DNA from: Streptomyces lydicus
Lineage (GTDB): Bacteria > Actinomycetota > Actinomycetes > Streptomycetales > Streptomycetaceae
Reading direction: 5' to 3'
Assembly: GCF_000717345.1 (NCBI RefSeq)
Contig: NZ_JNZA01000008.1
Coordinates: 124,001-188,000 of the forward strand
DNA length: 64,000 nucleotides
Under the pieces are notes generated by a model. That model was not told where the DNA came from. It saw only the letters and a program-made list of their open reading frames with translations, and ran no database searches. Both the position numbers and the translations under genes were made by a program. This document shows positions 1 to 64,000 of this stretch, in pieces (the stretch's first letter is position 1; every line of letters begins with the position of its first letter).

Positions 1-1098
1 TCCCCGCTGCTCAGCGCCCTGACCTTCGCGCTGGGCCTGCTCCCGTACGTCGTTGGTGGCACCCTGCTGTCGGCCGTCGCCGACCGCTACCCGGCCCGCC
101 GGGTGCTGGTGGTCTGCGACCTGCTGTGCGCGCCGGCCGCCGCGTGCATGGCGGTGCCCGGCACACCGGTCGCGGTGCTGCTCGTCCTGCGCTGTGTGAT
201 CGCCGCCGTCGCGCCGGTCTTCGCCGGGACCCGCGCCGCGACGCTGGCGGACGTCCTCGGCGACGGCGAGCTGTTCGTGCTGGGGCGCTCGGTCCTCCGC
301 ATCGTCAATCAGGGCGCCCAGCTGGCGGGGTTCGGGGCCGGCGGGCTGCTGCTGGCCGTCGCGTCGCCCGGGGCGGTGCTCGCGATCACCGTGGGTACGT
401 TCCTCGGCTCGGCGCTGCTGCTGCGGCTGGGCACCCTCGCCCGGCCCGCGCGGGACGCCGCCGGGCACGGGAGGGGCGGCGGGGCGCTGCTGGGCGCCTC
501 GCTGGGCGGCGTCCGGCGGCTGCTGGCCGACCGCAGGGTGCGCGCGTTGCTGCTGCTGAGCTGGCTGCCGCCGGCGTTCGTCGTCGTCCCGGAGGCGCTG
601 CTGATCGCCTACGCGGGCCGGCTCGGCGTCGGTCCGGCCGGCGCGGGGCTGCTGATGTGCAGCATGCCGCTGGGCGCGGTGACCGCGGAGAGTGTGGTCG
701 GTGCGTTCCTGGGTCCCGCGGCGCGGGCCCGGCTCACCTTCCCGATGGGCGTCTTCGCGGTGCTGCCCTCGCTGGGTTTCGCCGTCGAGCCGTCGCTGGG
801 CTGGGCGGTGGTGCTGCTGGTGCTGACCGGCACCGGGATCTCGTACAACTTCGGGGTCGACCGCTGGCTGGTCGCCGCGGTCCCCGAGCGGCTGCTGGGG
901 CAGGCGATGACGGTGACCCAGGCCGGGCGGATGACGGTGATGGGCCTGGCCATGGGGGCTGCCGGGGCCGCCGCGGAGCTGGCGCCGCTGCGGGTGGTGA
1001 TGCCGGCGGCGGGCGTGGTGGGGACGGTCTGCGTGCTGGCGGTGATCGCGGAGGTGCGGCGTTCCGGGGCCGCTCCGGGCGTCCGGAAGGCGGCGTGA
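1..1098 (+). CDS. MFS transporter, 5' end outside window
   Basis: The reading frame is open from the first base and ends at a TGA at 1096-1098, so the N-terminal part lies upstream. The visible 365 residues are dominated by hydrophobic stretches of 18-22 residues, broken by short Arg-rich loops such as ADRYPARRVL. This is the layout of a 12-14 helix major facilitator. The middle Arg-rich loop (about residues 142-180 of the visible part) probably separates the two six-helix halves. It would be a proton-driven exporter in the cytoplasmic membrane. A MarR regulator starts 73 bp downstream on the same strand, a common arrangement for a drug or metabolite exporter and its regulator. The substrate cannot be read from the sequence. 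Confidence 0.85.
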   Translation, partial: SPLLSALTFALGLLPYVVGGTLLSAVADRYPARRVLVVCDLLCAPAAACMAVPGTPVAVLLVLRCVIAAVAPVFAGTRAATLADVLGDGELFVLGRSVLRIVNQGAQLAGFGAGGLLLAVASPGAVLAITVGTFLGSALLLRLGTLARPARDAAGHGRGGGALLGASLGGVRRLLADRRVRALLLLSWLPPAFVVVPEALLIAYAGRLGVGPAGAGLLMCSMPLGAVTAESVVGAFLGPAARARLTFPMGVFAVLPSLGFAVEPSLGWAVVLLVLTGTGISYNFGVDRWLVAAVPERLLGQAMTVTQAGRMTVMGLAMGAAGAAAELAPLRVVMPAAGVVGTVCVLAVIAEVRRSGAAPGVRKAA

Positions 1099-1135
1099 CC
1101 GCGATACCCCGGTGGTACCGAAAACTGAGACAGGG

Positions 1136-1171
1136 CTGACCAGCATATGACCGCCGGGTAGGGTCGAAGAC
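1136..1171 (+). promoter_or_regulatory. Predicted leaderless promoter of the MarR gene
   Basis: CTGACC (1136-1141) and TAGGGT (1159-1164) are separated by 17 bp, and seven bases lie between the -10 hexamer and the GTG at 1172. Transcription should therefore begin at or next to the start codon. No convincing Shine-Dalgarno sequence is present. This is inferred from spacing only. Confidence 0.5.
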
Positions 1172-1681
1172 GTGTCGAAGCCGCTCAGCCTTGCTTTCGA
1201 TCCCATCGCCCGCGCCGACGAATTGTGGCGGCAGCGATGGGGTGCCGTGCCGTCGATGGCCGCGATCACCTCGATCATGCGCGCCCACCAGATCCTGCTG
1301 TCCGAGGTGGACGCGGTGGTCAAGCCCTACGGGCTGACCTTCGCGCGCTACGAGGCGCTGGTGCTGCTGACCTTCTCCAAGGCCGGTGAGCTGCCGATGT
1401 CGAAGATCGGTGAGCGGCTGATGGTGCACCCGACCTCGGTCACCAACACCGTCGACCGCCTGGTGAAGTCCGGGCTGGTCGCCAAGCGGCCCAATCCGAA
1501 CGACGGCCGGGGCACGCTCGCCTCGATCACGGACAAGGGCCGGGAGGTGTGCGACGCCGCGACCCGGGACCTGATGGCGATGGACTTCGGGCTGGGCGCG
1601 TACGACGCCGAGGAGTGCGGCGAGATCTTCGCGATGCTGCGGCCGCTGCGGGTGGCCGCGGCGGACTTCGACGAGGAGTAG
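1172..1681 (+). CDS. MarR family transcriptional regulator
   Basis: A 169-residue protein of normal MarR length. The winged helix-turn-helix lies at about residues 70-120: PMSKIGERLMVHPTSVTNTV forms the helix-turn-helix, and the NPNDGRG loop followed by ASITDKGREV forms the wing with the typical D-x-R pattern. Flanking helices would make the dimer interface. MarR proteins bind palindromic operators and release them on ligand binding. The GTG start was chosen because a promoter-like -10 lies seven bases upstream and the alignment to family N-termini fits. The upstream MFS gene is a plausible target, but no inducer is predictable. Confidence 0.9.
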   Translation: MSKPLSLAFDPIARADELWRQRWGAVPSMAAITSIMRAHQILLSEVDAVVKPYGLTFARYEALVLLTFSKAGELPMSKIGERLMVHPTSVTNTVDRLVKSGLVAKRPNPNDGRGTLASITDKGREVCDAATRDLMAMDFGLGAYDAEECGEIFAMLRPLRVAAADFDEE

Positions 1682-1757
1682 CGGGGCGGTCCGCCCGCCC
1701 TCCGGCGGCGGCCCGGTGTCCGCGGGGGGCGGTGAAGATCGCCCCGGAACGGGTGGT

Positions 1758-1763
1758 TACGCT
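1758..1763 (+). promoter_or_regulatory. -10 element TACGCT, predicted leaderless start
   Basis: TACGCT ends seven bases before the ATG at 1771, the same spacing as at 1159-1172 and 2265-2278. No good -35 or Shine-Dalgarno sequence is visible, so the call rests on the TANNNT-N7-ATG pattern. Confidence 0.35.
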
Positions 1764-1770
1764 CTGGGGC

Positions 1771-2103
1771 ATGAAGCGAAGCGTCCTGACCCGTTACCGG
1801 GTGATGGCCTACATCACCGCCGTGATGCTGCTGGTGCTCTGCACGTGCATGATCTTCAAGTACGGCTTCGGGATGGGCAAGGACCTCACCCTGGTCGTCT
1901 CCCAGATCCACGGCGTGCTCTACATCATCTACCTGGTCTTCGCCTTCGACCTGGGCTCCAAGGCCAAGTGGCCGTTCGGCAAGCTGCTGTGGGTGCTGGT
2001 CGCGGGCACGATCCCGACCGCCGCCTTCTTCGTGGAGCGCCAGGTGGTCCGGGAGGTCGAGCCGCTGCTCGACGGTGACGCTCCGGAGCCGGTCAAGGTC
2101 TGA
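1771..2103 (+). CDS. DUF3817 family small membrane protein
   Basis: A 110-residue protein with three predicted membrane helices (about residues 8-28, 38-58 and 70-88) and a short acidic C-terminal tail. The pattern RYRVMAYITAVMLLVLC, then the Q-x-H-G-VLYI-Y motif, then KWPFGKLLWVLVAGTIP is characteristic of DUF3817, an actinobacterial inner-membrane family of unknown function, often annotated as YdzA-like. The ATG at 1771 is used because upstream codons in this frame are Arg/Gly-rich noise and a -10 hexamer lies seven bases before it. It follows the MarR gene by 89 bp. No function is assigned. Confidence 0.85.
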   Translation: MKRSVLTRYRVMAYITAVMLLVLCTCMIFKYGFGMGKDLTLVVSQIHGVLYIIYLVFAFDLGSKAKWPFGKLLWVLVAGTIPTAAFFVERQVVREVEPLLDGDAPEPVKV

Positions 2104-2240
2104 CGCCGCCGCCCGCCGCACCTCGTCACGTCGCGCCCGTTCCCTGCCGGGGACGGGCGCCGTTGTGTTTCGGCCACAGGTGCGTCGACCGCTTCACCCC
2201 TTACGCACCGTAATGCCCTGCGACTCATACCCTTCTCCCG

Positions 2241-2277
2241 TCGACAACTACTAGGACGTCCTAGTAAATTCGATGGT
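2241..2277 (+). promoter_or_regulatory. icmA promoter with 18-bp palindromic operator; predicted leaderless
   Basis: TCGACA (2241-2246) and TAAATT (2265-2270) are 18 bp apart, and the -10 ends seven bases before the ATG at 2278. The perfect palindrome TACTAGGACGTCCTAGTA (2249-2266) fills the spacer and touches the -10. A dimeric repressor bound there would block RNA polymerase. There is no Shine-Dalgarno sequence, which agrees with a leaderless mRNA. The cognate regulator is not identifiable from the window; the MarR protein at 1172-1681 is one candidate. Confidence 0.6.
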
Positions 2278-3978
2278 ATGGACGCTGAAGCGATTGAGGA
2301 AGGCCGCCGTCGCTGGCAGGCTCGGTACGACTCTGCCCGGAAGCGGGACGCGGACTTCACCACGCTCTCGGGCGACCCCGTCGAGCCGGCGTACGGGCCC
2401 CGCCCCGGGGACACCTACGAGGGGTTCGAGCGGATCGGCTGGCCGGGCGAGTTCCCGTACACGCGGGGCCTGTATCCCACCGGCTACCGGGGGCGGACGT
2501 GGACGATCCGCCAGTTCGCCGGATTCGGCAACGCCGAGCAGACCAACGAGCGCTACAAGATGATCCTCAAGGCGGGCGGCGGCGGCCTGTCCGTCGCCTT
2601 CGACATGCCGACCCTCATGGGCCGCGACTCCGACGACCCGCGCTCGCTGGGCGAGGTCGGGCACTGCGGCGTCGCGATCGACTCCGCGGCCGACATGGAG
2701 GTCCTCTTCAAGGACATCCCGCTGGGCGACGTCACGACCTCCATGACGATCTCCGGGCCGGCCGTCCCCGTCTTCTGCATGTACCTCGTCGCCGCCGAGC
2801 GGCAGGGCGTCGACCCCGGCGTCCTGAACGGCACGCTCCAGACGGACATCTTCAAGGAGTACATCGCCCAGAAGGAGTGGCTCTTCCAGCCCGAGCCGCA
2901 CCTGCGCCTCATCGGCGACCTGATGGAGCACTGCGCGCGCGGCATTCCCGCGTACAAGCCGCTGTCGGTCTCCGGCTACCACATCCGGGAAGCCGGGGCC
3001 ACCGCCGCGCAGGAGCTGGCGTACACCCTCGCGGACGGCTTCGGCTATGTGGAACTGGGCCTCAGCCGCGGCCTGGACGTCGACGCCTTCGCCCCCGGCC
3101 TGTCCTTCTTCTTCGACGCGCACGTCGACTTCTTCGAGGAGATCGCCAAGTTCCGGGCGGCCCGCAGGATCTGGGCCCGCTGGATGCGCGACGTGTACGG
3201 CGCCACGAGCGAGAAGGCGCAGTGGCTGCGCTTCCACACGCAGACCGCCGGCGTCTCGCTGACCGCCCAGCAGCCGTACAACAACGTCGTACGGACCGCG
3301 GTGGAGGCGCTCGCGGCGGTGCTGGGCGGCACCAACTCCCTGCACACCAACGCCCTGGACGAGACCCTCGCCCTGCCCAGCGAGCAGGCGGCGGAGATCG
3401 CGCTGCGCACCCAGCAGGTGCTGATGGAGGAGACCGGCGTCGCCAACGTCGCCGACCCGCTGGGCGGTTCGTGGTTCGTCGAGCAGCTGACGGACCGCAT
3501 CGAGGCGGACGCCGAGAAGATCTTCGACCGGATCAAGGAGCGCGGCGCGCGGGCGGTGCCGGACGGGCAGCACCCGATCGGCCCGATGACGTCGGGCATC
3601 CTGCGCGGCATCGAGGACGGCTGGTTCACCGGTGAGATCGCCGAGTCCGCCTTCCAGTACCAGCAGGCCCTGGAGAAGGGCGACAAGAAGGTCGTCGGCG
3701 TCAACTGCCACCACGGTTCGGTCACCGGCGACCTGGAGATCCTCCGGGTCAGCCACGAGGTCGAACGCGAGCAGGTGCGGGCCCTCGCCGAGCGCAAGGC
3801 GCGCCGCGACGACGCCCGGGTGACCGCCGCGCTCAAGGAGATGCTGGCCGCGGCGCGGGACGGCGGCAACATGATCGAGCCGATGCTGGAGGCCGTACGG
3901 GCCGAGGCGACCCTGGGGGAGATCTGCGGGACGCTCCGCGACGAGTGGGGGATCTACACGGAGCCGGCCGGCTTCTGA
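2278..3978 (+). CDS. icmA: Isobutyryl-CoA mutase large subunit
   Basis: A 566-residue protein with the whole substrate-binding TIM barrel of the methylmalonyl-CoA mutase family but no C-terminal cobalamin-binding domain, which in this enzyme is a separate small subunit (IcmB) not encoded here. It interconverts isobutyryl-CoA and n-butyryl-CoA by a B12 radical mechanism, linking valine breakdown, butyrate and polyketide precursors. Family motifs include AGFGNAEQTNERY, GLSVAFDMPT and NSLHTNALDE. The two residues that separate isobutyryl-CoA from methylmalonyl-CoA mutases are diagnostic: position 80 is Phe (not Tyr) and position 198 is Gln (not Arg). Length matches known IcmA exactly. The start follows a leaderless promoter carrying a palindrome. 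Confidence 0.95.
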   Translation: MDAEAIEEGRRRWQARYDSARKRDADFTTLSGDPVEPAYGPRPGDTYEGFERIGWPGEFPYTRGLYPTGYRGRTWTIRQFAGFGNAEQTNERYKMILKAGGGGLSVAFDMPTLMGRDSDDPRSLGEVGHCGVAIDSAADMEVLFKDIPLGDVTTSMTISGPAVPVFCMYLVAAERQGVDPGVLNGTLQTDIFKEYIAQKEWLFQPEPHLRLIGDLMEHCARGIPAYKPLSVSGYHIREAGATAAQELAYTLADGFGYVELGLSRGLDVDAFAPGLSFFFDAHVDFFEEIAKFRAARRIWARWMRDVYGATSEKAQWLRFHTQTAGVSLTAQQPYNNVVRTAVEALAAVLGGTNSLHTNALDETLALPSEQAAEIALRTQQVLMEETGVANVADPLGGSWFVEQLTDRIEADAEKIFDRIKERGARAVPDGQHPIGPMTSGILRGIEDGWFTGEIAESAFQYQQALEKGDKKVVGVNCHHGSVTGDLEILRVSHEVEREQVRALAERKARRDDARVTAALKEMLAAARDGGNMIEPMLEAVRAEATLGEICGTLRDEWGIYTEPAGF

Positions 3979-3998
3979 GGCCGCGCGACCGGGCGGAC

Positions 3999-4042
3999 GC
4001 CCCCGGCGCGGGCGGGGTGCGCCCCCGTCCCGCGCCGGGGGC
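3999..4042. terminator. Bidirectional hairpin between icmA and the histidine kinase gene
   Basis: A 14-bp G/C stem (GCCCCCGGCGCGGG at 3999-4012 with its complement at 4029-4042) sits between the convergent stop codons at 3978 and 4046. There is no U run, as is usual in Streptomyces. Confidence 0.65.
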
Positions 4043-4045
4043 GCC

Positions 4046-5446
4046 TCAGTGCGCCGGGATCCGCAGCCGGAAGAGCGCCCCGCCGCCCGGTGCCGCCTCC
4101 GCGGTGAGTTCCGCGCCGTGTGCCCGGGCGATCTGGCGGGCCATGGCCAGGCCCAGACCCGAGCCGGGCAGGGCGCGGGCCGCTTCGGCGCGGTAGAAGC
4201 GGTCGAAGACGTGGGGGAGGTCCCCGGCGGCGATGCCGGGGCCGTGGTCGCGGACCGTCAGGTGCAACTCCCCGGAAACCAGCCGGAGTTCGGTGTCCAC
4301 GGGGCCGCCGGCCGGGGAGAACTTGGCGGCGTTGTCGAGGAGGTTGGTCAGCAGCCGGGTCAGGCGGGCCGGGACCCCGGGGACGGTGAGACCGGTGGCG
4401 TCCGGGTCCACGTCCGAGGTGAAGGTGATCTCCGGCCAGTGCTCCCGGGCCGCGCCCACCGCGTGCGCCAGCAGGGCGGCCGGGCGCACCTGCTCGACCA
4501 GCGGCCGGGGTTCCTCGTCCCGGGCGAGTTCGATGAGGTCGTTGACGAGGGTGGTGACCTCCCGGAGCTGCCGGCCCAGGGCCGCGGCGGCACGGTCGCG
4601 CTGGGCGTCGGTCAGCCGGTCGGCGCGGGCGAGGAGTTCGGCGTTGGTGCGCAGCGCGGTCAGCGGGGTGCGCAGCTCGTGGGAGGCGTCGGCGACCAGC
4701 CGGCGCCGGGCGGTGACGGACTCCTCCAGCTCGCCGAGCATGGCGTTGAAGCTGGCGGCGAGCCGGGTGACCTCGTCCTCGCGGGCCTGCGGCCCGGCCG
4801 GCAGCTCGATGCGGTGCCGGGCGTCGCGGGTGGCGGCGATGCGCTCGGCGGTGGCGGTGAGCCGGGCGACCGGCGCCAGGCCCGTACGGGACACCCAGTA
4901 GCCGAGCGCACCGGCCAGCAGGACGCCGGCGGCGCCGACCGCGGACAGCGCCCAGGCGGCGTGCCGCACGCCGCGCTCGACGGTGTCCGAACGGAGCGCC
5001 ACCTGAAGCGCCTGGTGCCGGCCGGGGAGGTGGGTGGTGTACATCCGGACGGGCTGCCCGGCGACCGTGAGCTCGCTGTAGTACGCGGTGCGGCGGCCGT
5101 CGGCGACCTCGCGGGTGGCGGTGGTGACCGGCAGGGCGCGGTAGCCGCCGCGCGGGTCCTGCGCCGGGTCGGCGGGAACGATCTGCACGCAGGGCACGGC
5201 CTGGTAGCGGCAGGAGGCGTCGCTCGCGGTCGGGCCCCAGTCGCGGGTCTGCTGACTGCGCTGGGTGGCCGTCTGGGCGAGATCGAGTTCGAGCTGACGG
5301 GTCATCTGGTAGTGGATGATGACGAAGGCCGCGGCGCAGACGCCGACGGCCACCAGTGCCACCGCGGCGGAGGCGGTCAGCGCGAGCCGGGTCCGCAGCG
5401 GCCGGCGCCGGCGCCAGCGGGCGCCCAGGCCGCGGGTGCCGGTCAC
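4046..5446 (-). CDS. OmpR-partner sensor histidine kinase
   Basis: A 466-residue membrane kinase. There is an N-terminal helix at about residues 17-38, a roughly 130-residue extracytoplasmic sensor domain, a second helix near residue 175, and a HAMP linker (VSRTGLAPVARLTATAERI). The HisKA box is DASHELRTPLTALRTN with the phospho-accepting His. The ATPase domain carries the N box TNLLDNAAKF, the G1 box DHGPGIA and GSGLGLAMARQI. The GTG start overlaps the response regulator stop by the GTGA arrangement, so the two are co-translated. The open frame continues upstream through the regulator gene, but that is a shadow, not a fusion. The signal sensed is unknown. The divergent murG-like gene suggests an envelope role. 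Confidence 0.9.
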   Translation of the reverse strand: MTGTRGLGARWRRRRPLRTRLALTASAAVALVAVGVCAAAFVIIHYQMTRQLELDLAQTATQRSQQTRDWGPTASDASCRYQAVPCVQIVPADPAQDPRGGYRALPVTTATREVADGRRTAYYSELTVAGQPVRMYTTHLPGRHQALQVALRSDTVERGVRHAAWALSAVGAAGVLLAGALGYWVSRTGLAPVARLTATAERIAATRDARHRIELPAGPQAREDEVTRLAASFNAMLGELEESVTARRRLVADASHELRTPLTALRTNAELLARADRLTDAQRDRAAAALGRQLREVTTLVNDLIELARDEEPRPLVEQVRPAALLAHAVGAAREHWPEITFTSDVDPDATGLTVPGVPARLTRLLTNLLDNAAKFSPAGGPVDTELRLVSGELHLTVRDHGPGIAAGDLPHVFDRFYRAEAARALPGSGLGLAMARQIARAHGAELTAEAAPGGGALFRLRIPAH

Positions 5447-6177
5447 CGGCCCTCCGCATGGCCGAGGCGGTAGCCGATGCCGTGCACGGTGTGGACGAGC
5501 CGGGACTCGCCGCCCGCCTCCAGTTTGCGGCGGAGGTAACCGATGTAGACGGCCAGCGAGTTGGAGTCGGGGCCGAAGTCGCGGCCCCAGACCCGCTCCA
5601 GGATCATCTCGCGCGGCAGCACCTGCCCCGGGTGCTGCAACAGCAGTTCCAGCAGCGCCCATTCGGTGCGGCTGAACTCCAGCGGGCGGCCCGCCCGGTG
5701 GCCGCTGCGGGTCGCCGGATCGACGACCAGGTCGTCGAAGGAGAGCCGGGCGTCCTCCACGACGGCGGCCGAGGCGCGCCGCAGCAGGGCCCGGATCCGG
5801 GCCACCAGCTCGTCCAGCGCGAACGGCTTGACCAGATAGTCGTCGGCGCCCGCGTCGAGTCCGTCGACCCGTTCGCTGACCGAGTCCAGCGCGGTCAGTA
5901 CGAGGATGGGCGTGCGGTCGTCCAGCGCGCGCAGCCGGCGGCAGACGGCCAGCCCGTCCAGGACGGGCATCATCACGTCCAGCACGAGGGCGTCCGGCTG
6001 CCAGGCGGCGACCTCCGAGAGGGCGGCCAGGCCGTCGGCCGCTCCGCGCACCGCGTAGCCCTCCACGGCCAGGCCGTCCTCGACGGCGGCGCGCACCTCC
6101 GGTTCGTCGTCGACGACCAGGATCTTGGCGGCCGGGGTGCTGTGCGGCGTGGGCGGCAGGGGCTGTGGCATGGACAT
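5443..6177 (-). CDS. OmpR/PhoB-family response regulator
   Basis: A 244-residue protein. The receiver domain (about residues 18-130) has the acidic pair DDEP, the phosphorylated Asp in DALVLDVMMPVLDG, the switch Thr in ILVLTA and the Lys in YLVKPF. The winged-helix output domain (about residues 145-240) has the family signature SRTEWALLELLL and TVHGIGYRLG. It is the first gene of a two-gene operon with the kinase. Met-3 is a possible alternative start. An 11-bp direct repeat of the kind bound by OmpR-type dimers lies 18-39 bp upstream of this ATG, in the region shared with the divergent murG-like gene, so autoregulation and control of that gene are likely. Confidence 0.92.
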   Translation of the reverse strand: MSMPQPLPPTPHSTPAAKILVVDDEPEVRAAVEDGLAVEGYAVRGAADGLAALSEVAAWQPDALVLDVMMPVLDGLAVCRRLRALDDRTPILVLTALDSVSERVDGLDAGADDYLVKPFALDELVARIRALLRRASAAVVEDARLSFDDLVVDPATRSGHRAGRPLEFSRTEWALLELLLQHPGQVLPREMILERVWGRDFGPDSNSLAVYIGYLRRKLEAGGESRLVHTVHGIGYRLGHAEGR

Positions 6178-6194
6178 AGGCTGCCAAACACCTC

Positions 6195-6216
6195 TCTTAG
6201 AACGTTCTTAGTGCGT
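6195..6216. promoter_or_regulatory. OmpR-type 11-bp direct repeat in a divergent promoter
   Basis: TCTTAGAACGT (6195-6205) is followed immediately by TCTTAGTGCGT (6206-6216), identical at 9 of 11 positions. Head-to-tail half-sites with an 11-bp period are the usual target of OmpR/PhoB dimers. The site lies between the response regulator start (6177) and the murG-like start (6235, or GTG 6211). Confidence 0.5.
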
Positions 6217-6234
6217 ATCGCGAGCGTGGCGGCC

Positions 6235-7401
6235 ATGCGCACACCACTCTCGGTCGTGATCGGTGCGGGCGGCACCGGCGGCCACATCTATCCCGGTCTC
6301 GCCCTCGCCGACGCGCTCCGCCGGGCCGCGCCGGACGCGGTGATCTCCTTCGTGGGGACCGCACGCGGACTGGAGACGCGGCTGATCCCGCAGGCCGGAT
6401 ACCGGCTGCACACCGTCGACATGATCCCCTTCGACCCCTCGCTCGGCGCCCGACGCTATCTGCTGCCGGCCGCGCTGCTGCGCTCGGGCGCCCAGTGCCG
6501 GGCGATCCTCAGGGAACAGGGCGCCCAGGTGGCGGTCGGGATGGGCGGCTACCCGAGCGCCCCGGTGATCGTCGGGGCGCGGCTGGCCGGGCTGCCGAGC
6601 CTGATCCACGAGTCCAACGCGGTCCCCGGCCGGGCCAACAAGTTCGCGGCCCGGCTCACCCCGCACCTCGCCCTCGCCTTCGACCGCAGCCGGGCGCACC
6701 TGACCGGCGGCGAGCGGGCCGAGACGGTGGGGATGCCGCTGGTCGGACCGCTGGCCCAGCTGGACCGTGCGGCGCTGCGGCCGGCCGCCCGGCGGGCGCT
6801 GGGCGTCCCGGACGGCGCGCGGCTGGTGCTGTTCAACGGCGGGAGCCTGGGCGCCGCCCGGCTGACCGAGGCGGCCGTGGGCCTCGCGGGCTGCCACCGG
6901 GCGCGGCCGGACCTGCGCCTGCTGATCAAGACCGGCCCCGCGGCCCTGGAGGAGACCCGGGCCCGGCTGGCGGGCAACGGGGGCGCGGCCGTCGCCGAGG
7001 CCGTGCCGTACCTGGACCGGATGGACCTGGCGTACGCCGCGGCCGATCTGGTGGTGTGCCGGGCCGGTTCGGCGACCGTTGCCGAGCTGGCCACGATCGG
7101 GATGCCGGCCGTCCTCGTGCCGTATCCGCACGCGCCCGGCGACCACCAGACGCACAACGCGCGGGTGCTCTCCGACGCCGGGGCGGCGCTGCTGCTGCCC
7201 GACGCCGAGACCTCGGCCCAGCGGCTGGACGCGCTGATCACCCCGCTGCTGGCCGACCCCGGCCGGCTCGCCGCCATGGCGCAGGCCGCCGACCCCGGCA
7301 CCCACGCCCGCGCCGCCGACCTGCTCGCCGCCAAGGCGCTGGCGCTGGCCGGCCACCCCGGTGCCACCCACCCCAACACCCCTCTCAAGGAGTCGATATG
7401 A
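6235..7401 (+). CDS. MurG-like UDP-GlcNAc:undecaprenyl-PP-MurNAc-peptide GlcNAc transferase (paralogue)
   Basis: A 388-residue GT-B glycosyltransferase. The N-terminal lipid-acceptor domain has GAGGTGGHIYPGLALADAL and HESNAVPGRANKF. The C-terminal donor domain has NGGSLGA and CRAGSATVAELATIGMPAVL with PGDHQTHNARVL. MurG adds GlcNAc to lipid I at the inner face of the membrane to make lipid II. The housekeeping murG belongs to the dcw cluster, and the neighbours here are not dcw genes, so this is probably a second copy. It overlaps the next gene by ATGA and is divergent from a two-component system. GTG 6211 is an alternative start. It may instead glycosylate another lipid-linked acceptor. Confidence 0.8.
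   Translation: MRTPLSVVIGAGGTGGHIYPGLALADALRRAAPDAVISFVGTARGLETRLIPQAGYRLHTVDMIPFDPSLGARRYLLPAALLRSGAQCRAILREQGAQVAVGMGGYPSAPVIVGARLAGLPSLIHESNAVPGRANKFAARLTPHLALAFDRSRAHLTGGERAETVGMPLVGPLAQLDRAALRPAARRALGVPDGARLVLFNGGSLGAARLTEAAVGLAGCHRARPDLRLLIKTGPAALEETRARLAGNGGAAVAEAVPYLDRMDLAYAAADLVVCRAGSATVAELATIGMPAVLVPYPHAPGDHQTHNARVLSDAGAALLLPDAETSAQRLDALITPLLADPGRLAAMAQAADPGTHARAADLLAAKALALAGHPGATHPNTPLKESI
7387..7392 (+). promoter_or_regulatory. Ribosome binding site AAGGAG inside the murG-like gene
   Basis: AAGGAG lies five bases before ATG 7398 within the last codons of the upstream gene. It fixes the start of the downstream dehydratase at the ATGA overlap. Confidence 0.75.
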
Positions 7402-8402
7402 GCAGCAGTACGCAGACGTGGAGCGGCCGCAGGGTCCTGGTCACCGGGGCCGAGGGGTTCATCGGTTCGACCCTGGTCGACCTGCTGGTCGAGGCCGGCG
7501 CCGAGGTGCGCGCCTTCGTGCACTACAAGCCGTACGCGGAGAAGGGCCACCTGGCGCACCATCTGGGTCCGGGCAGTCCGGTCGAGATGCTCGCGGGGGA
7601 CGTCCGGGACGCGGGCCGGGTGCGGGACGCGGTGGCGGGCTGCGACACGGTCTTCCACCTGGCCGCGCTGATCGGGATCCCGTACAGCTACGACTCACCG
7701 GGTGCCTATGTGCAGACGAACGTGGTGGGAACCGAGAACGTCGCGGAGGCGTGCCGGCAGCATGCCGTGCGGCGGCTGGTGCACACCTCCACCAGTGAGG
7801 TCTACGGGACCGCGCTGACCGCGCCGATCGGCGAGGACCACCCGCTCCAGCCGCAGTCGCCGTACTCCGCCTCGAAGATCGGCGCGGACATGATGGCGCT
7901 GTCGCACTGGCACGCCTTCGATCTGCCGGTGACGGTCGTCCGTCCCTTCAACACCTACGGGCCCCGGCAGTCCGCGCGCGCCGTGATCCCCACGATCCTC
8001 GCCCAGCTCCACTCCGGCGCCCGGCAGATCAGGCTCGGCTCGCTCACCCCCACCCGCGATTTCACCTACGTCACGGACACCGCGGCCGGGTTCCTGGCGC
8101 TGGCCGACTGCGACCGGGCGCTGGGGCAGGTCGTCAACCTCGGCACCGGGCGGGAGATCGCCATCGGGGCGCTGGCCGAGGCGCTGATCGCCGCCTCGGG
8201 CCGGGACGCGGAGGTGGTCGTCGACCCGGCGCGGCTGCGGCCCTCGGGCAGCGAGGTCGAGCGGCTGCTGTCGAACAACTCCCGGGCGCGCCGGTGGGCT
8301 TCGTGGCAGCCGGAGGTCTCCCTGGAGGAGGGACTGAAGCGGACCTCGGCCTGGGTCGCGGAGAACCTGCACCTGTTCGCGGCCGACCGCTACCAGGTCT
8401 GA
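7398..8402 (+). CDS. NAD-dependent nucleotide-sugar dehydratase/epimerase (extended SDR)
   Basis: A 334-residue extended short-chain dehydrogenase. The Rossmann motif is VLVTGAEGFIGSTLVD at residues 13-28. The catalytic Ser/Thr lies in HTSTSEVYG and the Tyr/Lys pair in SPYSASKIGADMM. The later signature PFNTYGPRQSARAVIPTI and LTPTRDFTYVTDTAAGF resembles LegB-type 4,6-dehydratases of UDP-sugars more than GalE. The start is fixed by AAGGAG. It is translationally coupled to the murG-like gene, so the two probably act on the same lipid-linked or nucleotide-sugar pathway. The exact sugar substrate is not predictable. Confidence 0.85.
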   Translation: MSSSTQTWSGRRVLVTGAEGFIGSTLVDLLVEAGAEVRAFVHYKPYAEKGHLAHHLGPGSPVEMLAGDVRDAGRVRDAVAGCDTVFHLAALIGIPYSYDSPGAYVQTNVVGTENVAEACRQHAVRRLVHTSTSEVYGTALTAPIGEDHPLQPQSPYSASKIGADMMALSHWHAFDLPVTVVRPFNTYGPRQSARAVIPTILAQLHSGARQIRLGSLTPTRDFTYVTDTAAGFLALADCDRALGQVVNLGTGREIAIGALAEALIAASGRDAEVVVDPARLRPSGSEVERLLSNNSRARRWASWQPEVSLEEGLKRTSAWVAENLHLFAADRYQV

Positions 8403-8407
8403 TCCGG

Positions 8408-8443
8408 GAGCGGGCCCGGGCCGGCGGCGGCCCGGGCCCGCTC
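8408..8443. terminator. Strong hairpin between the convergent SDR and TetR genes
   Basis: A 15-bp perfect stem (GAGCGGGCCCGGGCC at 8408-8422, complement at 8429-8443) with a six-base loop lies just after the SDR stop and overlaps the TetR stop codon. It can serve both strands. Confidence 0.7.
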
Positions 8444-9104
8444 AGCCCGGCTCCCCGTCCCCCAGGCCCGCCAGGCCGGTGAGGAAGAGCGCGGTGAAGT
8501 CGCGGCCCCACGCGGCGTCCACGGGCTCGCCGCTGACCAGGGTGCGGTGCACGATCGCACCGGCGATCACATCGAAGATCAGGTCCATGGTGCGGGCGGC
8601 GGTCCGCGCGCCCTCCTCGCCGGGGGTGTCCGCCGGCAACTCGCCGCGCTCCTGCGCCCGCGAGCGGCCCAGCTGCACCAGCCGCTTCTGGCGGTCGACG
8701 ATCGCCGAGCGGATCCGTTCGCGCAGCGCCTCGTCGGTGGTGGACTCGGCGACCACGGCCATCAGCGCGGTCTTGGTCTCGGGCCGGGCGAGCAGCGCGC
8801 CGAACTGGAGCACCACGCCCTCGATGTCGGCCTGCAGACAGCCCCGGTCGGGAAGTTCGAGCTCGTCGAAGAGGACCGCCACGGCGTCCACGACGAGCTC
8901 GTTCTTGTTGGCCCAGCGGCGGTAGAGCGTCGTCTTGGCGACGCCGGCCCGGGCCGCCACCTCACTCATGGTCAGCCCACCCCAGCCCAGGTCGACGAGC
9001 GCGGCACGGGTGGCGTGGAGGATCGCGTGGTCGGTCTCGACGCTGCGCGGGCGGCCCGTGCGGCCTTTCCGGGGGCTGGCGGAGTGGTGCATGCGGGCGA
9101 CCAT
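8442..9104 (-). CDS. TetR family transcriptional regulator
   Basis: A 220-residue regulator. The N-terminal helix-turn-helix (about residues 25-70) has the family pattern ILHATRAALVDLGWGGLTMSEVAARAGVAKTTLYRRW with NKNELVVDAV after it. The C-terminal all-helical domain would bind ligand and dimerise. Met-5 is a possible alternative start. A 9-bp inverted repeat at 9196-9218 lies about 90 bp upstream and is a likely autoregulatory operator. The next gene on the other side is the thioredoxin-like protein. No efflux pump lies beside it, so its target may be itself or distant genes. Confidence 0.9.
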   Translation of the reverse strand: MVARMHHSASPRKGRTGRPRSVETDHAILHATRAALVDLGWGGLTMSEVAARAGVAKTTLYRRWANKNELVVDAVAVLFDELELPDRGCLQADIEGVVLQFGALLARPETKTALMAVVAESTTDEALRERIRSAIVDRQKRLVQLGRSRAQERGELPADTPGEEGARTAARTMDLIFDVIAGAIVHRTLVSGEPVDAAWGRDFTALFLTGLAGLGDGEPG

Positions 9105-9195
9105 ACCGGCCAGTACGGGGCGGGTCGGCCGGGCTCGTGAGGCAGATCACTCCGCACGGGGCCGGAACCGGTTGTTGTCCGGGGGCGACGGCGAG

Positions 9196-9218
9196 TTACG
9201 CTACGGGTCGTAGCGTAA
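9196..9218. promoter_or_regulatory. TetR-type operator candidate
   Basis: TTACGCTAC (9196-9204) and GTAGCGTAA (9210-9218) form a perfect 9-bp inverted repeat around a five-base spacer, a size and symmetry typical of TetR-family operators. It lies between the divergent TetR gene (start 9104) and the thioredoxin-like gene (start 9388). Confidence 0.6.
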
Positions 9219-9387
9219 AAGCGACAGCCACTGGCCGTGGGTGGGGACCCATGGCCGCGCTCGACGGCCCTCCGCGGGCCGCAGGCAGTACCGATCACCG
9301 CACCGACCATCGCATCGATCGCGCCGCCGCCGTATCGCTTTCCGGATCGCTTTCCGGAACGGACCGCCCAGGGGGGAGGATGGACCC

Positions 9388-10362
9388 ATGCAGCCACGCA
9401 ATATGTCCATGAGTGGAGTCGTCGACCTTGCAGCGGTGAAGGCGGCGGGGGAAGCGAAGCAGAAGGCGGAGCAGGCACGCGCCGAGGCCGTCCGTACGGG
9501 CCGGGCCCCCACGAGCGGCGCCCGGCTGGTGTTCGACGTCGACGAGGCGGGGTTCCAGCAGGAGATCCTGCAGCGCTCCACCGAGGTCCCGGTCGTCATC
9601 GACTTCTGGGCCGAGTGGTGCGAGCCGTGCAAGCAGCTGGGTCCGCTGCTGGAGCGGCTCGCGAACGAGTACGCCGGCAAGTTCGTTCTGGCCAAGATCG
9701 ACGTCGATGCCAACCAGATGCTGTTCCAGCAGTTCGGGGTGCAGGGCATCCCGGCGGTCTTCGCGGTGGTCGCCGGCCAGCCGATCCCGCTGTTCCAGGG
9801 CGCGGCCCCGGAGGCGCAGATCCGGCAGGTGCTCGACCAGCTGGTGCAGGCCGCCGAGCAGCAGTTCGGCATCGTGGGCGCGCCGGTCGAGCCGGGCGCC
9901 GCGGAGGAGCAGCCGGCCGCCGAGGAGGCCCCGGCCCCGGTCGGCCCGTACGACGCGCTGCTGGAGGCCGCCGGCCAGGCGCTGGACTCCGGTGATCTGG
10001 GCGGTGCCGTCCAGGCGTACAAGAACGTGCTGGCCGACGACCCGGCCAACCCGGAGGCCAAGCTCGGTCTCGCGCAGGCCGAACTCCTGCAGCGGGTGCA
10101 GGACCTCGACCCGCAGGCGGTGCGCAAGGAGGCCGCGGAGAACCCGGCCGACGCGCAGGCGCAGATCCGCGCCGCCGACCTCGACCTGGTCGGCGGGCAC
10201 GTCGAGGATGCGTTCGGCCGGCTGGTCGACGCGGTGAAGCGGACGGCCGGCGACGACCGGGAGGCCGCGCGGGTGCGGCTGCTGGAGCTCTTCGACGTGG
10301 TCGGAGCGGACGATCCGCGGGTGATTGCGGGGCGCACCGCGCTTGCCCGCGTGCTGTTCTGA
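9388..10362 (+). CDS. Thioredoxin-fold, TPR-containing protein (CnoX/YbbN-like)
   Basis: A 324-residue cytosolic protein. A charged N-terminal helix (about residues 15-35) precedes a thioredoxin domain (about residues 50-155) with DFWAEWCEPCKQLGP, a CxxC centre with Glu-Pro rather than Gly-Pro, and the cis-Pro in GIPAVFAVV. An acidic Ala/Glu/Pro linker follows, then a C-terminal helical repeat region (about residues 195-324: GDLGGAVQAYKNVLADDPANPEAKLGLAQAEL) of TPR type. This matches E. coli YbbN/CnoX, a holdase and redox protein. The ATG at 9388 follows GGGGGGAGGA closely and is preferred over upstream in-frame codons. A terminator follows, so it is probably monocistronic. Confidence 0.85.
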   Translation: MQPRNMSMSGVVDLAAVKAAGEAKQKAEQARAEAVRTGRAPTSGARLVFDVDEAGFQQEILQRSTEVPVVIDFWAEWCEPCKQLGPLLERLANEYAGKFVLAKIDVDANQMLFQQFGVQGIPAVFAVVAGQPIPLFQGAAPEAQIRQVLDQLVQAAEQQFGIVGAPVEPGAAEEQPAAEEAPAPVGPYDALLEAAGQALDSGDLGGAVQAYKNVLADDPANPEAKLGLAQAELLQRVQDLDPQAVRKEAAENPADAQAQIRAADLDLVGGHVEDAFGRLVDAVKRTAGDDREAARVRLLELFDVVGADDPRVIAGRTALARVLF

Positions 10363-10973
10363 CCCGCTGTCGTACGAGGCGCCCCCTTCTGACCTGTACG
10401 ACCTTCGTCGCTTGACCAAACAAACGAACCAGCGGCCACGTTTTACCTAAACTTGGTAAACGTGGCCGCTGTTACTTGGAGTAAGTCACGGCGACCCCCT
10501 TGCGGCACTCTGTCCGCAAATGCCGTATGTCTTTCCGCAGTGAGCGGCGACCCTGTGTGCCCGGGTGGTATCGGTGCGTCGTGACGTGGTTATCAGCCCG
10601 TTACCCGCAAGTAACGAGCCCCTTGTGCGGCGGCTCCGAATGGACCACGATCGGCCACGCTCGGTCCATTCCCGCAGCCCGGCATCCGGTCGGTGCGGCG
10701 GGTCAATTGGGTCCCCACCGAGTGGTCGGCGGCAGTCGCGCCGGCCGTGGACAGGGGGGTCTCTGCCCCATCCGGCAGGGCCTGTCCAGGAGGTTGCGCG
10801 AGAGCGTGGCCAGTGGTTGTCGCTCGGGGGTGATCGCCGGTGTTCGGAACACGATGTGCCTCCGAGAACAGGCGCTCTCCTTCCCGAGGACGTAGCACTT
10901 CTCCCATCCCAGGTACCGCTGCCCAACTGAGGCCGCCGGTACCGGAGATGTACGTCCGAGAAGGAGGAAAGTC
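10363..10973. other. 611-bp intergenic region
   Basis: It holds the terminator at 10431-10470 and, at its end, the AAGGAGG ribosome binding site (10961-10967) of the DUF6230 gene. Open frames here lack Streptomyces codon bias. I see no RNA gene or repeat; the promoter of the DUF6230 gene should be inside but I cannot place it. Confidence 0.5.
10431..10470 (+). terminator. Terminator after the thioredoxin-like gene
   Basis: AGCGGCCACGTTTTACC (10431-10447) pairs with GGTAAACGTGGCCGCT (10455-10470), with one bulged T and a short A/T-rich loop. The lower GC content of the arms stands out against the surroundings. Confidence 0.7.
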
Positions 10974-11591
10974 ATGGAGTCCCTGGCTCGTGGCGGGACC
11001 AGATGGAAGCGGTTCGCCGTCGTCATGGTGCCGAGCGTCGCGGCGACCGCCGCGATCGGAGTCGCCCTGTCGCAGGGTGCGCTCGCGGCGTCGTTCAGCG
11101 TGTCCGGCCAGCAGTTCAAGGTCAGTACGGACCGGCTGGACGGCACCGGCTTCGTCCAGTACGGAGCGATTGACGCCCAGAAGGGCGGCAAGCAGGTCCC
11201 GGTGGCGGTTTCGGGGTTCTCGAACGCCAAGATCAAGAACCTCTGCCAGTCGGTGGTCGTGCCGGTCCCGGTCTTCGGCGATGTGTCGATGAAGCTGTCG
11301 GCCGGTGGCGGTGACACGCCCGTCGAGGCGAAGAACCTCTACATCGACCTGGATCAGCTGTCCGCGGACGCGACCTTCAACAACATCGACATCGGTGTTG
11401 CTGCAGGCTCGACGACCAAGGGTCCGGGCATGCACAAGGGCGACAAGGCCGACCCGGGCTCGTTCGCCCAGCAGGCCGACTCGGCCACGCTGACCCACGT
11501 CCGGCAGACGGCGTGGGCCACGACGGCCGGCACGTTCAAGCTCAGCGGCCTCAAGATGAGCGTCGCCAAGGGCAAGAGCGAGTGCTACTGA
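10974..11591 (+). CDS. DUF6230 family exported protein (often annotated cholesterol esterase)
   Basis: A 205-residue protein with an N-terminal signal-type helix (about residues 12-38: KRFAVVMVPSVAATAAIGVALSQ) ending in LAASFSV. The mature part is rich in alternating beta-type segments such as LYIDLDQLSADATFNNIDIG, with two Cys residues (in NLCQSVV and at the C-terminal SECY) that could form a disulfide. Homologues are commonly labelled cholesterol esterase, but I see no GxSxG or other catalytic motif, so that name is doubtful. A strong AAGGAGG precedes the ATG. It heads a same-strand cluster with a small Cys-rich ORF, a DUF6114 membrane protein and a Ser/Pro-rich exported protein. Confidence 0.8.
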   Translation: MESLARGGTRWKRFAVVMVPSVAATAAIGVALSQGALAASFSVSGQQFKVSTDRLDGTGFVQYGAIDAQKGGKQVPVAVSGFSNAKIKNLCQSVVVPVPVFGDVSMKLSAGGGDTPVEAKNLYIDLDQLSADATFNNIDIGVAAGSTTKGPGMHKGDKADPGSFAQQADSATLTHVRQTAWATTAGTFKLSGLKMSVAKGKSECY

Positions 11592-11728
11592 CGCACTGAG
11601 CGTGCGGGCGCGGGGTGAAGAGCTGCGCGGTGAGACAGATGCCGTTCCCCGTGCCCGTACGTCGGGTAGCCAGTTAGCACACATCAGCTCAGAACCACCG
11701 ATTTGCCAGTCCCGAGGAGCTGTACGAC

Positions 11729-11812
11729 ATGAGCGAGCCTCGCGAGCGAATCATCGACAGGTGCGCGCGGTGCGAATGCGAGCCCGCCGACCGTAGGGAG
11801 GCTGGCGCATGA
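11729..11812 (+). CDS. Candidate 27-residue Cys-rich small protein
   Basis: An ATG preceded by GAGGAG at 11714-11719 opens a 27-codon frame that ends in the ATGA overlap with the DUF6114 start at 11809. The peptide is highly charged and contains a CARCEC motif (Cys 12, 15 and 17), which could bind a metal. The good ribosome binding site and the exact stop-start overlap argue for a real coupled ORF. It could also be only a leader that brings ribosomes to the next start. No homologue is known to me. Confidence 0.45.
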   Translation: MSEPRERIIDRCARCECEPADRREAGA

Positions 11813-12372
11813 GCGCCGAGACGCGACCACGGCTGATCGAAGGCATCGGCCGCAAGAGGATGTCGTTCCGGGAGTGGCGCGGGCACCGCCCGTTCTGGGG
11901 CGGGTTGCTGACCCTGCTGGCCGGCCTCCCGATCATGTACATCCCCTACGCGAATCTCACGATCGGTTCGCTGACTGTCCGCATGGCGACCACCGCCGGC
12001 GCCGGCTCGCTGATCATCGGCGTCCTGCTGGTCGTGCTCGGTCTGACCATGTGGTTCCAGCCGGCTTCCCGCGTCTTCGCGGGGGTGGCGGCGATCCTGC
12101 TCGCCCTGGTCTCGCTGGTCGTCTCGAACTTCGGCGCCTTCCTGGTCGGCTTCCTGTTGGGGCTGATCGGCGGAGCGCTGGGGGTGGCCTGGGCGCCCGC
12201 TGAGGCAGCAGCCGGTGGGGAGGACACCGAAGGGCCGGCGGCCCGCAACGTCGCCGGGCCGGTCGTGGCCACCAACCCCTCGCCGGCCGGATCCGGGTCG
12301 GGCAACGGACTGGACGACCTGTCAGGAACGAGCCCGACCAACGGAACGAACGGGAGGCACCGTGCCGGGTGA
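11809..12372 (+). CDS. DUF6114 family membrane protein
   Basis: A 187-residue protein. A basic N-terminal stretch (about 25 residues ending in FREWRGHRPFW) leads into four predicted membrane helices between about residues 27 and 125 (GGLLTLLAGLPIMYIPYAN, GSLIIGVLLVVLGLTMWF, FAGVAAILLALVSLVVS, FLVGFLLGLIGGALGVAW). An acidic, Ala/Pro/Gly-rich C-terminal tail of about 60 residues follows. GGGAGG lies just before the ATG. DUF6114 commonly sits beside DUF6230 in Streptomyces. The last 11 bases overlap the next gene, so they are co-translated. The function is unknown; an anchor or channel for the exported partners is an inference. Confidence 0.85.
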   Translation: MSAETRPRLIEGIGRKRMSFREWRGHRPFWGGLLTLLAGLPIMYIPYANLTIGSLTVRMATTAGAGSLIIGVLLVVLGLTMWFQPASRVFAGVAAILLALVSLVVSNFGAFLVGFLLGLIGGALGVAWAPAEAAAGGEDTEGPAARNVAGPVVATNPSPAGSGSGNGLDDLSGTSPTNGTNGRHRAG

Positions 12373-13651
12373 CGAGCTGCACGAGGAGACTGCAGCCGCC
12401 GGGGCGAGAACCGGGCCGAGGCATGCGGCGCCCAAGAAGCCGCTGCTGACTCGGCTGCACGTGCCCGCGGGCAAGGCGATAGCCATCGCCGCCATGCCGT
12501 CCGCCGTGCTCATGGGGATGGGGCTGACGCCCCAGATGGCGATCGCCAAGCCGGCGCCGCCCAAGAGCCCCTTCAAGGACGGCCCCTGCGTCACCGCCCC
12601 GGACAAGGCCGGCGACCAGGGCAAGTCCAAGGACACCACCGCGAAGGACAAGAAGGACAACAAGGACTCGAAGGGCGGCTCCACGCCGTCCGCCGGGCCC
12701 TCCTCCTCGCCCTCGCCCTCGAAGAGCAAGGACACCGCCGACAAGCCGGCACCCTCGCCGTCCGCTACTCGGAAGACCGACGAGCCCTCCGGCTCCGCGA
12801 CCCCGTCGCCGTCGGCCTCCGAGGACAAGAAGGACGACGGGGGCCTGCTGGGCGGCATCGGTGACGCGCTCGGCGGCCTGCTGGGCGGCGACAAGTCCGA
12901 CGAGTCGTCCGCGTCGCCGAGCCCCTCGCCGTCGGAGTCCGCCACCAAGGACGCCACGCCGAAGGCCGACGACTCCGGCTCGGCCACCGACAAGGTCACC
13001 AAGCCGCTCAAGGACACCCTCGGCGGCGTCACGGGCAGCGCCGGCAAGGCCGGTGACGCCCTCAAGAACGGGTCCAAGACGGTCAACGACACCGTCCACG
13101 GCGCCATCGGCACGGCGGACAACGCCCTGCCCGGCGGCGGGCTGGACGGCAAGGACGCCAGCGGCAAGCAGGCGTACCCCTGCGTCGTCGAGAACAAGCA
13201 GAAGGGCAAGGACGAGCAGACCCCCGTCACCCTGCCCGACGCCCCCTGGCACCTGGAGTCCAGCGGGCTCACCCTGCGCGGTCTGGACTACGCCGGCGTC
13301 GTCAACGTCACCACCCAGAGCGGCCACACCAAGCAGGCCCTGAAGTTCACCGCCGACAGTATCGACATCGGTGATCTGCACCAGATCGTCGATGACCCGG
13401 CGTCCGGCAAGAAGTACCACGTCAGGTCCACGCCGGGATCCACGTCCAAGATCACCGGCGGCAAGGTGACCCTGTACACCGAGCGGCTGCAGGGCAATCT
13501 CTTCGGCCTGATCCCGATCGTCTTCGATCCGGAGCACCCGCCGCCGCTGAACGTCCCGTTCGCCTACTTCAGCAAGGTGAAGCTCGACCAGGCGGGCCAG
13601 TTCGGCGGCAACCTGCATGTTCCCGGCATGCACGTGACCATAGAGAACTGA
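12362..13651 (+). CDS. Exported Ser/Pro/Lys-rich protein with C-terminal beta-rich domain
   Basis: A 429-residue protein starting at GTG 12362 after GGGAGG (12352-12357), overlapping the DUF6114 stop. An N-terminal basic segment precedes a hydrophobic stretch (about residues 38-62: AIAIAAMPSAVLMGMGLTP) that may be a signal or anchor. Residues about 75-270 are low complexity, with repeated Ser-Pro and Lys/Asp runs and Gly-rich GGLLGG elements, like a wall-spanning linker. The C-terminal 155 residues are compact, beginning YPCVVENKQKGK and ending HVPGMHVTIEN, with alternating segments such as LKFTADSIDIGDL that recall the DUF6230 protein. I do not recognise a named family. A surface location together with the two upstream products is likely. 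Confidence 0.75.
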   Translation: MPGDELHEETAAAGARTGPRHAAPKKPLLTRLHVPAGKAIAIAAMPSAVLMGMGLTPQMAIAKPAPPKSPFKDGPCVTAPDKAGDQGKSKDTTAKDKKDNKDSKGGSTPSAGPSSSPSPSKSKDTADKPAPSPSATRKTDEPSGSATPSPSASEDKKDDGGLLGGIGDALGGLLGGDKSDESSASPSPSPSESATKDATPKADDSGSATDKVTKPLKDTLGGVTGSAGKAGDALKNGSKTVNDTVHGAIGTADNALPGGGLDGKDASGKQAYPCVVENKQKGKDEQTPVTLPDAPWHLESSGLTLRGLDYAGVVNVTTQSGHTKQALKFTADSIDIGDLHQIVDDPASGKKYHVRSTPGSTSKITGGKVTLYTERLQGNLFGLIPIVFDPEHPPPLNVPFAYFSKVKLDQAGQFGGNLHVPGMHVTIEN

Positions 13652-13694
13652 CCGGGAGAACCACCCGGCCGGAGCTCTTCTGGGAGCCGCGGAA

Positions 13695-13740
13695 AACGGC
13701 GGTGGGGCACCCCCCCCCGAGGGGGGGGCCCACCGCCGTT
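13695..13740. terminator. Bidirectional terminator between the DUF6114 cluster and pyk
   Basis: AACGGCGGTGGG (13695-13706) pairs with CCCACCGCCGTT (13729-13740), and an inner C-run/G-run stem extends the hairpin. It lies between convergent stops at 13651 and 13757. Confidence 0.8.
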
Positions 13741-13756
13741 CTCGTCTCCGGGCGCG

Positions 13757-15184
13757 TCAGGCGCGCTCGCCGCCCAGGTGGTGCACCCGGACCATGTTGG
13801 TGGTGCCGGGGACGCCGGGGGGCGAACCGGCCGTGATGAGCATGGTGTCGCCCTTGCTGTAGCGCTTGAGCTTGAGCAGCTCGGCGTCCACCAGGTCGAC
13901 CATCGCGTCGGTGTTGTCGACGTGCTGCACCACGAAGCTGTCCACGCCCCAGCTCAGGGTGAGCTGGTTGCGGGTGGTCGTGTCGGTGGTGAAGGCCAGG
14001 ATCGGCTGGGCCGCGCGGTAGCGGGAGAGCCGGCGGGCGGTGTCACCGGACTTGGTGAAGGCCACCAGCGCCTTGCCGTCGAGGAAGTCGGCCATCTCGC
14101 AGGCCGCGCGGGCCACCGCGCCGCCCTGCGTCCGCGGCTTCTTGCCCGGCACCAGCGGCTGCAGGCCCTTGGAGAGCAGCTCCTCCTCGGCCGCCTCGAC
14201 GATCTTCGACATCGTCTTGACGGTCTCGATCGGGTACTGGCCGACCGAGGACTCCGCGGAGAGCATCACCGCGTCCGCGCCGTCCAGGATGGCGTTGGCG
14301 ACGTCGGACGCCTCGGCGCGGGTCGGCCGGGAGTTGGTGATCATCGACTCCATCATCTGGGTCGCCACGATCACCGGCTTGGCGTTGCGCCGGCACAGCT
14401 CGATGAGCCGCTTCTGCACCATCGGGACCTTCTCCAGCGGATACTCCACCGCCAGGTCACCACGGGCCACCATGACCGCGTCGAAGGCCATGACGACCTC
14501 CTCCATGTTGGCCACCGCCTGCGGCTTCTCCACCTTGGCGATGACCGGGACCCGCCGGCCCACCTCGTCCATCACGCGGTGCACGTCCTGGACGTCCTTG
14601 GCGTCCCGGACGAAGGACAGCGCCACCATGTCGCAGCCGAGCTTCAGGGCGAACTTGAGGTCCTCGACGTCCTTCTCGGACAGCGCGGGGACGTTCACCG
14701 CGGCGCCGGGCAGGTTGATGCCCTTGTGGTCGGAGATGACCCCGCCCTCGATGACGATGGTGCGCACCCGCGAGCCCTCGACCTCGACGACCTGCAGCGC
14801 GACGTTGCCGTCGTTGATCAGGATCGGGTCGCCCTTGGAGACGTCGCCGGGCAGGCCCTTGTAGGTCGTGCCGCAGATGGTCCGGTCGCCGGGCACGTCC
14901 TCGGTGGTGATGACGAACTCGTCGCCGCGTACCAGCTCCACCGGGCCGTCGGCGAACGTCGCGAGGCGGATCTTGGGGCCCTGGAGGTCGGCCAGCACGC
15001 CGACGGCGCGGCCGGTCTCCTCGCATGCCTTGCGGAGGCGGTGGTACCGCTCCTCGTGCTCCGGCTGGGTCCCGTGGCTCATGTTGAATCGGGCCACGTT
15101 CATGCCGGCTTCGATCAGCGTCTTCAGCTGCTCGTAGGAGTCGACGGCGGGGCCCAGGGTGCAGACGATTTTGGAACGGCGCAT
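13757..15184 (-). CDS. pyk: Pyruvate kinase
   Basis: A 475-residue cytosolic enzyme that converts phosphoenolpyruvate and ADP to pyruvate and ATP. N-terminal RRSKIVCTLGPA and GMNVARFNMSHG carry the substrate and K+ site residues, DLQGPKIR opens the B domain, VIAKVEKPQAV holds the catalytic Lys, and VMVARGDLAVEYPLEKVP binds Mg2+. The C-terminal domain has FTKSGDTARRLSRYRA. The ATG at 15184 gives the standard N-terminus. A TAGGAT hexamer (minus strand, 15197-15192) lies seven bases before it, so pyk may have its own leaderless transcript as well as read-through from ackA, 61 bp upstream. Streptomyces usually has two pyk genes; this is the one linked to pta-ackA. Confidence 0.95.
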   Translation of the reverse strand: MRRSKIVCTLGPAVDSYEQLKTLIEAGMNVARFNMSHGTQPEHEERYHRLRKACEETGRAVGVLADLQGPKIRLATFADGPVELVRGDEFVITTEDVPGDRTICGTTYKGLPGDVSKGDPILINDGNVALQVVEVEGSRVRTIVIEGGVISDHKGINLPGAAVNVPALSEKDVEDLKFALKLGCDMVALSFVRDAKDVQDVHRVMDEVGRRVPVIAKVEKPQAVANMEEVVMAFDAVMVARGDLAVEYPLEKVPMVQKRLIELCRRNAKPVIVATQMMESMITNSRPTRAEASDVANAILDGADAVMLSAESSVGQYPIETVKTMSKIVEAAEEELLSKGLQPLVPGKKPRTQGGAVARAACEMADFLDGKALVAFTKSGDTARRLSRYRAAQPILAFTTDTTTRNQLTLSWGVDSFVVQHVDNTDAMVDLVDAELLKLKRYSKGDTMLITAGSPPGVPGTTNMVRVHHLGGERA

Positions 15185-15191
15185 GAGCGGA

Positions 15192-15197
15192 ATCCTA
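15192..15197 (-). promoter_or_regulatory. -10 element of a predicted leaderless pyk promoter
   Basis: On the minus strand TAGGAT is followed by seven bases and then the pyk ATG. A 10-bp palindrome GGAATATTCC (15215-15224) sits about where the -35 should be. No Shine-Dalgarno sequence precedes the ATG. Confidence 0.4.
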
Positions 15198-15245
15198 TCG
15201 GTTTGTTTACGAGCGGAATATTCCAGCTGGTGGAAACCCCAGGAC

Positions 15246-16457
<1,212 letters not shown>

Positions 16458-16509
16458 GTAGCGCTTTCCGGTGGGGTGGGGAGGGGGGTGGGCACGGGCA
16501 CGGCCCGGG

Positions 16510-18603
16510 TCAGTCGGTGGCTCCGGCGCCGGGCCGGGCGCCCTGCGCCTGGATGGCGGTGATGGCGACGGTGTTGACGATGTCCTGGACCAGGGCGCCG
16601 CGCGAGAGGTCGTTGACCGGCTTGCGCAGGCCCTGGAGGACCGGTCCGACGGCGACCGCGCCCGCCGAGCGCTGCACGGCCTTGTAGGTGTTGTTGCCGG
16701 TGTTGAGGTCCGGGAAGATCAGCACGGTGGCCTTGCCGGCCACGTCGGAGCCGGGCAGCTTGGTCTGCGCGACCGCGTCGTCCACCGCCGCGTCGTACTG
16801 GATCGGCCCCTCCACCAGCAGGTCGGGACGCAGCTCGCGGACCAGCTCGGTGGCCTTGCGGACCTTGTCGACGTCCGCGCCGGAGCCGGAGGTGCCGGTG
16901 GAGTACGACAGCATCGCGATCCGCGGCTCGACGCCGAACTGCGCCGCGGTGGTGGCCGACTGGATGGCGATGTCGGCCAGCTGCTCGGCGTTCGGGTCCG
17001 GGTTGACCGCGCAGTCGCCGTAGACCAGCACCCGGTCGGCCAGGCACATGAAGAAGACCGAGGACACGATCTGCGCCTTCGGCTTGGTCTTGATGATCTC
17101 GAAGGCGGGCCGGATGGTGGCCGCCGTGGAGTGCACGGCACCCGAGACCATGCCGTCGGCCAGGCCCTCCTCGACCATCAGCGTGCCGAAGTAGGAGACG
17201 TCGGCGACCACGTCGTAGGCCAGCTCGTAGCTGACGCCCTTGTGCGCGCGCAGCGCGGCGTACAGCTCGGCGAACCGCTCGCGCAGCTCGGACGTCTGCG
17301 GGTCGATGATCTGGGCGTCCGCCAGGTCGATGGCCAGGTCGGCGGCGCGCTTGCGGATCGCCTCCTCCTCGCCCAGCAGGGTCAGGTCGCAGACGTCGCG
17401 GCGCAGCAGCACGTCGGCGGCGCGCAGCACCCGCTCCTCGCTGCCCTCGGGCAGGACGACGCGGCGGCGGCCGGAGCGGGAGCGCTCGATCAGCTCGTGC
17501 TCGAACATCATCGGCGTGACCCGGCCGGAGCGGGCCACCGAGATGCGGTTGGTCAGCTCCACGGTGTCCACATGGCGCTCGAAGAGGCCGAGCGCGGTCT
17601 CCGCCTTGCGCGGCGAGGCGGCGTTCAGCTTGCCCTCGATCGCGAACAGCTCACCGGCGGTCGGGAAGGAGCCGCCCGGTACGGAGATCACCGGCGTGCC
17701 CGGGGCGAGCCGGCCCGCCAGCGCCATGATGTCGGGGCCGGGCCGCTCGTCGAGGGTGAGCAGCACACCGGCGATCGGCGGGGCGCCGGCGCTGTGCGCG
17801 GCGAGCGAGCCGACGACCAGGTCGGCGCGGTCCCCGGGGGTCACCACGAGGCAGCCGGGGGTGAGCGCCTTGAGGAAGGTGGGCAGCATCGCACCGCCGA
17901 AGACGAAGTCGCGGGCGTCCCTGGCGAGCCCGGAGTCGTCGCCCAGCAGCACCTCGGCGCCGAGGGTGTGCACGATCTGGCCGACGGTCGGCGCGGAGAG
18001 CGAGCCGTCCTCGGGCAGCGCGTAGCAGGGCACCGGCAGGCGGGCGGCGAGCCGCTCGACGACCGCCGCGCGGTGCTCGGGGGCCACCCGGTTGACGACC
18101 ATGGCGACGACGTCGCAGCCCAGCGAGGTGTAGGCGCGGTAGGCGTTGCGGGCCTCGGCGCGCACCGACTCGGCCTCCTGGCCCTGGCCGCCGACGACGG
18201 CGATCACCGAGGCGCCGCACTCGTTGGCGATCCGGGCGTTGAGGTTCAGCTCGGCCGGCAGGCCGGTGTCGGCGTAGTCCGAGCCGAGGATCAGGACGTA
18301 CTCGTAGTCCCTGGCGACGGCGTGGAAGCGGTCGACGAGCCGGGAGACCAGCTCGTCGGTGCCGCGTTCGGCCTGGAGGGCGGCGGCCTCGTCGTAGCTG
18401 ATGCCGTAGACGGTCCCGGCGGGCTGGGTGAGGCGGTAGCGGGCCCGCAGCAGCTCGAAGAGGCGGTCCGGCCCGTCGTGGACCAGCGGGCGGAAGACCC
18501 CCACCCGGTCGACGTGGCGGGTCAGGAGCTCCATGACTCCCAGCTCGACGACCTGACGGCCGTCGCCGCGGTCGATACCGGTCACGTATACGCTGCGCGT
18601 CAC
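16510..18603 (-). CDS. pta: Phosphate acetyltransferase
   Basis: A 697-residue long-form enzyme that exchanges CoA of acetyl-CoA for phosphate. The N-terminal third is a P-loop-like (BioD-type) regulatory region starting SVYVTGIDRGDGRQVVELG, followed by a DRTGG-type domain. The C-terminal catalytic half has RRVVLPEGSEERVLRAAD, VYGDCAVNPDPNAEQLADIA, IAMLSYSTGTSGSG and FPDLNTGNNTYKAVQRSAGA. GTG 18603 is chosen because it gives the usual N-terminus; codons further upstream are possible but less likely. It shares a 230-bp divergent region with pfkA and is followed by ackA. Confidence 0.95.
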   Translation of the reverse strand: MTRSVYVTGIDRGDGRQVVELGVMELLTRHVDRVGVFRPLVHDGPDRLFELLRARYRLTQPAGTVYGISYDEAAALQAERGTDELVSRLVDRFHAVARDYEYVLILGSDYADTGLPAELNLNARIANECGASVIAVVGGQGQEAESVRAEARNAYRAYTSLGCDVVAMVVNRVAPEHRAAVVERLAARLPVPCYALPEDGSLSAPTVGQIVHTLGAEVLLGDDSGLARDARDFVFGGAMLPTFLKALTPGCLVVTPGDRADLVVGSLAAHSAGAPPIAGVLLTLDERPGPDIMALAGRLAPGTPVISVPGGSFPTAGELFAIEGKLNAASPRKAETALGLFERHVDTVELTNRISVARSGRVTPMMFEHELIERSRSGRRRVVLPEGSEERVLRAADVLLRRDVCDLTLLGEEEAIRKRAADLAIDLADAQIIDPQTSELRERFAELYAALRAHKGVSYELAYDVVADVSYFGTLMVEEGLADGMVSGAVHSTAATIRPAFEIIKTKPKAQIVSSVFFMCLADRVLVYGDCAVNPDPNAEQLADIAIQSATTAAQFGVEPRIAMLSYSTGTSGSGADVDKVRKATELVRELRPDLLVEGPIQYDAAVDDAVAQTKLPGSDVAGKATVLIFPDLNTGNNTYKAVQRSAGAVAVGPVLQGLRKPVNDLSRGALVQDIVNTVAITAIQAQGARPGAGATD

Positions 18604-18669
18604 GCGGGCTCTCCGATCCATTCCGTTGGCCACAAGGTCAAAATCAGCCGTTATTGTGGGCTTGTCCTC

Positions 18670-18698
18670 TTGACAATACCTGCGCGTGTGGATACGTC
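18670..18698 (+). promoter_or_regulatory. Weak candidate pfkA promoter
   Basis: A consensus TTGACA (18670-18675) is followed after 17 bp by TACGTC (18693-18698). The -10 is poor at its last base, so the placement is tentative. It lies in the pta/pfkA divergent region. Confidence 0.3.
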
Positions 18699-18833
18699 GC
18701 TCTCCCAGTTTCCCCGGCGGAGTACGGGTGAGGACAGTAGGGGGGAGGTCCCTCTCTGAGGCCGGTGCCCGTCGGACCGTGAAACAATCGGATCGGCTCA
18801 GGAACCAACAGCGAGCACAGGAGACACAGCACG

Positions 18834-19729
18834 ATGCGTATCGGAGTCCTCACCGCAGGCGGCGACTGCCCCGGCCTGAATGCTGTGATCCGGTCTGTCG
18901 TCCATCGCGCCCTCACCGGTCACGGCGACGAGATCATCGGCTTCGAGGACGGCTTCAAGGGCCTGCTGGAGGGCCGTTTCCGCAAGCTCGACCTGGAAGC
19001 TGTCAGCGGCATCCTCGCCCGCGGCGGCACCATCCTCGGCTCCTCCCGGCTGGAGCGCGCCCGGCTTCAGGAGGCGTGCGAGAACGCCAAGGACCACTCC
19101 AAGGACTACGGCATCGACGTGCTGATCCCGATCGGCGGCGAGGGCACCCTCACCGCCGCGCGGATGCTGTCGGACGCCGGGCTGCCGGTCGTCGGCGTCC
19201 CCAAGACCATCGACAACGACATCTCCTCGACCGACCGCACCTTCGGCTTCGACACCGCCGTCGGCGTGGCGACCGAGGCGATCGACCGCCTCAAGACCAC
19301 CGCGGAGTCGCACCAGCGCGTGATGGTCGTCGAGGTCATGGGCCGGCACGCGGGCTGGATCGCGCTGGAGTCCGGGATGGCCGGCGGCGCGCACGGCATC
19401 TGCCTGCCGGAGCGCGGCTTCGATGTGAACGACCTGGTCAAGATGGTCGAGGAGCGGTTCGCCCGGGGCAAGAAGTTCGCCGTGGTCTGTGTCGCCGAGG
19501 GCGCCCACCCGGCTCCCGGCACCATGGACTACAAGAAGGGCGCCATCGACCAGTACGGCCACGAGCGGTTCTCCGGCATCGGCAACGCGCTCGCCCACGA
19601 ACTGGAGCAGCGCCTCGGCAAGGAGGCCCGCCCGGTCATCCTCGGCCACGTCCAGCGCGGCGGCACCCCCACCGCCTACGACCGGGTGCTCGCCACCCGC
19701 TTCGGCTGGCACCCGAGTCGGTCTTCTGA
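18834..19729 (+). pseudogene. pfkA: 6-phosphofructokinase with damaged 3' end
   Basis: Residues 1-293 are a clean actinobacterial PfkA: GVLTAGGDCPGLNAVIRS at the N-terminus, PIGGEGTLTAAR, PKTIDNDI with the catalytic Asp, the substrate loop MGRHAGWIALESG, and GHVQRGGTPTAYDRVLATRFGWH. Family members run to about 341 residues. Here, right after GWH (codon ending 19712), the DNA jumps to the usual gene ending, Glu-Ser-Val-Phe-stop, but in another frame (stop 19727-19729). About 43 codons are missing, and the deletion is 3n+1 bases. In the original frame, reading runs on as Arg/Pro-rich nonsense to 20036, through the terminator and into the opposite gene. Product activity is doubtful. A real deletion or an assembly error are both possible. 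Confidence 0.8.
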
Positions 19730-19753
19730 CACCCGCCCCTCCCGCGAGCAACG

Positions 19754-19794
19754 ACGGCGGCGGGCCTCCCCCCAGGGGGAAGGCCCGCCGCCGT
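19754..19794. terminator. Bidirectional terminator between pfkA and the ABC permease gene
   Basis: ACGGCGGCGGGCCT (19754-19767) pairs perfectly with AGGCCCGCCGCCGT (19781-19794). It lies between convergent genes ending at 19729 and 19810. Confidence 0.8.
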
Positions 19795-19809
19795 CGCCGT
19801 GTGCTCCGG

Positions 19810-22377
19810 TCACTGGGCGCCGATGGCCTCCAGCATGTTCAGGCGGGCCGCCCGGCGGGCCGGCCAGGCGGCGGCGAGGACACCGACGACCAGGGCGATC
19901 GCGAGGAAGATGCCGAGCCGGTCCCACGGCAGGAGCATCTCGTACGTCGGCAGCGAGGTGGCCGTCATCTTGCCGCCGGCCCAGGCCAGGAAGATGCCCA
20001 CGCCGATGCCGAGCACCGCGCCGAACAGCGAGATGACCACCGATTCCAGGCGCACCATCTGCTTGATGCCGGTGCGGGCCAGCCCGATCGCGCGCAGCAT
20101 CCCGATCTCACGGGTGCGTTCGAAGACCGACATGGCCAGGGTGTTGACCACACCGACCACCGCGATGATCACGGCCATGCCGAGCAGTCCGTACATCATG
20201 TTCAGGACGGTGTCGATCTGGCCCGCGTTCTCCTTGCGCAGGTCGTCCTTGTCCTGCACCTTCAGCAGCGGGCTGTCGCCGAGCGCCTTGCGGATCTCCT
20301 TCTCCAGCCCGTCGCTGGTCCCGTTCGCGGTCTTGACCAGGACCTTCTCGTCCTTGAGGGGCTTGATCACATACGGGTCGACGAGCGCGGTGGCGCCGAA
20401 CATGTCGCCGACGGTGGCGTTGTCCTCGTAGACGCCGGCGACCGTGATCCGGGCCTTCTCCTTCTTCTCGGTGCCGGTGAAGAAGCCGACCTCGTGGGTC
20501 TCGCCGGTCTTCCAGCCCAGCTTCTCGGCCTTGGAGCGGGAGACCGCGATGCCGCCGTCGTGCACCGCCGCCAGCGATCCGCTGCGGAAGGTGAGGTCGG
20601 CGACCTTGCCGATGCCGGCCAGGTCGGTGCCGGTGAGCGAGCCGTAGCCGCCGTCGGTCTCGAAGGCGGCCGAGCGGAGGGGCACCGCCGCCGAGACGCC
20701 GGGCAGGTGCGCGGCCTTCTTCGTCAGCTCGGGGTCCAGGCCGCGGAAGTTGGCCGTGCTGACCTGGTAGTCGGCGGTCAGGCCCTGGGCGGACATCTCG
20801 TCCGAGGCCCGCTGCGCCGACAGGCCGGCGACCGTCATGCCGGTGATCAGGGTGAGGCCGATCATCAGGGCGGAGGCGGTGGCGGCGGTCCGGCGCGGGT
20901 TGCGCAGCGCGTTCTCCTTGGCCAGCTTGCCGCTGATGCCGAAGAGCCGGGTGGTGACCTTGCCGGCCAGGCTGACCAGCGGTCGCGACAGCAGCGGAGC
21001 GAGGATGATGACGCCGGTCAGGGTCAGCGCGGAGCCCGCCATGGCGGTCATCAGGCCGCTCTCCTCGGCGGTCTTGAGGGTGGAGACATACAGCATGATC
21101 GCGACGCCGAGGGCGGTGACCACCGCGCCGATGGTGTTGCGCAGGACCAGGCCGCGCAGCGCGGGCGCCGCGTCCACCGTGTTCAGTGCCTCGACCGGGG
21201 CGATCTTCGCGGCCTTGCGGGACGGCAGCCAGGCGGACAGCACGGTCACCAGCACACCGACGGCAAGGGCGGACAGCACGGCGGCCGGCGTGATCACCAG
21301 CGGGCCGTCGGGGAAGCCCGCGCCGTTGGCGTCGAGCACCGCGCGCATGGTGACCGCGATGGCGGTGCCCAGCGCGAACCCGACGACGGAGGAGACCAGG
21401 CCCAGCAGGCCCGCCTCGGCCAGCACCGAGCGCACCACCTGGCGGCGGGAGGCGCCGATCGCCCGCATCAGGGCGATCTCACGGCTGCGCTGCGAGATCA
21501 GCATGGTGAAGGTGTTGGCGATGATGAAGATGCCGACGAACAGGGCGATGCCGGCGAACACCAGCAGCGTCTTGCTCAGCGCCTGGTTGCTCATCTCGAC
21601 CATCTTGGCCTGCTCGGCGGCGAGCTTGCTGCCGCTGGTCGCCGTCGCGCGGTCCTTCGGCAGCAGCTTCTCGACCGCGGCGGTCAGCGCCTTCTCGTCG
21701 GTGCCGGGCTTGGCGGTCACCACCAGTTCGTCGTACTGGCCGGGGTGCACGAACAGCTTCTGGGCGGTGGCGGTGTCGAACAGCGCCAGGCTGCCGCCCG
21801 CGGTGACCTGCGGGTCCTCGGAGTGGACGATGCCGACGAGCGTCTTGTGCAGGGCCGGTCCGTCGGTGGCGAAGCGTACGCTGTCACCGACCTTCAGGCC
21901 GGCCTTCGCGGCCGCGCCCTCGTCCAGCACGATCTCGCCGGCCGAGGCCGGGCCGCGGCCCCGGACGAGCGGGTAACGGCTGTCCTTGCCGCCCGCGCCC
22001 GGCTGGTAGTTGGTGGCCACGTTCTGCCAGTCGTTGCCGATCGGCTGGTTGTCCTTGTCGGCGATGGTGGCCCTTCCGCTGACATTGGCGTGGACAGCGG
22101 CCACGCCGGGCAGCGCGCGGACCCGGTCCGCCAGCTTGTCGTTGAGGGCGGTGGTGCGGTGGCCGTTCTCTTCCTGGGGCGGCCCGTCGGACGTCGCCTG
22201 CACGGAGACGGCCACGTCCCGGAAGCTCTTGGCCGAGGCTTTCTTGACGGCCTCGCCCACGGTGTCGCTGAAGACGAGGGTGCCGGAGACGAAGGCGACG
22301 CCGAGGAGGACCGCGAGAGCGGTCATCATCAGACGGGCTTTGTGCGCGAGGACGTTGCGCAGCGCGGTACGGAACAT
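19810..22377 (-). CDS. ABC transporter permease, FtsX/MacB type
   Basis: An 855-residue membrane protein with the duplicated FtsX layout: one N-terminal helix (residues 15-37), a large extracytoplasmic domain of about 200 residues, three helices near residues 255-380, a fourth bridging region, a second extracytoplasmic domain, then three C-terminal helices. The repeated ISQRSREIALMRAIGASRRQV and ERTREIGMLRAIGLARTGI are the coupling elements of the two halves. Such permeases drive mechanical export or peptide resistance rather than solute flux. The ATPase gene lies 39 bp upstream on the same strand. A possible annotation is antimicrobial peptide exporter; the substrate is unknown. Confidence 0.9.
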   Translation of the reverse strand: MFRTALRNVLAHKARLMMTALAVLLGVAFVSGTLVFSDTVGEAVKKASAKSFRDVAVSVQATSDGPPQEENGHRTTALNDKLADRVRALPGVAAVHANVSGRATIADKDNQPIGNDWQNVATNYQPGAGGKDSRYPLVRGRGPASAGEIVLDEGAAAKAGLKVGDSVRFATDGPALHKTLVGIVHSEDPQVTAGGSLALFDTATAQKLFVHPGQYDELVVTAKPGTDEKALTAAVEKLLPKDRATATSGSKLAAEQAKMVEMSNQALSKTLLVFAGIALFVGIFIIANTFTMLISQRSREIALMRAIGASRRQVVRSVLAEAGLLGLVSSVVGFALGTAIAVTMRAVLDANGAGFPDGPLVITPAAVLSALAVGVLVTVLSAWLPSRKAAKIAPVEALNTVDAAPALRGLVLRNTIGAVVTALGVAIMLYVSTLKTAEESGLMTAMAGSALTLTGVIILAPLLSRPLVSLAGKVTTRLFGISGKLAKENALRNPRRTAATASALMIGLTLITGMTVAGLSAQRASDEMSAQGLTADYQVSTANFRGLDPELTKKAAHLPGVSAAVPLRSAAFETDGGYGSLTGTDLAGIGKVADLTFRSGSLAAVHDGGIAVSRSKAEKLGWKTGETHEVGFFTGTEKKEKARITVAGVYEDNATVGDMFGATALVDPYVIKPLKDEKVLVKTANGTSDGLEKEIRKALGDSPLLKVQDKDDLRKENAGQIDTVLNMMYGLLGMAVIIAVVGVVNTLAMSVFERTREIGMLRAIGLARTGIKQMVRLESVVISLFGAVLGIGVGIFLAWAGGKMTATSLPTYEMLLPWDRLGIFLAIALVVGVLAAAWPARRAARLNMLEAIGAQ

Positions 22378-22416
22378 GGTGGTGGTCAGTCCTGAGGTGG
22401 GGGTCGGCGGCGGGCG

Positions 22417-23217
22417 TCAGCTCGTACGGTGCTTGGCGTCGAACAGCCGCATCCGGTCCAGGACGGCGTCGGCGGTCGGTTCGTACAGCTCCTCGACGAT
22501 GCGGCCGTCGGCGAGGAAGACCACCCGGTCCGCGTGGGCGGCGGCGACCGGGTCGTGGGTGACCATGACGATCGTCTGGTCCATGGCGCGTACCGACTCG
22601 CGCAGGAAGCCCAGCACCTCGGCGCCGGAGCGGGAGTCGAGGTTGCCGGTCGGCTCGTCGGCGAAGATGATCTCCGGCTGGGCGGCCAGCGCGCGGGCCA
22701 CCGCTACGCGCTGCTGCTGGCCGCCGGAGAGCTGGCTGGGCCGGTGCTTGAGCCGCCCGGACAGACCGACCGTCTGGATCACCCTGTCCAGCCACTCGCG
22801 GTCGGGCCGGCGGCCCGCGATGTCCATCGGCAGCGTGATGTTCTCCAGCGCGGTGAGCGTCGGCAGCAGATTGAACGCCTGGAAGATGAAGCCGATCTTG
22901 TCCCGGCGCAGCCGGGTCAGCTGCTTGTCGTTGAGCGAGGCGAGTTCGGTGTCGCCGATCCGCGCCGAGCCGCCGGAGATCGAGTCCAGCCCCGCCATGC
23001 AGTGCATCAGCGTGGACTTGCCGGAGCCGGACGGGCCCATGATCGCGGTGAACCGGGCCTTGCCGAACTCGACCGAGACGGAGTCCAGCGCGACGACCCG
23101 GGTCTCCCCCTGGCCGTAGACCTTGCTCAGATCCGTTGCGCGGGCGGCGACGGCGGTGGCGGCGCGGGGAGAGGTGGAAGAGCCGGGAAAGCCCGGGAAG
23201 GCGGCCGCGTGGGACAC
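22417..23217 (-). CDS. ABC transporter ATP-binding protein, MacB/LolD type
   Basis: A 266-residue ATPase with Walker A MGPSGSGKSTLMHCM, Q loop FIFQAFNLLPTLTALENI, signature LSGGQQQRVAVARAL, Walker B IIFADEPTGNLDS and H loop VMVTHDPVAAAHADR. The NLDSRSG after Walker B is typical of the MacB/LolD/FtsE group, which pairs with FtsX-type permeases such as the next gene. The first 26 residues are Ala/Pro-rich and not part of the fold. The GTG start is supported by AGGAGT a few bases upstream. It is the first gene of a two-gene operon. Confidence 0.93.
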   Translation of the reverse strand: MSHAAAFPGFPGSSTSPRAATAVAARATDLSKVYGQGETRVVALDSVSVEFGKARFTAIMGPSGSGKSTLMHCMAGLDSISGGSARIGDTELASLNDKQLTRLRRDKIGFIFQAFNLLPTLTALENITLPMDIAGRRPDREWLDRVIQTVGLSGRLKHRPSQLSGGQQQRVAVARALAAQPEIIFADEPTGNLDSRSGAEVLGFLRESVRAMDQTIVMVTHDPVAAAHADRVVFLADGRIVEELYEPTADAVLDRMRLFDAKHRTS

Positions 23218-23415
23218 GGGGACTCCTGGAGAGGGAACGGAAGAATCGACGTCCCCATTCTCGAATGCGCAGGTCAGCCCGATCCTCAGCCGCAGGGACC
23301 GAAAGCGGGACCGGCCGGAAGTGCCATCGGTGCCCGCGATGTCATCCTCTGGACGGACCCGGCTCCCACCTGGGACCGACGGGATCGCCCGGAGGCGCCC
23401 CGGGCCGTGGGTGCG

Positions 23416-24144
23416 CTACGCGCCGATCCGGGCCCAGAACTCCGCCAGCACGGTGTCGAGAAAGGCCCGCCCCGCCTTGCCGGACTCCTCGGTGCCGTCC
23501 CCGCCGCCCCAGTTGAGCGTAGCCGTCATGGTCGCCTGGTAGTCGGCGTGCAGCTCCTGGAGCACCTCCTGGATCCGCTCCTTGGGCAGCGGCACGAGCT
23601 TGCCGACCGGCCGGACGTACGCCTGCCAGCGGGTGGTGGCGGCGCTGGTCAGCAGCTCGGTCAGCTTGCTGTCCCGGCCGGTGAAGCGCAGCAGCGCGGG
23701 CAGCGGCAGCTTCAGCGCCTCGGCGAGCGCCGCGGCCTGCCGGTCGTTGCCGCTCCACTTCCCGCCGGCCTCCAGCCGCTCGTACGCGCCCAGGTCCATC
23801 CCGATGGTCAGGGCGAGCGCGTCGGCGGCGAGGCCGAGTGCCAGGCGGTACTCGCGCAGGGTGCCCGGTGCGCCCAGCAGGTCGCCGGGCGCGCACCACA
23901 GGGCGCCGGCCAGCGCGGTCAGTTCGGCCTCCGTCGGGGCGCTCTCGCCCAATTCCCAGGACGCCACCGTCGCCGGCTCGATACGAATTCCGTAGGCCGC
24001 CCATATTCCGTACGCGACATGGGCAGGGGTCATTCCGAGGGCCTCCCGCAAGCGGCGGGCGGCCTCGGCGTCGAAAGGGGGCCTGCGCGGCTCTCCGGCT
24101 TGCGTGTTCACCGGCACACGGTAGGTGACGATGTGGCTTCGCAC
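23416..24144 (-). CDS. DNA-binding protein with two XRE-type helix-turn-helix domains
   Basis: A 242-residue protein. The first HTH (about residues 27-95) reads ARRLREALGMTPAHVAYG and ATVASWELGESAPTEAEL, the Cro/C1 pattern. A second related domain (about residues 97-160) has REYRLALGLAADALAL and AYERLEAGGKWSGNDRQAAA. A C-terminal helical segment of about 75 residues follows. The start is uncertain: GTG 24144, 24117 and 24111 are all in frame, and none has a good ribosome binding site. It is upstream of the ABC operon on the same strand, 198 bp away. Its target is unknown. Confidence 0.75.
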   Translation of the reverse strand: MRSHIVTYRVPVNTQAGEPRRPPFDAEAARRLREALGMTPAHVAYGIWAAYGIRIEPATVASWELGESAPTEAELTALAGALWCAPGDLLGAPGTLREYRLALGLAADALALTIGMDLGAYERLEAGGKWSGNDRQAAALAEALKLPLPALLRFTGRDSKLTELLTSAATTRWQAYVRPVGKLVPLPKERIQEVLQELHADYQATMTATLNWGGGDGTEESGKAGRAFLDTVLAEFWARIGA

Positions 24145-24272
24145 CTATCGTGCGGATACCCAAGGATGGAAGTCGTAGGAAGCTACTAGCCGGCCGGTTT
24201 TCCTCGGCCACAGTGCGGCGGTTTTGCGTCAAGAGGCCGCTGACCGGTGAAAACGGCTCCCACGGACGTTCA

Positions 24273-25139
24273 CTAGCCCTTCACCGCGCCGCCCAGTGCG
24301 AATCCGCCGCCCAGCCGCCGGGAGATCAGGACGTAGAGCAGGACGACCGGTGTCGAGTACAGGATCGAGAATGCCGCGAGTTCACCGAAGGCGATGGCCC
24401 CGTAATTGCCGAAGAAATTGAAAATGCTCACCGAAGCGGGAAGTTGCTCCGGGGAGAGCAGCAGCATGAAGGGCACGAAGAAATTGCCCCACATCATGAT
24501 GAACGTGTAGATGGCGACGACTCCGAGGCCCGGACCCATCAGCGGAAGGATCACCCGCAGCAGCGTCTGCCACCAGGAGGCGCCGTCCGTCCACGCCGCC
24601 TCCTCCAGCGCCCGGGGCACGCCGTCCATGAAGTTCTTCATCAGCCAGATGGCGAACGGAAGCTGGGCGGCGGCCAGGAACAGCGCGGTGCCGTACCGGG
24701 TGTCGATCAGGTTGACCTGCACGAACAGCCCGTAGACCGGGACCATCACGGCGGTGACCGGCAGACAGGTCGAGAACAGGATCGTCAGCAGGTACGGGCG
24801 GGCGAAGCGCGAGCGGAACCGGGACAGCGGATAGGCGGCCAGCGCGGCGCAGACGACCGTCAGCGCGGTGGCGCCGCCGCAGATCAGCAGGCTGTTGAGC
24901 ATCGGCGTGAAGGTGATCTCGTCGGTCAGCACCGCCGAGAAGTTCGTCAGCGTCGGCGCCCCCGGCAGCCGCACCCGCAGCGTCGCCTCGGCGTCCAGCG
25001 ACGACAGCACCAGCCACACCAGCGGGGTCGCGAACGCCGCCGCGACGAGCAGCAGCCCGGCATCGGCGGCCAGGCGCCGGCGGCGCCCCCTGCGCGGAGC
25101 GCGTCGGACGGCTGGGGGGAGGCGGTGGGGCAGCGGCAC
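24273..25139 (-). CDS. Carbohydrate ABC transporter permease (MalG type)
   Basis: A 288-residue inner membrane protein with about six helices, starting at GTG 25139 behind GAGGAGG, two bases after the stop of the preceding permease gene. The cytoplasmic coupling loop has ALEEAAWTDGASWWQTLLRVILPLMGPGL, the EAA motif of MalG-type permeases. Near the N-terminus WLVLSSLDAEA is family typical. It pairs with the upstream permease and lipoprotein. No ATPase is encoded in the operon. In Streptomyces such importers usually share the general ATPase MsiK. Confidence 0.92.
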   Translation of the reverse strand: MPLPHRLPPAVRRAPRRGRRRRLAADAGLLLVAAAFATPLVWLVLSSLDAEATLRVRLPGAPTLTNFSAVLTDEITFTPMLNSLLICGGATALTVVCAALAAYPLSRFRSRFARPYLLTILFSTCLPVTAVMVPVYGLFVQVNLIDTRYGTALFLAAAQLPFAIWLMKNFMDGVPRALEEAAWTDGASWWQTLLRVILPLMGPGLGVVAIYTFIMMWGNFFVPFMLLLSPEQLPASVSIFNFFGNYGAIAFGELAAFSILYSTPVVLLYVLISRRLGGGFALGGAVKG

Positions 25140-25141
25140 GG

Positions 25142-26059
25142 TCAGACCTCCTCGCGCATCAGACGCAGATAGACCACCGAGAACACCGCGCCCACCAGCA
25201 GCAACAGCAACGCCACCGCGGTGCCGTAGCCGATCAGCGACTTCAGGAACGCCTGGTCGTACATGAACACCGGCAGCGTCTGGCTGCGGTTGCCCGGGCC
25301 GCCGCGCGTCATCGCCCAGATCAGCCCGAACACGGAGAGCGTCTGGAGGGTGTTGAGCATCAGATTGGTGCCGATGGAGCGGCGGATCATCGGCAGCGTG
25401 ATGTGCCACAGCCGCCGCAGCCCGCCCGCGCCGTCCACCTCGGCGGACTCGGTCACCTCCGGGGGGATCCCGGAGAGCGCCGCGGAGTAGATCAGCATCG
25501 AGAACGCGGTCCCGCGCCAGACGTTGGCGAACGACACGGCCATGATGGGCAGCGTGAACAGCCAGTCCTGGGTGGGCAGATGGAGCCAGTCCAGCAGCGC
25601 GTTGAGGGTGCCGCGCCGCTCGAAGAACGTGTAGAGCAGGAAGCCCGCGACGATCTCCGGAAGCACCCAGGCGGTGATCACCATCGCGCCGGTCAGCGAC
25701 CGTACGGGCCGCGAGGCGCGCCGCATCAGACCGGCCAGCGCCAGGCCCAGGGTGTTCTGCCCCAGGATCGAGGAGACCACGGTGAAGACCAGGGTCAGCA
25801 CCACCGCGTTGCGGAAGGCCGGGTCCCCGAAGGCGCGGCGGAAGTTGGCCAGCCCGACGAAGGACGCCGACTCCTGGCCGGTCAGCTGGGAGTCGGTGAA
25901 GGCGATGAAGACGCAGTAGCCGATCGGGCCGGCGAGGAAGAGCAGCAGCAGTACGGTGGCCGGGGCGAGCGGGGACCAGCGCAGCAGACGCGTGCGCACC
26001 GGGGTGCGGCGCGGTGCCCGGGGGAGCGCCGGGGCCTTGTCGACGGCGCCGGCCGTCAC
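25142..26059 (-). CDS. Sugar ABC transporter permease (MalF type)
   Basis: A 305-residue permease with about six membrane helices, beginning with a short Arg-rich cytoplasmic tail. The EAA loop reads IPPEVTESAEVDGAGGLRRL followed by WHITLPMIRR. The GTG start at 26059 overlaps the stop of the binding-protein gene by GTGA. The open frame continues upstream, but that is a shadow of the binding-protein gene. The second permease follows after two bases. The sugar is not predictable; disaccharides are typical for this group. Confidence 0.92.
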   Translation of the reverse strand: MTAGAVDKAPALPRAPRRTPVRTRLLRWSPLAPATVLLLLFLAGPIGYCVFIAFTDSQLTGQESASFVGLANFRRAFGDPAFRNAVVLTLVFTVVSSILGQNTLGLALAGLMRRASRPVRSLTGAMVITAWVLPEIVAGFLLYTFFERRGTLNALLDWLHLPTQDWLFTLPIMAVSFANVWRGTAFSMLIYSAALSGIPPEVTESAEVDGAGGLRRLWHITLPMIRRSIGTNLMLNTLQTLSVFGLIWAMTRGGPGNRSQTLPVFMYDQAFLKSLIGYGTAVALLLLLVGAVFSVVYLRLMREEV

Positions 26060-27420
26060 GGCTTGGCGACCGTCTTGCCGTCCACGGCGGTCGCCAGCGC
26101 CGCGTCGTAGTCCCTCGCCGCCTTCTCCGGTGAGGCGTCGCCGGCGGTCACCGCCTCCATCGCCTCCCCGATCGCCGCGGCGACCTTCGGGTAGTCCGGC
26201 AGCGCGGGACGGTACTGGCTGATCTGGACCAGCGAGGTGAAGAAGCCGATGCCGGGGACGGATGTCAGATACCGCGGATCGGCCGCCACGTCCTTGCGGA
26301 CGGCTATCTGCGCGCCCCGTACGCACCACTCCAGGGCGTTCTTCTTCGACTGGAACGTCTGGATCAACTTCCATGCCAGGTCGGGCTGCTGGGACTTCTG
26401 CGGCACCGACCACGTCCAGCCGCCGGCCAGGCTGACCCTGCCCGGCGCCTGGCCGTGCTGGGTCGGGAACGGGGTCTGGCCGAGCGTCGTCGACCAGGCG
26501 GGCCAGGGGTTGCCGCCGCCCGTCTTCTGCCACTGCTGGCCGAGCCAGGAGCCGTCGAGGTCGATCGCGAGCTTCTCCTCGGGGAGCAGCTCGGCGGCCA
26601 CATTGGTCTGGATGTTGGGGCTGAGCGCGTCGGAGACCTCGGGCCCGAGCTTCTCCTTGTAGACCGTGTCGAGGAAGCTCAGGCTGTCCTTGAAGCCCTT
26701 GGTGCCGGTGACCCACTTCTTGCTCGCCGGGTCGTAGAGCTGGTTGTCGCCGGTGCCGTACAGCAGCATCTCGAAGCCCTGCATGACGGCGGCCTCGCCC
26801 GCGCCCTTGCCGGTGAAGACGTTCAGCGGGATGACGCCGGGCACCTTGCGCTTGACGGTCCGGGCCGCGTCCAGCACTTCGTCCCAGGTCTTCGGCCGCC
26901 ACGTCGCGGGCAGTCCGGCCTTCCGGAAGATCTTCTTGTTGAACCACAGCCCGCGGGTGTCCGTCCCGTCCGGGACGCCGTACGTCTTCCCGTCCTGGCC
27001 CCGGGCCGCGGCCTTCGCGGCCGGTTCGAACTGCCGCCAGTCGGCCCAGGTGTTCACGTGCGCGTCCAGCGGCCGCAACAGCCCGGCCTTGATGTCGGAG
27101 TTGACCAGGAAGGTGTCCTCGTAGACCAGGTCCGGCGCCGTCCTCGGGGAGCGCATCATCTGCTGGATCTTGGTGTAGTAGTCGTTCTCCGACGCCTGGA
27201 TCGGGATCAGCCGGACCTTCTTGCCGGGGTTGTGCTTCTCGAACTCCTTCGCCACCAGCCGGATGTAGTCGTCCCGGACGGTGACCTTGGCGTTGGTGTC
27301 CTTGATGAAGGCGACCTTGACGGTGTTCCGGTCGCTGCCGGACCCGCTGCCGCAGGCGGTGAGCGTACCGGCGGCCACGACGGCGACGGCGAGCAGGATC
27401 AGCGGGGCGGTGGGGCGCAC
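26056..27420 (-). CDS. Extracellular sugar-binding lipoprotein
   Basis: A 454-residue family-1 solute-binding protein. The signal peptide (residues 1-23) ends in the lipobox LTAC, so the mature protein is lipid-anchored outside the membrane. The mature part has the usual pattern: KVRLIPIQASENDYYTKIQQ, PDLVYEDTFLVN, GVPDGTDTRGLWFNKKIF, LAIDLDGSWLG and SLAGGWTWSVPQ. It captures a sugar and hands it to the two downstream permeases. GGAGG precedes the GTG start. It begins 80 bp after the DcuR-type regulator on the same strand, so it may be read from that operon or from its own promoter. Confidence 0.92.
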   Translation of the reverse strand: MRPTAPLILLAVAVVAAGTLTACGSGSGSDRNTVKVAFIKDTNAKVTVRDDYIRLVAKEFEKHNPGKKVRLIPIQASENDYYTKIQQMMRSPRTAPDLVYEDTFLVNSDIKAGLLRPLDAHVNTWADWRQFEPAAKAAARGQDGKTYGVPDGTDTRGLWFNKKIFRKAGLPATWRPKTWDEVLDAARTVKRKVPGVIPLNVFTGKGAGEAAVMQGFEMLLYGTGDNQLYDPASKKWVTGTKGFKDSLSFLDTVYKEKLGPEVSDALSPNIQTNVAAELLPEEKLAIDLDGSWLGQQWQKTGGGNPWPAWSTTLGQTPFPTQHGQAPGRVSLAGGWTWSVPQKSQQPDLAWKLIQTFQSKKNALEWCVRGAQIAVRKDVAADPRYLTSVPGIGFFTSLVQISQYRPALPDYPKVAAAIGEAMEAVTAGDASPEKAARDYDAALATAVDGKTVAKP

Positions 27421-27500
27421 GGCACGACCTCCAGCGACTTACCACGGTCAACTAGCCACGGCGTACTGCCCGCTGAAAGTAAGTCACCGATCACACCGGG

Positions 27501-28181
27501 TCAATGGCCCGACCACCGGTAGCGCAGTTCGGGGCGGCCGACCTGGCCGTACTGCGGGGCGCGGGCGGCCCGGCCGCTCTCCACGAGGTGTTCGAGGTAG
27601 CGGCGGGCGGTGATCCGGGAGATGCCCACGTCGGCGGCGGCCTCGGCCGCGGTCAGCCCGTGCCCGGCGGCCCGCAGCACATCGGTCACCGCCCGCAGGG
27701 TGGCCGCGGTCAGCCCCTTGGGCAGCGCGGCCGGACGCGGGGCGCGCAGCGCGGCGATCGCCCGGTCCACCTCGTCCTGCCCGCTGGCCTCCCCGGTGGT
27801 GGCGCGGAACTCGGCGTACCGGGTGAGCCGGTCGCGCAGCGTGGCGAAGGTGAACGGCTTCAGCACGTACTGCACCACCCCGAGCGAGACACCCTCGCGC
27901 ACCATCGTCAGGTCGCGGGCCGAGGTGACCGCGATGATGTCGGCGGTGTGGCCGGCCGCACGCAGGGTGCGCACCAGCTGGAGGCCGTGCCCGTCGGGCA
28001 GATAGAGATCGAGCAGCAGCAGGTCGACGGGGTGCTGGTCGAGGTGGCGGCGGGCGTCGGTCATGGAGTGCACGGTGCCGGACACGGTGAAGCCGGGCAC
28101 CCGCCCCACGTACAGGGCGTGCGCGGCGGCGGCCACCGGGTCGTCCTCGACGACCAGGACCCGGATGCCGGAGGTGCTCAC
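27501..28181 (-). CDS. DcuR/CitB-family response regulator
   Basis: A 226-residue regulator. The receiver (residues 1-125) has VVEDDPVAAAAH, the phosphorylated Asp in LLLLDLYLPDGHG, the switch Thr/Ser in IIAVTSARD and YVLKPFTF. The C-terminal helix-turn-helix is LTAAEAAADVGISRITARRYLEHL, as in DcuR and CitB. GTG 28181 is chosen because GAGAGGAGG lies just upstream; the frame also has an earlier GTG without a site. It follows its kinase by 43 bp. A divergent dicarboxylate symporter gene beyond the kinase is the likely target. Confidence 0.9.
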   Translation of the reverse strand: MSTSGIRVLVVEDDPVAAAAHALYVGRVPGFTVSGTVHSMTDARRHLDQHPVDLLLLDLYLPDGHGLQLVRTLRAAGHTADIIAVTSARDLTMVREGVSLGVVQYVLKPFTFATLRDRLTRYAEFRATTGEASGQDEVDRAIAALRAPRPAALPKGLTAATLRAVTDVLRAAGHGLTAAEAAADVGISRITARRYLEHLVESGRAARAPQYGQVGRPELRYRWSGH

Positions 28182-28224
28182 CGGGCACCTCCTCTCGCGG
28201 CCGGACACTCAGGGCGGGACTCTC

Positions 28225-29889
28225 TCATGCCGAAGCCTCGCTCCGCAGCGGCAGCCGCACCGTGAAACGTGCGCCGCCCTCCGGCGCCGGGTCCAGGGCG
28301 ACGGTGCCGCCGTTGCGCCGTACGGCCTGCTGGACGAGGGCCAGGCCCAGCCCGTGGCCGTGGCCGGTGGTGGACTGCTTGGTGGTCCAGCCGCGCCGGA
28401 AGATCTCCTCGGCGGCGTCCGCGGCCACCCCCGGGCCGTTGTCCGCCACCCGCAGCAGCAGCTCGCCGCCGGCCGCCCGCGCGGTGACCCGCACCCGGGG
28501 CGGCTCCGGGGGGAGGTGCTCCGGGCCGGGGGCCGCCGCCTCGATGGCGTTGTCGAGCAGATTGCCCAGCACCGTCACCAGGTCGCGGGCCGGCAGCCCG
28601 GGCGGCAGCAGCCCGTCGTCGATCCGGCTGTCGGGCGTCAGGACCAGCTCGACGCCGCGTTCGTTGGCCTGGGCGGCCTTGCCCAGCAGCAGCGCCGCGA
28701 GCACCGGCTCGGCGACCGCGCCGACGACCTGGTCGGTCAGCGCCTGCGCCAGTTCCAGCTCGGCGGTGGCGAACTCCACGGCCTCCTCGGCCCGCCCCAG
28801 CTCGATCAGCGAGACGACCGCGTGCAGCCGGTTGGCGGCCTCGTGCGCCTGCGAGCGCAGCGCCTCGGCGAACCCGCGCACCGAGTCCAACTCGCCCGAC
28901 AGTGCCTGGAGTTCGGTGTGGTCGCGAAGGGTGACCACGCTGCCGCGCCGCTCGCCGCCGGAGACCGGGGCGGAGTTGACGACCAGCACCCGCTCGCCGG
29001 TCAGATGCAGCTCGTCGACGCGCGGGCCGGCCGCCAGCAGCGCCCCGGTGAGCGCCTCCGGCAGCCCCAGCTCGGTGACCCGCAGGCCCACCGCGTCGCC
29101 GGACAGCCCCAGCAGCTCCCGCCCGCCGTCGTTGATCAGGGCGACCCTGCGCTCCCCGTCCAGCAGCAGCAGCCCCTCGCGTACGGCGTGCAGCGCGGCC
29201 TGGTGGTAGTCGTGCATCCGGCTGAGTTCCTGGGCGTTCATCCCGTGCGTGTGCCGCCGCAGCCGGGCGTTGACGACGTAGGTGCCCGCCCCGCCGAGCA
29301 CCAGCGCCGCCCCGGCCACCCCGACCAGCGCCAGGACCTGGTCGCGCAGCTGCTCGCTGATGGTCTCGATGGTGATCCCGGCGCTGACCAGCGCGGTGAT
29401 CCGGCCGCCCTGCCGCGGGTCGTGGACCGGGGCGACGACGCGCACGGACGGGCCGAGCACCCCCATGTGCGTCTCCGGGAAGACCTTGCCGTGCAGCGCC
29501 GGGCCGATGTGCCCGAGGTACTTCCGGCCGATCGCGGACGGCTCCGGGTGGGTCCAGCGGATCCCGCCCGGCGTCATCACCACCACGAAGTCGACGTGCG
29601 CGTCCCGGCGCAGCCGCTCGGTGTACGGCTGGAGCACGGCCGTGGGGTCCTTGCCGCGGACCGCCGCGACGACCGCGGGGGAGTCGGCGACGGCGGTGGC
29701 CACCGCCGTCGCCTGCCGGGTGGCGGTCTCCGCCGCCTGCCGGCCGGCGCTGAGGTACGCGAAGACCGCGCAGCCCACGACGACCACCGCCACCAGCACC
29801 ACCTGCATCGCGAAGAGCTGGCCGGCGAGGCTGCGCGGGCCGCGCAGCCGGCCGGGCCACCGGGGCCCGCGGGGTCGGGGGAGTCGCAT
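28225..29889 (-). CDS. DcuS/CitA-family sensor histidine kinase
   Basis: A 554-residue membrane kinase. Helix 1 (about residues 25-47) precedes an extracytoplasmic PDC sensor domain (about 50-180) with RDAHVDFVVVMTPGGIRWTHP and GRKYLGHIGP, the arrangement that binds C4-dicarboxylates or citrate. Helix 2 is near residue 185-205. A cytoplasmic PAS domain (about 225-320) leads to the dimerisation box RSQAHEAANRLHAV with the phospho-accepting His. The ATPase domain has LGNLLDNAIEAA, ADNGPGV and GHGLGLALVQQAV. It is divergent from the dicarboxylate symporter by 143 bp, so it likely senses that substrate. Confidence 0.93.
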   Translation of the reverse strand: MRLPRPRGPRWPGRLRGPRSLAGQLFAMQVVLVAVVVVGCAVFAYLSAGRQAAETATRQATAVATAVADSPAVVAAVRGKDPTAVLQPYTERLRRDAHVDFVVVMTPGGIRWTHPEPSAIGRKYLGHIGPALHGKVFPETHMGVLGPSVRVVAPVHDPRQGGRITALVSAGITIETISEQLRDQVLALVGVAGAALVLGGAGTYVVNARLRRHTHGMNAQELSRMHDYHQAALHAVREGLLLLDGERRVALINDGGRELLGLSGDAVGLRVTELGLPEALTGALLAAGPRVDELHLTGERVLVVNSAPVSGGERRGSVVTLRDHTELQALSGELDSVRGFAEALRSQAHEAANRLHAVVSLIELGRAEEAVEFATAELELAQALTDQVVGAVAEPVLAALLLGKAAQANERGVELVLTPDSRIDDGLLPPGLPARDLVTVLGNLLDNAIEAAAPGPEHLPPEPPRVRVTARAAGGELLLRVADNGPGVAADAAEEIFRRGWTTKQSTTGHGHGLGLALVQQAVRRNGGTVALDPAPEGGARFTVRLPLRSEASA

Positions 29890-29905
29890 ACAGAACAGTC
29901 TGCCG

Positions 29906-29944
29906 GGTCACTTTTACGTGAACGAAATGTACGTAAGGGTGACC
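29906..29944. promoter_or_regulatory. Inverted repeat between the DcuS-type kinase and the symporter
   Basis: GGTCACTTTTACGT (29906-29919) and ACGTAAGGGTGACC (29931-29944) match as inverted arms at 12 of 14 positions, with an 11-bp A-rich spacer. The site is between the divergent starts 29889 and 30033 and is a candidate binding site for the DcuR-type regulator. Confidence 0.55.
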
Positions 29945-30032
29945 AGCGCCACAGCGGCGTGCATAGTCGCCGGGACTTGTTGTGTGGCAGAGCCGCAGAT
30001 CAGCGCACAACCGTAGACCCGAGGAGGCAGCC

Positions 30033-31463
30033 GTGGCTGCACAGACAACGCCGCGTGGGGGCGTACCGGAGGAGAGCGCGCCCCGGAAGCGGGACCGGAC
30101 CCATTTCCTCTATATCGCCGTCATCGTGGCGGTGCTGCTCGGCATCATCGTGGGCTTCGCGGCCCCCGGCGTGGCCGTCGAGCTCAAGCCGCTCGGCACC
30201 GGCTTCGTGAACCTGATCAAGATGATGATCTCGCCCGTCATCTTCTGCACCATCGTGCTGGGCGTCGGCTCGGTCCGTAAGGCCGCCAAGGTCGGCGCGG
30301 TGGGCGGCCTCGCCCTCGGCTACTTCATGGTGATGTCCACCGTCGCGCTGGCCATCGGCCTGGTCGTCGGCAACCTGCTGGACCCGGGCTCCGGCCTCCA
30401 CCTGACCGAGACCGTGCGGCACGCGGGGCAGGCCCAGACGTCGGGCGGCGGCGAGTCGCTGTCCGAGTTCCTGCTCGGCATGATCCCCACCACGCTGGTC
30501 TCCGCCTTCACCCAGGGTGAGGTGCTGCAGACGCTGCTGGTGGCGCTGCTGGTCGGCTTCGGCCTTCAGGCGCTGGGCTCGGCGGGCGAGCCGGTGCTGC
30601 GCGGCGTCGGGCACCTCCAGAAGCTGGTCTTCCGGGTGCTGGCCATGATCATGTGGGTGGCGCCGGTGGGCGCCTTCGGCGCGATCGCGGCGGTGGTCGG
30701 CGAGACCGGCCTGGACGCGCTGAAGTCGCTGGCGATCATCATGGTCGGCTTCTACACCACCTGTCTGCTGTTCGTGATCGTGGTGCTCGGCACGCTGCTC
30801 CGGCTGGTCGCCGGGGTCAACATCTTCCAGCTGCTGAAGTACCTCGGCCGGGAGTTCCTGCTGATCCTGTCCACGTCCTCCTCGGAGTCGGCGCTGCCCC
30901 GGCTCATCGCGAAGATGGAGCACCTCGGCGTCAGCAAGCCGGTGGTCGGCATCACCGTGCCGACCGGCTACAGCTTCAACCTCGACGGCACCGCCATCTA
31001 CCTGACGATGTCCTCGCTGTTCGTGGCCGAGGCGATGGGCAAGCCGCTGCCCCTCGGCCAGCAGATCTCGCTGTTGGTCTTCATGATCATCGCGTCGAAG
31101 GGCGCGGCGGGCGTCACCGGCGCCGGCCTGGCCACGCTCGCCGGCGGTCTGCAGTCGCACCGCCCCGAACTGGTCGACGGCGTCGGCCTGATCGTCGGTA
31201 TCGACCGCTTCATGAGCGAGGCCCGCGCCCTGACCAACTTCGCCGGCAACGCGGTGGCCACCGTCCTGATCGGCACCTGGACCAAGGAGATCGACACGTC
31301 CCGGGCCGCCGAGGTGCTCGCCGGCCGGATCCCGTTCGACGAGCAGACGCTGTCCGTCGACGCACACGGTGCCGCACACGGTGATGCGACGGACGAACCG
31401 GTGGCCGGCGCGATCGCCGCACCGCGCGACGGCGGGGCGGCGAAGGAGTCCGCCAGGGCCTGA
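30033..31463 (+). CDS. dctA: C4-dicarboxylate:cation symporter (DctA family)
   Basis: A 476-residue DAACS-family transporter that takes up succinate, fumarate or malate with protons or sodium. GTG 30033 follows GAGGAGG (30021-30027). Helix 1 is FLYIAVIVAVLLGIIVGF. Family motifs are TGFVNLIKMMISPVIFCTIV, the Ser-rich loop LSTSSSESALPRLIAKM, the TM7 region TGYSFNLDGTAIYLTM, FMIIASKGAAGVTGAG and DRFMSEARALTNFAGNAVAT. The C-terminal 40 residues are hydrophilic. It is divergent from a DcuSR-like system that probably induces it. Confidence 0.93.
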   Translation: MAAQTTPRGGVPEESAPRKRDRTHFLYIAVIVAVLLGIIVGFAAPGVAVELKPLGTGFVNLIKMMISPVIFCTIVLGVGSVRKAAKVGAVGGLALGYFMVMSTVALAIGLVVGNLLDPGSGLHLTETVRHAGQAQTSGGGESLSEFLLGMIPTTLVSAFTQGEVLQTLLVALLVGFGLQALGSAGEPVLRGVGHLQKLVFRVLAMIMWVAPVGAFGAIAAVVGETGLDALKSLAIIMVGFYTTCLLFVIVVLGTLLRLVAGVNIFQLLKYLGREFLLILSTSSSESALPRLIAKMEHLGVSKPVVGITVPTGYSFNLDGTAIYLTMSSLFVAEAMGKPLPLGQQISLLVFMIIASKGAAGVTGAGLATLAGGLQSHRPELVDGVGLIVGIDRFMSEARALTNFAGNAVATVLIGTWTKEIDTSRAAEVLAGRIPFDEQTLSVDAHGAAHGDATDEPVAGAIAAPRDGGAAKESARA

Positions 31464-31488
31464 ACCGGGCCGTGCGAGGAGGGGAGGA

Positions 31489-31515
31489 GGGGCGGGGCCG
31501 GCCGGCACCCGCCCC
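31489..31515 (+). terminator. Probable terminator after dctA
   Basis: GGGGCGGG (31489-31496) pairs with CCCGCCCC (31508-31515) about 25 bases after the dctA stop. The loop itself contains GCCGGCCGGC. Confidence 0.45.
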
Positions 31516-31693
31516 TTCGGCGTTCCGGCCCCGCGCTCCCCCGCCCTTTCCGTCCCCCTCCGCCCCCTCTCACCTGCGCTCTTCTCCCTCTCCAGCGCCT
31601 CGCCGGTCGATTGTCAGTGGTGCCTGGGATCCTTCAGTTGACGGCAGATCAGCGGTCGGCGGGGCGGTCGCGGCCCATGAACGAGGGGGAGGC

Positions 31694-32176
31694 ATGAGGT
31701 TTTGGGGGACGAGCCCGTTCGACAGGGGTGCGGTGGCGGATTTCGTCGGGGACCTGGAGGACATGGCGGACGGGGCCGAGCGGCTCGCCGCGATCCGGGA
31801 GGCGCTCTGTTCCGCCGTCGAGGAGACCGGTTATCTGGAGGCGCCGGAGGGTGAAGTCGCCCTGGTCGCGGCCGCGTTGGTGGCGGCGGGACGGCCCGGC
31901 GGGCAGCCGGTCGATGAGGTGTACGGCCCCACGGAGGCGATAGCCGAGCCGTCCCAGGAACTGGCCGATCTCGCGGTCCGCGCTCTGGACCGGGTGCTGG
32001 CGGCTGACTCCGAAGCCGCCGAGCTGTGGGACGACTCCGCGAGCGGCCCCGAATGGCGCGCCTCGGTGGACGCCCTGCGTACCGCCCTCCGCCCGGCATC
32101 GGAGTCGGTCCGAGGCCGGGCGGGAGGGGCAGGGGCGGCGGCGGCCGATGGCGAGCGGGAGAACCGCTGCCCGTGA
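31694..32176 (+). CDS. DUF4259 family protein
   Basis: A 160-residue soluble, acidic protein starting after GGGGGAGG. The N-terminus MRFWGTSPFDRGAVADFVGDL matches the W-G-x-x-PF-x-D-x-A-x-DF pattern of DUF4259. The core continues with VALVAAALVAAGRPGGQPVDEVYGP and LADLAVRALDRVLA, ending at WDDSASGPEWRASVDALR. The last 30 residues are Ala/Gly-rich and probably disordered. The function of the family is unknown. It is convergent with glgB, 31 bp away, and has no clear link to its neighbours. Confidence 0.8.
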   Translation: MRFWGTSPFDRGAVADFVGDLEDMADGAERLAAIREALCSAVEETGYLEAPEGEVALVAAALVAAGRPGGQPVDEVYGPTEAIAEPSQELADLAVRALDRVLAADSEAAELWDDSASGPEWRASVDALRTALRPASESVRGRAGGAGAAAADGERENRCP

Positions 32177-32207
32177 CAGCCGCCGTCCGTGACCGTCGGG
32201 GAGGTCG

Positions 32208-34586
32208 TCAGGCCGGCCGCAGCCAGATCGTGGCCAGCGGGGGGAGCACTGCCGTGATGGAGGTGGCGCGGCCGTTCCACGGGGTGGCCTCGGTCTTGAG
32301 GAGGTCGGGGTTGGCGACGCCGCCACCGCCGTAGCGTGCCTCGTCGGTGTTGAGCACCTCCCGCCAGGCGGCGACGCCGTCGGGCACGCCGATCCGGTAG
32401 GCGTGCCGTACCACCGGGGAGAAGTTGGTGACCGAGAGCAGCGGGGAGCCGTCGGCCGCGAAGCGCAGGAAGGAGAAGACGTTGTCCTCGCTCGCGTCGC
32501 CGTCGATCCAGCGGAACCCGGCCGGATCGGTGTCGCGCTCCCACAGGGCGGGGGTGGCGAGGTAGTGGCGGTTGAGGTCGCGGACGAGATCCCGTACACC
32601 GCGGTGGTCCGGCTCCGCGTCGTAGGACGGGTCGAGCAGCCACCAGTCCGGGCCGTGGCTCTCCGCCCACTCCGCGCCCTGGGCGAACTCCTGCCCCATG
32701 AAGAGGAGTTGCTTGCCCGGGTGGGCCCACATGAAGCCGAGGTAGGCCCGGTGGTTGGCGCGCTGCTGCCACCAGTCGCCGGGCATCTTCGACACCAGCG
32801 CGCCCTTGCCGTGCACCACCTCGTCGTGGGAGATCGGCAGCACGTAGTTCTCGGAGTAGGCGTAGATCATCGAGAAGGTCATCTCGCCGTGGTGGTACTT
32901 GCGGTGCACCGGCTCCTTGGAAACGTAGCCGAGCGAGTCGTGCATCCAGCCCATGTTCCACTTCAGCCCGAAGCCCAGCCCGCCGAAGCCGCCCGGCCCG
33001 ACGTGGTGCGTGGCGCGGGTGACGCCGTCCCAGGCCGTGGACTCCTCGGCGATGGTCACCACGCCCGGGCAGCGCCGGTAGACCGTCGCGTTCATCTCCT
33101 GCAGGAAGGCCACCGCGTCGAGGTTCTCCCGCCCGCCGTGGACGTTCGGCGTCCAGCCGCCGTCCTCGCGCGAGTAGTCGAGGTAGAGCATCGAGGCGAC
33201 GGCGTCCACCCGCAGCCCGTCGATGTGGAACTCCTCGCACCAGTACACGGCGTTGGCGACCAGGAAGTTGCGGACCTCGGTGCGGCCGTAGTCGAACTCC
33301 AGGGTCCCCCAGTCCGGGTGCGCGGCCCGTGCCGGGTCCTGCGGCTCGTACAGCGGACGGCCGTCGAACTCCGCCAGCGCCCAGTCGTCGCGCGGGAAGT
33401 GCGCCGGCACCCAGTCCATCAGCACCCCGATGCCGGCCCGGTGCAGCGCGTCGATCAGGAACTTGAAGTCGTCCGGCGTGCCCATCCTGGCGGTGGGTGC
33501 GTAGAACCCGGTGACCTGATAGCCCCACGAACCGCCGAAGGGGTGCTCGGCGACCGGCATGAACTCGACGTGGGTGAAGCCCAGGTCCTTGACGTAGGCC
33601 GGGAGCTGGGCGGCGAGCTGGCGGTAGGTGAGGCCGGGGCGCCAGGACGCCAGGTGCACCTCGTACACCGAGAACGGCGCCTCGTGCACCGGCCGCTCAC
33701 CGCGCCGGGCCAGCCAGTCGGCGTCCTTCCAGCGGTAGTGCGACTCGTGCACGACCGAGGCGTTGGCGGGCGGGCACTCGGTCCGCCGGGCCATCGGGTC
33801 GGCGCGCACCGTCCTCGACCCGTCCGGCCGGGTGATCTCGAACTTGTACAGCTCGCCCTCGCCGATGCCGGGCAGGAACAGCTCCCAGACCCCGGAGGAA
33901 CCCAGCGACCGCATCGGGTGCGCGGTGCCGTCCCAGTAGTTGAAGGCGCCGACGACCCGGACGCCCTGCGCGTTGGGCGCCCACACCGTGAAGCGGGTGC
34001 CGGTCACGCCCTGGTGCTCCATCGTCCGGGCCCCGAGCGCCTGCCACAGCTGCTCGTGCCGCCCCTCGGCGAACAGGTGCAGGTCCAGCTCGCCGAGCGC
34101 GGGCAGGAAGCGGTAGGGGTCGCGTACGGTCACCGGCCCGTCGCCGTAGTCGACCAGCAGCTCGTACTCCGGGACGGTGCGCAGCGGCAGCACCCCGGCG
34201 AACAGCCCGTCACCCTCCGGCAGCAGCCCGGCGCGCAGGCCCTTGCCGACGACGGTCACGGTTCGGGCGTACGGCCGCAGCACCCGGATCAGCAGCCCGC
34301 CGCGCACGGGGTGCGCGCCGAGCAGCCCGTGCGGGTCGTGGTGCGCACCGCCGAGCAGCCGGCCGCGGTCCTCGTCGGACAGCGGGGCGGCGGCGCGCAC
34401 CCCGCGGGTACCGGCCGCCGTCCCCGCGCCGGGGGCCGGGGCCGCGGCGGACGACGGGTTCGTGGTGGTGGCCTCCCGGGCGGTGGGCGGTGCGGTGTCG
34501 GAACGGGTGGCGGGCGGTGCGGTGTCGGAACCGGTGGCAGGCGGTGCGGTGTCGGAACGGGTGGCGGGTGACGGGCGGGCGGTCAC
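32208..34586 (-). CDS. glgB: 1,4-alpha-glucan branching enzyme
   Basis: A 792-residue GH13 enzyme that makes alpha-1,6 branches in alpha-glucan. Residues about 70-300 hold two N-terminal CBM48-type domains, including [24 protein letters not shown]. The barrel carries [12 protein letters not shown], the nucleophile Asp in [19 protein letters not shown], the acid Glu in [10 protein letters not shown] and [11 protein letters not shown]. The first 60 residues are unusual: three near-identical 9-residue units (SDTAPPATR type) and an Ala/Pro linker. GAGGAGG precedes the GTG start. It lies 73 bp after maltokinase on the same strand and completes the GlgE pathway. Confidence 0.96.
34483..34566. repeat. 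27-bp tandem repeat inside the 5' end of glgB
   Basis: About three copies of a 27-bp unit (GGCGGTGCGGTGTCGGAACG plus seven bases on the plus strand) encode three copies of an Ala-Thr-Arg/Gly-Ser-Asp-Thr-Ala-Pro-Pro unit. Copy number keeps the frame and may vary between strains. Confidence 0.7.
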
Positions 34587-34659
34587 GACGGGGCCTCCTC
34601 GGCGGGGTCCTCTGCGGCGGTTGGTCGGTGGCGGTGCTGCGGCGGCTGGTCCCGTCCGC

Positions 34660-36168
34660 TCACCCCCGGCCGTCGGAGCCGGGGGAGCGCGCCGGGCCGG
34701 ACCCGTCCACGCCCACGGCCGGTACCCCGCCCGCCGCCAGCCGGCGGATGGCGGCCATCGGGACGGCCAGCCAGTCGGGCCGGTGCCGGGCCTCGTAGAG
34801 CACCTCGTAGACGGCCTTGTCGGTCTCGTAGGCGCGCATCAGTTCGGGCGCGGAGCGCGGATCGAGCCCGCCGGCCTCGGCGTATCCCAGGCAGAAGGCG
34901 TCGCGGGTGCGCCGCGCCCACTCCAGTGCCCAGGGGTCCCCGCCCGCGGGCCCGCTGCGCGCGGCGTAGTCGAAGGAGCGCAGCATCGCCGCGACATCCC
35001 GCACCGCCGGCTGCGGCCGCCGCCGCTCGGCCAGCGGGCGGGCCGGTTCGCCCTCGAAGTCGATCAGCGACCAGCGTCCCTCGTCGGCGGTGCGCAGCGT
35101 CTGCCCCAGGTGCAGATCACCGTGGATGCGCTGGGCGGCCCAGCTGCGGCCGTCGTGGCCCACCGCGGCAAGCTCGTCGAAGGCGGTGCGCAGCCGCGCG
35201 CGGTAGGGCTGGAGCACGGGCACCGCGCGGGCGGTGGCCTCCAGCCGCTCGTGCATCTGAGCGGCGATCACGTCCAGCTGGGGACGGCGCAGCTCGGTGG
35301 TCGGCAGCGTCTGGGCGAGCGCGGTGTGCACCTCGGCGGTGGCGTGCCCGAGGGCCCGCGCCGAGCCGGTGAAGTCGGCGCGCACCGCCAGCGCGTTGAG
35401 CGCCAGCTGCCAGCCGTCCGCCGAACCCGCCAGGAACGGCTGGAGCACGCCCAGCGTCGTCGCCTCGCCGCTCTCGTCGGCGGTCGCCGCCTCGAACCAC
35501 GCGGCGGGCGCCGGCACCCGCGCGCACTTGGCGTCCGCCAGCGCCCGCGGCAGCTCCAGATCCGGGTTGACGCCCGGTTCGATCCGCCGGAAGACCTTCA
35601 GGATGAACGAATCTCCATAGACGATCGAGGAGTTGGACTGCTCGACGGCGATCGGCCGGGCCGGCAGCCCGGAGGGGATGTCCACGTCCGCCTCGCGGCA
35701 GAAGCGCAGGCCCCCGAGCCGTCCCGGGACCCGGAGCCGTTCCAGCAGCAGCCCGCACAGCCGGTTGTCCAGCAGCGCGTCGTAGACCGTACGGCCGCTC
35801 AGCGGACCGCCGCCCGGACGGCCGATCACCGCCGGTGCCAGCTGCGGCGACGGCGCCGGATGCACCCCCAGCAGGAGCTGGTAGCAGTCCCCGCCGGCCG
35901 GCGTACGGCTCGGTGGGGCGCTCTGCTGCGCCCGCACCAGCAGCTGGAGCAGGCCCGGAGCGGTGCCGTCGCCGGTGCAGGGCAGCAGCTCGGTGGCCGA
36001 GAGCAGCGTGAAGCCGGTGAGCAGCCGGCCCTTGCCGGCGAACCAGCGCTGTCGTGGCACCCATTCGGCGAGCAGGGGCACCAGCGAGGACAGCAGATCG
36101 GGTGCGGTGACGAGCGGTCGGCGGTCAGGGCTGTTTCGGGTGGCACGGGTCGGGGCGGTGTCCGACAT
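34660..36168 (-). CDS. mak: Maltokinase
   Basis: A 502-residue kinase that phosphorylates maltose from TreS to maltose-1-phosphate, the donor for GlgE. The N-terminal region [20 protein letters not shown] is typical. The kinase-like active site has [13 protein letters not shown] (catalytic Asp) and [12 protein letters not shown] (Mg2+-binding Asp). ATG 36168 is chosen over GTG 36195 because an AAAGGAC element lies just upstream. It is 323 bp after treS and separated from it by a strong terminator, so maltokinase and glgB form their own transcription unit. It is often called pep2 in Streptomyces. Confidence 0.93.
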
Positions 36169-36491
36169 GGCGTCGCGTCCTTTCCCCGGGCACACGACAG
36201 GTAGGGCAAAGTGTCCCGGAATGCGGCCTTCACTGTGCGGTGGCGCGGTGGCAGTACCCCCGTACGGAGGCGGTGCGGGTCCCCCCGGAGGGCATGGCCT
36301 CGGGAGTGTCCGCGGCGTGCGCTTCCGCCGCGTGGCGGTCCTCTCCGGAGCCGGGGGACCGACGATGGCTCACCCGGCCCGTGCGGTACTAGGGAGACTG
36401 CCCGAGCGAAAGGTCAAAAAACGCCCGTACGCGCCACGGGGCCGCGTACGGGCGGTGTGCAGGGCGCCCGTGCCCGGTCAGGGCACCGGCG
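36169..36491. other. 323-bp region between treS and maltokinase
   Basis: It contains the terminator of the glgE-treS unit (36415-36454) and must contain the promoter for maltokinase-glgB, which I cannot place with confidence. Open frames in it lack coding character. Confidence 0.5.
36415..36454 (-). terminator. Rho-independent terminator after treS
   Basis: On the minus strand CGCCCGTACGCG (36454-36443) pairs with CGCGTACGGGCG (36433-36422), followed by a run of six T. A true T run is rare in this GC-rich sequence and makes this the best terminator in the window. Confidence 0.85.
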
Positions 36492-38239
<1,748 letters not shown>

Positions 38240-38243
<4 letters not shown>

Positions 38244-40243
38244 TTGGGTGACCCTCCGATCGGTGAGGACGGTCGCAGCGACAGCACATGGGCGGGCGCG
38301 AGGGAGCTGCCCGGCTCCAGGCGCACATAGTTGTCCCTGCCCCAGTGGTAGGTATCGCCGGTGAGCTCGTCGCGCACCGGGAAGGACTCGTGCCGGCCGA
38401 GGCCGAGTTCCGGCATGTCCAACGACACCGTCGCCTCGTGGGTGTGGTGCGGGTCGAGGTTGACCACCGTGAGCACCGTGTCGGCCCCCTCGCCGTGTCC
38501 CGCCCGCTTGGAGAAGGCGAGCACCGCGTCGTTGTCGACAGGGTGGAAATGCAGATTGCGCAGCTGCTGCAGGGCAGGGTGCCGGCGCCGGATGCGGTTG
38601 AGGGCGGTGATCAGGGGGGCGAGGGTGCGTCCCTCCTTCGCCGCCGCATCCCAGTCGCGCGGCCTGAGTTGGTACTTCTCCGAGTCGAGGTACTCCTCGC
38701 TGCCGGGGCGCAGCGGCGTCGACTCGCAGAGCTCGTAGCCGGCGTAGACGCCCCAGGTGGGGGAGAGGGTGGCGGCCAGCACGGCACGGATCTCGAAGGC
38801 CGGCCGGCCGCCCTCCTGGAGGTAGGCGTGCAGGATGTCCGGGGTGTTCACGAAGAAGTTGGGCCGCAGGTAGGAGGCCGACTCGCCGGACAGCTCGGTG
38901 AGGTAGTCGGTCAGTTCCTGCTTGGTGTTGCGCCAGGTGAAGTACGTGTACGACTGCTGGAAGCCGATCTGGGCGAGGGTGTGCAGCATGGCCGGTCGGG
39001 TGAACGCCTCGGCGAGGAAGAGCACGTCGGGATCGGTGCGGTTGATGTCGCCGAGCACCTTCTCCCAGAAGGCCACCGGTTTGGTGTGCGGATTGTCCAC
39101 CCGGAAGATCCGTACGCCCTTGGCCATCCAGAACCGCAGCACCCGCTCGGTCTCGCGGACCAGCCCGCGGAAGTCGCCGTCGAAGGCGATGGGGTAGATG
39201 TCCTGGTACTTCTTCGGCGGGTTCTCGGCGTAGGCGATCGAGCCGTCCGCGCGGTGGTGGAACCACTCCGGGTGCAGGGTGACCCAGGGGTGGTCGGGCG
39301 AACACTGCAGCGCGAAGTCCAGGGCCACCTCCATCCGCAGGTCGCGGGCGGTACGCACGAAGTGCTCGAAGTCCTCGAAGGTGCCCAGGTCGGGGTGGAG
39401 GGCGTCGTGGCCGCCGGCCGCCGAACCGATCGCCCAGGGGGAGCCGACGTCGTCCGGCCCGGCCGACAGGGCGTTGTTGGGGCCCTTGCGGAAGGCGGTG
39501 CCGATGGGGTGGACGGGCGGCAGGTAGACCACGTCGAAGCCCATCGCGGCGACGGCCGGCAGCCGCTCGGCGGCGGTGCGCAGGGTCCCGCTGACGGCGG
39601 TGCCCCGTGCGGTGACGACGGCGCCCTCGGAGCGTGGGAAGAGTTCGTACCACGAGCCGAACAGGGCCCGGCGGCGCTCGACGACCAGCGGCATGGGGCG
39701 CGAGACGGTCAGCAGCTCACGCAGCGGATGGCGGGCGAGGGCCTCGATGACCTGCGGGGAGAGCGCCGCGGCGAGCCGGGTGGCGGCGGGCAGCTTCGGA
39801 TCGCGCAGCGCGTCCAGGGCGGCCAGCACCGACTCCCGGCCGTCGCTCTTGGGGACGTCGGCGGCGGCCCGCTCGTGCAGCGCGGCGCCCTCGGCGAGCA
39901 CCAGCTCGGTGTCGATGCCCGCCGGGATCTTGACCGAGGCGTGCTTGCGCCAGGTCGCGAGCGGGTCGGACCACGCCTCGACGGTGAAGGTCCAGCGGCC
40001 CTCGACGTCCGGGGTGACGTCGCAGCTCCACCGGTCGGTGCCGGGCGCCCGCTCCTGCATCGGCGTCCACGGACCGCAGCGGCCGGCGGGATTGCGCAGC
40101 ACCACATTGGCCGCGACCGCGTCATGGCCTTCGCGGAAGACGGTGGCCGAGACCTCGAAGGTCTCGCCCACCACGGCCTTCGCCGGGCGGCGGCCGCAAT
40201 CGATCTGCGGGCGGATGTCCAGAACAGGGATGCGACCGATCAT
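38240..40243 (-). CDS. glgE: Alpha-1,4-glucan:maltose-1-phosphate maltosyltransferase
   Basis: A 667-residue GH13_3 enzyme that extends alpha-1,4-glucan with maltosyl units from maltose-1-phosphate. The N-terminal domain (about residues 10-110) is beta-rich ([20 protein letters not shown]). The barrel has the nucleophile Asp in [18 protein letters not shown], the acid Glu in [14 protein letters not shown], and [14 protein letters not shown]. The unique substrate loop [20 protein letters not shown] is characteristic. It starts at ATG 40243 behind AGGTGAG and heads the glgE-treS unit. A glgP gene usually found beyond it in relatives is not present here. Confidence 0.95.
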
Positions 40244-40912
40244 CAGCTCACCTGGTTTGTGATGCTTTGCTGGGTTTTGTCCTTTGTATCCGCTTTACGG
40301 CAGGGGGAGCGGGTGCGGGGAGGGGCGCTCCAGTCCGCTTTCACCCGGCTGGCGGATGACACGGCCGGCCGGGGTCTCCCTGCTGAGCCTTCCCTGGGGT
40401 CGTGCCCCGAAAATCCGGCGGAATGTGAACTACTGGTACGTAACCTCGGGTCCGCCGTGACCCGTCCGACATACGTCCGCCTTTGTGCGGGCGGCCGCGG
40501 AGCTGCGCTGACACGGTCGGCTTTCGCCTCCTCAACTCGTTGTGATCACAGCGGAGTTGCGGTGTGCGGAGGTCCGGTGCCGCGCCGGGGCCCGTCGGCG
40601 CACCCCGAGCCTCTCTCCAGGAGGAGGTCCGTACAAGAGCGCCTGAGGGGGTGGAATCGGCCATATCGGGAAACGCGGCGGTAGGAAAGGCTCCGGATGT
40701 CGTCCGGCCGGTGAACTCCCCTGGTCAGCAGGTGAGTTGGGAGTGAACCCGCGGGGCGGGGCGGGCGCGGAGGGGCGGCGGCGTACGGGTGACGGGACGG
40801 CCCGGAAGCACCCCGCGGGGCACGCCTGGGGGGTGTCTCCCCGATCTCCGTGGGCCTGCGACGCTCCCCCAGCTACCGCTGGGAGGTGCCCCCAGGCACC
40901 GCACTCCCCCAG
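40244..40912. other. 669-bp intergenic region
   Basis: It must contain the glgE promoter near 40250-40330, which I cannot define. The far end holds two short hairpin repeats (40864-40922). Open frames in it have poor codon bias. In S. coelicolor I recall glgP near this position; nothing like it remains here. Confidence 0.5.
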
Positions 40913-40922
40913 CTAACGCTGG
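40864..40922. repeat. Tandem short hairpin repeats
   Basis: CTCCCCCAGCTACCGCTGGG (40864-40883) and a second copy CTCCCCCAGCTAACGCTGG (40904-40922) flank another hairpin, GGTGCC-CCCA-GGCACC (40885-40900). Each copy folds as CCCAGC-N4-GCTGGG. The second copy overlaps the last codons of the kinase gene ending at 40913. Related sequences are scattered in Streptomyces genomes, as I recall. Confidence 0.65.
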
Positions 40923-42391
40923 TACACGCAGGACCGGCCGGGCGGGGGCGGCGGGGTGCCGTCCGGAGGGGCGTCCAGGGCGAGGAACGGCAGGACGGCC
41001 TCCACCCGGGAGCGTGCATCGCCCGGCCGCAGCCGGTCGTAGCTCTGCCGCTCCAGGACCGTCCAGGACGGGGTGAGCAGATGGAAGAGGCCCATCAGCA
41101 CGACCAGGGCCGCCAGCAGCGCGAACGGGACGGCCAGCGTCTGCCGGAGCCGGCGCCGCACCTGCTGCCGGGCGTGCGCCAACTCCCGTCCGGTGGCGGT
41201 GGTTTCCGGGCCGCGGAGCGGGGCGGGCGGTGTGCCGCCGGAGGCCGGCAGCCGGGCCGAGACCGTGAAACCGCCGTCCGGAGCGGGCCCCGCCCGCAGC
41301 GCGCCGCCCGCCAGCCGTACCCGCTCGTCCAGCCCCACCAGGCCGCTGCCGCCGGAGACCGGTGCCGGGGCCGGCCCGGCCGGCCGCGCGGGGTGGGTCA
41401 CGGTCACCGCCAGCTCCTCGGCCTCCCGGGTGATCCGCACCCGTACGTCCGCGCCCGGGGCGTGCTTGGCGGCGTTGGTCAGCGACTCCTGCACCACCCG
41501 GTGCAGGGCGTGCCCGGTCATGGCCGGAAGTCCGTCCCCCGCGGCGTCGTCCGGCTGCTCCAGCGTCACCGTCATCCCCGAGGCGCGCGCCCGCTCCACC
41601 AGTCGCGGGACGCTCTCGCCGGGCGGCAGCCGGGGCGCGCCCTCGTCGTCCGTGCGCAGTACGCCGATGATCTCCGCGAGCCGCTCGGTCGCCGACCCGG
41701 CCGCCGCGCGCAGTTCACCGGCCGCCGCCCGGCGTTCCGCGGACAGCTCGGGGGCGAGCTCCAGCGCCCCGGCCCGCAGGGCGATCAGGGCCAGGTCGTG
41801 CCCGAGGGAGTCGTGCATGTCGCCGGCGATCCGGGTGCGCTCGCGCAGCCGGGTGCGTTCGGCGACGGCCCGCGCCTCGCGCTCCATCCGCGCGGCGAGC
41901 TGCCAGCCGGTGCGGACCAGTTCGGCGTACTGGCGGCGGTAGCGGCCCAGCAGCCACGGCAGCACCACGTTGAGCAGCAGGGTCAGCAGGAAGGAGAACC
42001 ACGGCCACACCGTCCGTCCGACGACCGCGGTCAGCGGCAGCGCGCCGGCCGCGAGACCTGCGAAGCACCACAAGGCGGGACGGGCGCGCGGCATCCGGAC
42101 GCCCGCCAGACAGCCGAAGACGGCCAGCGCGGGGGAGTACGCGACGGTGAACAGGTCCAGGGTGATCGCCAGGCTGGGTACGACCGGCAGCGTCAGCGCC
42201 ACCAGCGGCCACCGGCCGCGCACCAGCACGGCCACGGCGAGCAGCGGGAACGCGGCCGCGGTCGCCGCCACGGGCGAGCCGGGCACGGCCTCCAGCGCGA
42301 GGACCGGCGCACCGCACAGCGCCAGCCACAGACCGAGACCGGCGAGGGCGGCGCGCAGCCGCCGCCGGTCCGGGGGTATCCGGGGCGTCAC
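40913..42391 (-). CDS. NarL-partner sensor histidine kinase with extra C-terminal membrane segment
   Basis: A 492-residue kinase. Four to five N-terminal helices (residues about 10-165) serve as sensor. The HisKA_3 box is RTRIAGDMHDSLGHDLALIALRAG with the phospho-accepting His. The ATPase domain has VVQESLTNAAKHAPGA and GSGLVGLDERVRLAGG. After the ATPase domain there is an unusual addition: a helix (LAVPFALLAALVVLMGLFHL) and an outside tail of about 55 residues with YDRLRPGDARSRVEAVLP and one Cys near the end. The GTG start overlaps the regulator stop by GTGA. It lies beside secreted proteases. The signal is unknown. Confidence 0.88.
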   Translation of the reverse strand: MTPRIPPDRRRLRAALAGLGLWLALCGAPVLALEAVPGSPVAATAAAFPLLAVAVLVRGRWPLVALTLPVVPSLAITLDLFTVAYSPALAVFGCLAGVRMPRARPALWCFAGLAAGALPLTAVVGRTVWPWFSFLLTLLLNVVLPWLLGRYRRQYAELVRTGWQLAARMEREARAVAERTRLRERTRIAGDMHDSLGHDLALIALRAGALELAPELSAERRAAAGELRAAAGSATERLAEIIGVLRTDDEGAPRLPPGESVPRLVERARASGMTVTLEQPDDAAGDGLPAMTGHALHRVVQESLTNAAKHAPGADVRVRITREAEELAVTVTHPARPAGPAPAPVSGGSGLVGLDERVRLAGGALRAGPAPDGGFTVSARLPASGGTPPAPLRGPETTATGRELAHARQQVRRRLRQTLAVPFALLAALVVLMGLFHLLTPSWTVLERQSYDRLRPGDARSRVEAVLPFLALDAPPDGTPPPPPGRSCVYQR

Positions 42392-43053
42392 GACGCGGGG
42401 ACCAGGCCCGCCTCGTACGCGAGGATCGCCGCCTGGACGCGGTTGCGGACCCCGAGGCCGGCGAGGATCGCGCTGACATAGCCCTTGACGGTGCCCTCGA
42501 CGAGGAACAGCCGCCGGGCGATCTCCGCGTTCGACAGTCCGGCGCCGACCAGCCCGAGCACCTCCCGCTCGCGCCCGGTCAGTCCGGCGACCCGGGCGCG
42601 GGCGGCCGCGCCGCGGGTCAACTGCCCGTCGCCCAGGTGGGCCAGGACGCGCCGGGCGACGGTCGGGGAGAGGCAGGCGCCGCCCTCGGCGACCGCCCGT
42701 ACGCCGGCGATCAGCTCCCGGGGATCGCCGGACTTCAGCAGGAAGCCGGCGGCGCCGGAGCTCAGCGCGTCGGCGATGTACGCGTCCTCGGAGAACGTCG
42801 TCAGCATGATCACGGCGGTCCCCGGCGCCACCCTGGCCAGCTCGGCGGCGGCGCCGAGGCCGTCCAGGCGCGGCATGCGGATGTCCAGCAGGCAGACGTC
42901 GGGCCGGTGACGCAGCGCCAGGTCGACCGCCTCGCGGCCGTCGGCGGCCTCCGCGACGACCTCGATGCCGGGCCCGGCGGTGAGGACCGCCCGCACCCCT
43001 GCCCGCAGCAGCGTCTCGTCGTCGGCCAGCAGCACCGTGACGGTCCGGCTCAT
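42388..43053 (-). CDS. NarL/LuxR-family response regulator
   Basis: A 221-residue regulator. The receiver domain has VLLADDETLLRAGVR, the phosphorylated Asp in VCLLDIRMPRLDG, the switch Thr in IMLTTFSEDAYI and GFLLKSGDP. The C-terminal LuxR helix-turn-helix reads LTGREREVLGLVGAGLSNAEI and VEGTVKGYVSAILAGLGVRNR. It is the first gene of a two-gene operon with the kinase. The two M4 protease genes lie upstream on the same strand, ending 113 bp before it, so they may be in its regulon. Confidence 0.93.
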   Translation of the reverse strand: MSRTVTVLLADDETLLRAGVRAVLTAGPGIEVVAEAADGREAVDLALRHRPDVCLLDIRMPRLDGLGAAAELARVAPGTAVIMLTTFSEDAYIADALSSGAAGFLLKSGDPRELIAGVRAVAEGGACLSPTVARRVLAHLGDGQLTRGAAARARVAGLTGREREVLGLVGAGLSNAEIARRLFLVEGTVKGYVSAILAGLGVRNRVQAAILAYEAGLVPAS

Positions 43054-43166
43054 CGTTCCCCCTGATCACCCCGTGACGTGCGAAGGCGGTGTCCGGAGAT
43101 CTCCGGACACCGCCCGCTCCGGGGTCACGTTACCCCGGGACGATCAGCACGTTCCCGCTCGTTGCG

Positions 43167-44801
43167 TCACTTGACGGCGACACCGGTCCAAGCGGCCTCG
43201 ACGCCCTTGACCTCGGCGCTGTCCTTGCCGTACAGGTCGGTGGCGGCCTTGACGGTCGCCTCGCGCGCGGCCTTGTAGTCCGTGTTCGAGGTCATGTACT
43301 CGGTCAGGGCCTTGAACCAGATCTTCTCGGCCTTGTCCCGGCCGATGCCGGTGACCTTGGAGCCGTCCGCCGTCGGGCTGTCGTACTTGACGCCGTTGAT
43401 CTCCTTCGCGCCGCTGCCCTCGGACAGCAGGTAGAAGAAGTGGTTGGCGACGCCCGAGGAGTAGTGCGGGTCGAGGTTGCCCGTGTTGGAGTCCCAGTTG
43501 TCCTTCGACTGGCCGTCCTTGCTGGGCTTGTCCATGTAGCGCAGCGGCGAGCCGTCACCGTTGATGTCGATCTTCTCGCCGATGAGGTAGTCGCCCGGGT
43601 CCTTGTCGTTCTTGGCGTAGAACTCGACCGAGGTCCCGAAGATGTCCGAGGTGCCCTCGTTGAGGCCGCCGGACTCACCGCTGTAGGTGAGGTTGGCGGT
43701 GGCGGAGGTGACACCGTGCGACATCTCGTGCGCGGCGACGTCCAGCGCGGTGAGCGGCTTCTTGTTGCCCTCGCCGTCGCCGTACGTCATGCAGAAGCAG
43801 CTGTCGTCCCAGAACGCGTTGACGTAGCTGTTGCCGTAGTGCACGCGGGACGAGGCGCCCTTGCCGTCGCCCTTGATGCCGCTGCGGCCCTGCACGTTCT
43901 TGTAGTAGTCCCAGGTCTCGGCCGCACCGTAGTGCGCGTCGACGGCCGCGGTCTGCGGGTCGTCGGGCTTGCCGGTGCCCCAGGCGTCGTCGTCGTCGGT
44001 GAACGCCTTGCCGTCACCGGACTCGCTGTTGCCCAGGTTGGTGGTCTTGTGGCCACCGCGCCCGGCGTCGGTCAGCGTGAAGCCGCTGCCCTCCTTGGAG
44101 GTGCCCAGCTCGACGCTGCCGCTGTACTCGCTCTCGCCCTTGCCGGTGTGGATCTCGTCGTACTGGAAGAGCTTCTTGCCGGTGTTGGCGTCGGTGATGA
44201 CGTGCATCCGGCTGGGGGTGCCGTCCTTCTGCGTGCCCTTGACGACGGTGTCGTAGGCGAGGACGGGGGTGCCGGAGGCGGCCCAGACGACCTTCTTGGG
44301 CGCCTGCGCGTCGGCCTGCTTCGCGGCGAGCGACTTCGCCGCGGTGCCCTGCGCGGACTTCGCGGCGGCCTGCGGGGCGATCTTCGCCGTGGTGGACGCG
44401 ACCTTGACGGACTTGTCGGTCGACTTGGTGGTGGACTTGATCGCGCCGCCCTTGGCGGTGTGCACGACCAGGTCGCCGCCCAGCACCGGCAGGCCGGCGT
44501 AGGTGCGGTCGTAGCGGGTGTGCGTGGTGCCGTCGGCGTCCTTGATGACGTCCTTGACGACCAGCTTCTCCTGCGAGCTGAGGCCGAGCGCCTTGGCGGT
44601 CTGCGCGCGGGCGGCGCCCGCGTCACGCAGCAGTTCCGCCCGGTGCGAGGCGCTGAGCCGGAGCGGAGTGCCGTCCGTCTTCGTGGGGGTGGGGGCCGGC
44701 GAGGCGCCGGCGGTACCGGCCGTGATACCGGCGGCCAGCAGGGCCGCGGCCGCGAGGGCGGTACCGGTCACACGGGTCTTACGGGATATGCGGGGGGTCA
44801 C
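43167..44801 (-). CDS. Secreted M4 family metalloprotease (thermolysin type)
   Basis: A 544-residue preproenzyme. A signal peptide (about residues 1-33) is followed by an FTP/PepSY propeptide (about 45-215: LVVKDVIKDADGTTHTRYDR, GLPVLGGDLVVHT). The catalytic domain has the zinc motif HEMSH at residues 358-362, with the third ligand Glu382 in GESGGLNEGTSD, and a C-terminal helical domain with VANHFFYLLSEGSG and the catalytic His region. GTG 44801 follows AAGGAGC; the frame is open further upstream but lacks a signal. It degrades proteins outside the cell. It is a tandem paralogue of the next gene without its C-terminal extension. Confidence 0.93.
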   Translation of the reverse strand: MTPRISRKTRVTGTALAAAALLAAGITAGTAGASPAPTPTKTDGTPLRLSASHRAELLRDAGAARAQTAKALGLSSQEKLVVKDVIKDADGTTHTRYDRTYAGLPVLGGDLVVHTAKGGAIKSTTKSTDKSVKVASTTAKIAPQAAAKSAQGTAAKSLAAKQADAQAPKKVVWAASGTPVLAYDTVVKGTQKDGTPSRMHVITDANTGKKLFQYDEIHTGKGESEYSGSVELGTSKEGSGFTLTDAGRGGHKTTNLGNSESGDGKAFTDDDDAWGTGKPDDPQTAAVDAHYGAAETWDYYKNVQGRSGIKGDGKGASSRVHYGNSYVNAFWDDSCFCMTYGDGEGNKKPLTALDVAAHEMSHGVTSATANLTYSGESGGLNEGTSDIFGTSVEFYAKNDKDPGDYLIGEKIDINGDGSPLRYMDKPSKDGQSKDNWDSNTGNLDPHYSSGVANHFFYLLSEGSGAKEINGVKYDSPTADGSKVTGIGRDKAEKIWFKALTEYMTSNTDYKAAREATVKAATDLYGKDSAEVKGVEAAWTGVAVK

Positions 44802-45088
44802 GCGTGCTCCTTCAACTTTGCCAAGTGGTGGGGGTGCAAAGCGATGCGGGTGTGACGTGCGACCGGAACACTGCCATTCGAACGCGTGCATGTCAGGAGT
44901 CTGTTCACAACTTGGCTGATTTTCGTTCGTAGAGAGGTGCGCGCTGTTCGCATAACGGAGTTGGACGCCGTTCCCGGATTTTCGGGAACGACGCCCAACT
45001 TCCTTGCTGCACGGGCCAGTTGTGATCACCTGTGGGGTGCCGGCCCGTCTATGTCACACCAAGGTGACGGCCGGGTGCGGCCACCTGG

Positions 45089-47365
45089 TCAGAACGTCAG
45101 CTTCCAGCCGTTGATGTAGCCGCTGTCCTGGGAGTAGACGTCCTGGACCCGCAGCTTCCAGGTACCGCTCGCCGCCTCCGAGGAGGCGTTGACGGTGTAC
45201 GTCGTGTTCACGTTGGCCGCGGAGTCGTACGCGTTGGAGTTCTTCAGCCGGTAGGCCGTGCCGTCCGGGGCGATCAGGTCGATGACCAGGTCACCGCGGT
45301 AGCTGTGCACGATGTCGACCCCGACCTTCAGCGTGCTCGGCGCGTTGCCGCTGCGGCTGACGGTGATCGGCGAGGTGACCGCCGCGCCGGCGTCCGGGAT
45401 CTGCACGTCGTCGGCGTTCTCGAAGACATTGCCCCCGCCGACCGGGTTGACCGTCCAGGTGAAGGCGGCCGTACCGGTCTTCTTCGCCGAGTCGGTGACC
45501 GTCACCGTGACGTTGCTGGTGCCGGCCGTGGTCGGCGTACCGGAGATCAGACCGGTGCTCGCGTTGATCGACAGCCCGGCGGGCAGGCCGGTCGCCGCGT
45601 AGCTCAGCGCGCCCGCGGTGCCGCTGGTCGCCTTGATCTGCAGGCTCGCCGCCTGGCCCACGGTGCTGGTCTGGTTGCCCGGGTTGGTGACGGTGACGCC
45701 GCCGTCCGGGACGCGGGAGCCGACGTTGACCGCCGCCCAGGTGTTGGCGACCGTGTTGTACGACGCGCTGCCCTGGCCGAACAGGTCGGCCGCGGCCTTC
45801 AGCGTCGCGGTACGGGCGGCCGCGTAGTTGGTGTTCGCGCTCATGTACTGGCTGAGCGCCTTGAACCACACCTTCTCGGCGTTGGCCCGGCCGATGCCCG
45901 GCACCGGCAGGTTGTCGAAGGTCGGGCTGTCGTAGTGGACGCCGCCGATGTCCTTCGGGCCGCTGCCCTCGGACAGCAGGTAGAAGAAGTGGTTGGCGAC
46001 GCCGGACGAGTAGTGGACGTCCTTGTTGCCGACGGTGCTGGACCAGTAGTCGGCGGACGCGCCGTCCTTGCTCGGCTTGTCCATGTAGCGCAGCGGGGTG
46101 CCGTCGCCGTTGATGTTGATCTTCTCGCCGATGAGGTAGTCACCGGGGTCGGACGCGTTGTTGGCGTAGAACTCCACCGCCGTGCCGAAGATGTCGGAGG
46201 TCGCCTCGTTGAGGCCGCCGGACTCCCCGCTGTACTCCAGGCCCGCGGTGTTGGAGGTGACACCGTGCGACATCTCGTGGCCGGCCACGTCGAGGGAGGT
46301 CAGCGGGTCGGCGTTGCCGCTGCCGTCGCCGTACGTCATGCAGAAGCAGCCGTCGTCCCAGAAGGCGTTGACGTAGCTGTTGCCGTAGTGCACGCGGGAG
46401 TAGGCGCCGACGCCGTCGCCCTTGATGCCGCTGCGGCCGTGCACGTTCTTGTAGTAGTCCCAGGTCTCCTGGGCGCCGTAGGCGGCGTCCACACCGGCCG
46501 TCTGGGCGTTCTGCGGCGTACCGTCGCCCCAGGTGTCGTCGGCGTCGGTGAACAGCGAACCGGTGCCCGACGAGCCGTGGTTGAGGTTGTAGGTCTTGTG
46601 GCCGCCGCGGGTGGCGTCGGTCATCGAGAAGTTCGGGGCGGAGCCCGAGGTCCCGATGGTGACCTTGCCGCTGTACTCGCTGTTGCCGATGCCGGTCTCG
46701 ATGCCCTGGTACTGGAAGATCTTGGCACCGGTGACGGCGTCGGTGATGACGTGCAGCTGGTTGGGGGTGCCGTCGTCCTGCAGCCCGCCGACCACCGTCT
46801 CGTAGGCGAGGACCGGCTTGCCGTCGGCGACCCAGACCACCTTGCGCGGCGCCTTGGCCGCCTCGGTCTTCTTCGAGCCCAGCGCCCGCGCGGAGGTGAC
46901 GGCCTTCGCCTCGGCGGCGGCCGGCTTGATCTTCGCGGTGGTGCTCGCGACCTTCAGCTGGGAGGCGACGGCCTTCGTGACGCCCTTGAGCTTGCCGGCC
47001 TTGGTCTCGTGCACCACGAGGTCGCCGCCGAGCACCGGCAGTCCTTCGTAGGTGCGCTCGTAGCGCGTGTGGACCGTGCCGTCGACATCCTTCGAGACGT
47101 CCTTGACGACCAGCTTCTCCTTCGCGCCGAGCTTCAGCTGCCGCGCGGTCTCGGCGGTGGTGGCACCGGCTGCCCGTATCAGCTCCGCACGCTGGGACGG
47201 GGACAGCTTCGCCGGCAGGGCGCCGGGATCGGGTACGGCATGCGTGGTGCCCGGCCGCGGGGCGGCCGCCGTTCCGGTGCCGGCCTGTACACCGACGGCC
47301 AGCATCGCCGTGACGGCGACCAGCGCGCCGGTCGCAACGGCGCGGGTATGGGGGGTGCGTCTCAC
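45089..47365 (-). CDS. Secreted M4 metalloprotease with Ig-like and P domains
   Basis: A 758-residue preproenzyme. Signal peptide about residues 1-34; FTP/PepSY propeptide about 50-225; M4 catalytic domain with HEMSH at 363-367 and Glu387 in GGLNEATSD; helical C-terminal M4 domain to about residue 550. It then adds a putative Ig fold (about 552-646: ATGLPAGLSINASTGLISGT) and a proprotein convertase P domain (about 647-758: SYRGDLVIDLIAPDGTAYRL, ASGTWKLRVQDVYSQDSGYI). The extra domains may aid folding or substrate binding. GAAGGAGT precedes the GTG start. The catalytic part closely resembles the adjacent 544-residue paralogue. Confidence 0.94.
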   Translation of the reverse strand: MRRTPHTRAVATGALVAVTAMLAVGVQAGTGTAAAPRPGTTHAVPDPGALPAKLSPSQRAELIRAAGATTAETARQLKLGAKEKLVVKDVSKDVDGTVHTRYERTYEGLPVLGGDLVVHETKAGKLKGVTKAVASQLKVASTTAKIKPAAAEAKAVTSARALGSKKTEAAKAPRKVVWVADGKPVLAYETVVGGLQDDGTPNQLHVITDAVTGAKIFQYQGIETGIGNSEYSGKVTIGTSGSAPNFSMTDATRGGHKTYNLNHGSSGTGSLFTDADDTWGDGTPQNAQTAGVDAAYGAQETWDYYKNVHGRSGIKGDGVGAYSRVHYGNSYVNAFWDDGCFCMTYGDGSGNADPLTSLDVAGHEMSHGVTSNTAGLEYSGESGGLNEATSDIFGTAVEFYANNASDPGDYLIGEKININGDGTPLRYMDKPSKDGASADYWSSTVGNKDVHYSSGVANHFFYLLSEGSGPKDIGGVHYDSPTFDNLPVPGIGRANAEKVWFKALSQYMSANTNYAAARTATLKAAADLFGQGSASYNTVANTWAAVNVGSRVPDGGVTVTNPGNQTSTVGQAASLQIKATSGTAGALSYAATGLPAGLSINASTGLISGTPTTAGTSNVTVTVTDSAKKTGTAAFTWTVNPVGGGNVFENADDVQIPDAGAAVTSPITVSRSGNAPSTLKVGVDIVHSYRGDLVIDLIAPDGTAYRLKNSNAYDSAANVNTTYTVNASSEAASGTWKLRVQDVYSQDSGYINGWKLTF

Positions 47366-47702
47366 ACTGACTCCTTCTGCGGTGGCCGCGACGTGACGGT
47401 GCGGCCGAGGGGGACCGGGCGGCGGAGCGGCCGTCCGGGCAGATCGAGGCAGAACTCATGGAGCGTGTGGGGGGAGACGTACGCGAGGTACTGGATGTGC
47501 TTGTGGAGCGGTTGGCGCAAAGGATGTTGATGGTGCGCGTGGAACCGGCTGCCGCGAGGTGTGGTGCTGTGGGGGCCAAGCGGCGGTTGCGGGGAAGAGT
47601 CCCACCACGCATGACCGGTTGTCAGGCTCCGTTCAACTTATTGGCCGGAAAACGTCCGTTGCGCGAAATCGGCGTCCGAAAACCGGACGGGTGGTAGGTA
47701 CC
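47366..47702. other. 337-bp intergenic region
   Basis: It should contain the promoter of the 758-residue protease near 47370-47460 and, at the other end, the end of the ABC transporter transcript with a hairpin at 47673-47689. A plus-strand open frame here has no ribosome binding site or family match and is not called. Confidence 0.45.
47673..47689 (-). terminator. Small hairpin after the ABC transporter operon
   Basis: CGTCCG (47673-47678) and CGGACG (47684-47689) pair around AAAAC, 14 bases past the stop of the upstream (minus-strand) gene. The stem is short, so confidence is low. Confidence 0.35.
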
Positions 47703-49544
47703 TCACGGCCGCGCCCTGCCGTGCCAGGACTCCCACAGGGCGGCGTAGGCGCCGTCCGCCGCCACCAGTTCGTCGTGGGTGCCCAGTTCGGCGATCCGGC
47801 CGTGCTCCATGACGGCGACCCGGTCCGCGTCGTGGGCGGTGTGCAGCCGGTGGGCGATGGCGATGACCGTACGGCCCCGGAGCACGGCGGCCAGCGCCCG
47901 CTCGGTGTGGCGCGCGGTACGCGGATCGAGCAGCGCGGTCGCCTCGTCCAGGATCACGGTGTGCGGGTCCGCCAGCACCACCCGCGCCAGGGCGAGTTGC
48001 TGGGACTGCGAGCCGTCCGGGCGGTGGCCGCCGGGGCCCAGCTCGGTGTCCAGGCCGGCCGGCAGCTCCGCGGCCCAGTCGGCCCCCACCGCGGCCAGCG
48101 CGGCCTCCAGGGCCGCGTCTCCGGCGTCCGGCGCGGCGATCCGCAGATTGTCGCGGACGGTGCCCAGGAACACGTGGTGCTCCTGGGTGACCAGGACGAC
48201 CTGCCGGCGCAGCACCTCGGGGTCCAGCTCCGCGAGCGGCACCCGCCCGGCCGTCACCGAGCCGCTGCGCGGCGCGTCGATGCCCGCCAGCAGCCGCCCG
48301 AGTGTGGACTTGCCGGCACCGGAGGGCCCGACCACGGCGATCCGCTCCCCGGGGCGGATGGTCAGATCCACCCCGCGCAGCACCTCGTGGCCGCCCCGGT
48401 CGTAGGCGTAACGCACCGCGCGGACGTCGATCCGGTCATCGGCGGGCAGCGGGCGCGCGGCAGGGGCCCGCGGGGGCCGCGGGGCCGCGCCCACACCCTC
48501 GACGCGGGCGAACGCGGCCCCGCTGGACTGCAGTTGCTCCACCCACAGCAGGATCGTCTCCAGCGGCTCGGACAGCTGACGCAGATACAGCGCCGCGGCG
48601 ACCACCACCCCCAGGCTGATCCCGCCCCGCCCGTGCAGCGCCCCGCCCACCAGCAGGACGCCGACCACCGGGAGGACGTACGAGACGTCCACCGCGGGCA
48701 GCAGCACACTGCGCAGGAACAGCGTGCGCAGCCGGGTGCGGCGGCAGTCCTCGACGGCCCGCTCGCCCGCCGCCCGCCGGCGCTCCTGGAGGCCCAGCGC
48801 CTCGACCGTCCTGGCGCCCTCCGCGGTGGCCGCGAGCAGCTCCGCCAGCGCCGATGTCGCGGCCCCCTCCGCGAGGTACGCGGTGTGCGCACGCCGCAGG
48901 TACCACCGGACCGCCAGCAGCCCGCTCAGCAGCCCCAGCCCGCACAGCCCGAGCAGCGGATCGAGCACCACCACCGCGCCGAGCAGGAACAGCGCCCGCG
49001 CCGCCGCGACGCACACCTCCGGTACGGCGTCCCGCAACGTCCGTGCGACGGAGGCGACGTCGGTGGTGCCGCGGGCGGTCAGATCGCCGCTGCCGGCCCG
49101 CTCCACGACCGCCGCGGGCAGCGCCAGCGCCCGGTCCAGGTACTGCTCGCGGACCCGCGCCGCGGTCCGCTCGCCGAAGCGGTGCCCGACGTACCGCGCG
49201 TACCGCGCCAGCAGCAGCTGGGCGAGCGCGCACACCACGATCGCGAGCGCCAGCCGGTCGACCGCGCGCACCCCGCCGCCCGCCCGGACCGCGTCCACGA
49301 TCCGGCCGAGCAGCCACGGGCCGGCCAGGCCGGCGCCGGCGGCGAGCGCGTTGAGCACGAGCATCAGGGTGAACGCCGTACGGTCCGGCCGGATCAGCCG
49401 GAGCGCCGCCTGCCGGGTCGCGGTGCGGGTGGCGACGGGCAGCCCGGCACCGTCCGGCAGGGCGTCCGCGGCGGACGGCCCGGGGGCCGTGCCGGGCGTC
49501 TCGGGTGGTGTGGTCGGCGGCGTGGTGGGTTCGGTTGCCGTCAT
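47703..49544 (-). CDS. ABC exporter half-transporter (ATPase-competent subunit)
   Basis: A 613-residue fused permease-ATPase. A Pro/Thr-rich tail of about 45 residues precedes a six-helix export domain (about 60-345). The ATPase domain has Walker A VVGPSGAGKSTLGRLLAG, Walker B TVILDEATALLDP and H loop IAIAHRLHTAHDADR. The signature is degenerate: GSQSQQLALAR where LSGGQ is expected. The ATG overlaps the upstream gene stop by ATGA. The partner upstream has the opposite defects, so together they make one working ATP site. The substrate is unknown. Confidence 0.9.
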   Translation of the reverse strand: MTATEPTTPPTTPPETPGTAPGPSAADALPDGAGLPVATRTATRQAALRLIRPDRTAFTLMLVLNALAAGAGLAGPWLLGRIVDAVRAGGGVRAVDRLALAIVVCALAQLLLARYARYVGHRFGERTAARVREQYLDRALALPAAVVERAGSGDLTARGTTDVASVARTLRDAVPEVCVAAARALFLLGAVVVLDPLLGLCGLGLLSGLLAVRWYLRRAHTAYLAEGAATSALAELLAATAEGARTVEALGLQERRRAAGERAVEDCRRTRLRTLFLRSVLLPAVDVSYVLPVVGVLLVGGALHGRGGISLGVVVAAALYLRQLSEPLETILLWVEQLQSSGAAFARVEGVGAAPRPPRAPAARPLPADDRIDVRAVRYAYDRGGHEVLRGVDLTIRPGERIAVVGPSGAGKSTLGRLLAGIDAPRSGSVTAGRVPLAELDPEVLRRQVVLVTQEHHVFLGTVRDNLRIAAPDAGDAALEAALAAVGADWAAELPAGLDTELGPGGHRPDGSQSQQLALARVVLADPHTVILDEATALLDPRTARHTERALAAVLRGRTVIAIAHRLHTAHDADRVAVMEHGRIAELGTHDELVAADGAYAALWESWHGRARP

Positions 49545-51370
49545 CGTGTGCCCTTCTCCGCCGCGGGGACCGTCCGGGGGAGCGGCAGCGCGCCGCCGTC
49601 CGCCCCGCCGCCGTCCGCCCCGTCCGTGCCGTACTCGTCCGTGCCGTCCGCGTCCGCCCCGTCCTCGCCGCGCGCGACCAGACGCCGGTAGCCGGGCTGT
49701 TCGTCGAGGAGCCGGCGGTGGCTGCCGACCGCGGCCACCCGGCCGTCGACGAGAAAGCACACCGTGTCGGCCCGGGCCAGCAGCAGCGGCGAGGTGCTGG
49801 TGACGACGGTGGTGCGGCCCGCCCGGGCGGCGTGCAGCCGGGCCGCGACGGCCGCTTCGGTGTGGGCGTCGACCGCCGAGGTCGGTTCCACCGCGAGCAG
49901 CACCTCGGGGTCGGCCAGCAGCGCCCGCACCAGGCGCAGCCGCTGCCGCTGCCCGCCGGAGAGGTTCCGTCCGCGCGCCTCGACCGGGGAGTCCAGCCCG
50001 GCCGGCAGGCCGCGCACGATGTCCTCGGCCATCGCCGTGCGTACGGCGTCCCCGATCGCCTCCTCGGTGCGGTCGCGGCGCCCCGCGAGCACCTCCCGCA
50101 GCGTCCCGGCGAACAGCTCCGCCTCGTTGTCCGCCACCAGGATCCGGTCGCGGACCTCGGCCAGCGGCAGCTCGTCGAGCCGCACCGCGCCCCAGGTCGC
50201 CGCCGACCCGGCGAACCGGCCCAGCCGGTCGACCACCGCGGCCGACTCGGCCGGCCGGGCGGAGACCAGCGCCGTCAGCTGCCCGGGCACCACCTCGACG
50301 CCCGAGCGCGGATCCCGCAGCACGGCCGGCCCCTCCGGCGCGCGCACCGTGCCGGCCCGCGCCGCGGGCCCGTCCGCGGCGTCCGGCTCCCACTGCAGGA
50401 ACCGGACGACCCGGCGGGCGGCGACCAGTCCGCGGGTGAGGTCGTAGCCGCCCTCGATGAAGAACGAGACCGGCACCACCAGTGCCGCCGTATAGCCGTA
50501 GACCGCCACCAACTCGCCCACGGTGATCTGCCCTTGGGCCGCCATCCGGGCGGCGAGCCAGGTCACCGCGGCCAGGAAGAGCGTCGGCAGCCCCACCCCG
50601 AGCGCCTGGATCCAGCTCGTCGCCGCGCCGACCCGGTAGCCCTCGCGGCACAGCGCCTGCGACTCGCGGCGGTAGCGGTCGGCGAACACCTCCTTGCCGC
50701 CCAGCCCGGCCAGCACCCGCAACCCGCCGACCAGGTCCGTCAGCCGCGCGGCCAGCCCGCCCTGCCGCTCGCGGTAGCGCGCCTCCGCTCCCTGGAGCCG
50801 GCCCAGCAGCGGCCCCACCAGCAGCGCGAGCAGCGGTACGCCCAGCAGCACCACCAGGGCGAGCAGCGGCGAGACGGCCAGCAGCAGCGCCGCGACGACG
50901 ACGTAGGCCAGCACCCCGCCGACACCGGGCCCGGTCATCGTCAGCGTCTGGCTGATCACCCCGACGTCGCCGATCCCGATCGTGACGATCTCCCCGGCCG
51001 TCGCCCTCCCCGGCAGCGCCGCGCCCAGCCGTACGGTGTGCGCCACGAGGGTGCGCACCGTGCGGAAGGTGGCGTCCATCCGGATCCTGGTCATCGTGCG
51101 GTGCCGCAGGGTCCCCAGACAGGCGTTGAGCACCCCGACACCCAGCAGCGCCGCGGTCCACCCGAGCAGCGCCGGCATCCGGCCCGGCACCAGCCCCTCG
51201 TCGATCGCCCGGGACAGCACGTACGGCGGCACCATCAGTCCCACCATCCACAGACTTCCGTACGTCGCCCCCGCCGCGACCCGCCGGCCCTGACACGCCA
51301 CCAGCCACCACAGGTACCGTCCGGCACCCCGGTGGCCCACAGCCCCCGGGCCCGGTGCGTTGTCCGCCAT
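49541..51370 (-). CDS. ABC exporter half-transporter with degenerate Walker A
   Basis: A 609-residue fused permease-ATPase with six helices (about residues 25-300). In the ATPase part the Walker A position reads ALVSARPAESAAVVDRLGRF, so the Gly-rich loop and invariant Lys are absent. Walker B is VLLAVEPTSAVDA, with Val in place of the Mg2+-binding Asp. The signature RNLSGGQRQRLRLVRALL is intact. This subunit probably does not bind ATP productively at its own site but supplies the signature to its partner. The C-terminus is an Asp/Gly-rich tail. It is first in a two-gene operon. Confidence 0.9.
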   Translation of the reverse strand: MADNAPGPGAVGHRGAGRYLWWLVACQGRRVAAGATYGSLWMVGLMVPPYVLSRAIDEGLVPGRMPALLGWTAALLGVGVLNACLGTLRHRTMTRIRMDATFRTVRTLVAHTVRLGAALPGRATAGEIVTIGIGDVGVISQTLTMTGPGVGGVLAYVVVAALLLAVSPLLALVVLLGVPLLALLVGPLLGRLQGAEARYRERQGGLAARLTDLVGGLRVLAGLGGKEVFADRYRRESQALCREGYRVGAATSWIQALGVGLPTLFLAAVTWLAARMAAQGQITVGELVAVYGYTAALVVPVSFFIEGGYDLTRGLVAARRVVRFLQWEPDAADGPAARAGTVRAPEGPAVLRDPRSGVEVVPGQLTALVSARPAESAAVVDRLGRFAGSAATWGAVRLDELPLAEVRDRILVADNEAELFAGTLREVLAGRRDRTEEAIGDAVRTAMAEDIVRGLPAGLDSPVEARGRNLSGGQRQRLRLVRALLADPEVLLAVEPTSAVDAHTEAAVAARLHAARAGRTTVVTSTSPLLLARADTVCFLVDGRVAAVGSHRRLLDEQPGYRRLVARGEDGADADGTDEYGTDGADGGGADGGALPLPRTVPAAEKGTR

Positions 51371-51568
51371 TGCCCTCCCCCGTTCGTCCTCGCCCCAGGA
51401 TCCGCGACTGCGTCAACCCTGGCTCATGCGGGGCGCTGAAGTCCGCGTCCAGTGAGCAGCGCCACAGCCGGGGGAGGGCCGGCCGGGGCGAGCCCGTGGG
51501 CGGGACGGCGCGGGCGCGCGGCCCTCGGCACGCCGTGGGGAGCGGAACGGCTGCCTGCGCGGCGGTGG

Positions 51569-52717
51569 TCAGAGGTGTCCGCGCCGGTCCTCGGCGCTGC
51601 CAACGCCCAACGCCACCCGGTGGAGTGCGGCAATCGCCCCGTCGAGGGGGTGCGGCTGCGGCTTCCCCGATGCGTCGAGCCGGTTCCACCGTTGCAGGTT
51701 CACCGCGATGGACATCTGCCGCGTGCCGTCGGCGCTGGTCATGGAGATGGCTCCGGCGCCCCACGCGCTGCCGTCGTGGCCCCAGAAGGTGCCGCGGTCG
51801 GGAACCTGGTTCCTGTGCAGGCCGAGGCCGTAGTCGACGAGCTTCCCTTCGAAGGAGACGACCGGCACCGTGCGCTGCATCTGCGCCAGCGACAACGGGG
51901 TGACGATCTCCCCGGCGAGCAGCAGGCGGAAGAAGCGGTTGAGGTCCGCGACGGTCGAGATCAGCGAGGCCGCGGGTCCCACCCACGACATGTCGAAGAC
52001 GCTGAAGTCACGCGGCGGGTCGATCATGCCGAACCATGCCTCGTAGTGCTGTGCGTGCGGCCCGTTGATCTCCGGACCGAGGGGCAGCTCGGTGTCCGTC
52101 AGCCCGGCCCGCTCGATGACGTTCTCGGTGATGCACTGCTCGGCGGCGAGACCGGTGACCTTCTCCAGGAGTTGGCACAGCAACAGGTAGTTGGTGTTGG
52201 AGTACGTCCCCGGAGTGCCGCCGGGGCGATGGGCCGGGCGGGCCGCAACTCCCATCCCGATCAGCTCGGTCGGGTGGAACCGCGTCAGCCGGTTGTCGTC
52301 CAGGCTCTCGGGCGTGGTGTCCGCCAGGGACGGAAACGCCTTGAGGGACGGATAGGCGTAGGGGAGGTAATCGGCCAGGCCACTGGTGTGGTTGATCAGC
52401 ATCCGGACCGTGATCGCGTCACCGAGCTCGCCGGGTACCAGCCGGGGCAGGTAGCGACCGATGGGTGTGTCGAGCCCGACCAGGCCGTTCTCGACCTGCT
52501 GCAGCACCGCGGCGGCGGTGAACGTCTTGGTGATGCTGCCGACGCGGTGCCGCATGTCGGCGGTGACGGGGCGGCCGGTGGCGAGATCGGCGACCCCGGC
52601 GGCGCCGCGCCAGACCTCCTCGCCGTCGCGCACCTCGGCGAACACTCCCGGCATTCCCGCGCGGTGGACGTTGTGCAGGGCGGCGTTCAACTCCGCGTGA
52701 TCAAGCGGGTCGTTCAT
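51569..52717 (-). CDS. Serine hydrolase of the beta-lactamase/CubicO family
   Basis: A 382-residue class C beta-lactamase-like hydrolase. The catalytic Ser-x-x-Lys is in RVGSITKTFTAAAV. The Tyr-x-Asn motif is TYSNTNYLLLCQL, and the third motif WGHDGSAWGAG replaces the KTG box. There is no signal peptide from ATG 52717, so it is probably cytosolic. The frame extends upstream but that part is Arg/Pro noise. Such proteins act as esterases or D-amino peptidases rather than true beta-lactamases. It lies downstream of a cupin gene on the same strand. Confidence 0.85.
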   Translation of the reverse strand: MNDPLDHAELNAALHNVHRAGMPGVFAEVRDGEEVWRGAAGVADLATGRPVTADMRHRVGSITKTFTAAAVLQQVENGLVGLDTPIGRYLPRLVPGELGDAITVRMLINHTSGLADYLPYAYPSLKAFPSLADTTPESLDDNRLTRFHPTELIGMGVAARPAHRPGGTPGTYSNTNYLLLCQLLEKVTGLAAEQCITENVIERAGLTDTELPLGPEINGPHAQHYEAWFGMIDPPRDFSVFDMSWVGPAASLISTVADLNRFFRLLLAGEIVTPLSLAQMQRTVPVVSFEGKLVDYGLGLHRNQVPDRGTFWGHDGSAWGAGAISMTSADGTRQMSIAVNLQRWNRLDASGKPQPHPLDGAIAALHRVALGVGSAEDRRGHL

Positions 52718-52828
52718 GGCAGGTGACCTTTCGTCGTCAGGGCGTGGGCGGGTGGGGCCGGGGCCGGGGCACGCCGGGCCTGCCCGGCAGCGGCTCCGCT
52801 CGTGCACCGGCCGGTGCGCAACCGGCCG

Positions 52829-53152
52829 TCAGTGGGTGCGGATGCTGATCCCGAGCATGCGGGCGCCCGTCTCGGTGCGCGGGCGGTGCGTGCTCCCGGG
52901 CGCGAACACCACATAGCTGCCCGGTCCGAGGCGGTACCCGCGGTCGATGAACTCCCCGGAGACCACGTAGTAGCGCTCCTCGCCCTCGTGCACATCCACC
53001 TCGGGCCACTCCGCCCCCGGGGCGAAGTCGTACATCCACCCTCGCGCCCACCGCGTGGCGGGCAGGCGCCGCCGGGTGATTCCGGGAGCGACCTCCACCG
53101 GTTGGACGTCGTGGGTGTTCAGGACCTGGATCTGCAGGGGGTCGTGACTCAT
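52829..53152 (-). CDS. Small cupin-domain protein
   Basis: A 107-residue single-domain cupin. Motif 1 is WPEVDVHEGEERYYVVSGEF, with a single His followed by Glu, and motif 2 is YRLGPGSYVVFAPGSTHRPRTE with its His. The fold could bind a metal, but the first motif lacks the usual second His. ATG 53152 is used because upstream codons are not conserved in character. It is divergent from a GlxA-type regulator by 70 bp, which suggests it is the regulated gene. The CubicO hydrolase follows 111 bp downstream. Confidence 0.8.
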   Translation of the reverse strand: MSHDPLQIQVLNTHDVQPVEVAPGITRRRLPATRWARGWMYDFAPGAEWPEVDVHEGEERYYVVSGEFIDRGYRLGPGSYVVFAPGSTHRPRTETGARMLGISIRTH

Positions 53153-53222
53153 GTGTTCACTGTCGCGGCGCCGATCACCACGTCCCAGTGTCCAGAATGA
53201 CGCGAGGAGGTACTTTCCTGCC

Positions 53223-54191
53223 ATGTCGCTGCATCGCGTGGTCGCCCTGGTGGTGCCGCCCCAGTCCACCTTCGAGCTGGCGTGCGCTGCGGAGGTCTTC
53301 GGCCTGTCCCGCCATGGGCTGCCCGGCCGCTACGAGTTCGGCGTGTGCACGCAACGACCGGGCAGCGTGGCGACCTTGGCGGGCTACGACATGACGGTCG
53401 GCCGGGGACTCGACGCGTTGCAGACCGCGGACACCGTGGTGATCCCCGGGCTGCAGCGCCACCGGGAACCTGCCCCACCTGCCGTGCTCGACGCCGTGCG
53501 GCAGGCCCACCGCCGCGGCGCCCGCATCGTCGCCATCTGTTCCGGCGCCTTCCTGCTCGCGCAAGCGGGGCTGTTGGACGGCCGGCGGGCGACCACCCAC
53601 TGGCGGATGGCCGCCGAGTTCGCCGCCCGCTTCCCGCAGGTCCAGGTCGAGGCCGACACGCTCTACATCGATCTGGGAGACGCCGCCACCAGCGCCGGGA
53701 CCGCCGCCGGCATCGATCTGTGCCTGCACCTGGTCCGTACCGACCACGGCGCCGCCCACGCCGCGCGGATCGCGCGGCACATGGTCATGCCGCCGCACCG
53801 GGAGGGCGGGCAGCTGCAGTACGCCGCGTCCCCTCGGCCCGACGCCCCGCCGGACTCCCTGGCCGCCGTCCTGAACTGGGCCGTCGACCACCTCGCGGAA
53901 CCCCTCACCGTCGACCGCCTTGCCGCCCGGGCGCACCTCTCCCCACGTACCCTCGCCCGCAGGTTCACCGAACAACTCGGCACCTCCCCCGGACGATGGC
54001 TGCTCCACCAGCGCCTCACGGCGGCCCGGATCCTCCTCGAGGACACCGACCTGCCCGTGGAGGCGATCGCCGCCAAGGTAGGGCTCTCTACGGCCACCAA
54101 CCTCCGCAGGCGATTCCGTGCAGCGGTGCACACCACCCCCGCTGCCTACCGCCGCACTTTTGGCCGCGGAACCGGCACGCCGACGTCATAG
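53223..54191 (+). CDS. GlxA family AraC-type transcriptional regulator
   Basis: A 322-residue regulator. The N-terminal DJ-1/PfpI-like domain (about residues 5-190) has VALVVPPQSTFELACAAEVFG and the elbow AICSGAFLLAQAGLLDGRRA with a Cys at the nucleophile position, used for ligand or redox sensing. The C-terminal AraC domain (about 215-315) has two helix-turn-helix motifs: LTVDRLAARAHLSPRTLARR and PVEAIAAKVGLSTATNLRRR. GAGGAGG lies 12 bases before the ATG, a long spacing. The divergent cupin gene is the likely target. Confidence 0.9.
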   Translation: MSLHRVVALVVPPQSTFELACAAEVFGLSRHGLPGRYEFGVCTQRPGSVATLAGYDMTVGRGLDALQTADTVVIPGLQRHREPAPPAVLDAVRQAHRRGARIVAICSGAFLLAQAGLLDGRRATTHWRMAAEFAARFPQVQVEADTLYIDLGDAATSAGTAAGIDLCLHLVRTDHGAAHAARIARHMVMPPHREGGQLQYAASPRPDAPPDSLAAVLNWAVDHLAEPLTVDRLAARAHLSPRTLARRFTEQLGTSPGRWLLHQRLTAARILLEDTDLPVEAIAAKVGLSTATNLRRRFRAAVHTTPAAYRRTFGRGTGTPTS

Positions 54192-54538
54192 CGGTCGCCG
54201 CATGCCGGTCCGCTCGGGGGACGGGTGACCAGTACGGCCCGGCGCCCGGTCCAGCCACGAACTCGGCGACCAGGTTCTACGCGGTGCGGGACGACACGGG
54301 GGACGGTTCCCTCAGGGCCGTGCTCCAGCGCAGGGCCCGGTCGAAATCAGGCATTCCGGTCGGATTTGGTGATCATCTGTGCGAGCCACGCCGGAGCCTC
54401 AGCGATCTTCTGCGCATTCCGCCTCAGAGGGACCGCTACCGACCGTATTCGTTGCCAGGCGAACCGCGGATTCGCTCATCCGTTGCTGAGCAACCGACGT
54501 CACTGCTAGCGAAGTTGCGGATCCTGCAACCGCCCGGG
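54192..54538. other. 347-bp intergenic region
   Basis: It lies between the convergent GlxA regulator and an ABC exporter gene. GC content drops toward 54420-54530. One frame holds FYAVRDDTGDGSLRAVLQRR (about 54270-54330), reminiscent of the start of beta-helix proteins, but there is no start or continuation. It may be a gene remnant. I see no clear terminator or RNA. Confidence 0.35.
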
Positions 54539-56419
54539 TCATCCCACGCTGTCGCGCCATGCCTGGTGCAGATCGGCGAACCGGCCGTGGTTCTTGATGA
54601 GTTGGTCCGGTGGGCCGTCCTCGACGATGCGGCCGTCCGACACGACCAGCACCCGGTCGGCCCGCTCGACGGTGGACAGGCGGTGGGCGATGACCAGGGC
54701 CGTGCGGCCCCGCAACACCGTGTCCATGGCGGCCTGGACGGCTCGTTCGCCGGGGATGTCCAGGGAGCTGGTCGCCTCGTCGAGGACGAGCACGGCCGGG
54801 TCGGCGAGCAGGGCCCGGGCGAAGCCGACGAGCTGGCGCTGACCGGCCGAGATGCGGCCGCCGCGCTTGCGCACGTCGGTGTCGTAGCCGTCCGGCAGCG
54901 CGGTGATGAAGTCATGGGCGCCGATGGCCTCGGCGGCCCGTTCGATCTCCCGGCGGGAGGCGTCCGGGCGGCCGAGGGCGATGTTGTCGGCGACCGTGCC
55001 GGAGAACAGGAACGCCTCCTGGGTGACCATCACGACACCGCGGCGCAGCTCCGCGGTGGCCAGCTCACGCAGATCGACCCCGTCGAGCAGGACCCGGCCC
55101 TCCGTGGGGTCGTAGAAGCGGGCCAGCAGCTTGGCGAGGGTGGACTTGCCGGCGCCCGTGGCGCCCACCACGGCGACGGTCGTCCCGGCCGCGAGGGACA
55201 GCGAGAAACGGGGCAGCACCTCGCCGCCGGTGCGGTAGGCGAAGCGGACGCCGTCGAAGTCCACCGCCCGGCCCGGCCGGCCGCCGGCGGGGGCGGGCAG
55301 CGCGACGGGCACCGCCGGCTCGGGGACCGTGGGCCGCTGGGCGAGCAGGCCGGCGATCTTCTGCAGTGAAGCGGCCGCGGACTGGTAGGCGTTGAGGAAC
55401 ATCCCCAGCCGGTCGATGGGGTCGTACAGCCGGCGCAGATAGAGCACCGCGGCGGCCAGCACGCCCAGCGCGAGGCTGCCCGTGGCCACGCGGTAGGCGC
55501 CCCACAGGACGACCGCGGCGATCGTGGTGTTGGCCACCAGACGGGAGGTGACGACATAGCGCGCCATCTCCAGGAAGGCGTCGCCGTTGACCCGTTCGTG
55601 GCGGTGATTCAGCCGCGCGAACACCGCGTCGTTCGACCGCTCGCGGCGGAACGCCTGCACCGGGCGGATGCCGCCCAGCGTCTCGGCGAACTTCACGATG
55701 ACGTCCGCGATGGCGGTGGACTTGGCGCTGAAGACGCGGTGCACGCGGCGCCGGTAGGAGCGTACGAGGAGGTACAGCGGGCCGGCGGACACCAGGGAGG
55801 CGGCGCCGAAGCCCCAGTCCAGATACAGCAGGGTGGCGGTGATGTAGACCGTCGCCAGGACGATCGTGATCAGCTCCTGCAGCCCCTCGTCGAGGAGGGT
55901 GCGCAGCGACTCGACGTCGGTGGTGGCCCGCGAGATCAGCCGGCCGGAGGTGTAGCGCTCGTGGAAGTCCAGGCTCAGGTCCTGGCCGTGCCGGAAGATC
56001 CGGCCGCGGAGGTCCAGCAGTACGTCCTGGCTCACCCGCGCGGAGAGCTGGACGAAGCCGAACTGCAGCCCGCCGGACGCCGCGGCGCACAGCGCGGCCG
56101 CCCCCGCCACCGCGAGCAGCGGACCGTGCTCGCCGGCCCGCAGTGCCGGCACCGCGCGGTCCAGCGCATAGGCGACCAGCAGCGGTCCGGCCTGCACCGC
56201 GGCCTGCTGGAGCAGGAGCAGGACGGCCACCACCCGGACGCGGCGGCGGTGCGGCGCCAGCAAGGAGGCCAGCAGCGTCCGGGCGGCGCCCCTGGGCGCG
56301 GGGAGCCGGTCCCGCTCGAAGAGGTCCGCGGACGCCGCCTCCTCCGGGGGCCGTTCCCGGCGCCGGCCGGGGCCGCCGGGGGAGTCGTCGGGGGGCAGGC
56401 CGGCGGTGGTGGTGGTCAT
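54539..56419 (-). CDS. ABC exporter half-transporter (ATPase-competent subunit)
   Basis: A 626-residue fused permease-ATPase. A Pro/Glu/Arg-rich tail (residues 1-45) precedes six helices (about 60-335). Walker A is VVGATGAGKSTLAKLLARF, Walker B VLVLDEATSSLDI with the catalytic Glu, H loop VIAHRLSTVERADR. The signature is ISAGQRQLVGFARALL, not LSGGQ. The ATG overlaps the upstream partner stop by ATGA. It forms a heterodimer of the lipid/multidrug exporter type with the 641-residue protein. The substrate is unknown. Confidence 0.92.
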   Translation of the reverse strand: MTTTTAGLPPDDSPGGPGRRRERPPEEAASADLFERDRLPAPRGAARTLLASLLAPHRRRVRVVAVLLLLQQAAVQAGPLLVAYALDRAVPALRAGEHGPLLAVAGAAALCAAASGGLQFGFVQLSARVSQDVLLDLRGRIFRHGQDLSLDFHERYTSGRLISRATTDVESLRTLLDEGLQELITIVLATVYITATLLYLDWGFGAASLVSAGPLYLLVRSYRRRVHRVFSAKSTAIADVIVKFAETLGGIRPVQAFRRERSNDAVFARLNHRHERVNGDAFLEMARYVVTSRLVANTTIAAVVLWGAYRVATGSLALGVLAAAVLYLRRLYDPIDRLGMFLNAYQSAAASLQKIAGLLAQRPTVPEPAVPVALPAPAGGRPGRAVDFDGVRFAYRTGGEVLPRFSLSLAAGTTVAVVGATGAGKSTLAKLLARFYDPTEGRVLLDGVDLRELATAELRRGVVMVTQEAFLFSGTVADNIALGRPDASRREIERAAEAIGAHDFITALPDGYDTDVRKRGGRISAGQRQLVGFARALLADPAVLVLDEATSSLDIPGERAVQAAMDTVLRGRTALVIAHRLSTVERADRVLVVSDGRIVEDGPPDQLIKNHGRFADLHQAWRDSVG

Positions 56420-58341
56420 CGGTCGCCCTCTTCCCCGCCGGACATCAGCGCGGCGTACTCGGGGTTGTCCCGGAGGAGTTCGTGGTGGGTACCTACGGCG
56501 GCGATCCGGCCGTCGGACAGCAGCGCCACCCGGTCGGCGAGCAGGACCGTGGACGGGCGGTGGGCGACGACCAGGGCCGTGGTGGCCGACAGGACCTGGC
56601 GCAGCGCCGCCTCCACCAGGGCCTCGGTGTGCACGTCGAGCGCGGAGAGCGGATCGTCCAGGATCAGGAACCGGGGCCGGCTGATGACGGCACGGGCCAG
56701 GGCGAGCCGCTGCCGCTGCCCGCCGGACAGGCTCAGGCCCTGCTCGCCGACCTGGGTCGCGCTGCCCTCGGGGAGCGCGGCGACGAACTCCTCGGCCTGC
56801 GCGACCCGCAACGCCCGCCGCAGCTCCGCCTCGCCGGCACCCTCCGCGCCCATCAGGACGTTCTCCGCCGCGGACGCCGAGAAGAGGGTCGGTTCCTCGA
56901 AGGCCACCGCGACCAGGGCACGGGCCTCCGCCCGGCCGATCGTGGCCAGATCGCGCCCGTCGAGGGTGATCCGTCCGGCGGTGGGGTCGTACAGCCGGGG
57001 CACCAGCGCGGTGAGGGTGGTCTTGCCGCTGCCGGTCGCGCCGACCAGGGCCATGGTCTCGCCCGGCCGGACGTGCAGGGTGATGTCCTCAAGGGTGGGC
57101 GGCGCGTCCGGGGGCGCGTCGGGGTAGCGGAAGGCGACGCCGGAGAAGACCAGCCCGCCGGGCGCGTCCCGCGGCCCGCCCCCGTGGACCGGCCCCGCCG
57201 GCTCGGCCCGTACCGCCGGCTCGACCCCTGCCACCGGCTCGTCCCCCGCCACTGGCTCGTCCCGCACCGCCGGTTCGTCCATCACCTCGAAGTAGCGGTC
57301 CGTGGCCGCCGCCGCCTCGTTGCTCATCGCCAGCAGGAAGCCGATCGACTCCACCGGCCAGCGCAGCGCCAGCGCCGTCGACAGGAACGCGACGAGGGTG
57401 CCCGCGGACAGTGCGCCGTCGGCCACCTGGACGGTGCCGAAGACCAGGGCGGCGCCGAGCGCGAGCTCCGGAAGGGTCGTGTTGACGCCCCAGATCCAGG
57501 CCAGCAGCCGCGCCTTGCGCAGCTCGGTCGTACGCAGGGCGCGGGTCAGCTCCTTGAAGGCGCGGGCCTGGCTGCGGTGGCGTCCGAAGCCCTTGATGAT
57601 GCGGATGCCGAGCACCGACTCCTCGACCACCGTCGTCAGATCGCCGAGCTGGTCCTGGGTCCGGCGCGCCGCGCGCCCGTACTTCGCCTCGAAGACCGAG
57701 CACAGCACCAGCAGCGGCAGCAGTGGTGACAGCAGCACCAGCCCCAGCGACCAGCGCTGAGCCACCAGCAGCACCCCGCCGACCAGGATCGTCACGCCGT
57801 TGACCAGCAGGAACGTGAGGGGGAAGGTGAGGAACTGGCGCAGCATCTGCAGGTCGGTCGTGCCCCGTGACAGCAACTGGCCCGAGGGCCAGCGGTCGTG
57901 GAAGGCGACCGGCAGCCGCTGGAGGTGGCGGTAGAGCGCCTCGCGCATCGCCGCCTCCACCCCGGCCAGCGGGCGCGAGACCAGCCAGCGCCGCAGCCCG
58001 AACAGCAGCGCCTCGGCGACCCCGAGCAGCAGCAGGTAGCCGCCGCCCAGCCACACCCCGCCCGGGTCGCCGTCCGCCACCGGCCCGTCGACCAGCCACT
58101 TGAGCACCAGCGGGATGACCAGGCTCAGACAGGAGGCGATCACCGCCACGAAGGCCGCGAGGGACAGCCGCGCCCGCACCGGGCGCACGTACGGCCACAG
58201 CCGCAACAGGGCGCGCACGACGGAGCGCCGGGGTAAGCCGGAGCCGTCGCCCGGGTCGGTCGGGGCGGTCGGGTTCGTCGGGTCGGTGGGGTCGGTCCGG
58301 TGCCGGGCCGGGGGCGTCGTCTGCGTGGTGTCGGCCATCAC
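56416..58341 (-). CDS. ABC exporter half-transporter (degenerate-site subunit)
   Basis: A 641-residue fused permease-ATPase with six helices (about residues 40-330). A low-complexity insert DEPAVRDEPVAGDEPVAGVE links the domains. Walker A is LVGATGSGKTTLTALVPRL and the signature LSLSGGQRQRLALARAV is canonical. Walker B reads FLILDDPLSALDV, with Asp in place of the catalytic Glu. The H loop is VVAHRPSTVL. The Asp substitution marks the degenerate half of heterodimeric exporters. Met-2 is an alternative start. It is first in the pair and lies 101 bp downstream of glgX. Confidence 0.92.
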   Translation of the reverse strand: MMADTTQTTPPARHRTDPTDPTNPTAPTDPGDGSGLPRRSVVRALLRLWPYVRPVRARLSLAAFVAVIASCLSLVIPLVLKWLVDGPVADGDPGGVWLGGGYLLLLGVAEALLFGLRRWLVSRPLAGVEAAMREALYRHLQRLPVAFHDRWPSGQLLSRGTTDLQMLRQFLTFPLTFLLVNGVTILVGGVLLVAQRWSLGLVLLSPLLPLLVLCSVFEAKYGRAARRTQDQLGDLTTVVEESVLGIRIIKGFGRHRSQARAFKELTRALRTTELRKARLLAWIWGVNTTLPELALGAALVFGTVQVADGALSAGTLVAFLSTALALRWPVESIGFLLAMSNEAAAATDRYFEVMDEPAVRDEPVAGDEPVAGVEPAVRAEPAGPVHGGGPRDAPGGLVFSGVAFRYPDAPPDAPPTLEDITLHVRPGETMALVGATGSGKTTLTALVPRLYDPTAGRITLDGRDLATIGRAEARALVAVAFEEPTLFSASAAENVLMGAEGAGEAELRRALRVAQAEEFVAALPEGSATQVGEQGLSLSGGQRQRLALARAVISRPRFLILDDPLSALDVHTEALVEAALRQVLSATTALVVAHRPSTVLLADRVALLSDGRIAAVGTHHELLRDNPEYAALMSGGEEGDR

Positions 58342-58442
58342 TCGCGAGCGTAAGGCGCACCACTGACAACGCTCATCCGGTTTTCGTCCGCACCGCCCCG
58401 GCCGCCCGTACCGCCGCTGCCGGCCCGCTCAGCCCGGCCCGC

Positions 58443-60698
<2,256 letters not shown>

Positions 60699-60951
60699 GT
60701 GCCGGCCTCCTGCGGCTCATGGCTCGGTCGGGCGGTGCCGCGGCACGGGGTACCGCCCAGCGTCCGCTGGGTGAGTCCCGGCCGTGGTGTGTCCCCGCCC
60801 TCCTGGTTGTTCTGCCCGCAACCGGGCGTTGCCTCACGTTTCCCGCTGCCGCGGCTCATTGTTCTGTTCATGCTCTGCCGAGGGAATACCGCTGACATTC
60901 CGTTACGCGGCATACATCCTAATATCGGAGTCATCCGTCACAATCCGGTAC

Positions 60952-62271
60952 ATGACCGTCCATCAGCAGGACCGAGCAGGGGGCCGAGCGCAGCGCCACG
61001 GGGGCATCCGGCCGCGGGGGCGCACGCCGGACCGGGCACGGGACCGGACGGCGGGCCACCGGCCGGGCGGGCGGGCGGCGTGCCGCATCCGGCTGGCCCT
61101 GGCCGCCGTCGCCGGCCTCGCGGGGGCGGTGGCGCTCACCGGCTGCGCGGACTCCGCCTTCTTCGACCCGGGCGCCCCGCCCTCCCCGGAGGAGACCATC
61201 AGCGTCGTTCCGCACAACGGCGCGCACGGCGTACGGGCCGACGGGCGGCTGGAGATCCGGGTCCCGCAGGGGCGGCTGGAGCGGGTCGAGGTCAGCCGGA
61301 CCGGCGTGGCCGGCCGGCAGCGGGTCGCCGGCCGCATCTCGCCGGACGGCACGGTCTGGCGGCCCGAACGCGGCCCGCTCCACCTCGGCGCCACGTACAC
61401 CGTCGACGCGGTGGCGCTGGACGGCCGCGGCCACCGCTCCGTCCGCCGCACCACGTTCCGCACCGCCCGGCCCGTCCACCACCTCACCGGCCACTTCTCC
61501 CCCCAGAGCGACGCCACGGTGGGCACCGGCCTGATCTTCTCGATGGTCTTCAACCGGCCGGTCGCCGACCGGGCGGCCGTCGAACGCGCCGTCACGGTCA
61601 CCGCCCGCCCGCAGGTCGAGGTCGCCGGCCACTGGTTCGGCCGCCGGCGGCTGGACTTCCGGCCCCGCGACCGCTGGCGGCCGGGCACCGACATCACGGT
61701 GCGGCTGCGGCTGCGCGGGGTCAAGGCCGCCCCGGACGTCTACGGGACCCAGGCGCGCACCGTCCGCTACCGGGTGGCCCGGGACCAGATCAGCACCATC
61801 GACGCCGCGCGGCACACCATGACGGTCCGGCGCGACGGGCGGATCGTCGCGGTGCTGCCGGTCACCGCGGGCGATGCCGAGAATCCCACCTACAACGGGC
61901 GGATGGTGATCCTGGAGCGGCACTCGGTGACGCGGATGGACGGCGGCACCGTCGGTTTCGGCGGCGAGTACGACATCGCGGACGTCCCGCACGCCATGCG
62001 CCTGACCCGGTCCGGGACCTTTCTGCACGGCAACTACTGGGCGCGGCCCGAGGTCTTCGGCGGCGTCAACACCAGCCACGGCTGCGTCGGCCTCCGGGAC
62101 CTCCGGGGCGGCGCCCCCGACACCCCGGCCGGCTGGTTCTTCGGCCGGTCGATCGTCGGCGACACCGTGGTGGTGCTCAACTCCCCGGAGCGCACCGTCG
62201 CACCGGACAACGGGCTCGGCGGCTGGAACCTGCCGTGGGAGCAGTGGCGGGCCGGTTCGGCGCTGCGCTGA
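60952..62271 (+). CDS. L,D-transpeptidase lipoprotein
   Basis: A 439-residue envelope protein. An unusually long, Arg-rich N-terminus (about 45 residues) precedes the signal helix IRLALAAVAGLAGAVALTGC, with the lipobox Cys at residue 65. Two Ig-like domains follow (about 75-290). The C-terminal YkuD catalytic domain (about 300-430) has GGTVGFGGEYDIADVPHAM, GTFLHGNYW and the active-site SHGCVGLRD. Such enzymes make 3-3 peptidoglycan crosslinks. No Shine-Dalgarno sequence is present before ATG 60952; CACAAT seven bases upstream suggests a leaderless start. It is a tandem paralogue of the next gene. Confidence 0.88.
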   Translation: MTVHQQDRAGGRAQRHGGIRPRGRTPDRARDRTAGHRPGGRAACRIRLALAAVAGLAGAVALTGCADSAFFDPGAPPSPEETISVVPHNGAHGVRADGRLEIRVPQGRLERVEVSRTGVAGRQRVAGRISPDGTVWRPERGPLHLGATYTVDAVALDGRGHRSVRRTTFRTARPVHHLTGHFSPQSDATVGTGLIFSMVFNRPVADRAAVERAVTVTARPQVEVAGHWFGRRRLDFRPRDRWRPGTDITVRLRLRGVKAAPDVYGTQARTVRYRVARDQISTIDAARHTMTVRRDGRIVAVLPVTAGDAENPTYNGRMVILERHSVTRMDGGTVGFGGEYDIADVPHAMRLTRSGTFLHGNYWARPEVFGGVNTSHGCVGLRDLRGGAPDTPAGWFFGRSIVGDTVVVLNSPERTVAPDNGLGGWNLPWEQWRAGSALR

Positions 62272-62323
62272 ACGGGCCGGTGCCCGGCCGCCGGCCCGGC
62301 CCACCCCCGCACTTGGGACTGAA

Positions 62324-62356
62324 CGGTGACATCCGCGGGCAGTTCACATGTCACCG
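62324..62356. promoter_or_regulatory. 9-bp inverted repeat between the two L,D-transpeptidase genes
   Basis: CGGTGACAT (62324-62332) and ATGTCACCG (62348-62356) are perfect inverted arms 15 bp apart. The repeat lies 53 bp after one stop codon and 86 bp before the next start. It could be an operator for the second gene or a weak terminator of the first. Confidence 0.4.
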
Positions 62357-62441
62357 CTGTGTGGTTGTCTAGCGAAAAGCGCGCGGCCGTCCGCGGACGC
62401 GCGCGGGGGAGCGGGCCGTGCGAGGGGAAAAGGGGCCAGTC

Positions 62442-63683
62442 GTGAACGTCCAGCCGAATCCGGGGGTGCCGGGTCGCCGGCGTCGGTGGCCGCACGGCGG
62501 CCGGGGGCCGCTCGCGTTGCTGCTCGGCGCCACGCTGCTGCTGGTCAGCGCGTGCGGCGGGGACGACGGCGAGGACAAGAAGGACGCGGGCAAGGCGGGC
62601 GGGGACAAGGCCGCCTCCCAGGCCGCGGTGACGATAGCGCCCAAGGACGGCACGGACGGCGTCGCCACCAGCGGCGCGCTGAAGGTGACGGTCAGCAAGG
62701 GCAAGCTCAGGTCCGTCAAGGTCAAGGACGGCAAGGGCAACGAGGTCGACGGGAAGATATCCGGCGCCGGCGCCCTGTGGCAGCCGAGCGGCCATCTGGG
62801 CGCCTCGACGCGGTACACCGTCGACGCCGTCGCGGTGGACGGCCGCGGCCGGGAGTCCGCCGAGCACTCGGCCTTCACCACCCTCGTCCCCAAGAACACC
62901 TTCATCGGCCAGTACAGCCCCGAGAACGGCCAGCAGGTCGGCGTCGGGATGCCGGTCTCGATCCGCTTCACCCGCGGCATCACGCACCCCGAGGCCGTCG
63001 AGGACGCCATCAAGGTCAGCGCCCAGCCGTCGGTGCCCGTCGAGGGTCACTGGTTCGGCAACGACCGGCTCGACTTCCGCCCCGAGAAGTACTGGGCGCC
63101 GGGCACGAAAGTCACCCTGAAGCTCGACCTCGACGGCGTCGAGGGCCGCCCCGGGGTCTACGGCACCCAGGCCAAGGAAGTCTCCTTCACCGTCGGCCGC
63201 AGCCAGGTGAGCACGGTCGACGCCCGGTCGAAGGAGATGACCGTGGTCCGCGACGGCAAGAAGCTCAAGACCATCCCGATCACCTCGGGCGCGCCGGGCA
63301 CCGAGACGTACAACGGCGCGATGGTGATCAGCGAGAAGCACCCCGTGACCCGGATGAACGGCGACACGGTCGGCTTCGGCGGCGAGTACGACATCAAGGA
63401 CGTGCCGCACGCGATGCGGCTGAGCGCGTCCGGCACCTTCATCCACGGCAACTACTGGTCGGGCCGGCCGACGTTCGGCACCCGCAACGCCAGCCACGGC
63501 TGTGTGGGCCTCTTCGACGAGCGCGGCGGCGGCGACGGCTCCACCCCGGCGGCGTGGTTCTTCCGCAACTCCCTCATCGGCGACGTGGTCATCGTGAAGA
63601 ACTCGCACGACGAGACGATCCAGCCGGACAACGGCTTCAGCGACTGGAACCTCTCCTGGGAGAAGTGGAAGGCCGCGCAGTAA
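62442..63683 (+). CDS. L,D-transpeptidase lipoprotein
   Basis: A 413-residue protein. The signal helix GPLALLLGATLLLVSACGG ends in the lipobox SAC-G. A Lys/Asp/Ala-rich linker is followed by two Ig-like domains (about residues 60-275, e.g. TIAPKDGTDGVATSGALKV and KYWAPGTKVTLKLDLDGVEG). The YkuD catalytic domain has DTVGFGGEYDIKDVPHAM, GTFIHGNYW and ASHGCVGLFDE with the catalytic Cys. GTG 62442 follows AAAAGGGG; GTG 62418 also has a GGGGGAG site and is possible. It forms 3-3 crosslinks in the wall and resembles the preceding gene. Confidence 0.92.
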   Translation: MNVQPNPGVPGRRRRWPHGGRGPLALLLGATLLLVSACGGDDGEDKKDAGKAGGDKAASQAAVTIAPKDGTDGVATSGALKVTVSKGKLRSVKVKDGKGNEVDGKISGAGALWQPSGHLGASTRYTVDAVAVDGRGRESAEHSAFTTLVPKNTFIGQYSPENGQQVGVGMPVSIRFTRGITHPEAVEDAIKVSAQPSVPVEGHWFGNDRLDFRPEKYWAPGTKVTLKLDLDGVEGRPGVYGTQAKEVSFTVGRSQVSTVDARSKEMTVVRDGKKLKTIPITSGAPGTETYNGAMVISEKHPVTRMNGDTVGFGGEYDIKDVPHAMRLSASGTFIHGNYWSGRPTFGTRNASHGCVGLFDERGGGDGSTPAAWFFRNSLIGDVVIVKNSHDETIQPDNGFSDWNLSWEKWKAAQ

Positions 63684-63700
63684 GGGGACCGGCGGACGAC

Positions 63701-63737
63701 CGGGCCCGGTGCACTGTGACACAGCGCACCGGGCCCG
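63701..63737 (+). terminator. Terminator after the second L,D-transpeptidase gene
   Basis: CGGGCCCGGTGC (63701-63712) pairs perfectly with GCACCGGGCCCG (63726-63737), 18 bases past the stop codon. Confidence 0.7.
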
Positions 63738-63766
63738 CTGTCGTTAACGCGTACTAACCTTCCCGC

Positions 63767-64000
63767 ATGACTGTGAATCTCGAGGTCGCCGACGGCGTCG
63801 GCACCATCCGCCTGGACCGCCCGCCGATGAACGCGCTGGACATCGCCACCCAGGACCGGCTGCGCGAGCTGGCCGAAGAGGTCACCCGCCGCGACGACGT
63901 GCGCGCCGTCGTGATCTGGGGCGGCGAGAAGGTGTTCGCGGCCGGCGCGGACATCAAGGAGATGCAGGCCATGGACCACCCGGCGATGGTGGTCCGCTCC
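63767..64000 (+). CDS. Enoyl-CoA hydratase/isomerase, 3' end outside window
   Basis: The first 78 residues of a crotonase-fold enzyme. VNLEVADGVGTIRLDRPPMNALD is the typical N-terminus. AVVIWGGEKVFAAGADIKEM carries the A-G-A-D-I-K motif whose backbone forms the oxyanion hole. It hydrates or isomerises enoyl-CoA in fatty acid or amino acid breakdown. TAACCT ends six bases before the ATG and no ribosome binding site is visible, so the mRNA may be leaderless. Specificity cannot be judged without the second catalytic Glu region. Confidence 0.9.
   Translation, partial: MTVNLEVADGVGTIRLDRPPMNALDIATQDRLRELAEEVTRRDDVRAVVIWGGEKVFAAGADIKEMQAMDHPAMVVRS

Follow-up and report, generated by a model that had tools for sequence, protein, structure and literature searches.

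The broken pfkA2-type phosphofructokinase gene of a Streptomyces lydicus draft genome is very probably a repeat-collapse assembly artefact

The pfkA2-type 6-phosphofructokinase (PFK) gene in the analysed window, a 64,000-nucleotide stretch of contig C8 (C8:124001-188000) from a genome assembled in 131 contigs and 8.18 Mb, breaks off near its 3' end, and we attribute this break, with a probability of roughly 95%, to the collapse of a repeat during short-read assembly. The artefact is very probable because a similar second gene, of pfkA1 type, breaks at the same codon and because the tract shared by the two genes has the length of the assembler word. The break is real in the assembly file and very probably absent from the organism, and the living strain very probably lacks the deletion that the first-pass annotation ascribed to pfkA; it probably has whole pfkA1 and pfkA2 genes and three whole PFK genes in all. 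The labels pfkA1 and pfkA2 follow the S. coelicolor names and are tentatively assigned here from the gene neighbours.

As assembled, the pfkA2-type gene starts with an ATG at window position 18834 on the plus strand, and sequence and translation agree with the earlier description of a normal PFK frame through residue 293 (18834..19712), with His293 at 19710-19712. This part encodes an ATP-dependent PFK that matches profile PF00365 over positions 1-272 of 277 (348.6 bits, cut-off 30.9) and is 84-91% identical to its counterparts in 24 same-genus relatives. His293 is followed by CC and then, one frame off, by GAG TCG GTC TTC TGA (19715-19729), which upholds the previously described join at 19713 to an out-of-frame Glu-Ser-Val-Phe-stop but moves the start of that ending from 19716 to 19715. 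Judged by the relatives' endings, the plus-strand segment 19713..19729 comprises the final 17 bases of pfkA2. The gene spans 896 bases from ATG to stop, against 1026 in relatives, so that 130 bases (3 x 43 + 1) are absent, in keeping with the original estimate of about 43 codons and 3n+1 bases. Relatives' gene length, exact 99-base repeats and contig piece sizes place a probable false contig join, with ~130 gene bases absent, at 19712..19713. The gene thus shows 293 normal codons and a foreign tail in place of the ~341 codons of its relatives, and we judge the short reading frame to be an assembly artefact. The open frame stops at 20036, giving 400 aa with 107 foreign residues, as had been read from the translation; its portion beyond the true gene end (19730..20036, plus strand) is a spurious tail that overlaps a minus-strand ORF (19810-22377), confirming the antisense arrangement with the neighbouring gene, which from its appearance we presume to be an ABC-type permease. 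A putative G+C-rich hairpin can be discerned by eye 3' of the pfkA2 ending, at about 19757-19795.

Several simpler accounts of the break were discarded. A simple sequencing frameshift would not remove 130 bases, as opposed to one or two, and a mobile element or attachment site is contradicted by the lack of any insert, the flank consisting of the gene's own last 17 bases. Relocation of the pfkA2 tail was likewise rejected, since a tail query against the genome recovered the intact third PFK gene, with the other three matches at E values of 1.28 or worse.

The comparison with the same locus in relatives, which the first-pass annotation had proposed, shows pfkA2 to be intact in 24 of 24 same-genus relatives, with 341 codons and the ending ESVF. 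More broadly, codon counts are 339-344 in all 80 named PFK loci that were kept, a set at 59-89% identity that takes in paralogues and other genera. The closest named locus among these 80 is 89% identical, records of this genome or very near ones having possibly been excluded, and among the best 120 of 8000 proteins no near-identical strain with an intact pfkA2 was found, the best match being a 341 aa protein of Streptomyces sp. CT34 at 94% identity.

A profile search of the contigs identified three PF00365 genes in the genome: the window gene on C8, a copy on C23 with 74% protein identity to it, and a copy on C40 with 59%. The proposed count of pfkA genes accordingly returned two further copies, only one of which is intact: the C40 gene is whole, with 341 residues in frame from the start of the match, and the pfkA1-type gene on C23 is broken, running normally to ...VLATRFGWH and then into unrelated sequence, with the same break codon as the window gene. 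Alignment of pfkA1 and pfkA2 revealed 99 identical bases, gene bases 781-879, at C8:143614-143712 (window 19614..19712, plus strand) and C23:7109-7207. An exact-repeat comparison shows that both genes break at the last base of this tract, as repeat collapse would have it. In 90-base bins 5' of the tract the two genes are 68-87% identical, and their 3' flanks are unlike each other, consisting of the pfkA2 ending on C8 and the region ahead of a downstream gene on C23. The earlier suggestion of reliance on another pfkA copy is unneeded, given a pfkA1-type copy broken at the same codon and an intact third gene; the same-codon break points instead to a shared artefact.

To characterize exact repeats across the assembly, we listed all maximal exact repeats of at least 60 bases in a sample of 2.42 of the 8.18 Mb, comprising C8 and C23 in full, 20 kb from the start of each of C1-C60 and 20 kb from the end of each of C1-C40. 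The sample contains 11 repeats of exactly 99 bases, two of 100 and none longer than 100, while lengths 80-98 together account for 11 entries (one pair listed twice). With 0.58 repeats expected per length on the basis of lengths 80-98, the excess at 99 has a Poisson P of 4e-11. In de Bruijn assembly, contigs meeting at a repeat have one word in common, and seven of the 11 exact-99 repeats lie flush with a contig end; such repeats at contig ends are the mark of a 99-base assembly word. Four exact-99 pairs (the pfkA pair, those at C5 and C15, and C28/C46) are internal on both sides. A scripted scan found no N in the 2.42 Mb sample, and joins are therefore unmarked.

Taken together, these features suggest a sequence of events in which pfkA1 and pfkA2 of this Streptomyces match at their 3' ends, completely or almost completely, across more than 99 bases, so that a de Bruijn assembler with 99-base words would turn the shared pfkA stretch into a single repeat node. 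Each upstream contig would then reach 99 bases into the repeat and stop there, and a later step, whose joining mechanism we infer, would link upstream to downstream contig without restoring the repeat. The omitted stretch, presumably common to both genes, would leave pfkA1 and pfkA2 without their ends and out of frame. An alternative in which the 99-base repeat is real and correctly resolved, and the missing bases reflect separate coverage dropouts in G+C-rich DNA, draws some support from 3' flanks that are G+C-rich and foldable, even if the downstream flank of pfkA1 folds no better than shuffled sequences (z -0.34). It would require two independent dropouts at the same codon and at the edge of a repeat, however, and would not account for the strong over-representation of length 99 among exact repeats; we regard it as the least probable of the explanations considered.

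A parallel to the pfkA genes was found in another gene. The 99-mer that closes C23 is found again at C21:1474-1572, within a gene starting at position 1140 of C21 (locus L254, C21:1-3071) whose product resembles a secreted transglycosylase. This gene is normal to ...GLHRNIMR, at the end of the 99-mer (1572), and then gives way to unrelated sequence; contig C23 halts at the same place. Related copies on C36 of the same genome and in relative G004 continue to a ...NVNSAY stop (the comparison used loci L257, L258 and the broken L254, L250 ending at a contig end). The first 99 bases of C21 correspond to the ending of such a gene and occur once at full identity, the next best match, on C36, being 89% identical across 88 bases. 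Read in this way, one copy would have stayed open at the contig end, and the repeat would have been lost when the other copy was joined, as in the model for pfkA.

The observations on C21 also bear on the possibility that pfkA1 and pfkA2 truly lost their C-terminal ends, perhaps with gene conversion equalising the preceding parts, and that the intact third gene sustains glycolysis. The assembly does read so at both places, the sampled stretches are free of N, and a third PF00365 gene of normal length exists. The shared tract, however, has exactly the length seen at contig ends, the dissimilar right-hand flanks leave the second gene unexplained by a copied deletion, every same-genus relative (24 of 24) is intact, and the different gene on C21 shows the same loss at another 99-mer. 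We therefore consider true loss highly improbable, if marginally less so than paired dropouts, and favour assembly collapse.

Contig sizes offer a further line of evidence. Among the first 60 contigs (C1-C60), 17 are oversized for their place in the size order, as expected if joins followed contig sorting. If C23 is divided where pfkA1 breaks, the remaining piece of 116127 bases falls within the contig's slot of 113164-118901, and pieces from inferred joins in C22 (117461) and C13 (173907) also fit. C8 with a single join does not, its larger piece being 230083 bases against a slot of 196182-219310, and a second join was therefore sought in two intervals set by arithmetic, window 30483-53612 and C8 339.9-363.0 kb. 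Window 34000-53700 and C8 339000-348000 were searched against the whole genome and the remainder of the intervals against the 2.42 Mb sample. No near-identical match to C8 339000-348000 was found in the genome, and the window search identified a second exact 99-base tract at 40823..40921 (C8:164823-164921), common with C13:29007-29105. A cut there leaves 208874 bases, which fits the slot, and exact match and slot size together indicate that this tract is probably a second contig join. The same tract contains short palindrome-like repeats with matches on other contigs as well.

The probability of a slot fit by chance is 0.09 for C23 and C22 and 0.12 for C13 and C8, in tests that are post hoc. 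Because of this, and because the piece left by the inferred join in C21 itself measures 117329 or 117428 bases, a little short of the 117461 of C22 behind it, contig sizes amount to support for the joins and not to proof. Several points count against the join model: the second join in C8 was assumed before it was found, the C21 piece is slightly too small, the C22 tract measures 98 bases and not 99, and the C28/C46 exact-99 pair has no broken gene at the tract. Even so, the supposition in the first-pass annotation that the assembly had collapsed at this locus gains strong support from the exact-99 tracts, the C21 parallel and the contig sizes.

A further difficulty for the simple repeat model is that equal losses would be expected from the two genes, but pfkA1 seems to lose more than pfkA2. 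The estimates are 130 bases for pfkA2 and about 156-177 for pfkA1, the latter derived from the distance to the next start codon, which lies 93 bases from the join, against a stop-to-start distance of 102-123 bases in the seven of eight relatives where it was measurable. Either the 3' region of pfkA1 differs in this strain, or the loss there went beyond the repeat. Within eight relatives the longest identical stretch between pfkA1 and pfkA2 is 29-44 bases, as opposed to 99 here. We lean towards recent gene conversion as the source of 3' ends identical over at least 99 bases, with the C-terminal parts of the two genes being homogenised; the assembler, by removing bubbles, could have made the two ends look more alike than they are. 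If any biology survives the artefact, it may be this recent homogenisation of the pfkA1 and pfkA2 3' ends, on which the assembler tripped.

Streptomyces coelicolor has three PFK genes, pfkA1-3, and the present genome resembles it in carrying several PFK paralogues, but differs in that two of the three are truncated in this assembly. According to a statement in PMC5801464, citing Borodina et al. (2008), PfkA2 is the primary phosphofructokinase of S. coelicolor, and its loss here together with a second copy would therefore be remarkable. Recognizing the break as an artefact removes a false pseudogene: a description of the strain as deficient in two of its three phosphofructokinases would be unwarranted. 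Repeat-collapse misassembly in short-read draft genomes is a class mentioned in PMC5596377, and the present case resembles that class, as mentioned there, in that repeated regions are merged and the genes within them damaged or lost. Unlike the class as it is characterized in that mention, here the truncation hits two paralogous housekeeping genes at one and the same codon, and the word size of 99 is legible from the sequence. This suggests a test that needs no reads, whereby suspicion falls on paralogues that are truncated at one codon where an identical tract of word length ends. The same mark is borne by at least three further genes in the assembly (on C21, C5 and C15), and care is advised in their use.

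The sites on C5 (C5:241791-241992) and C15 (C15:12673-13117) are repeat genes in which, judging the frames by eye, frame shifts adjoin exact-99 repeats; we regard both as probable misjoins, in genes that look WD40-like (C5) and TIG-like (C15). In relative G009, an extra PFK-like match (C1:69020-69897, minus strand) consists of two overlapping pieces in different frames, and is perhaps a real pseudogene or an error. The lone protein of other than 341 residues among the best 120 of 8000 listed, P0048 of Streptomyces sp. NPDC048845, is a 304-residue pfkA2 product marked 'partial', encoded on a 15 kb contig and ending in the region of the present break; it may represent another contig broken at the pfkA2 3' region, and a similar tract there would fit.
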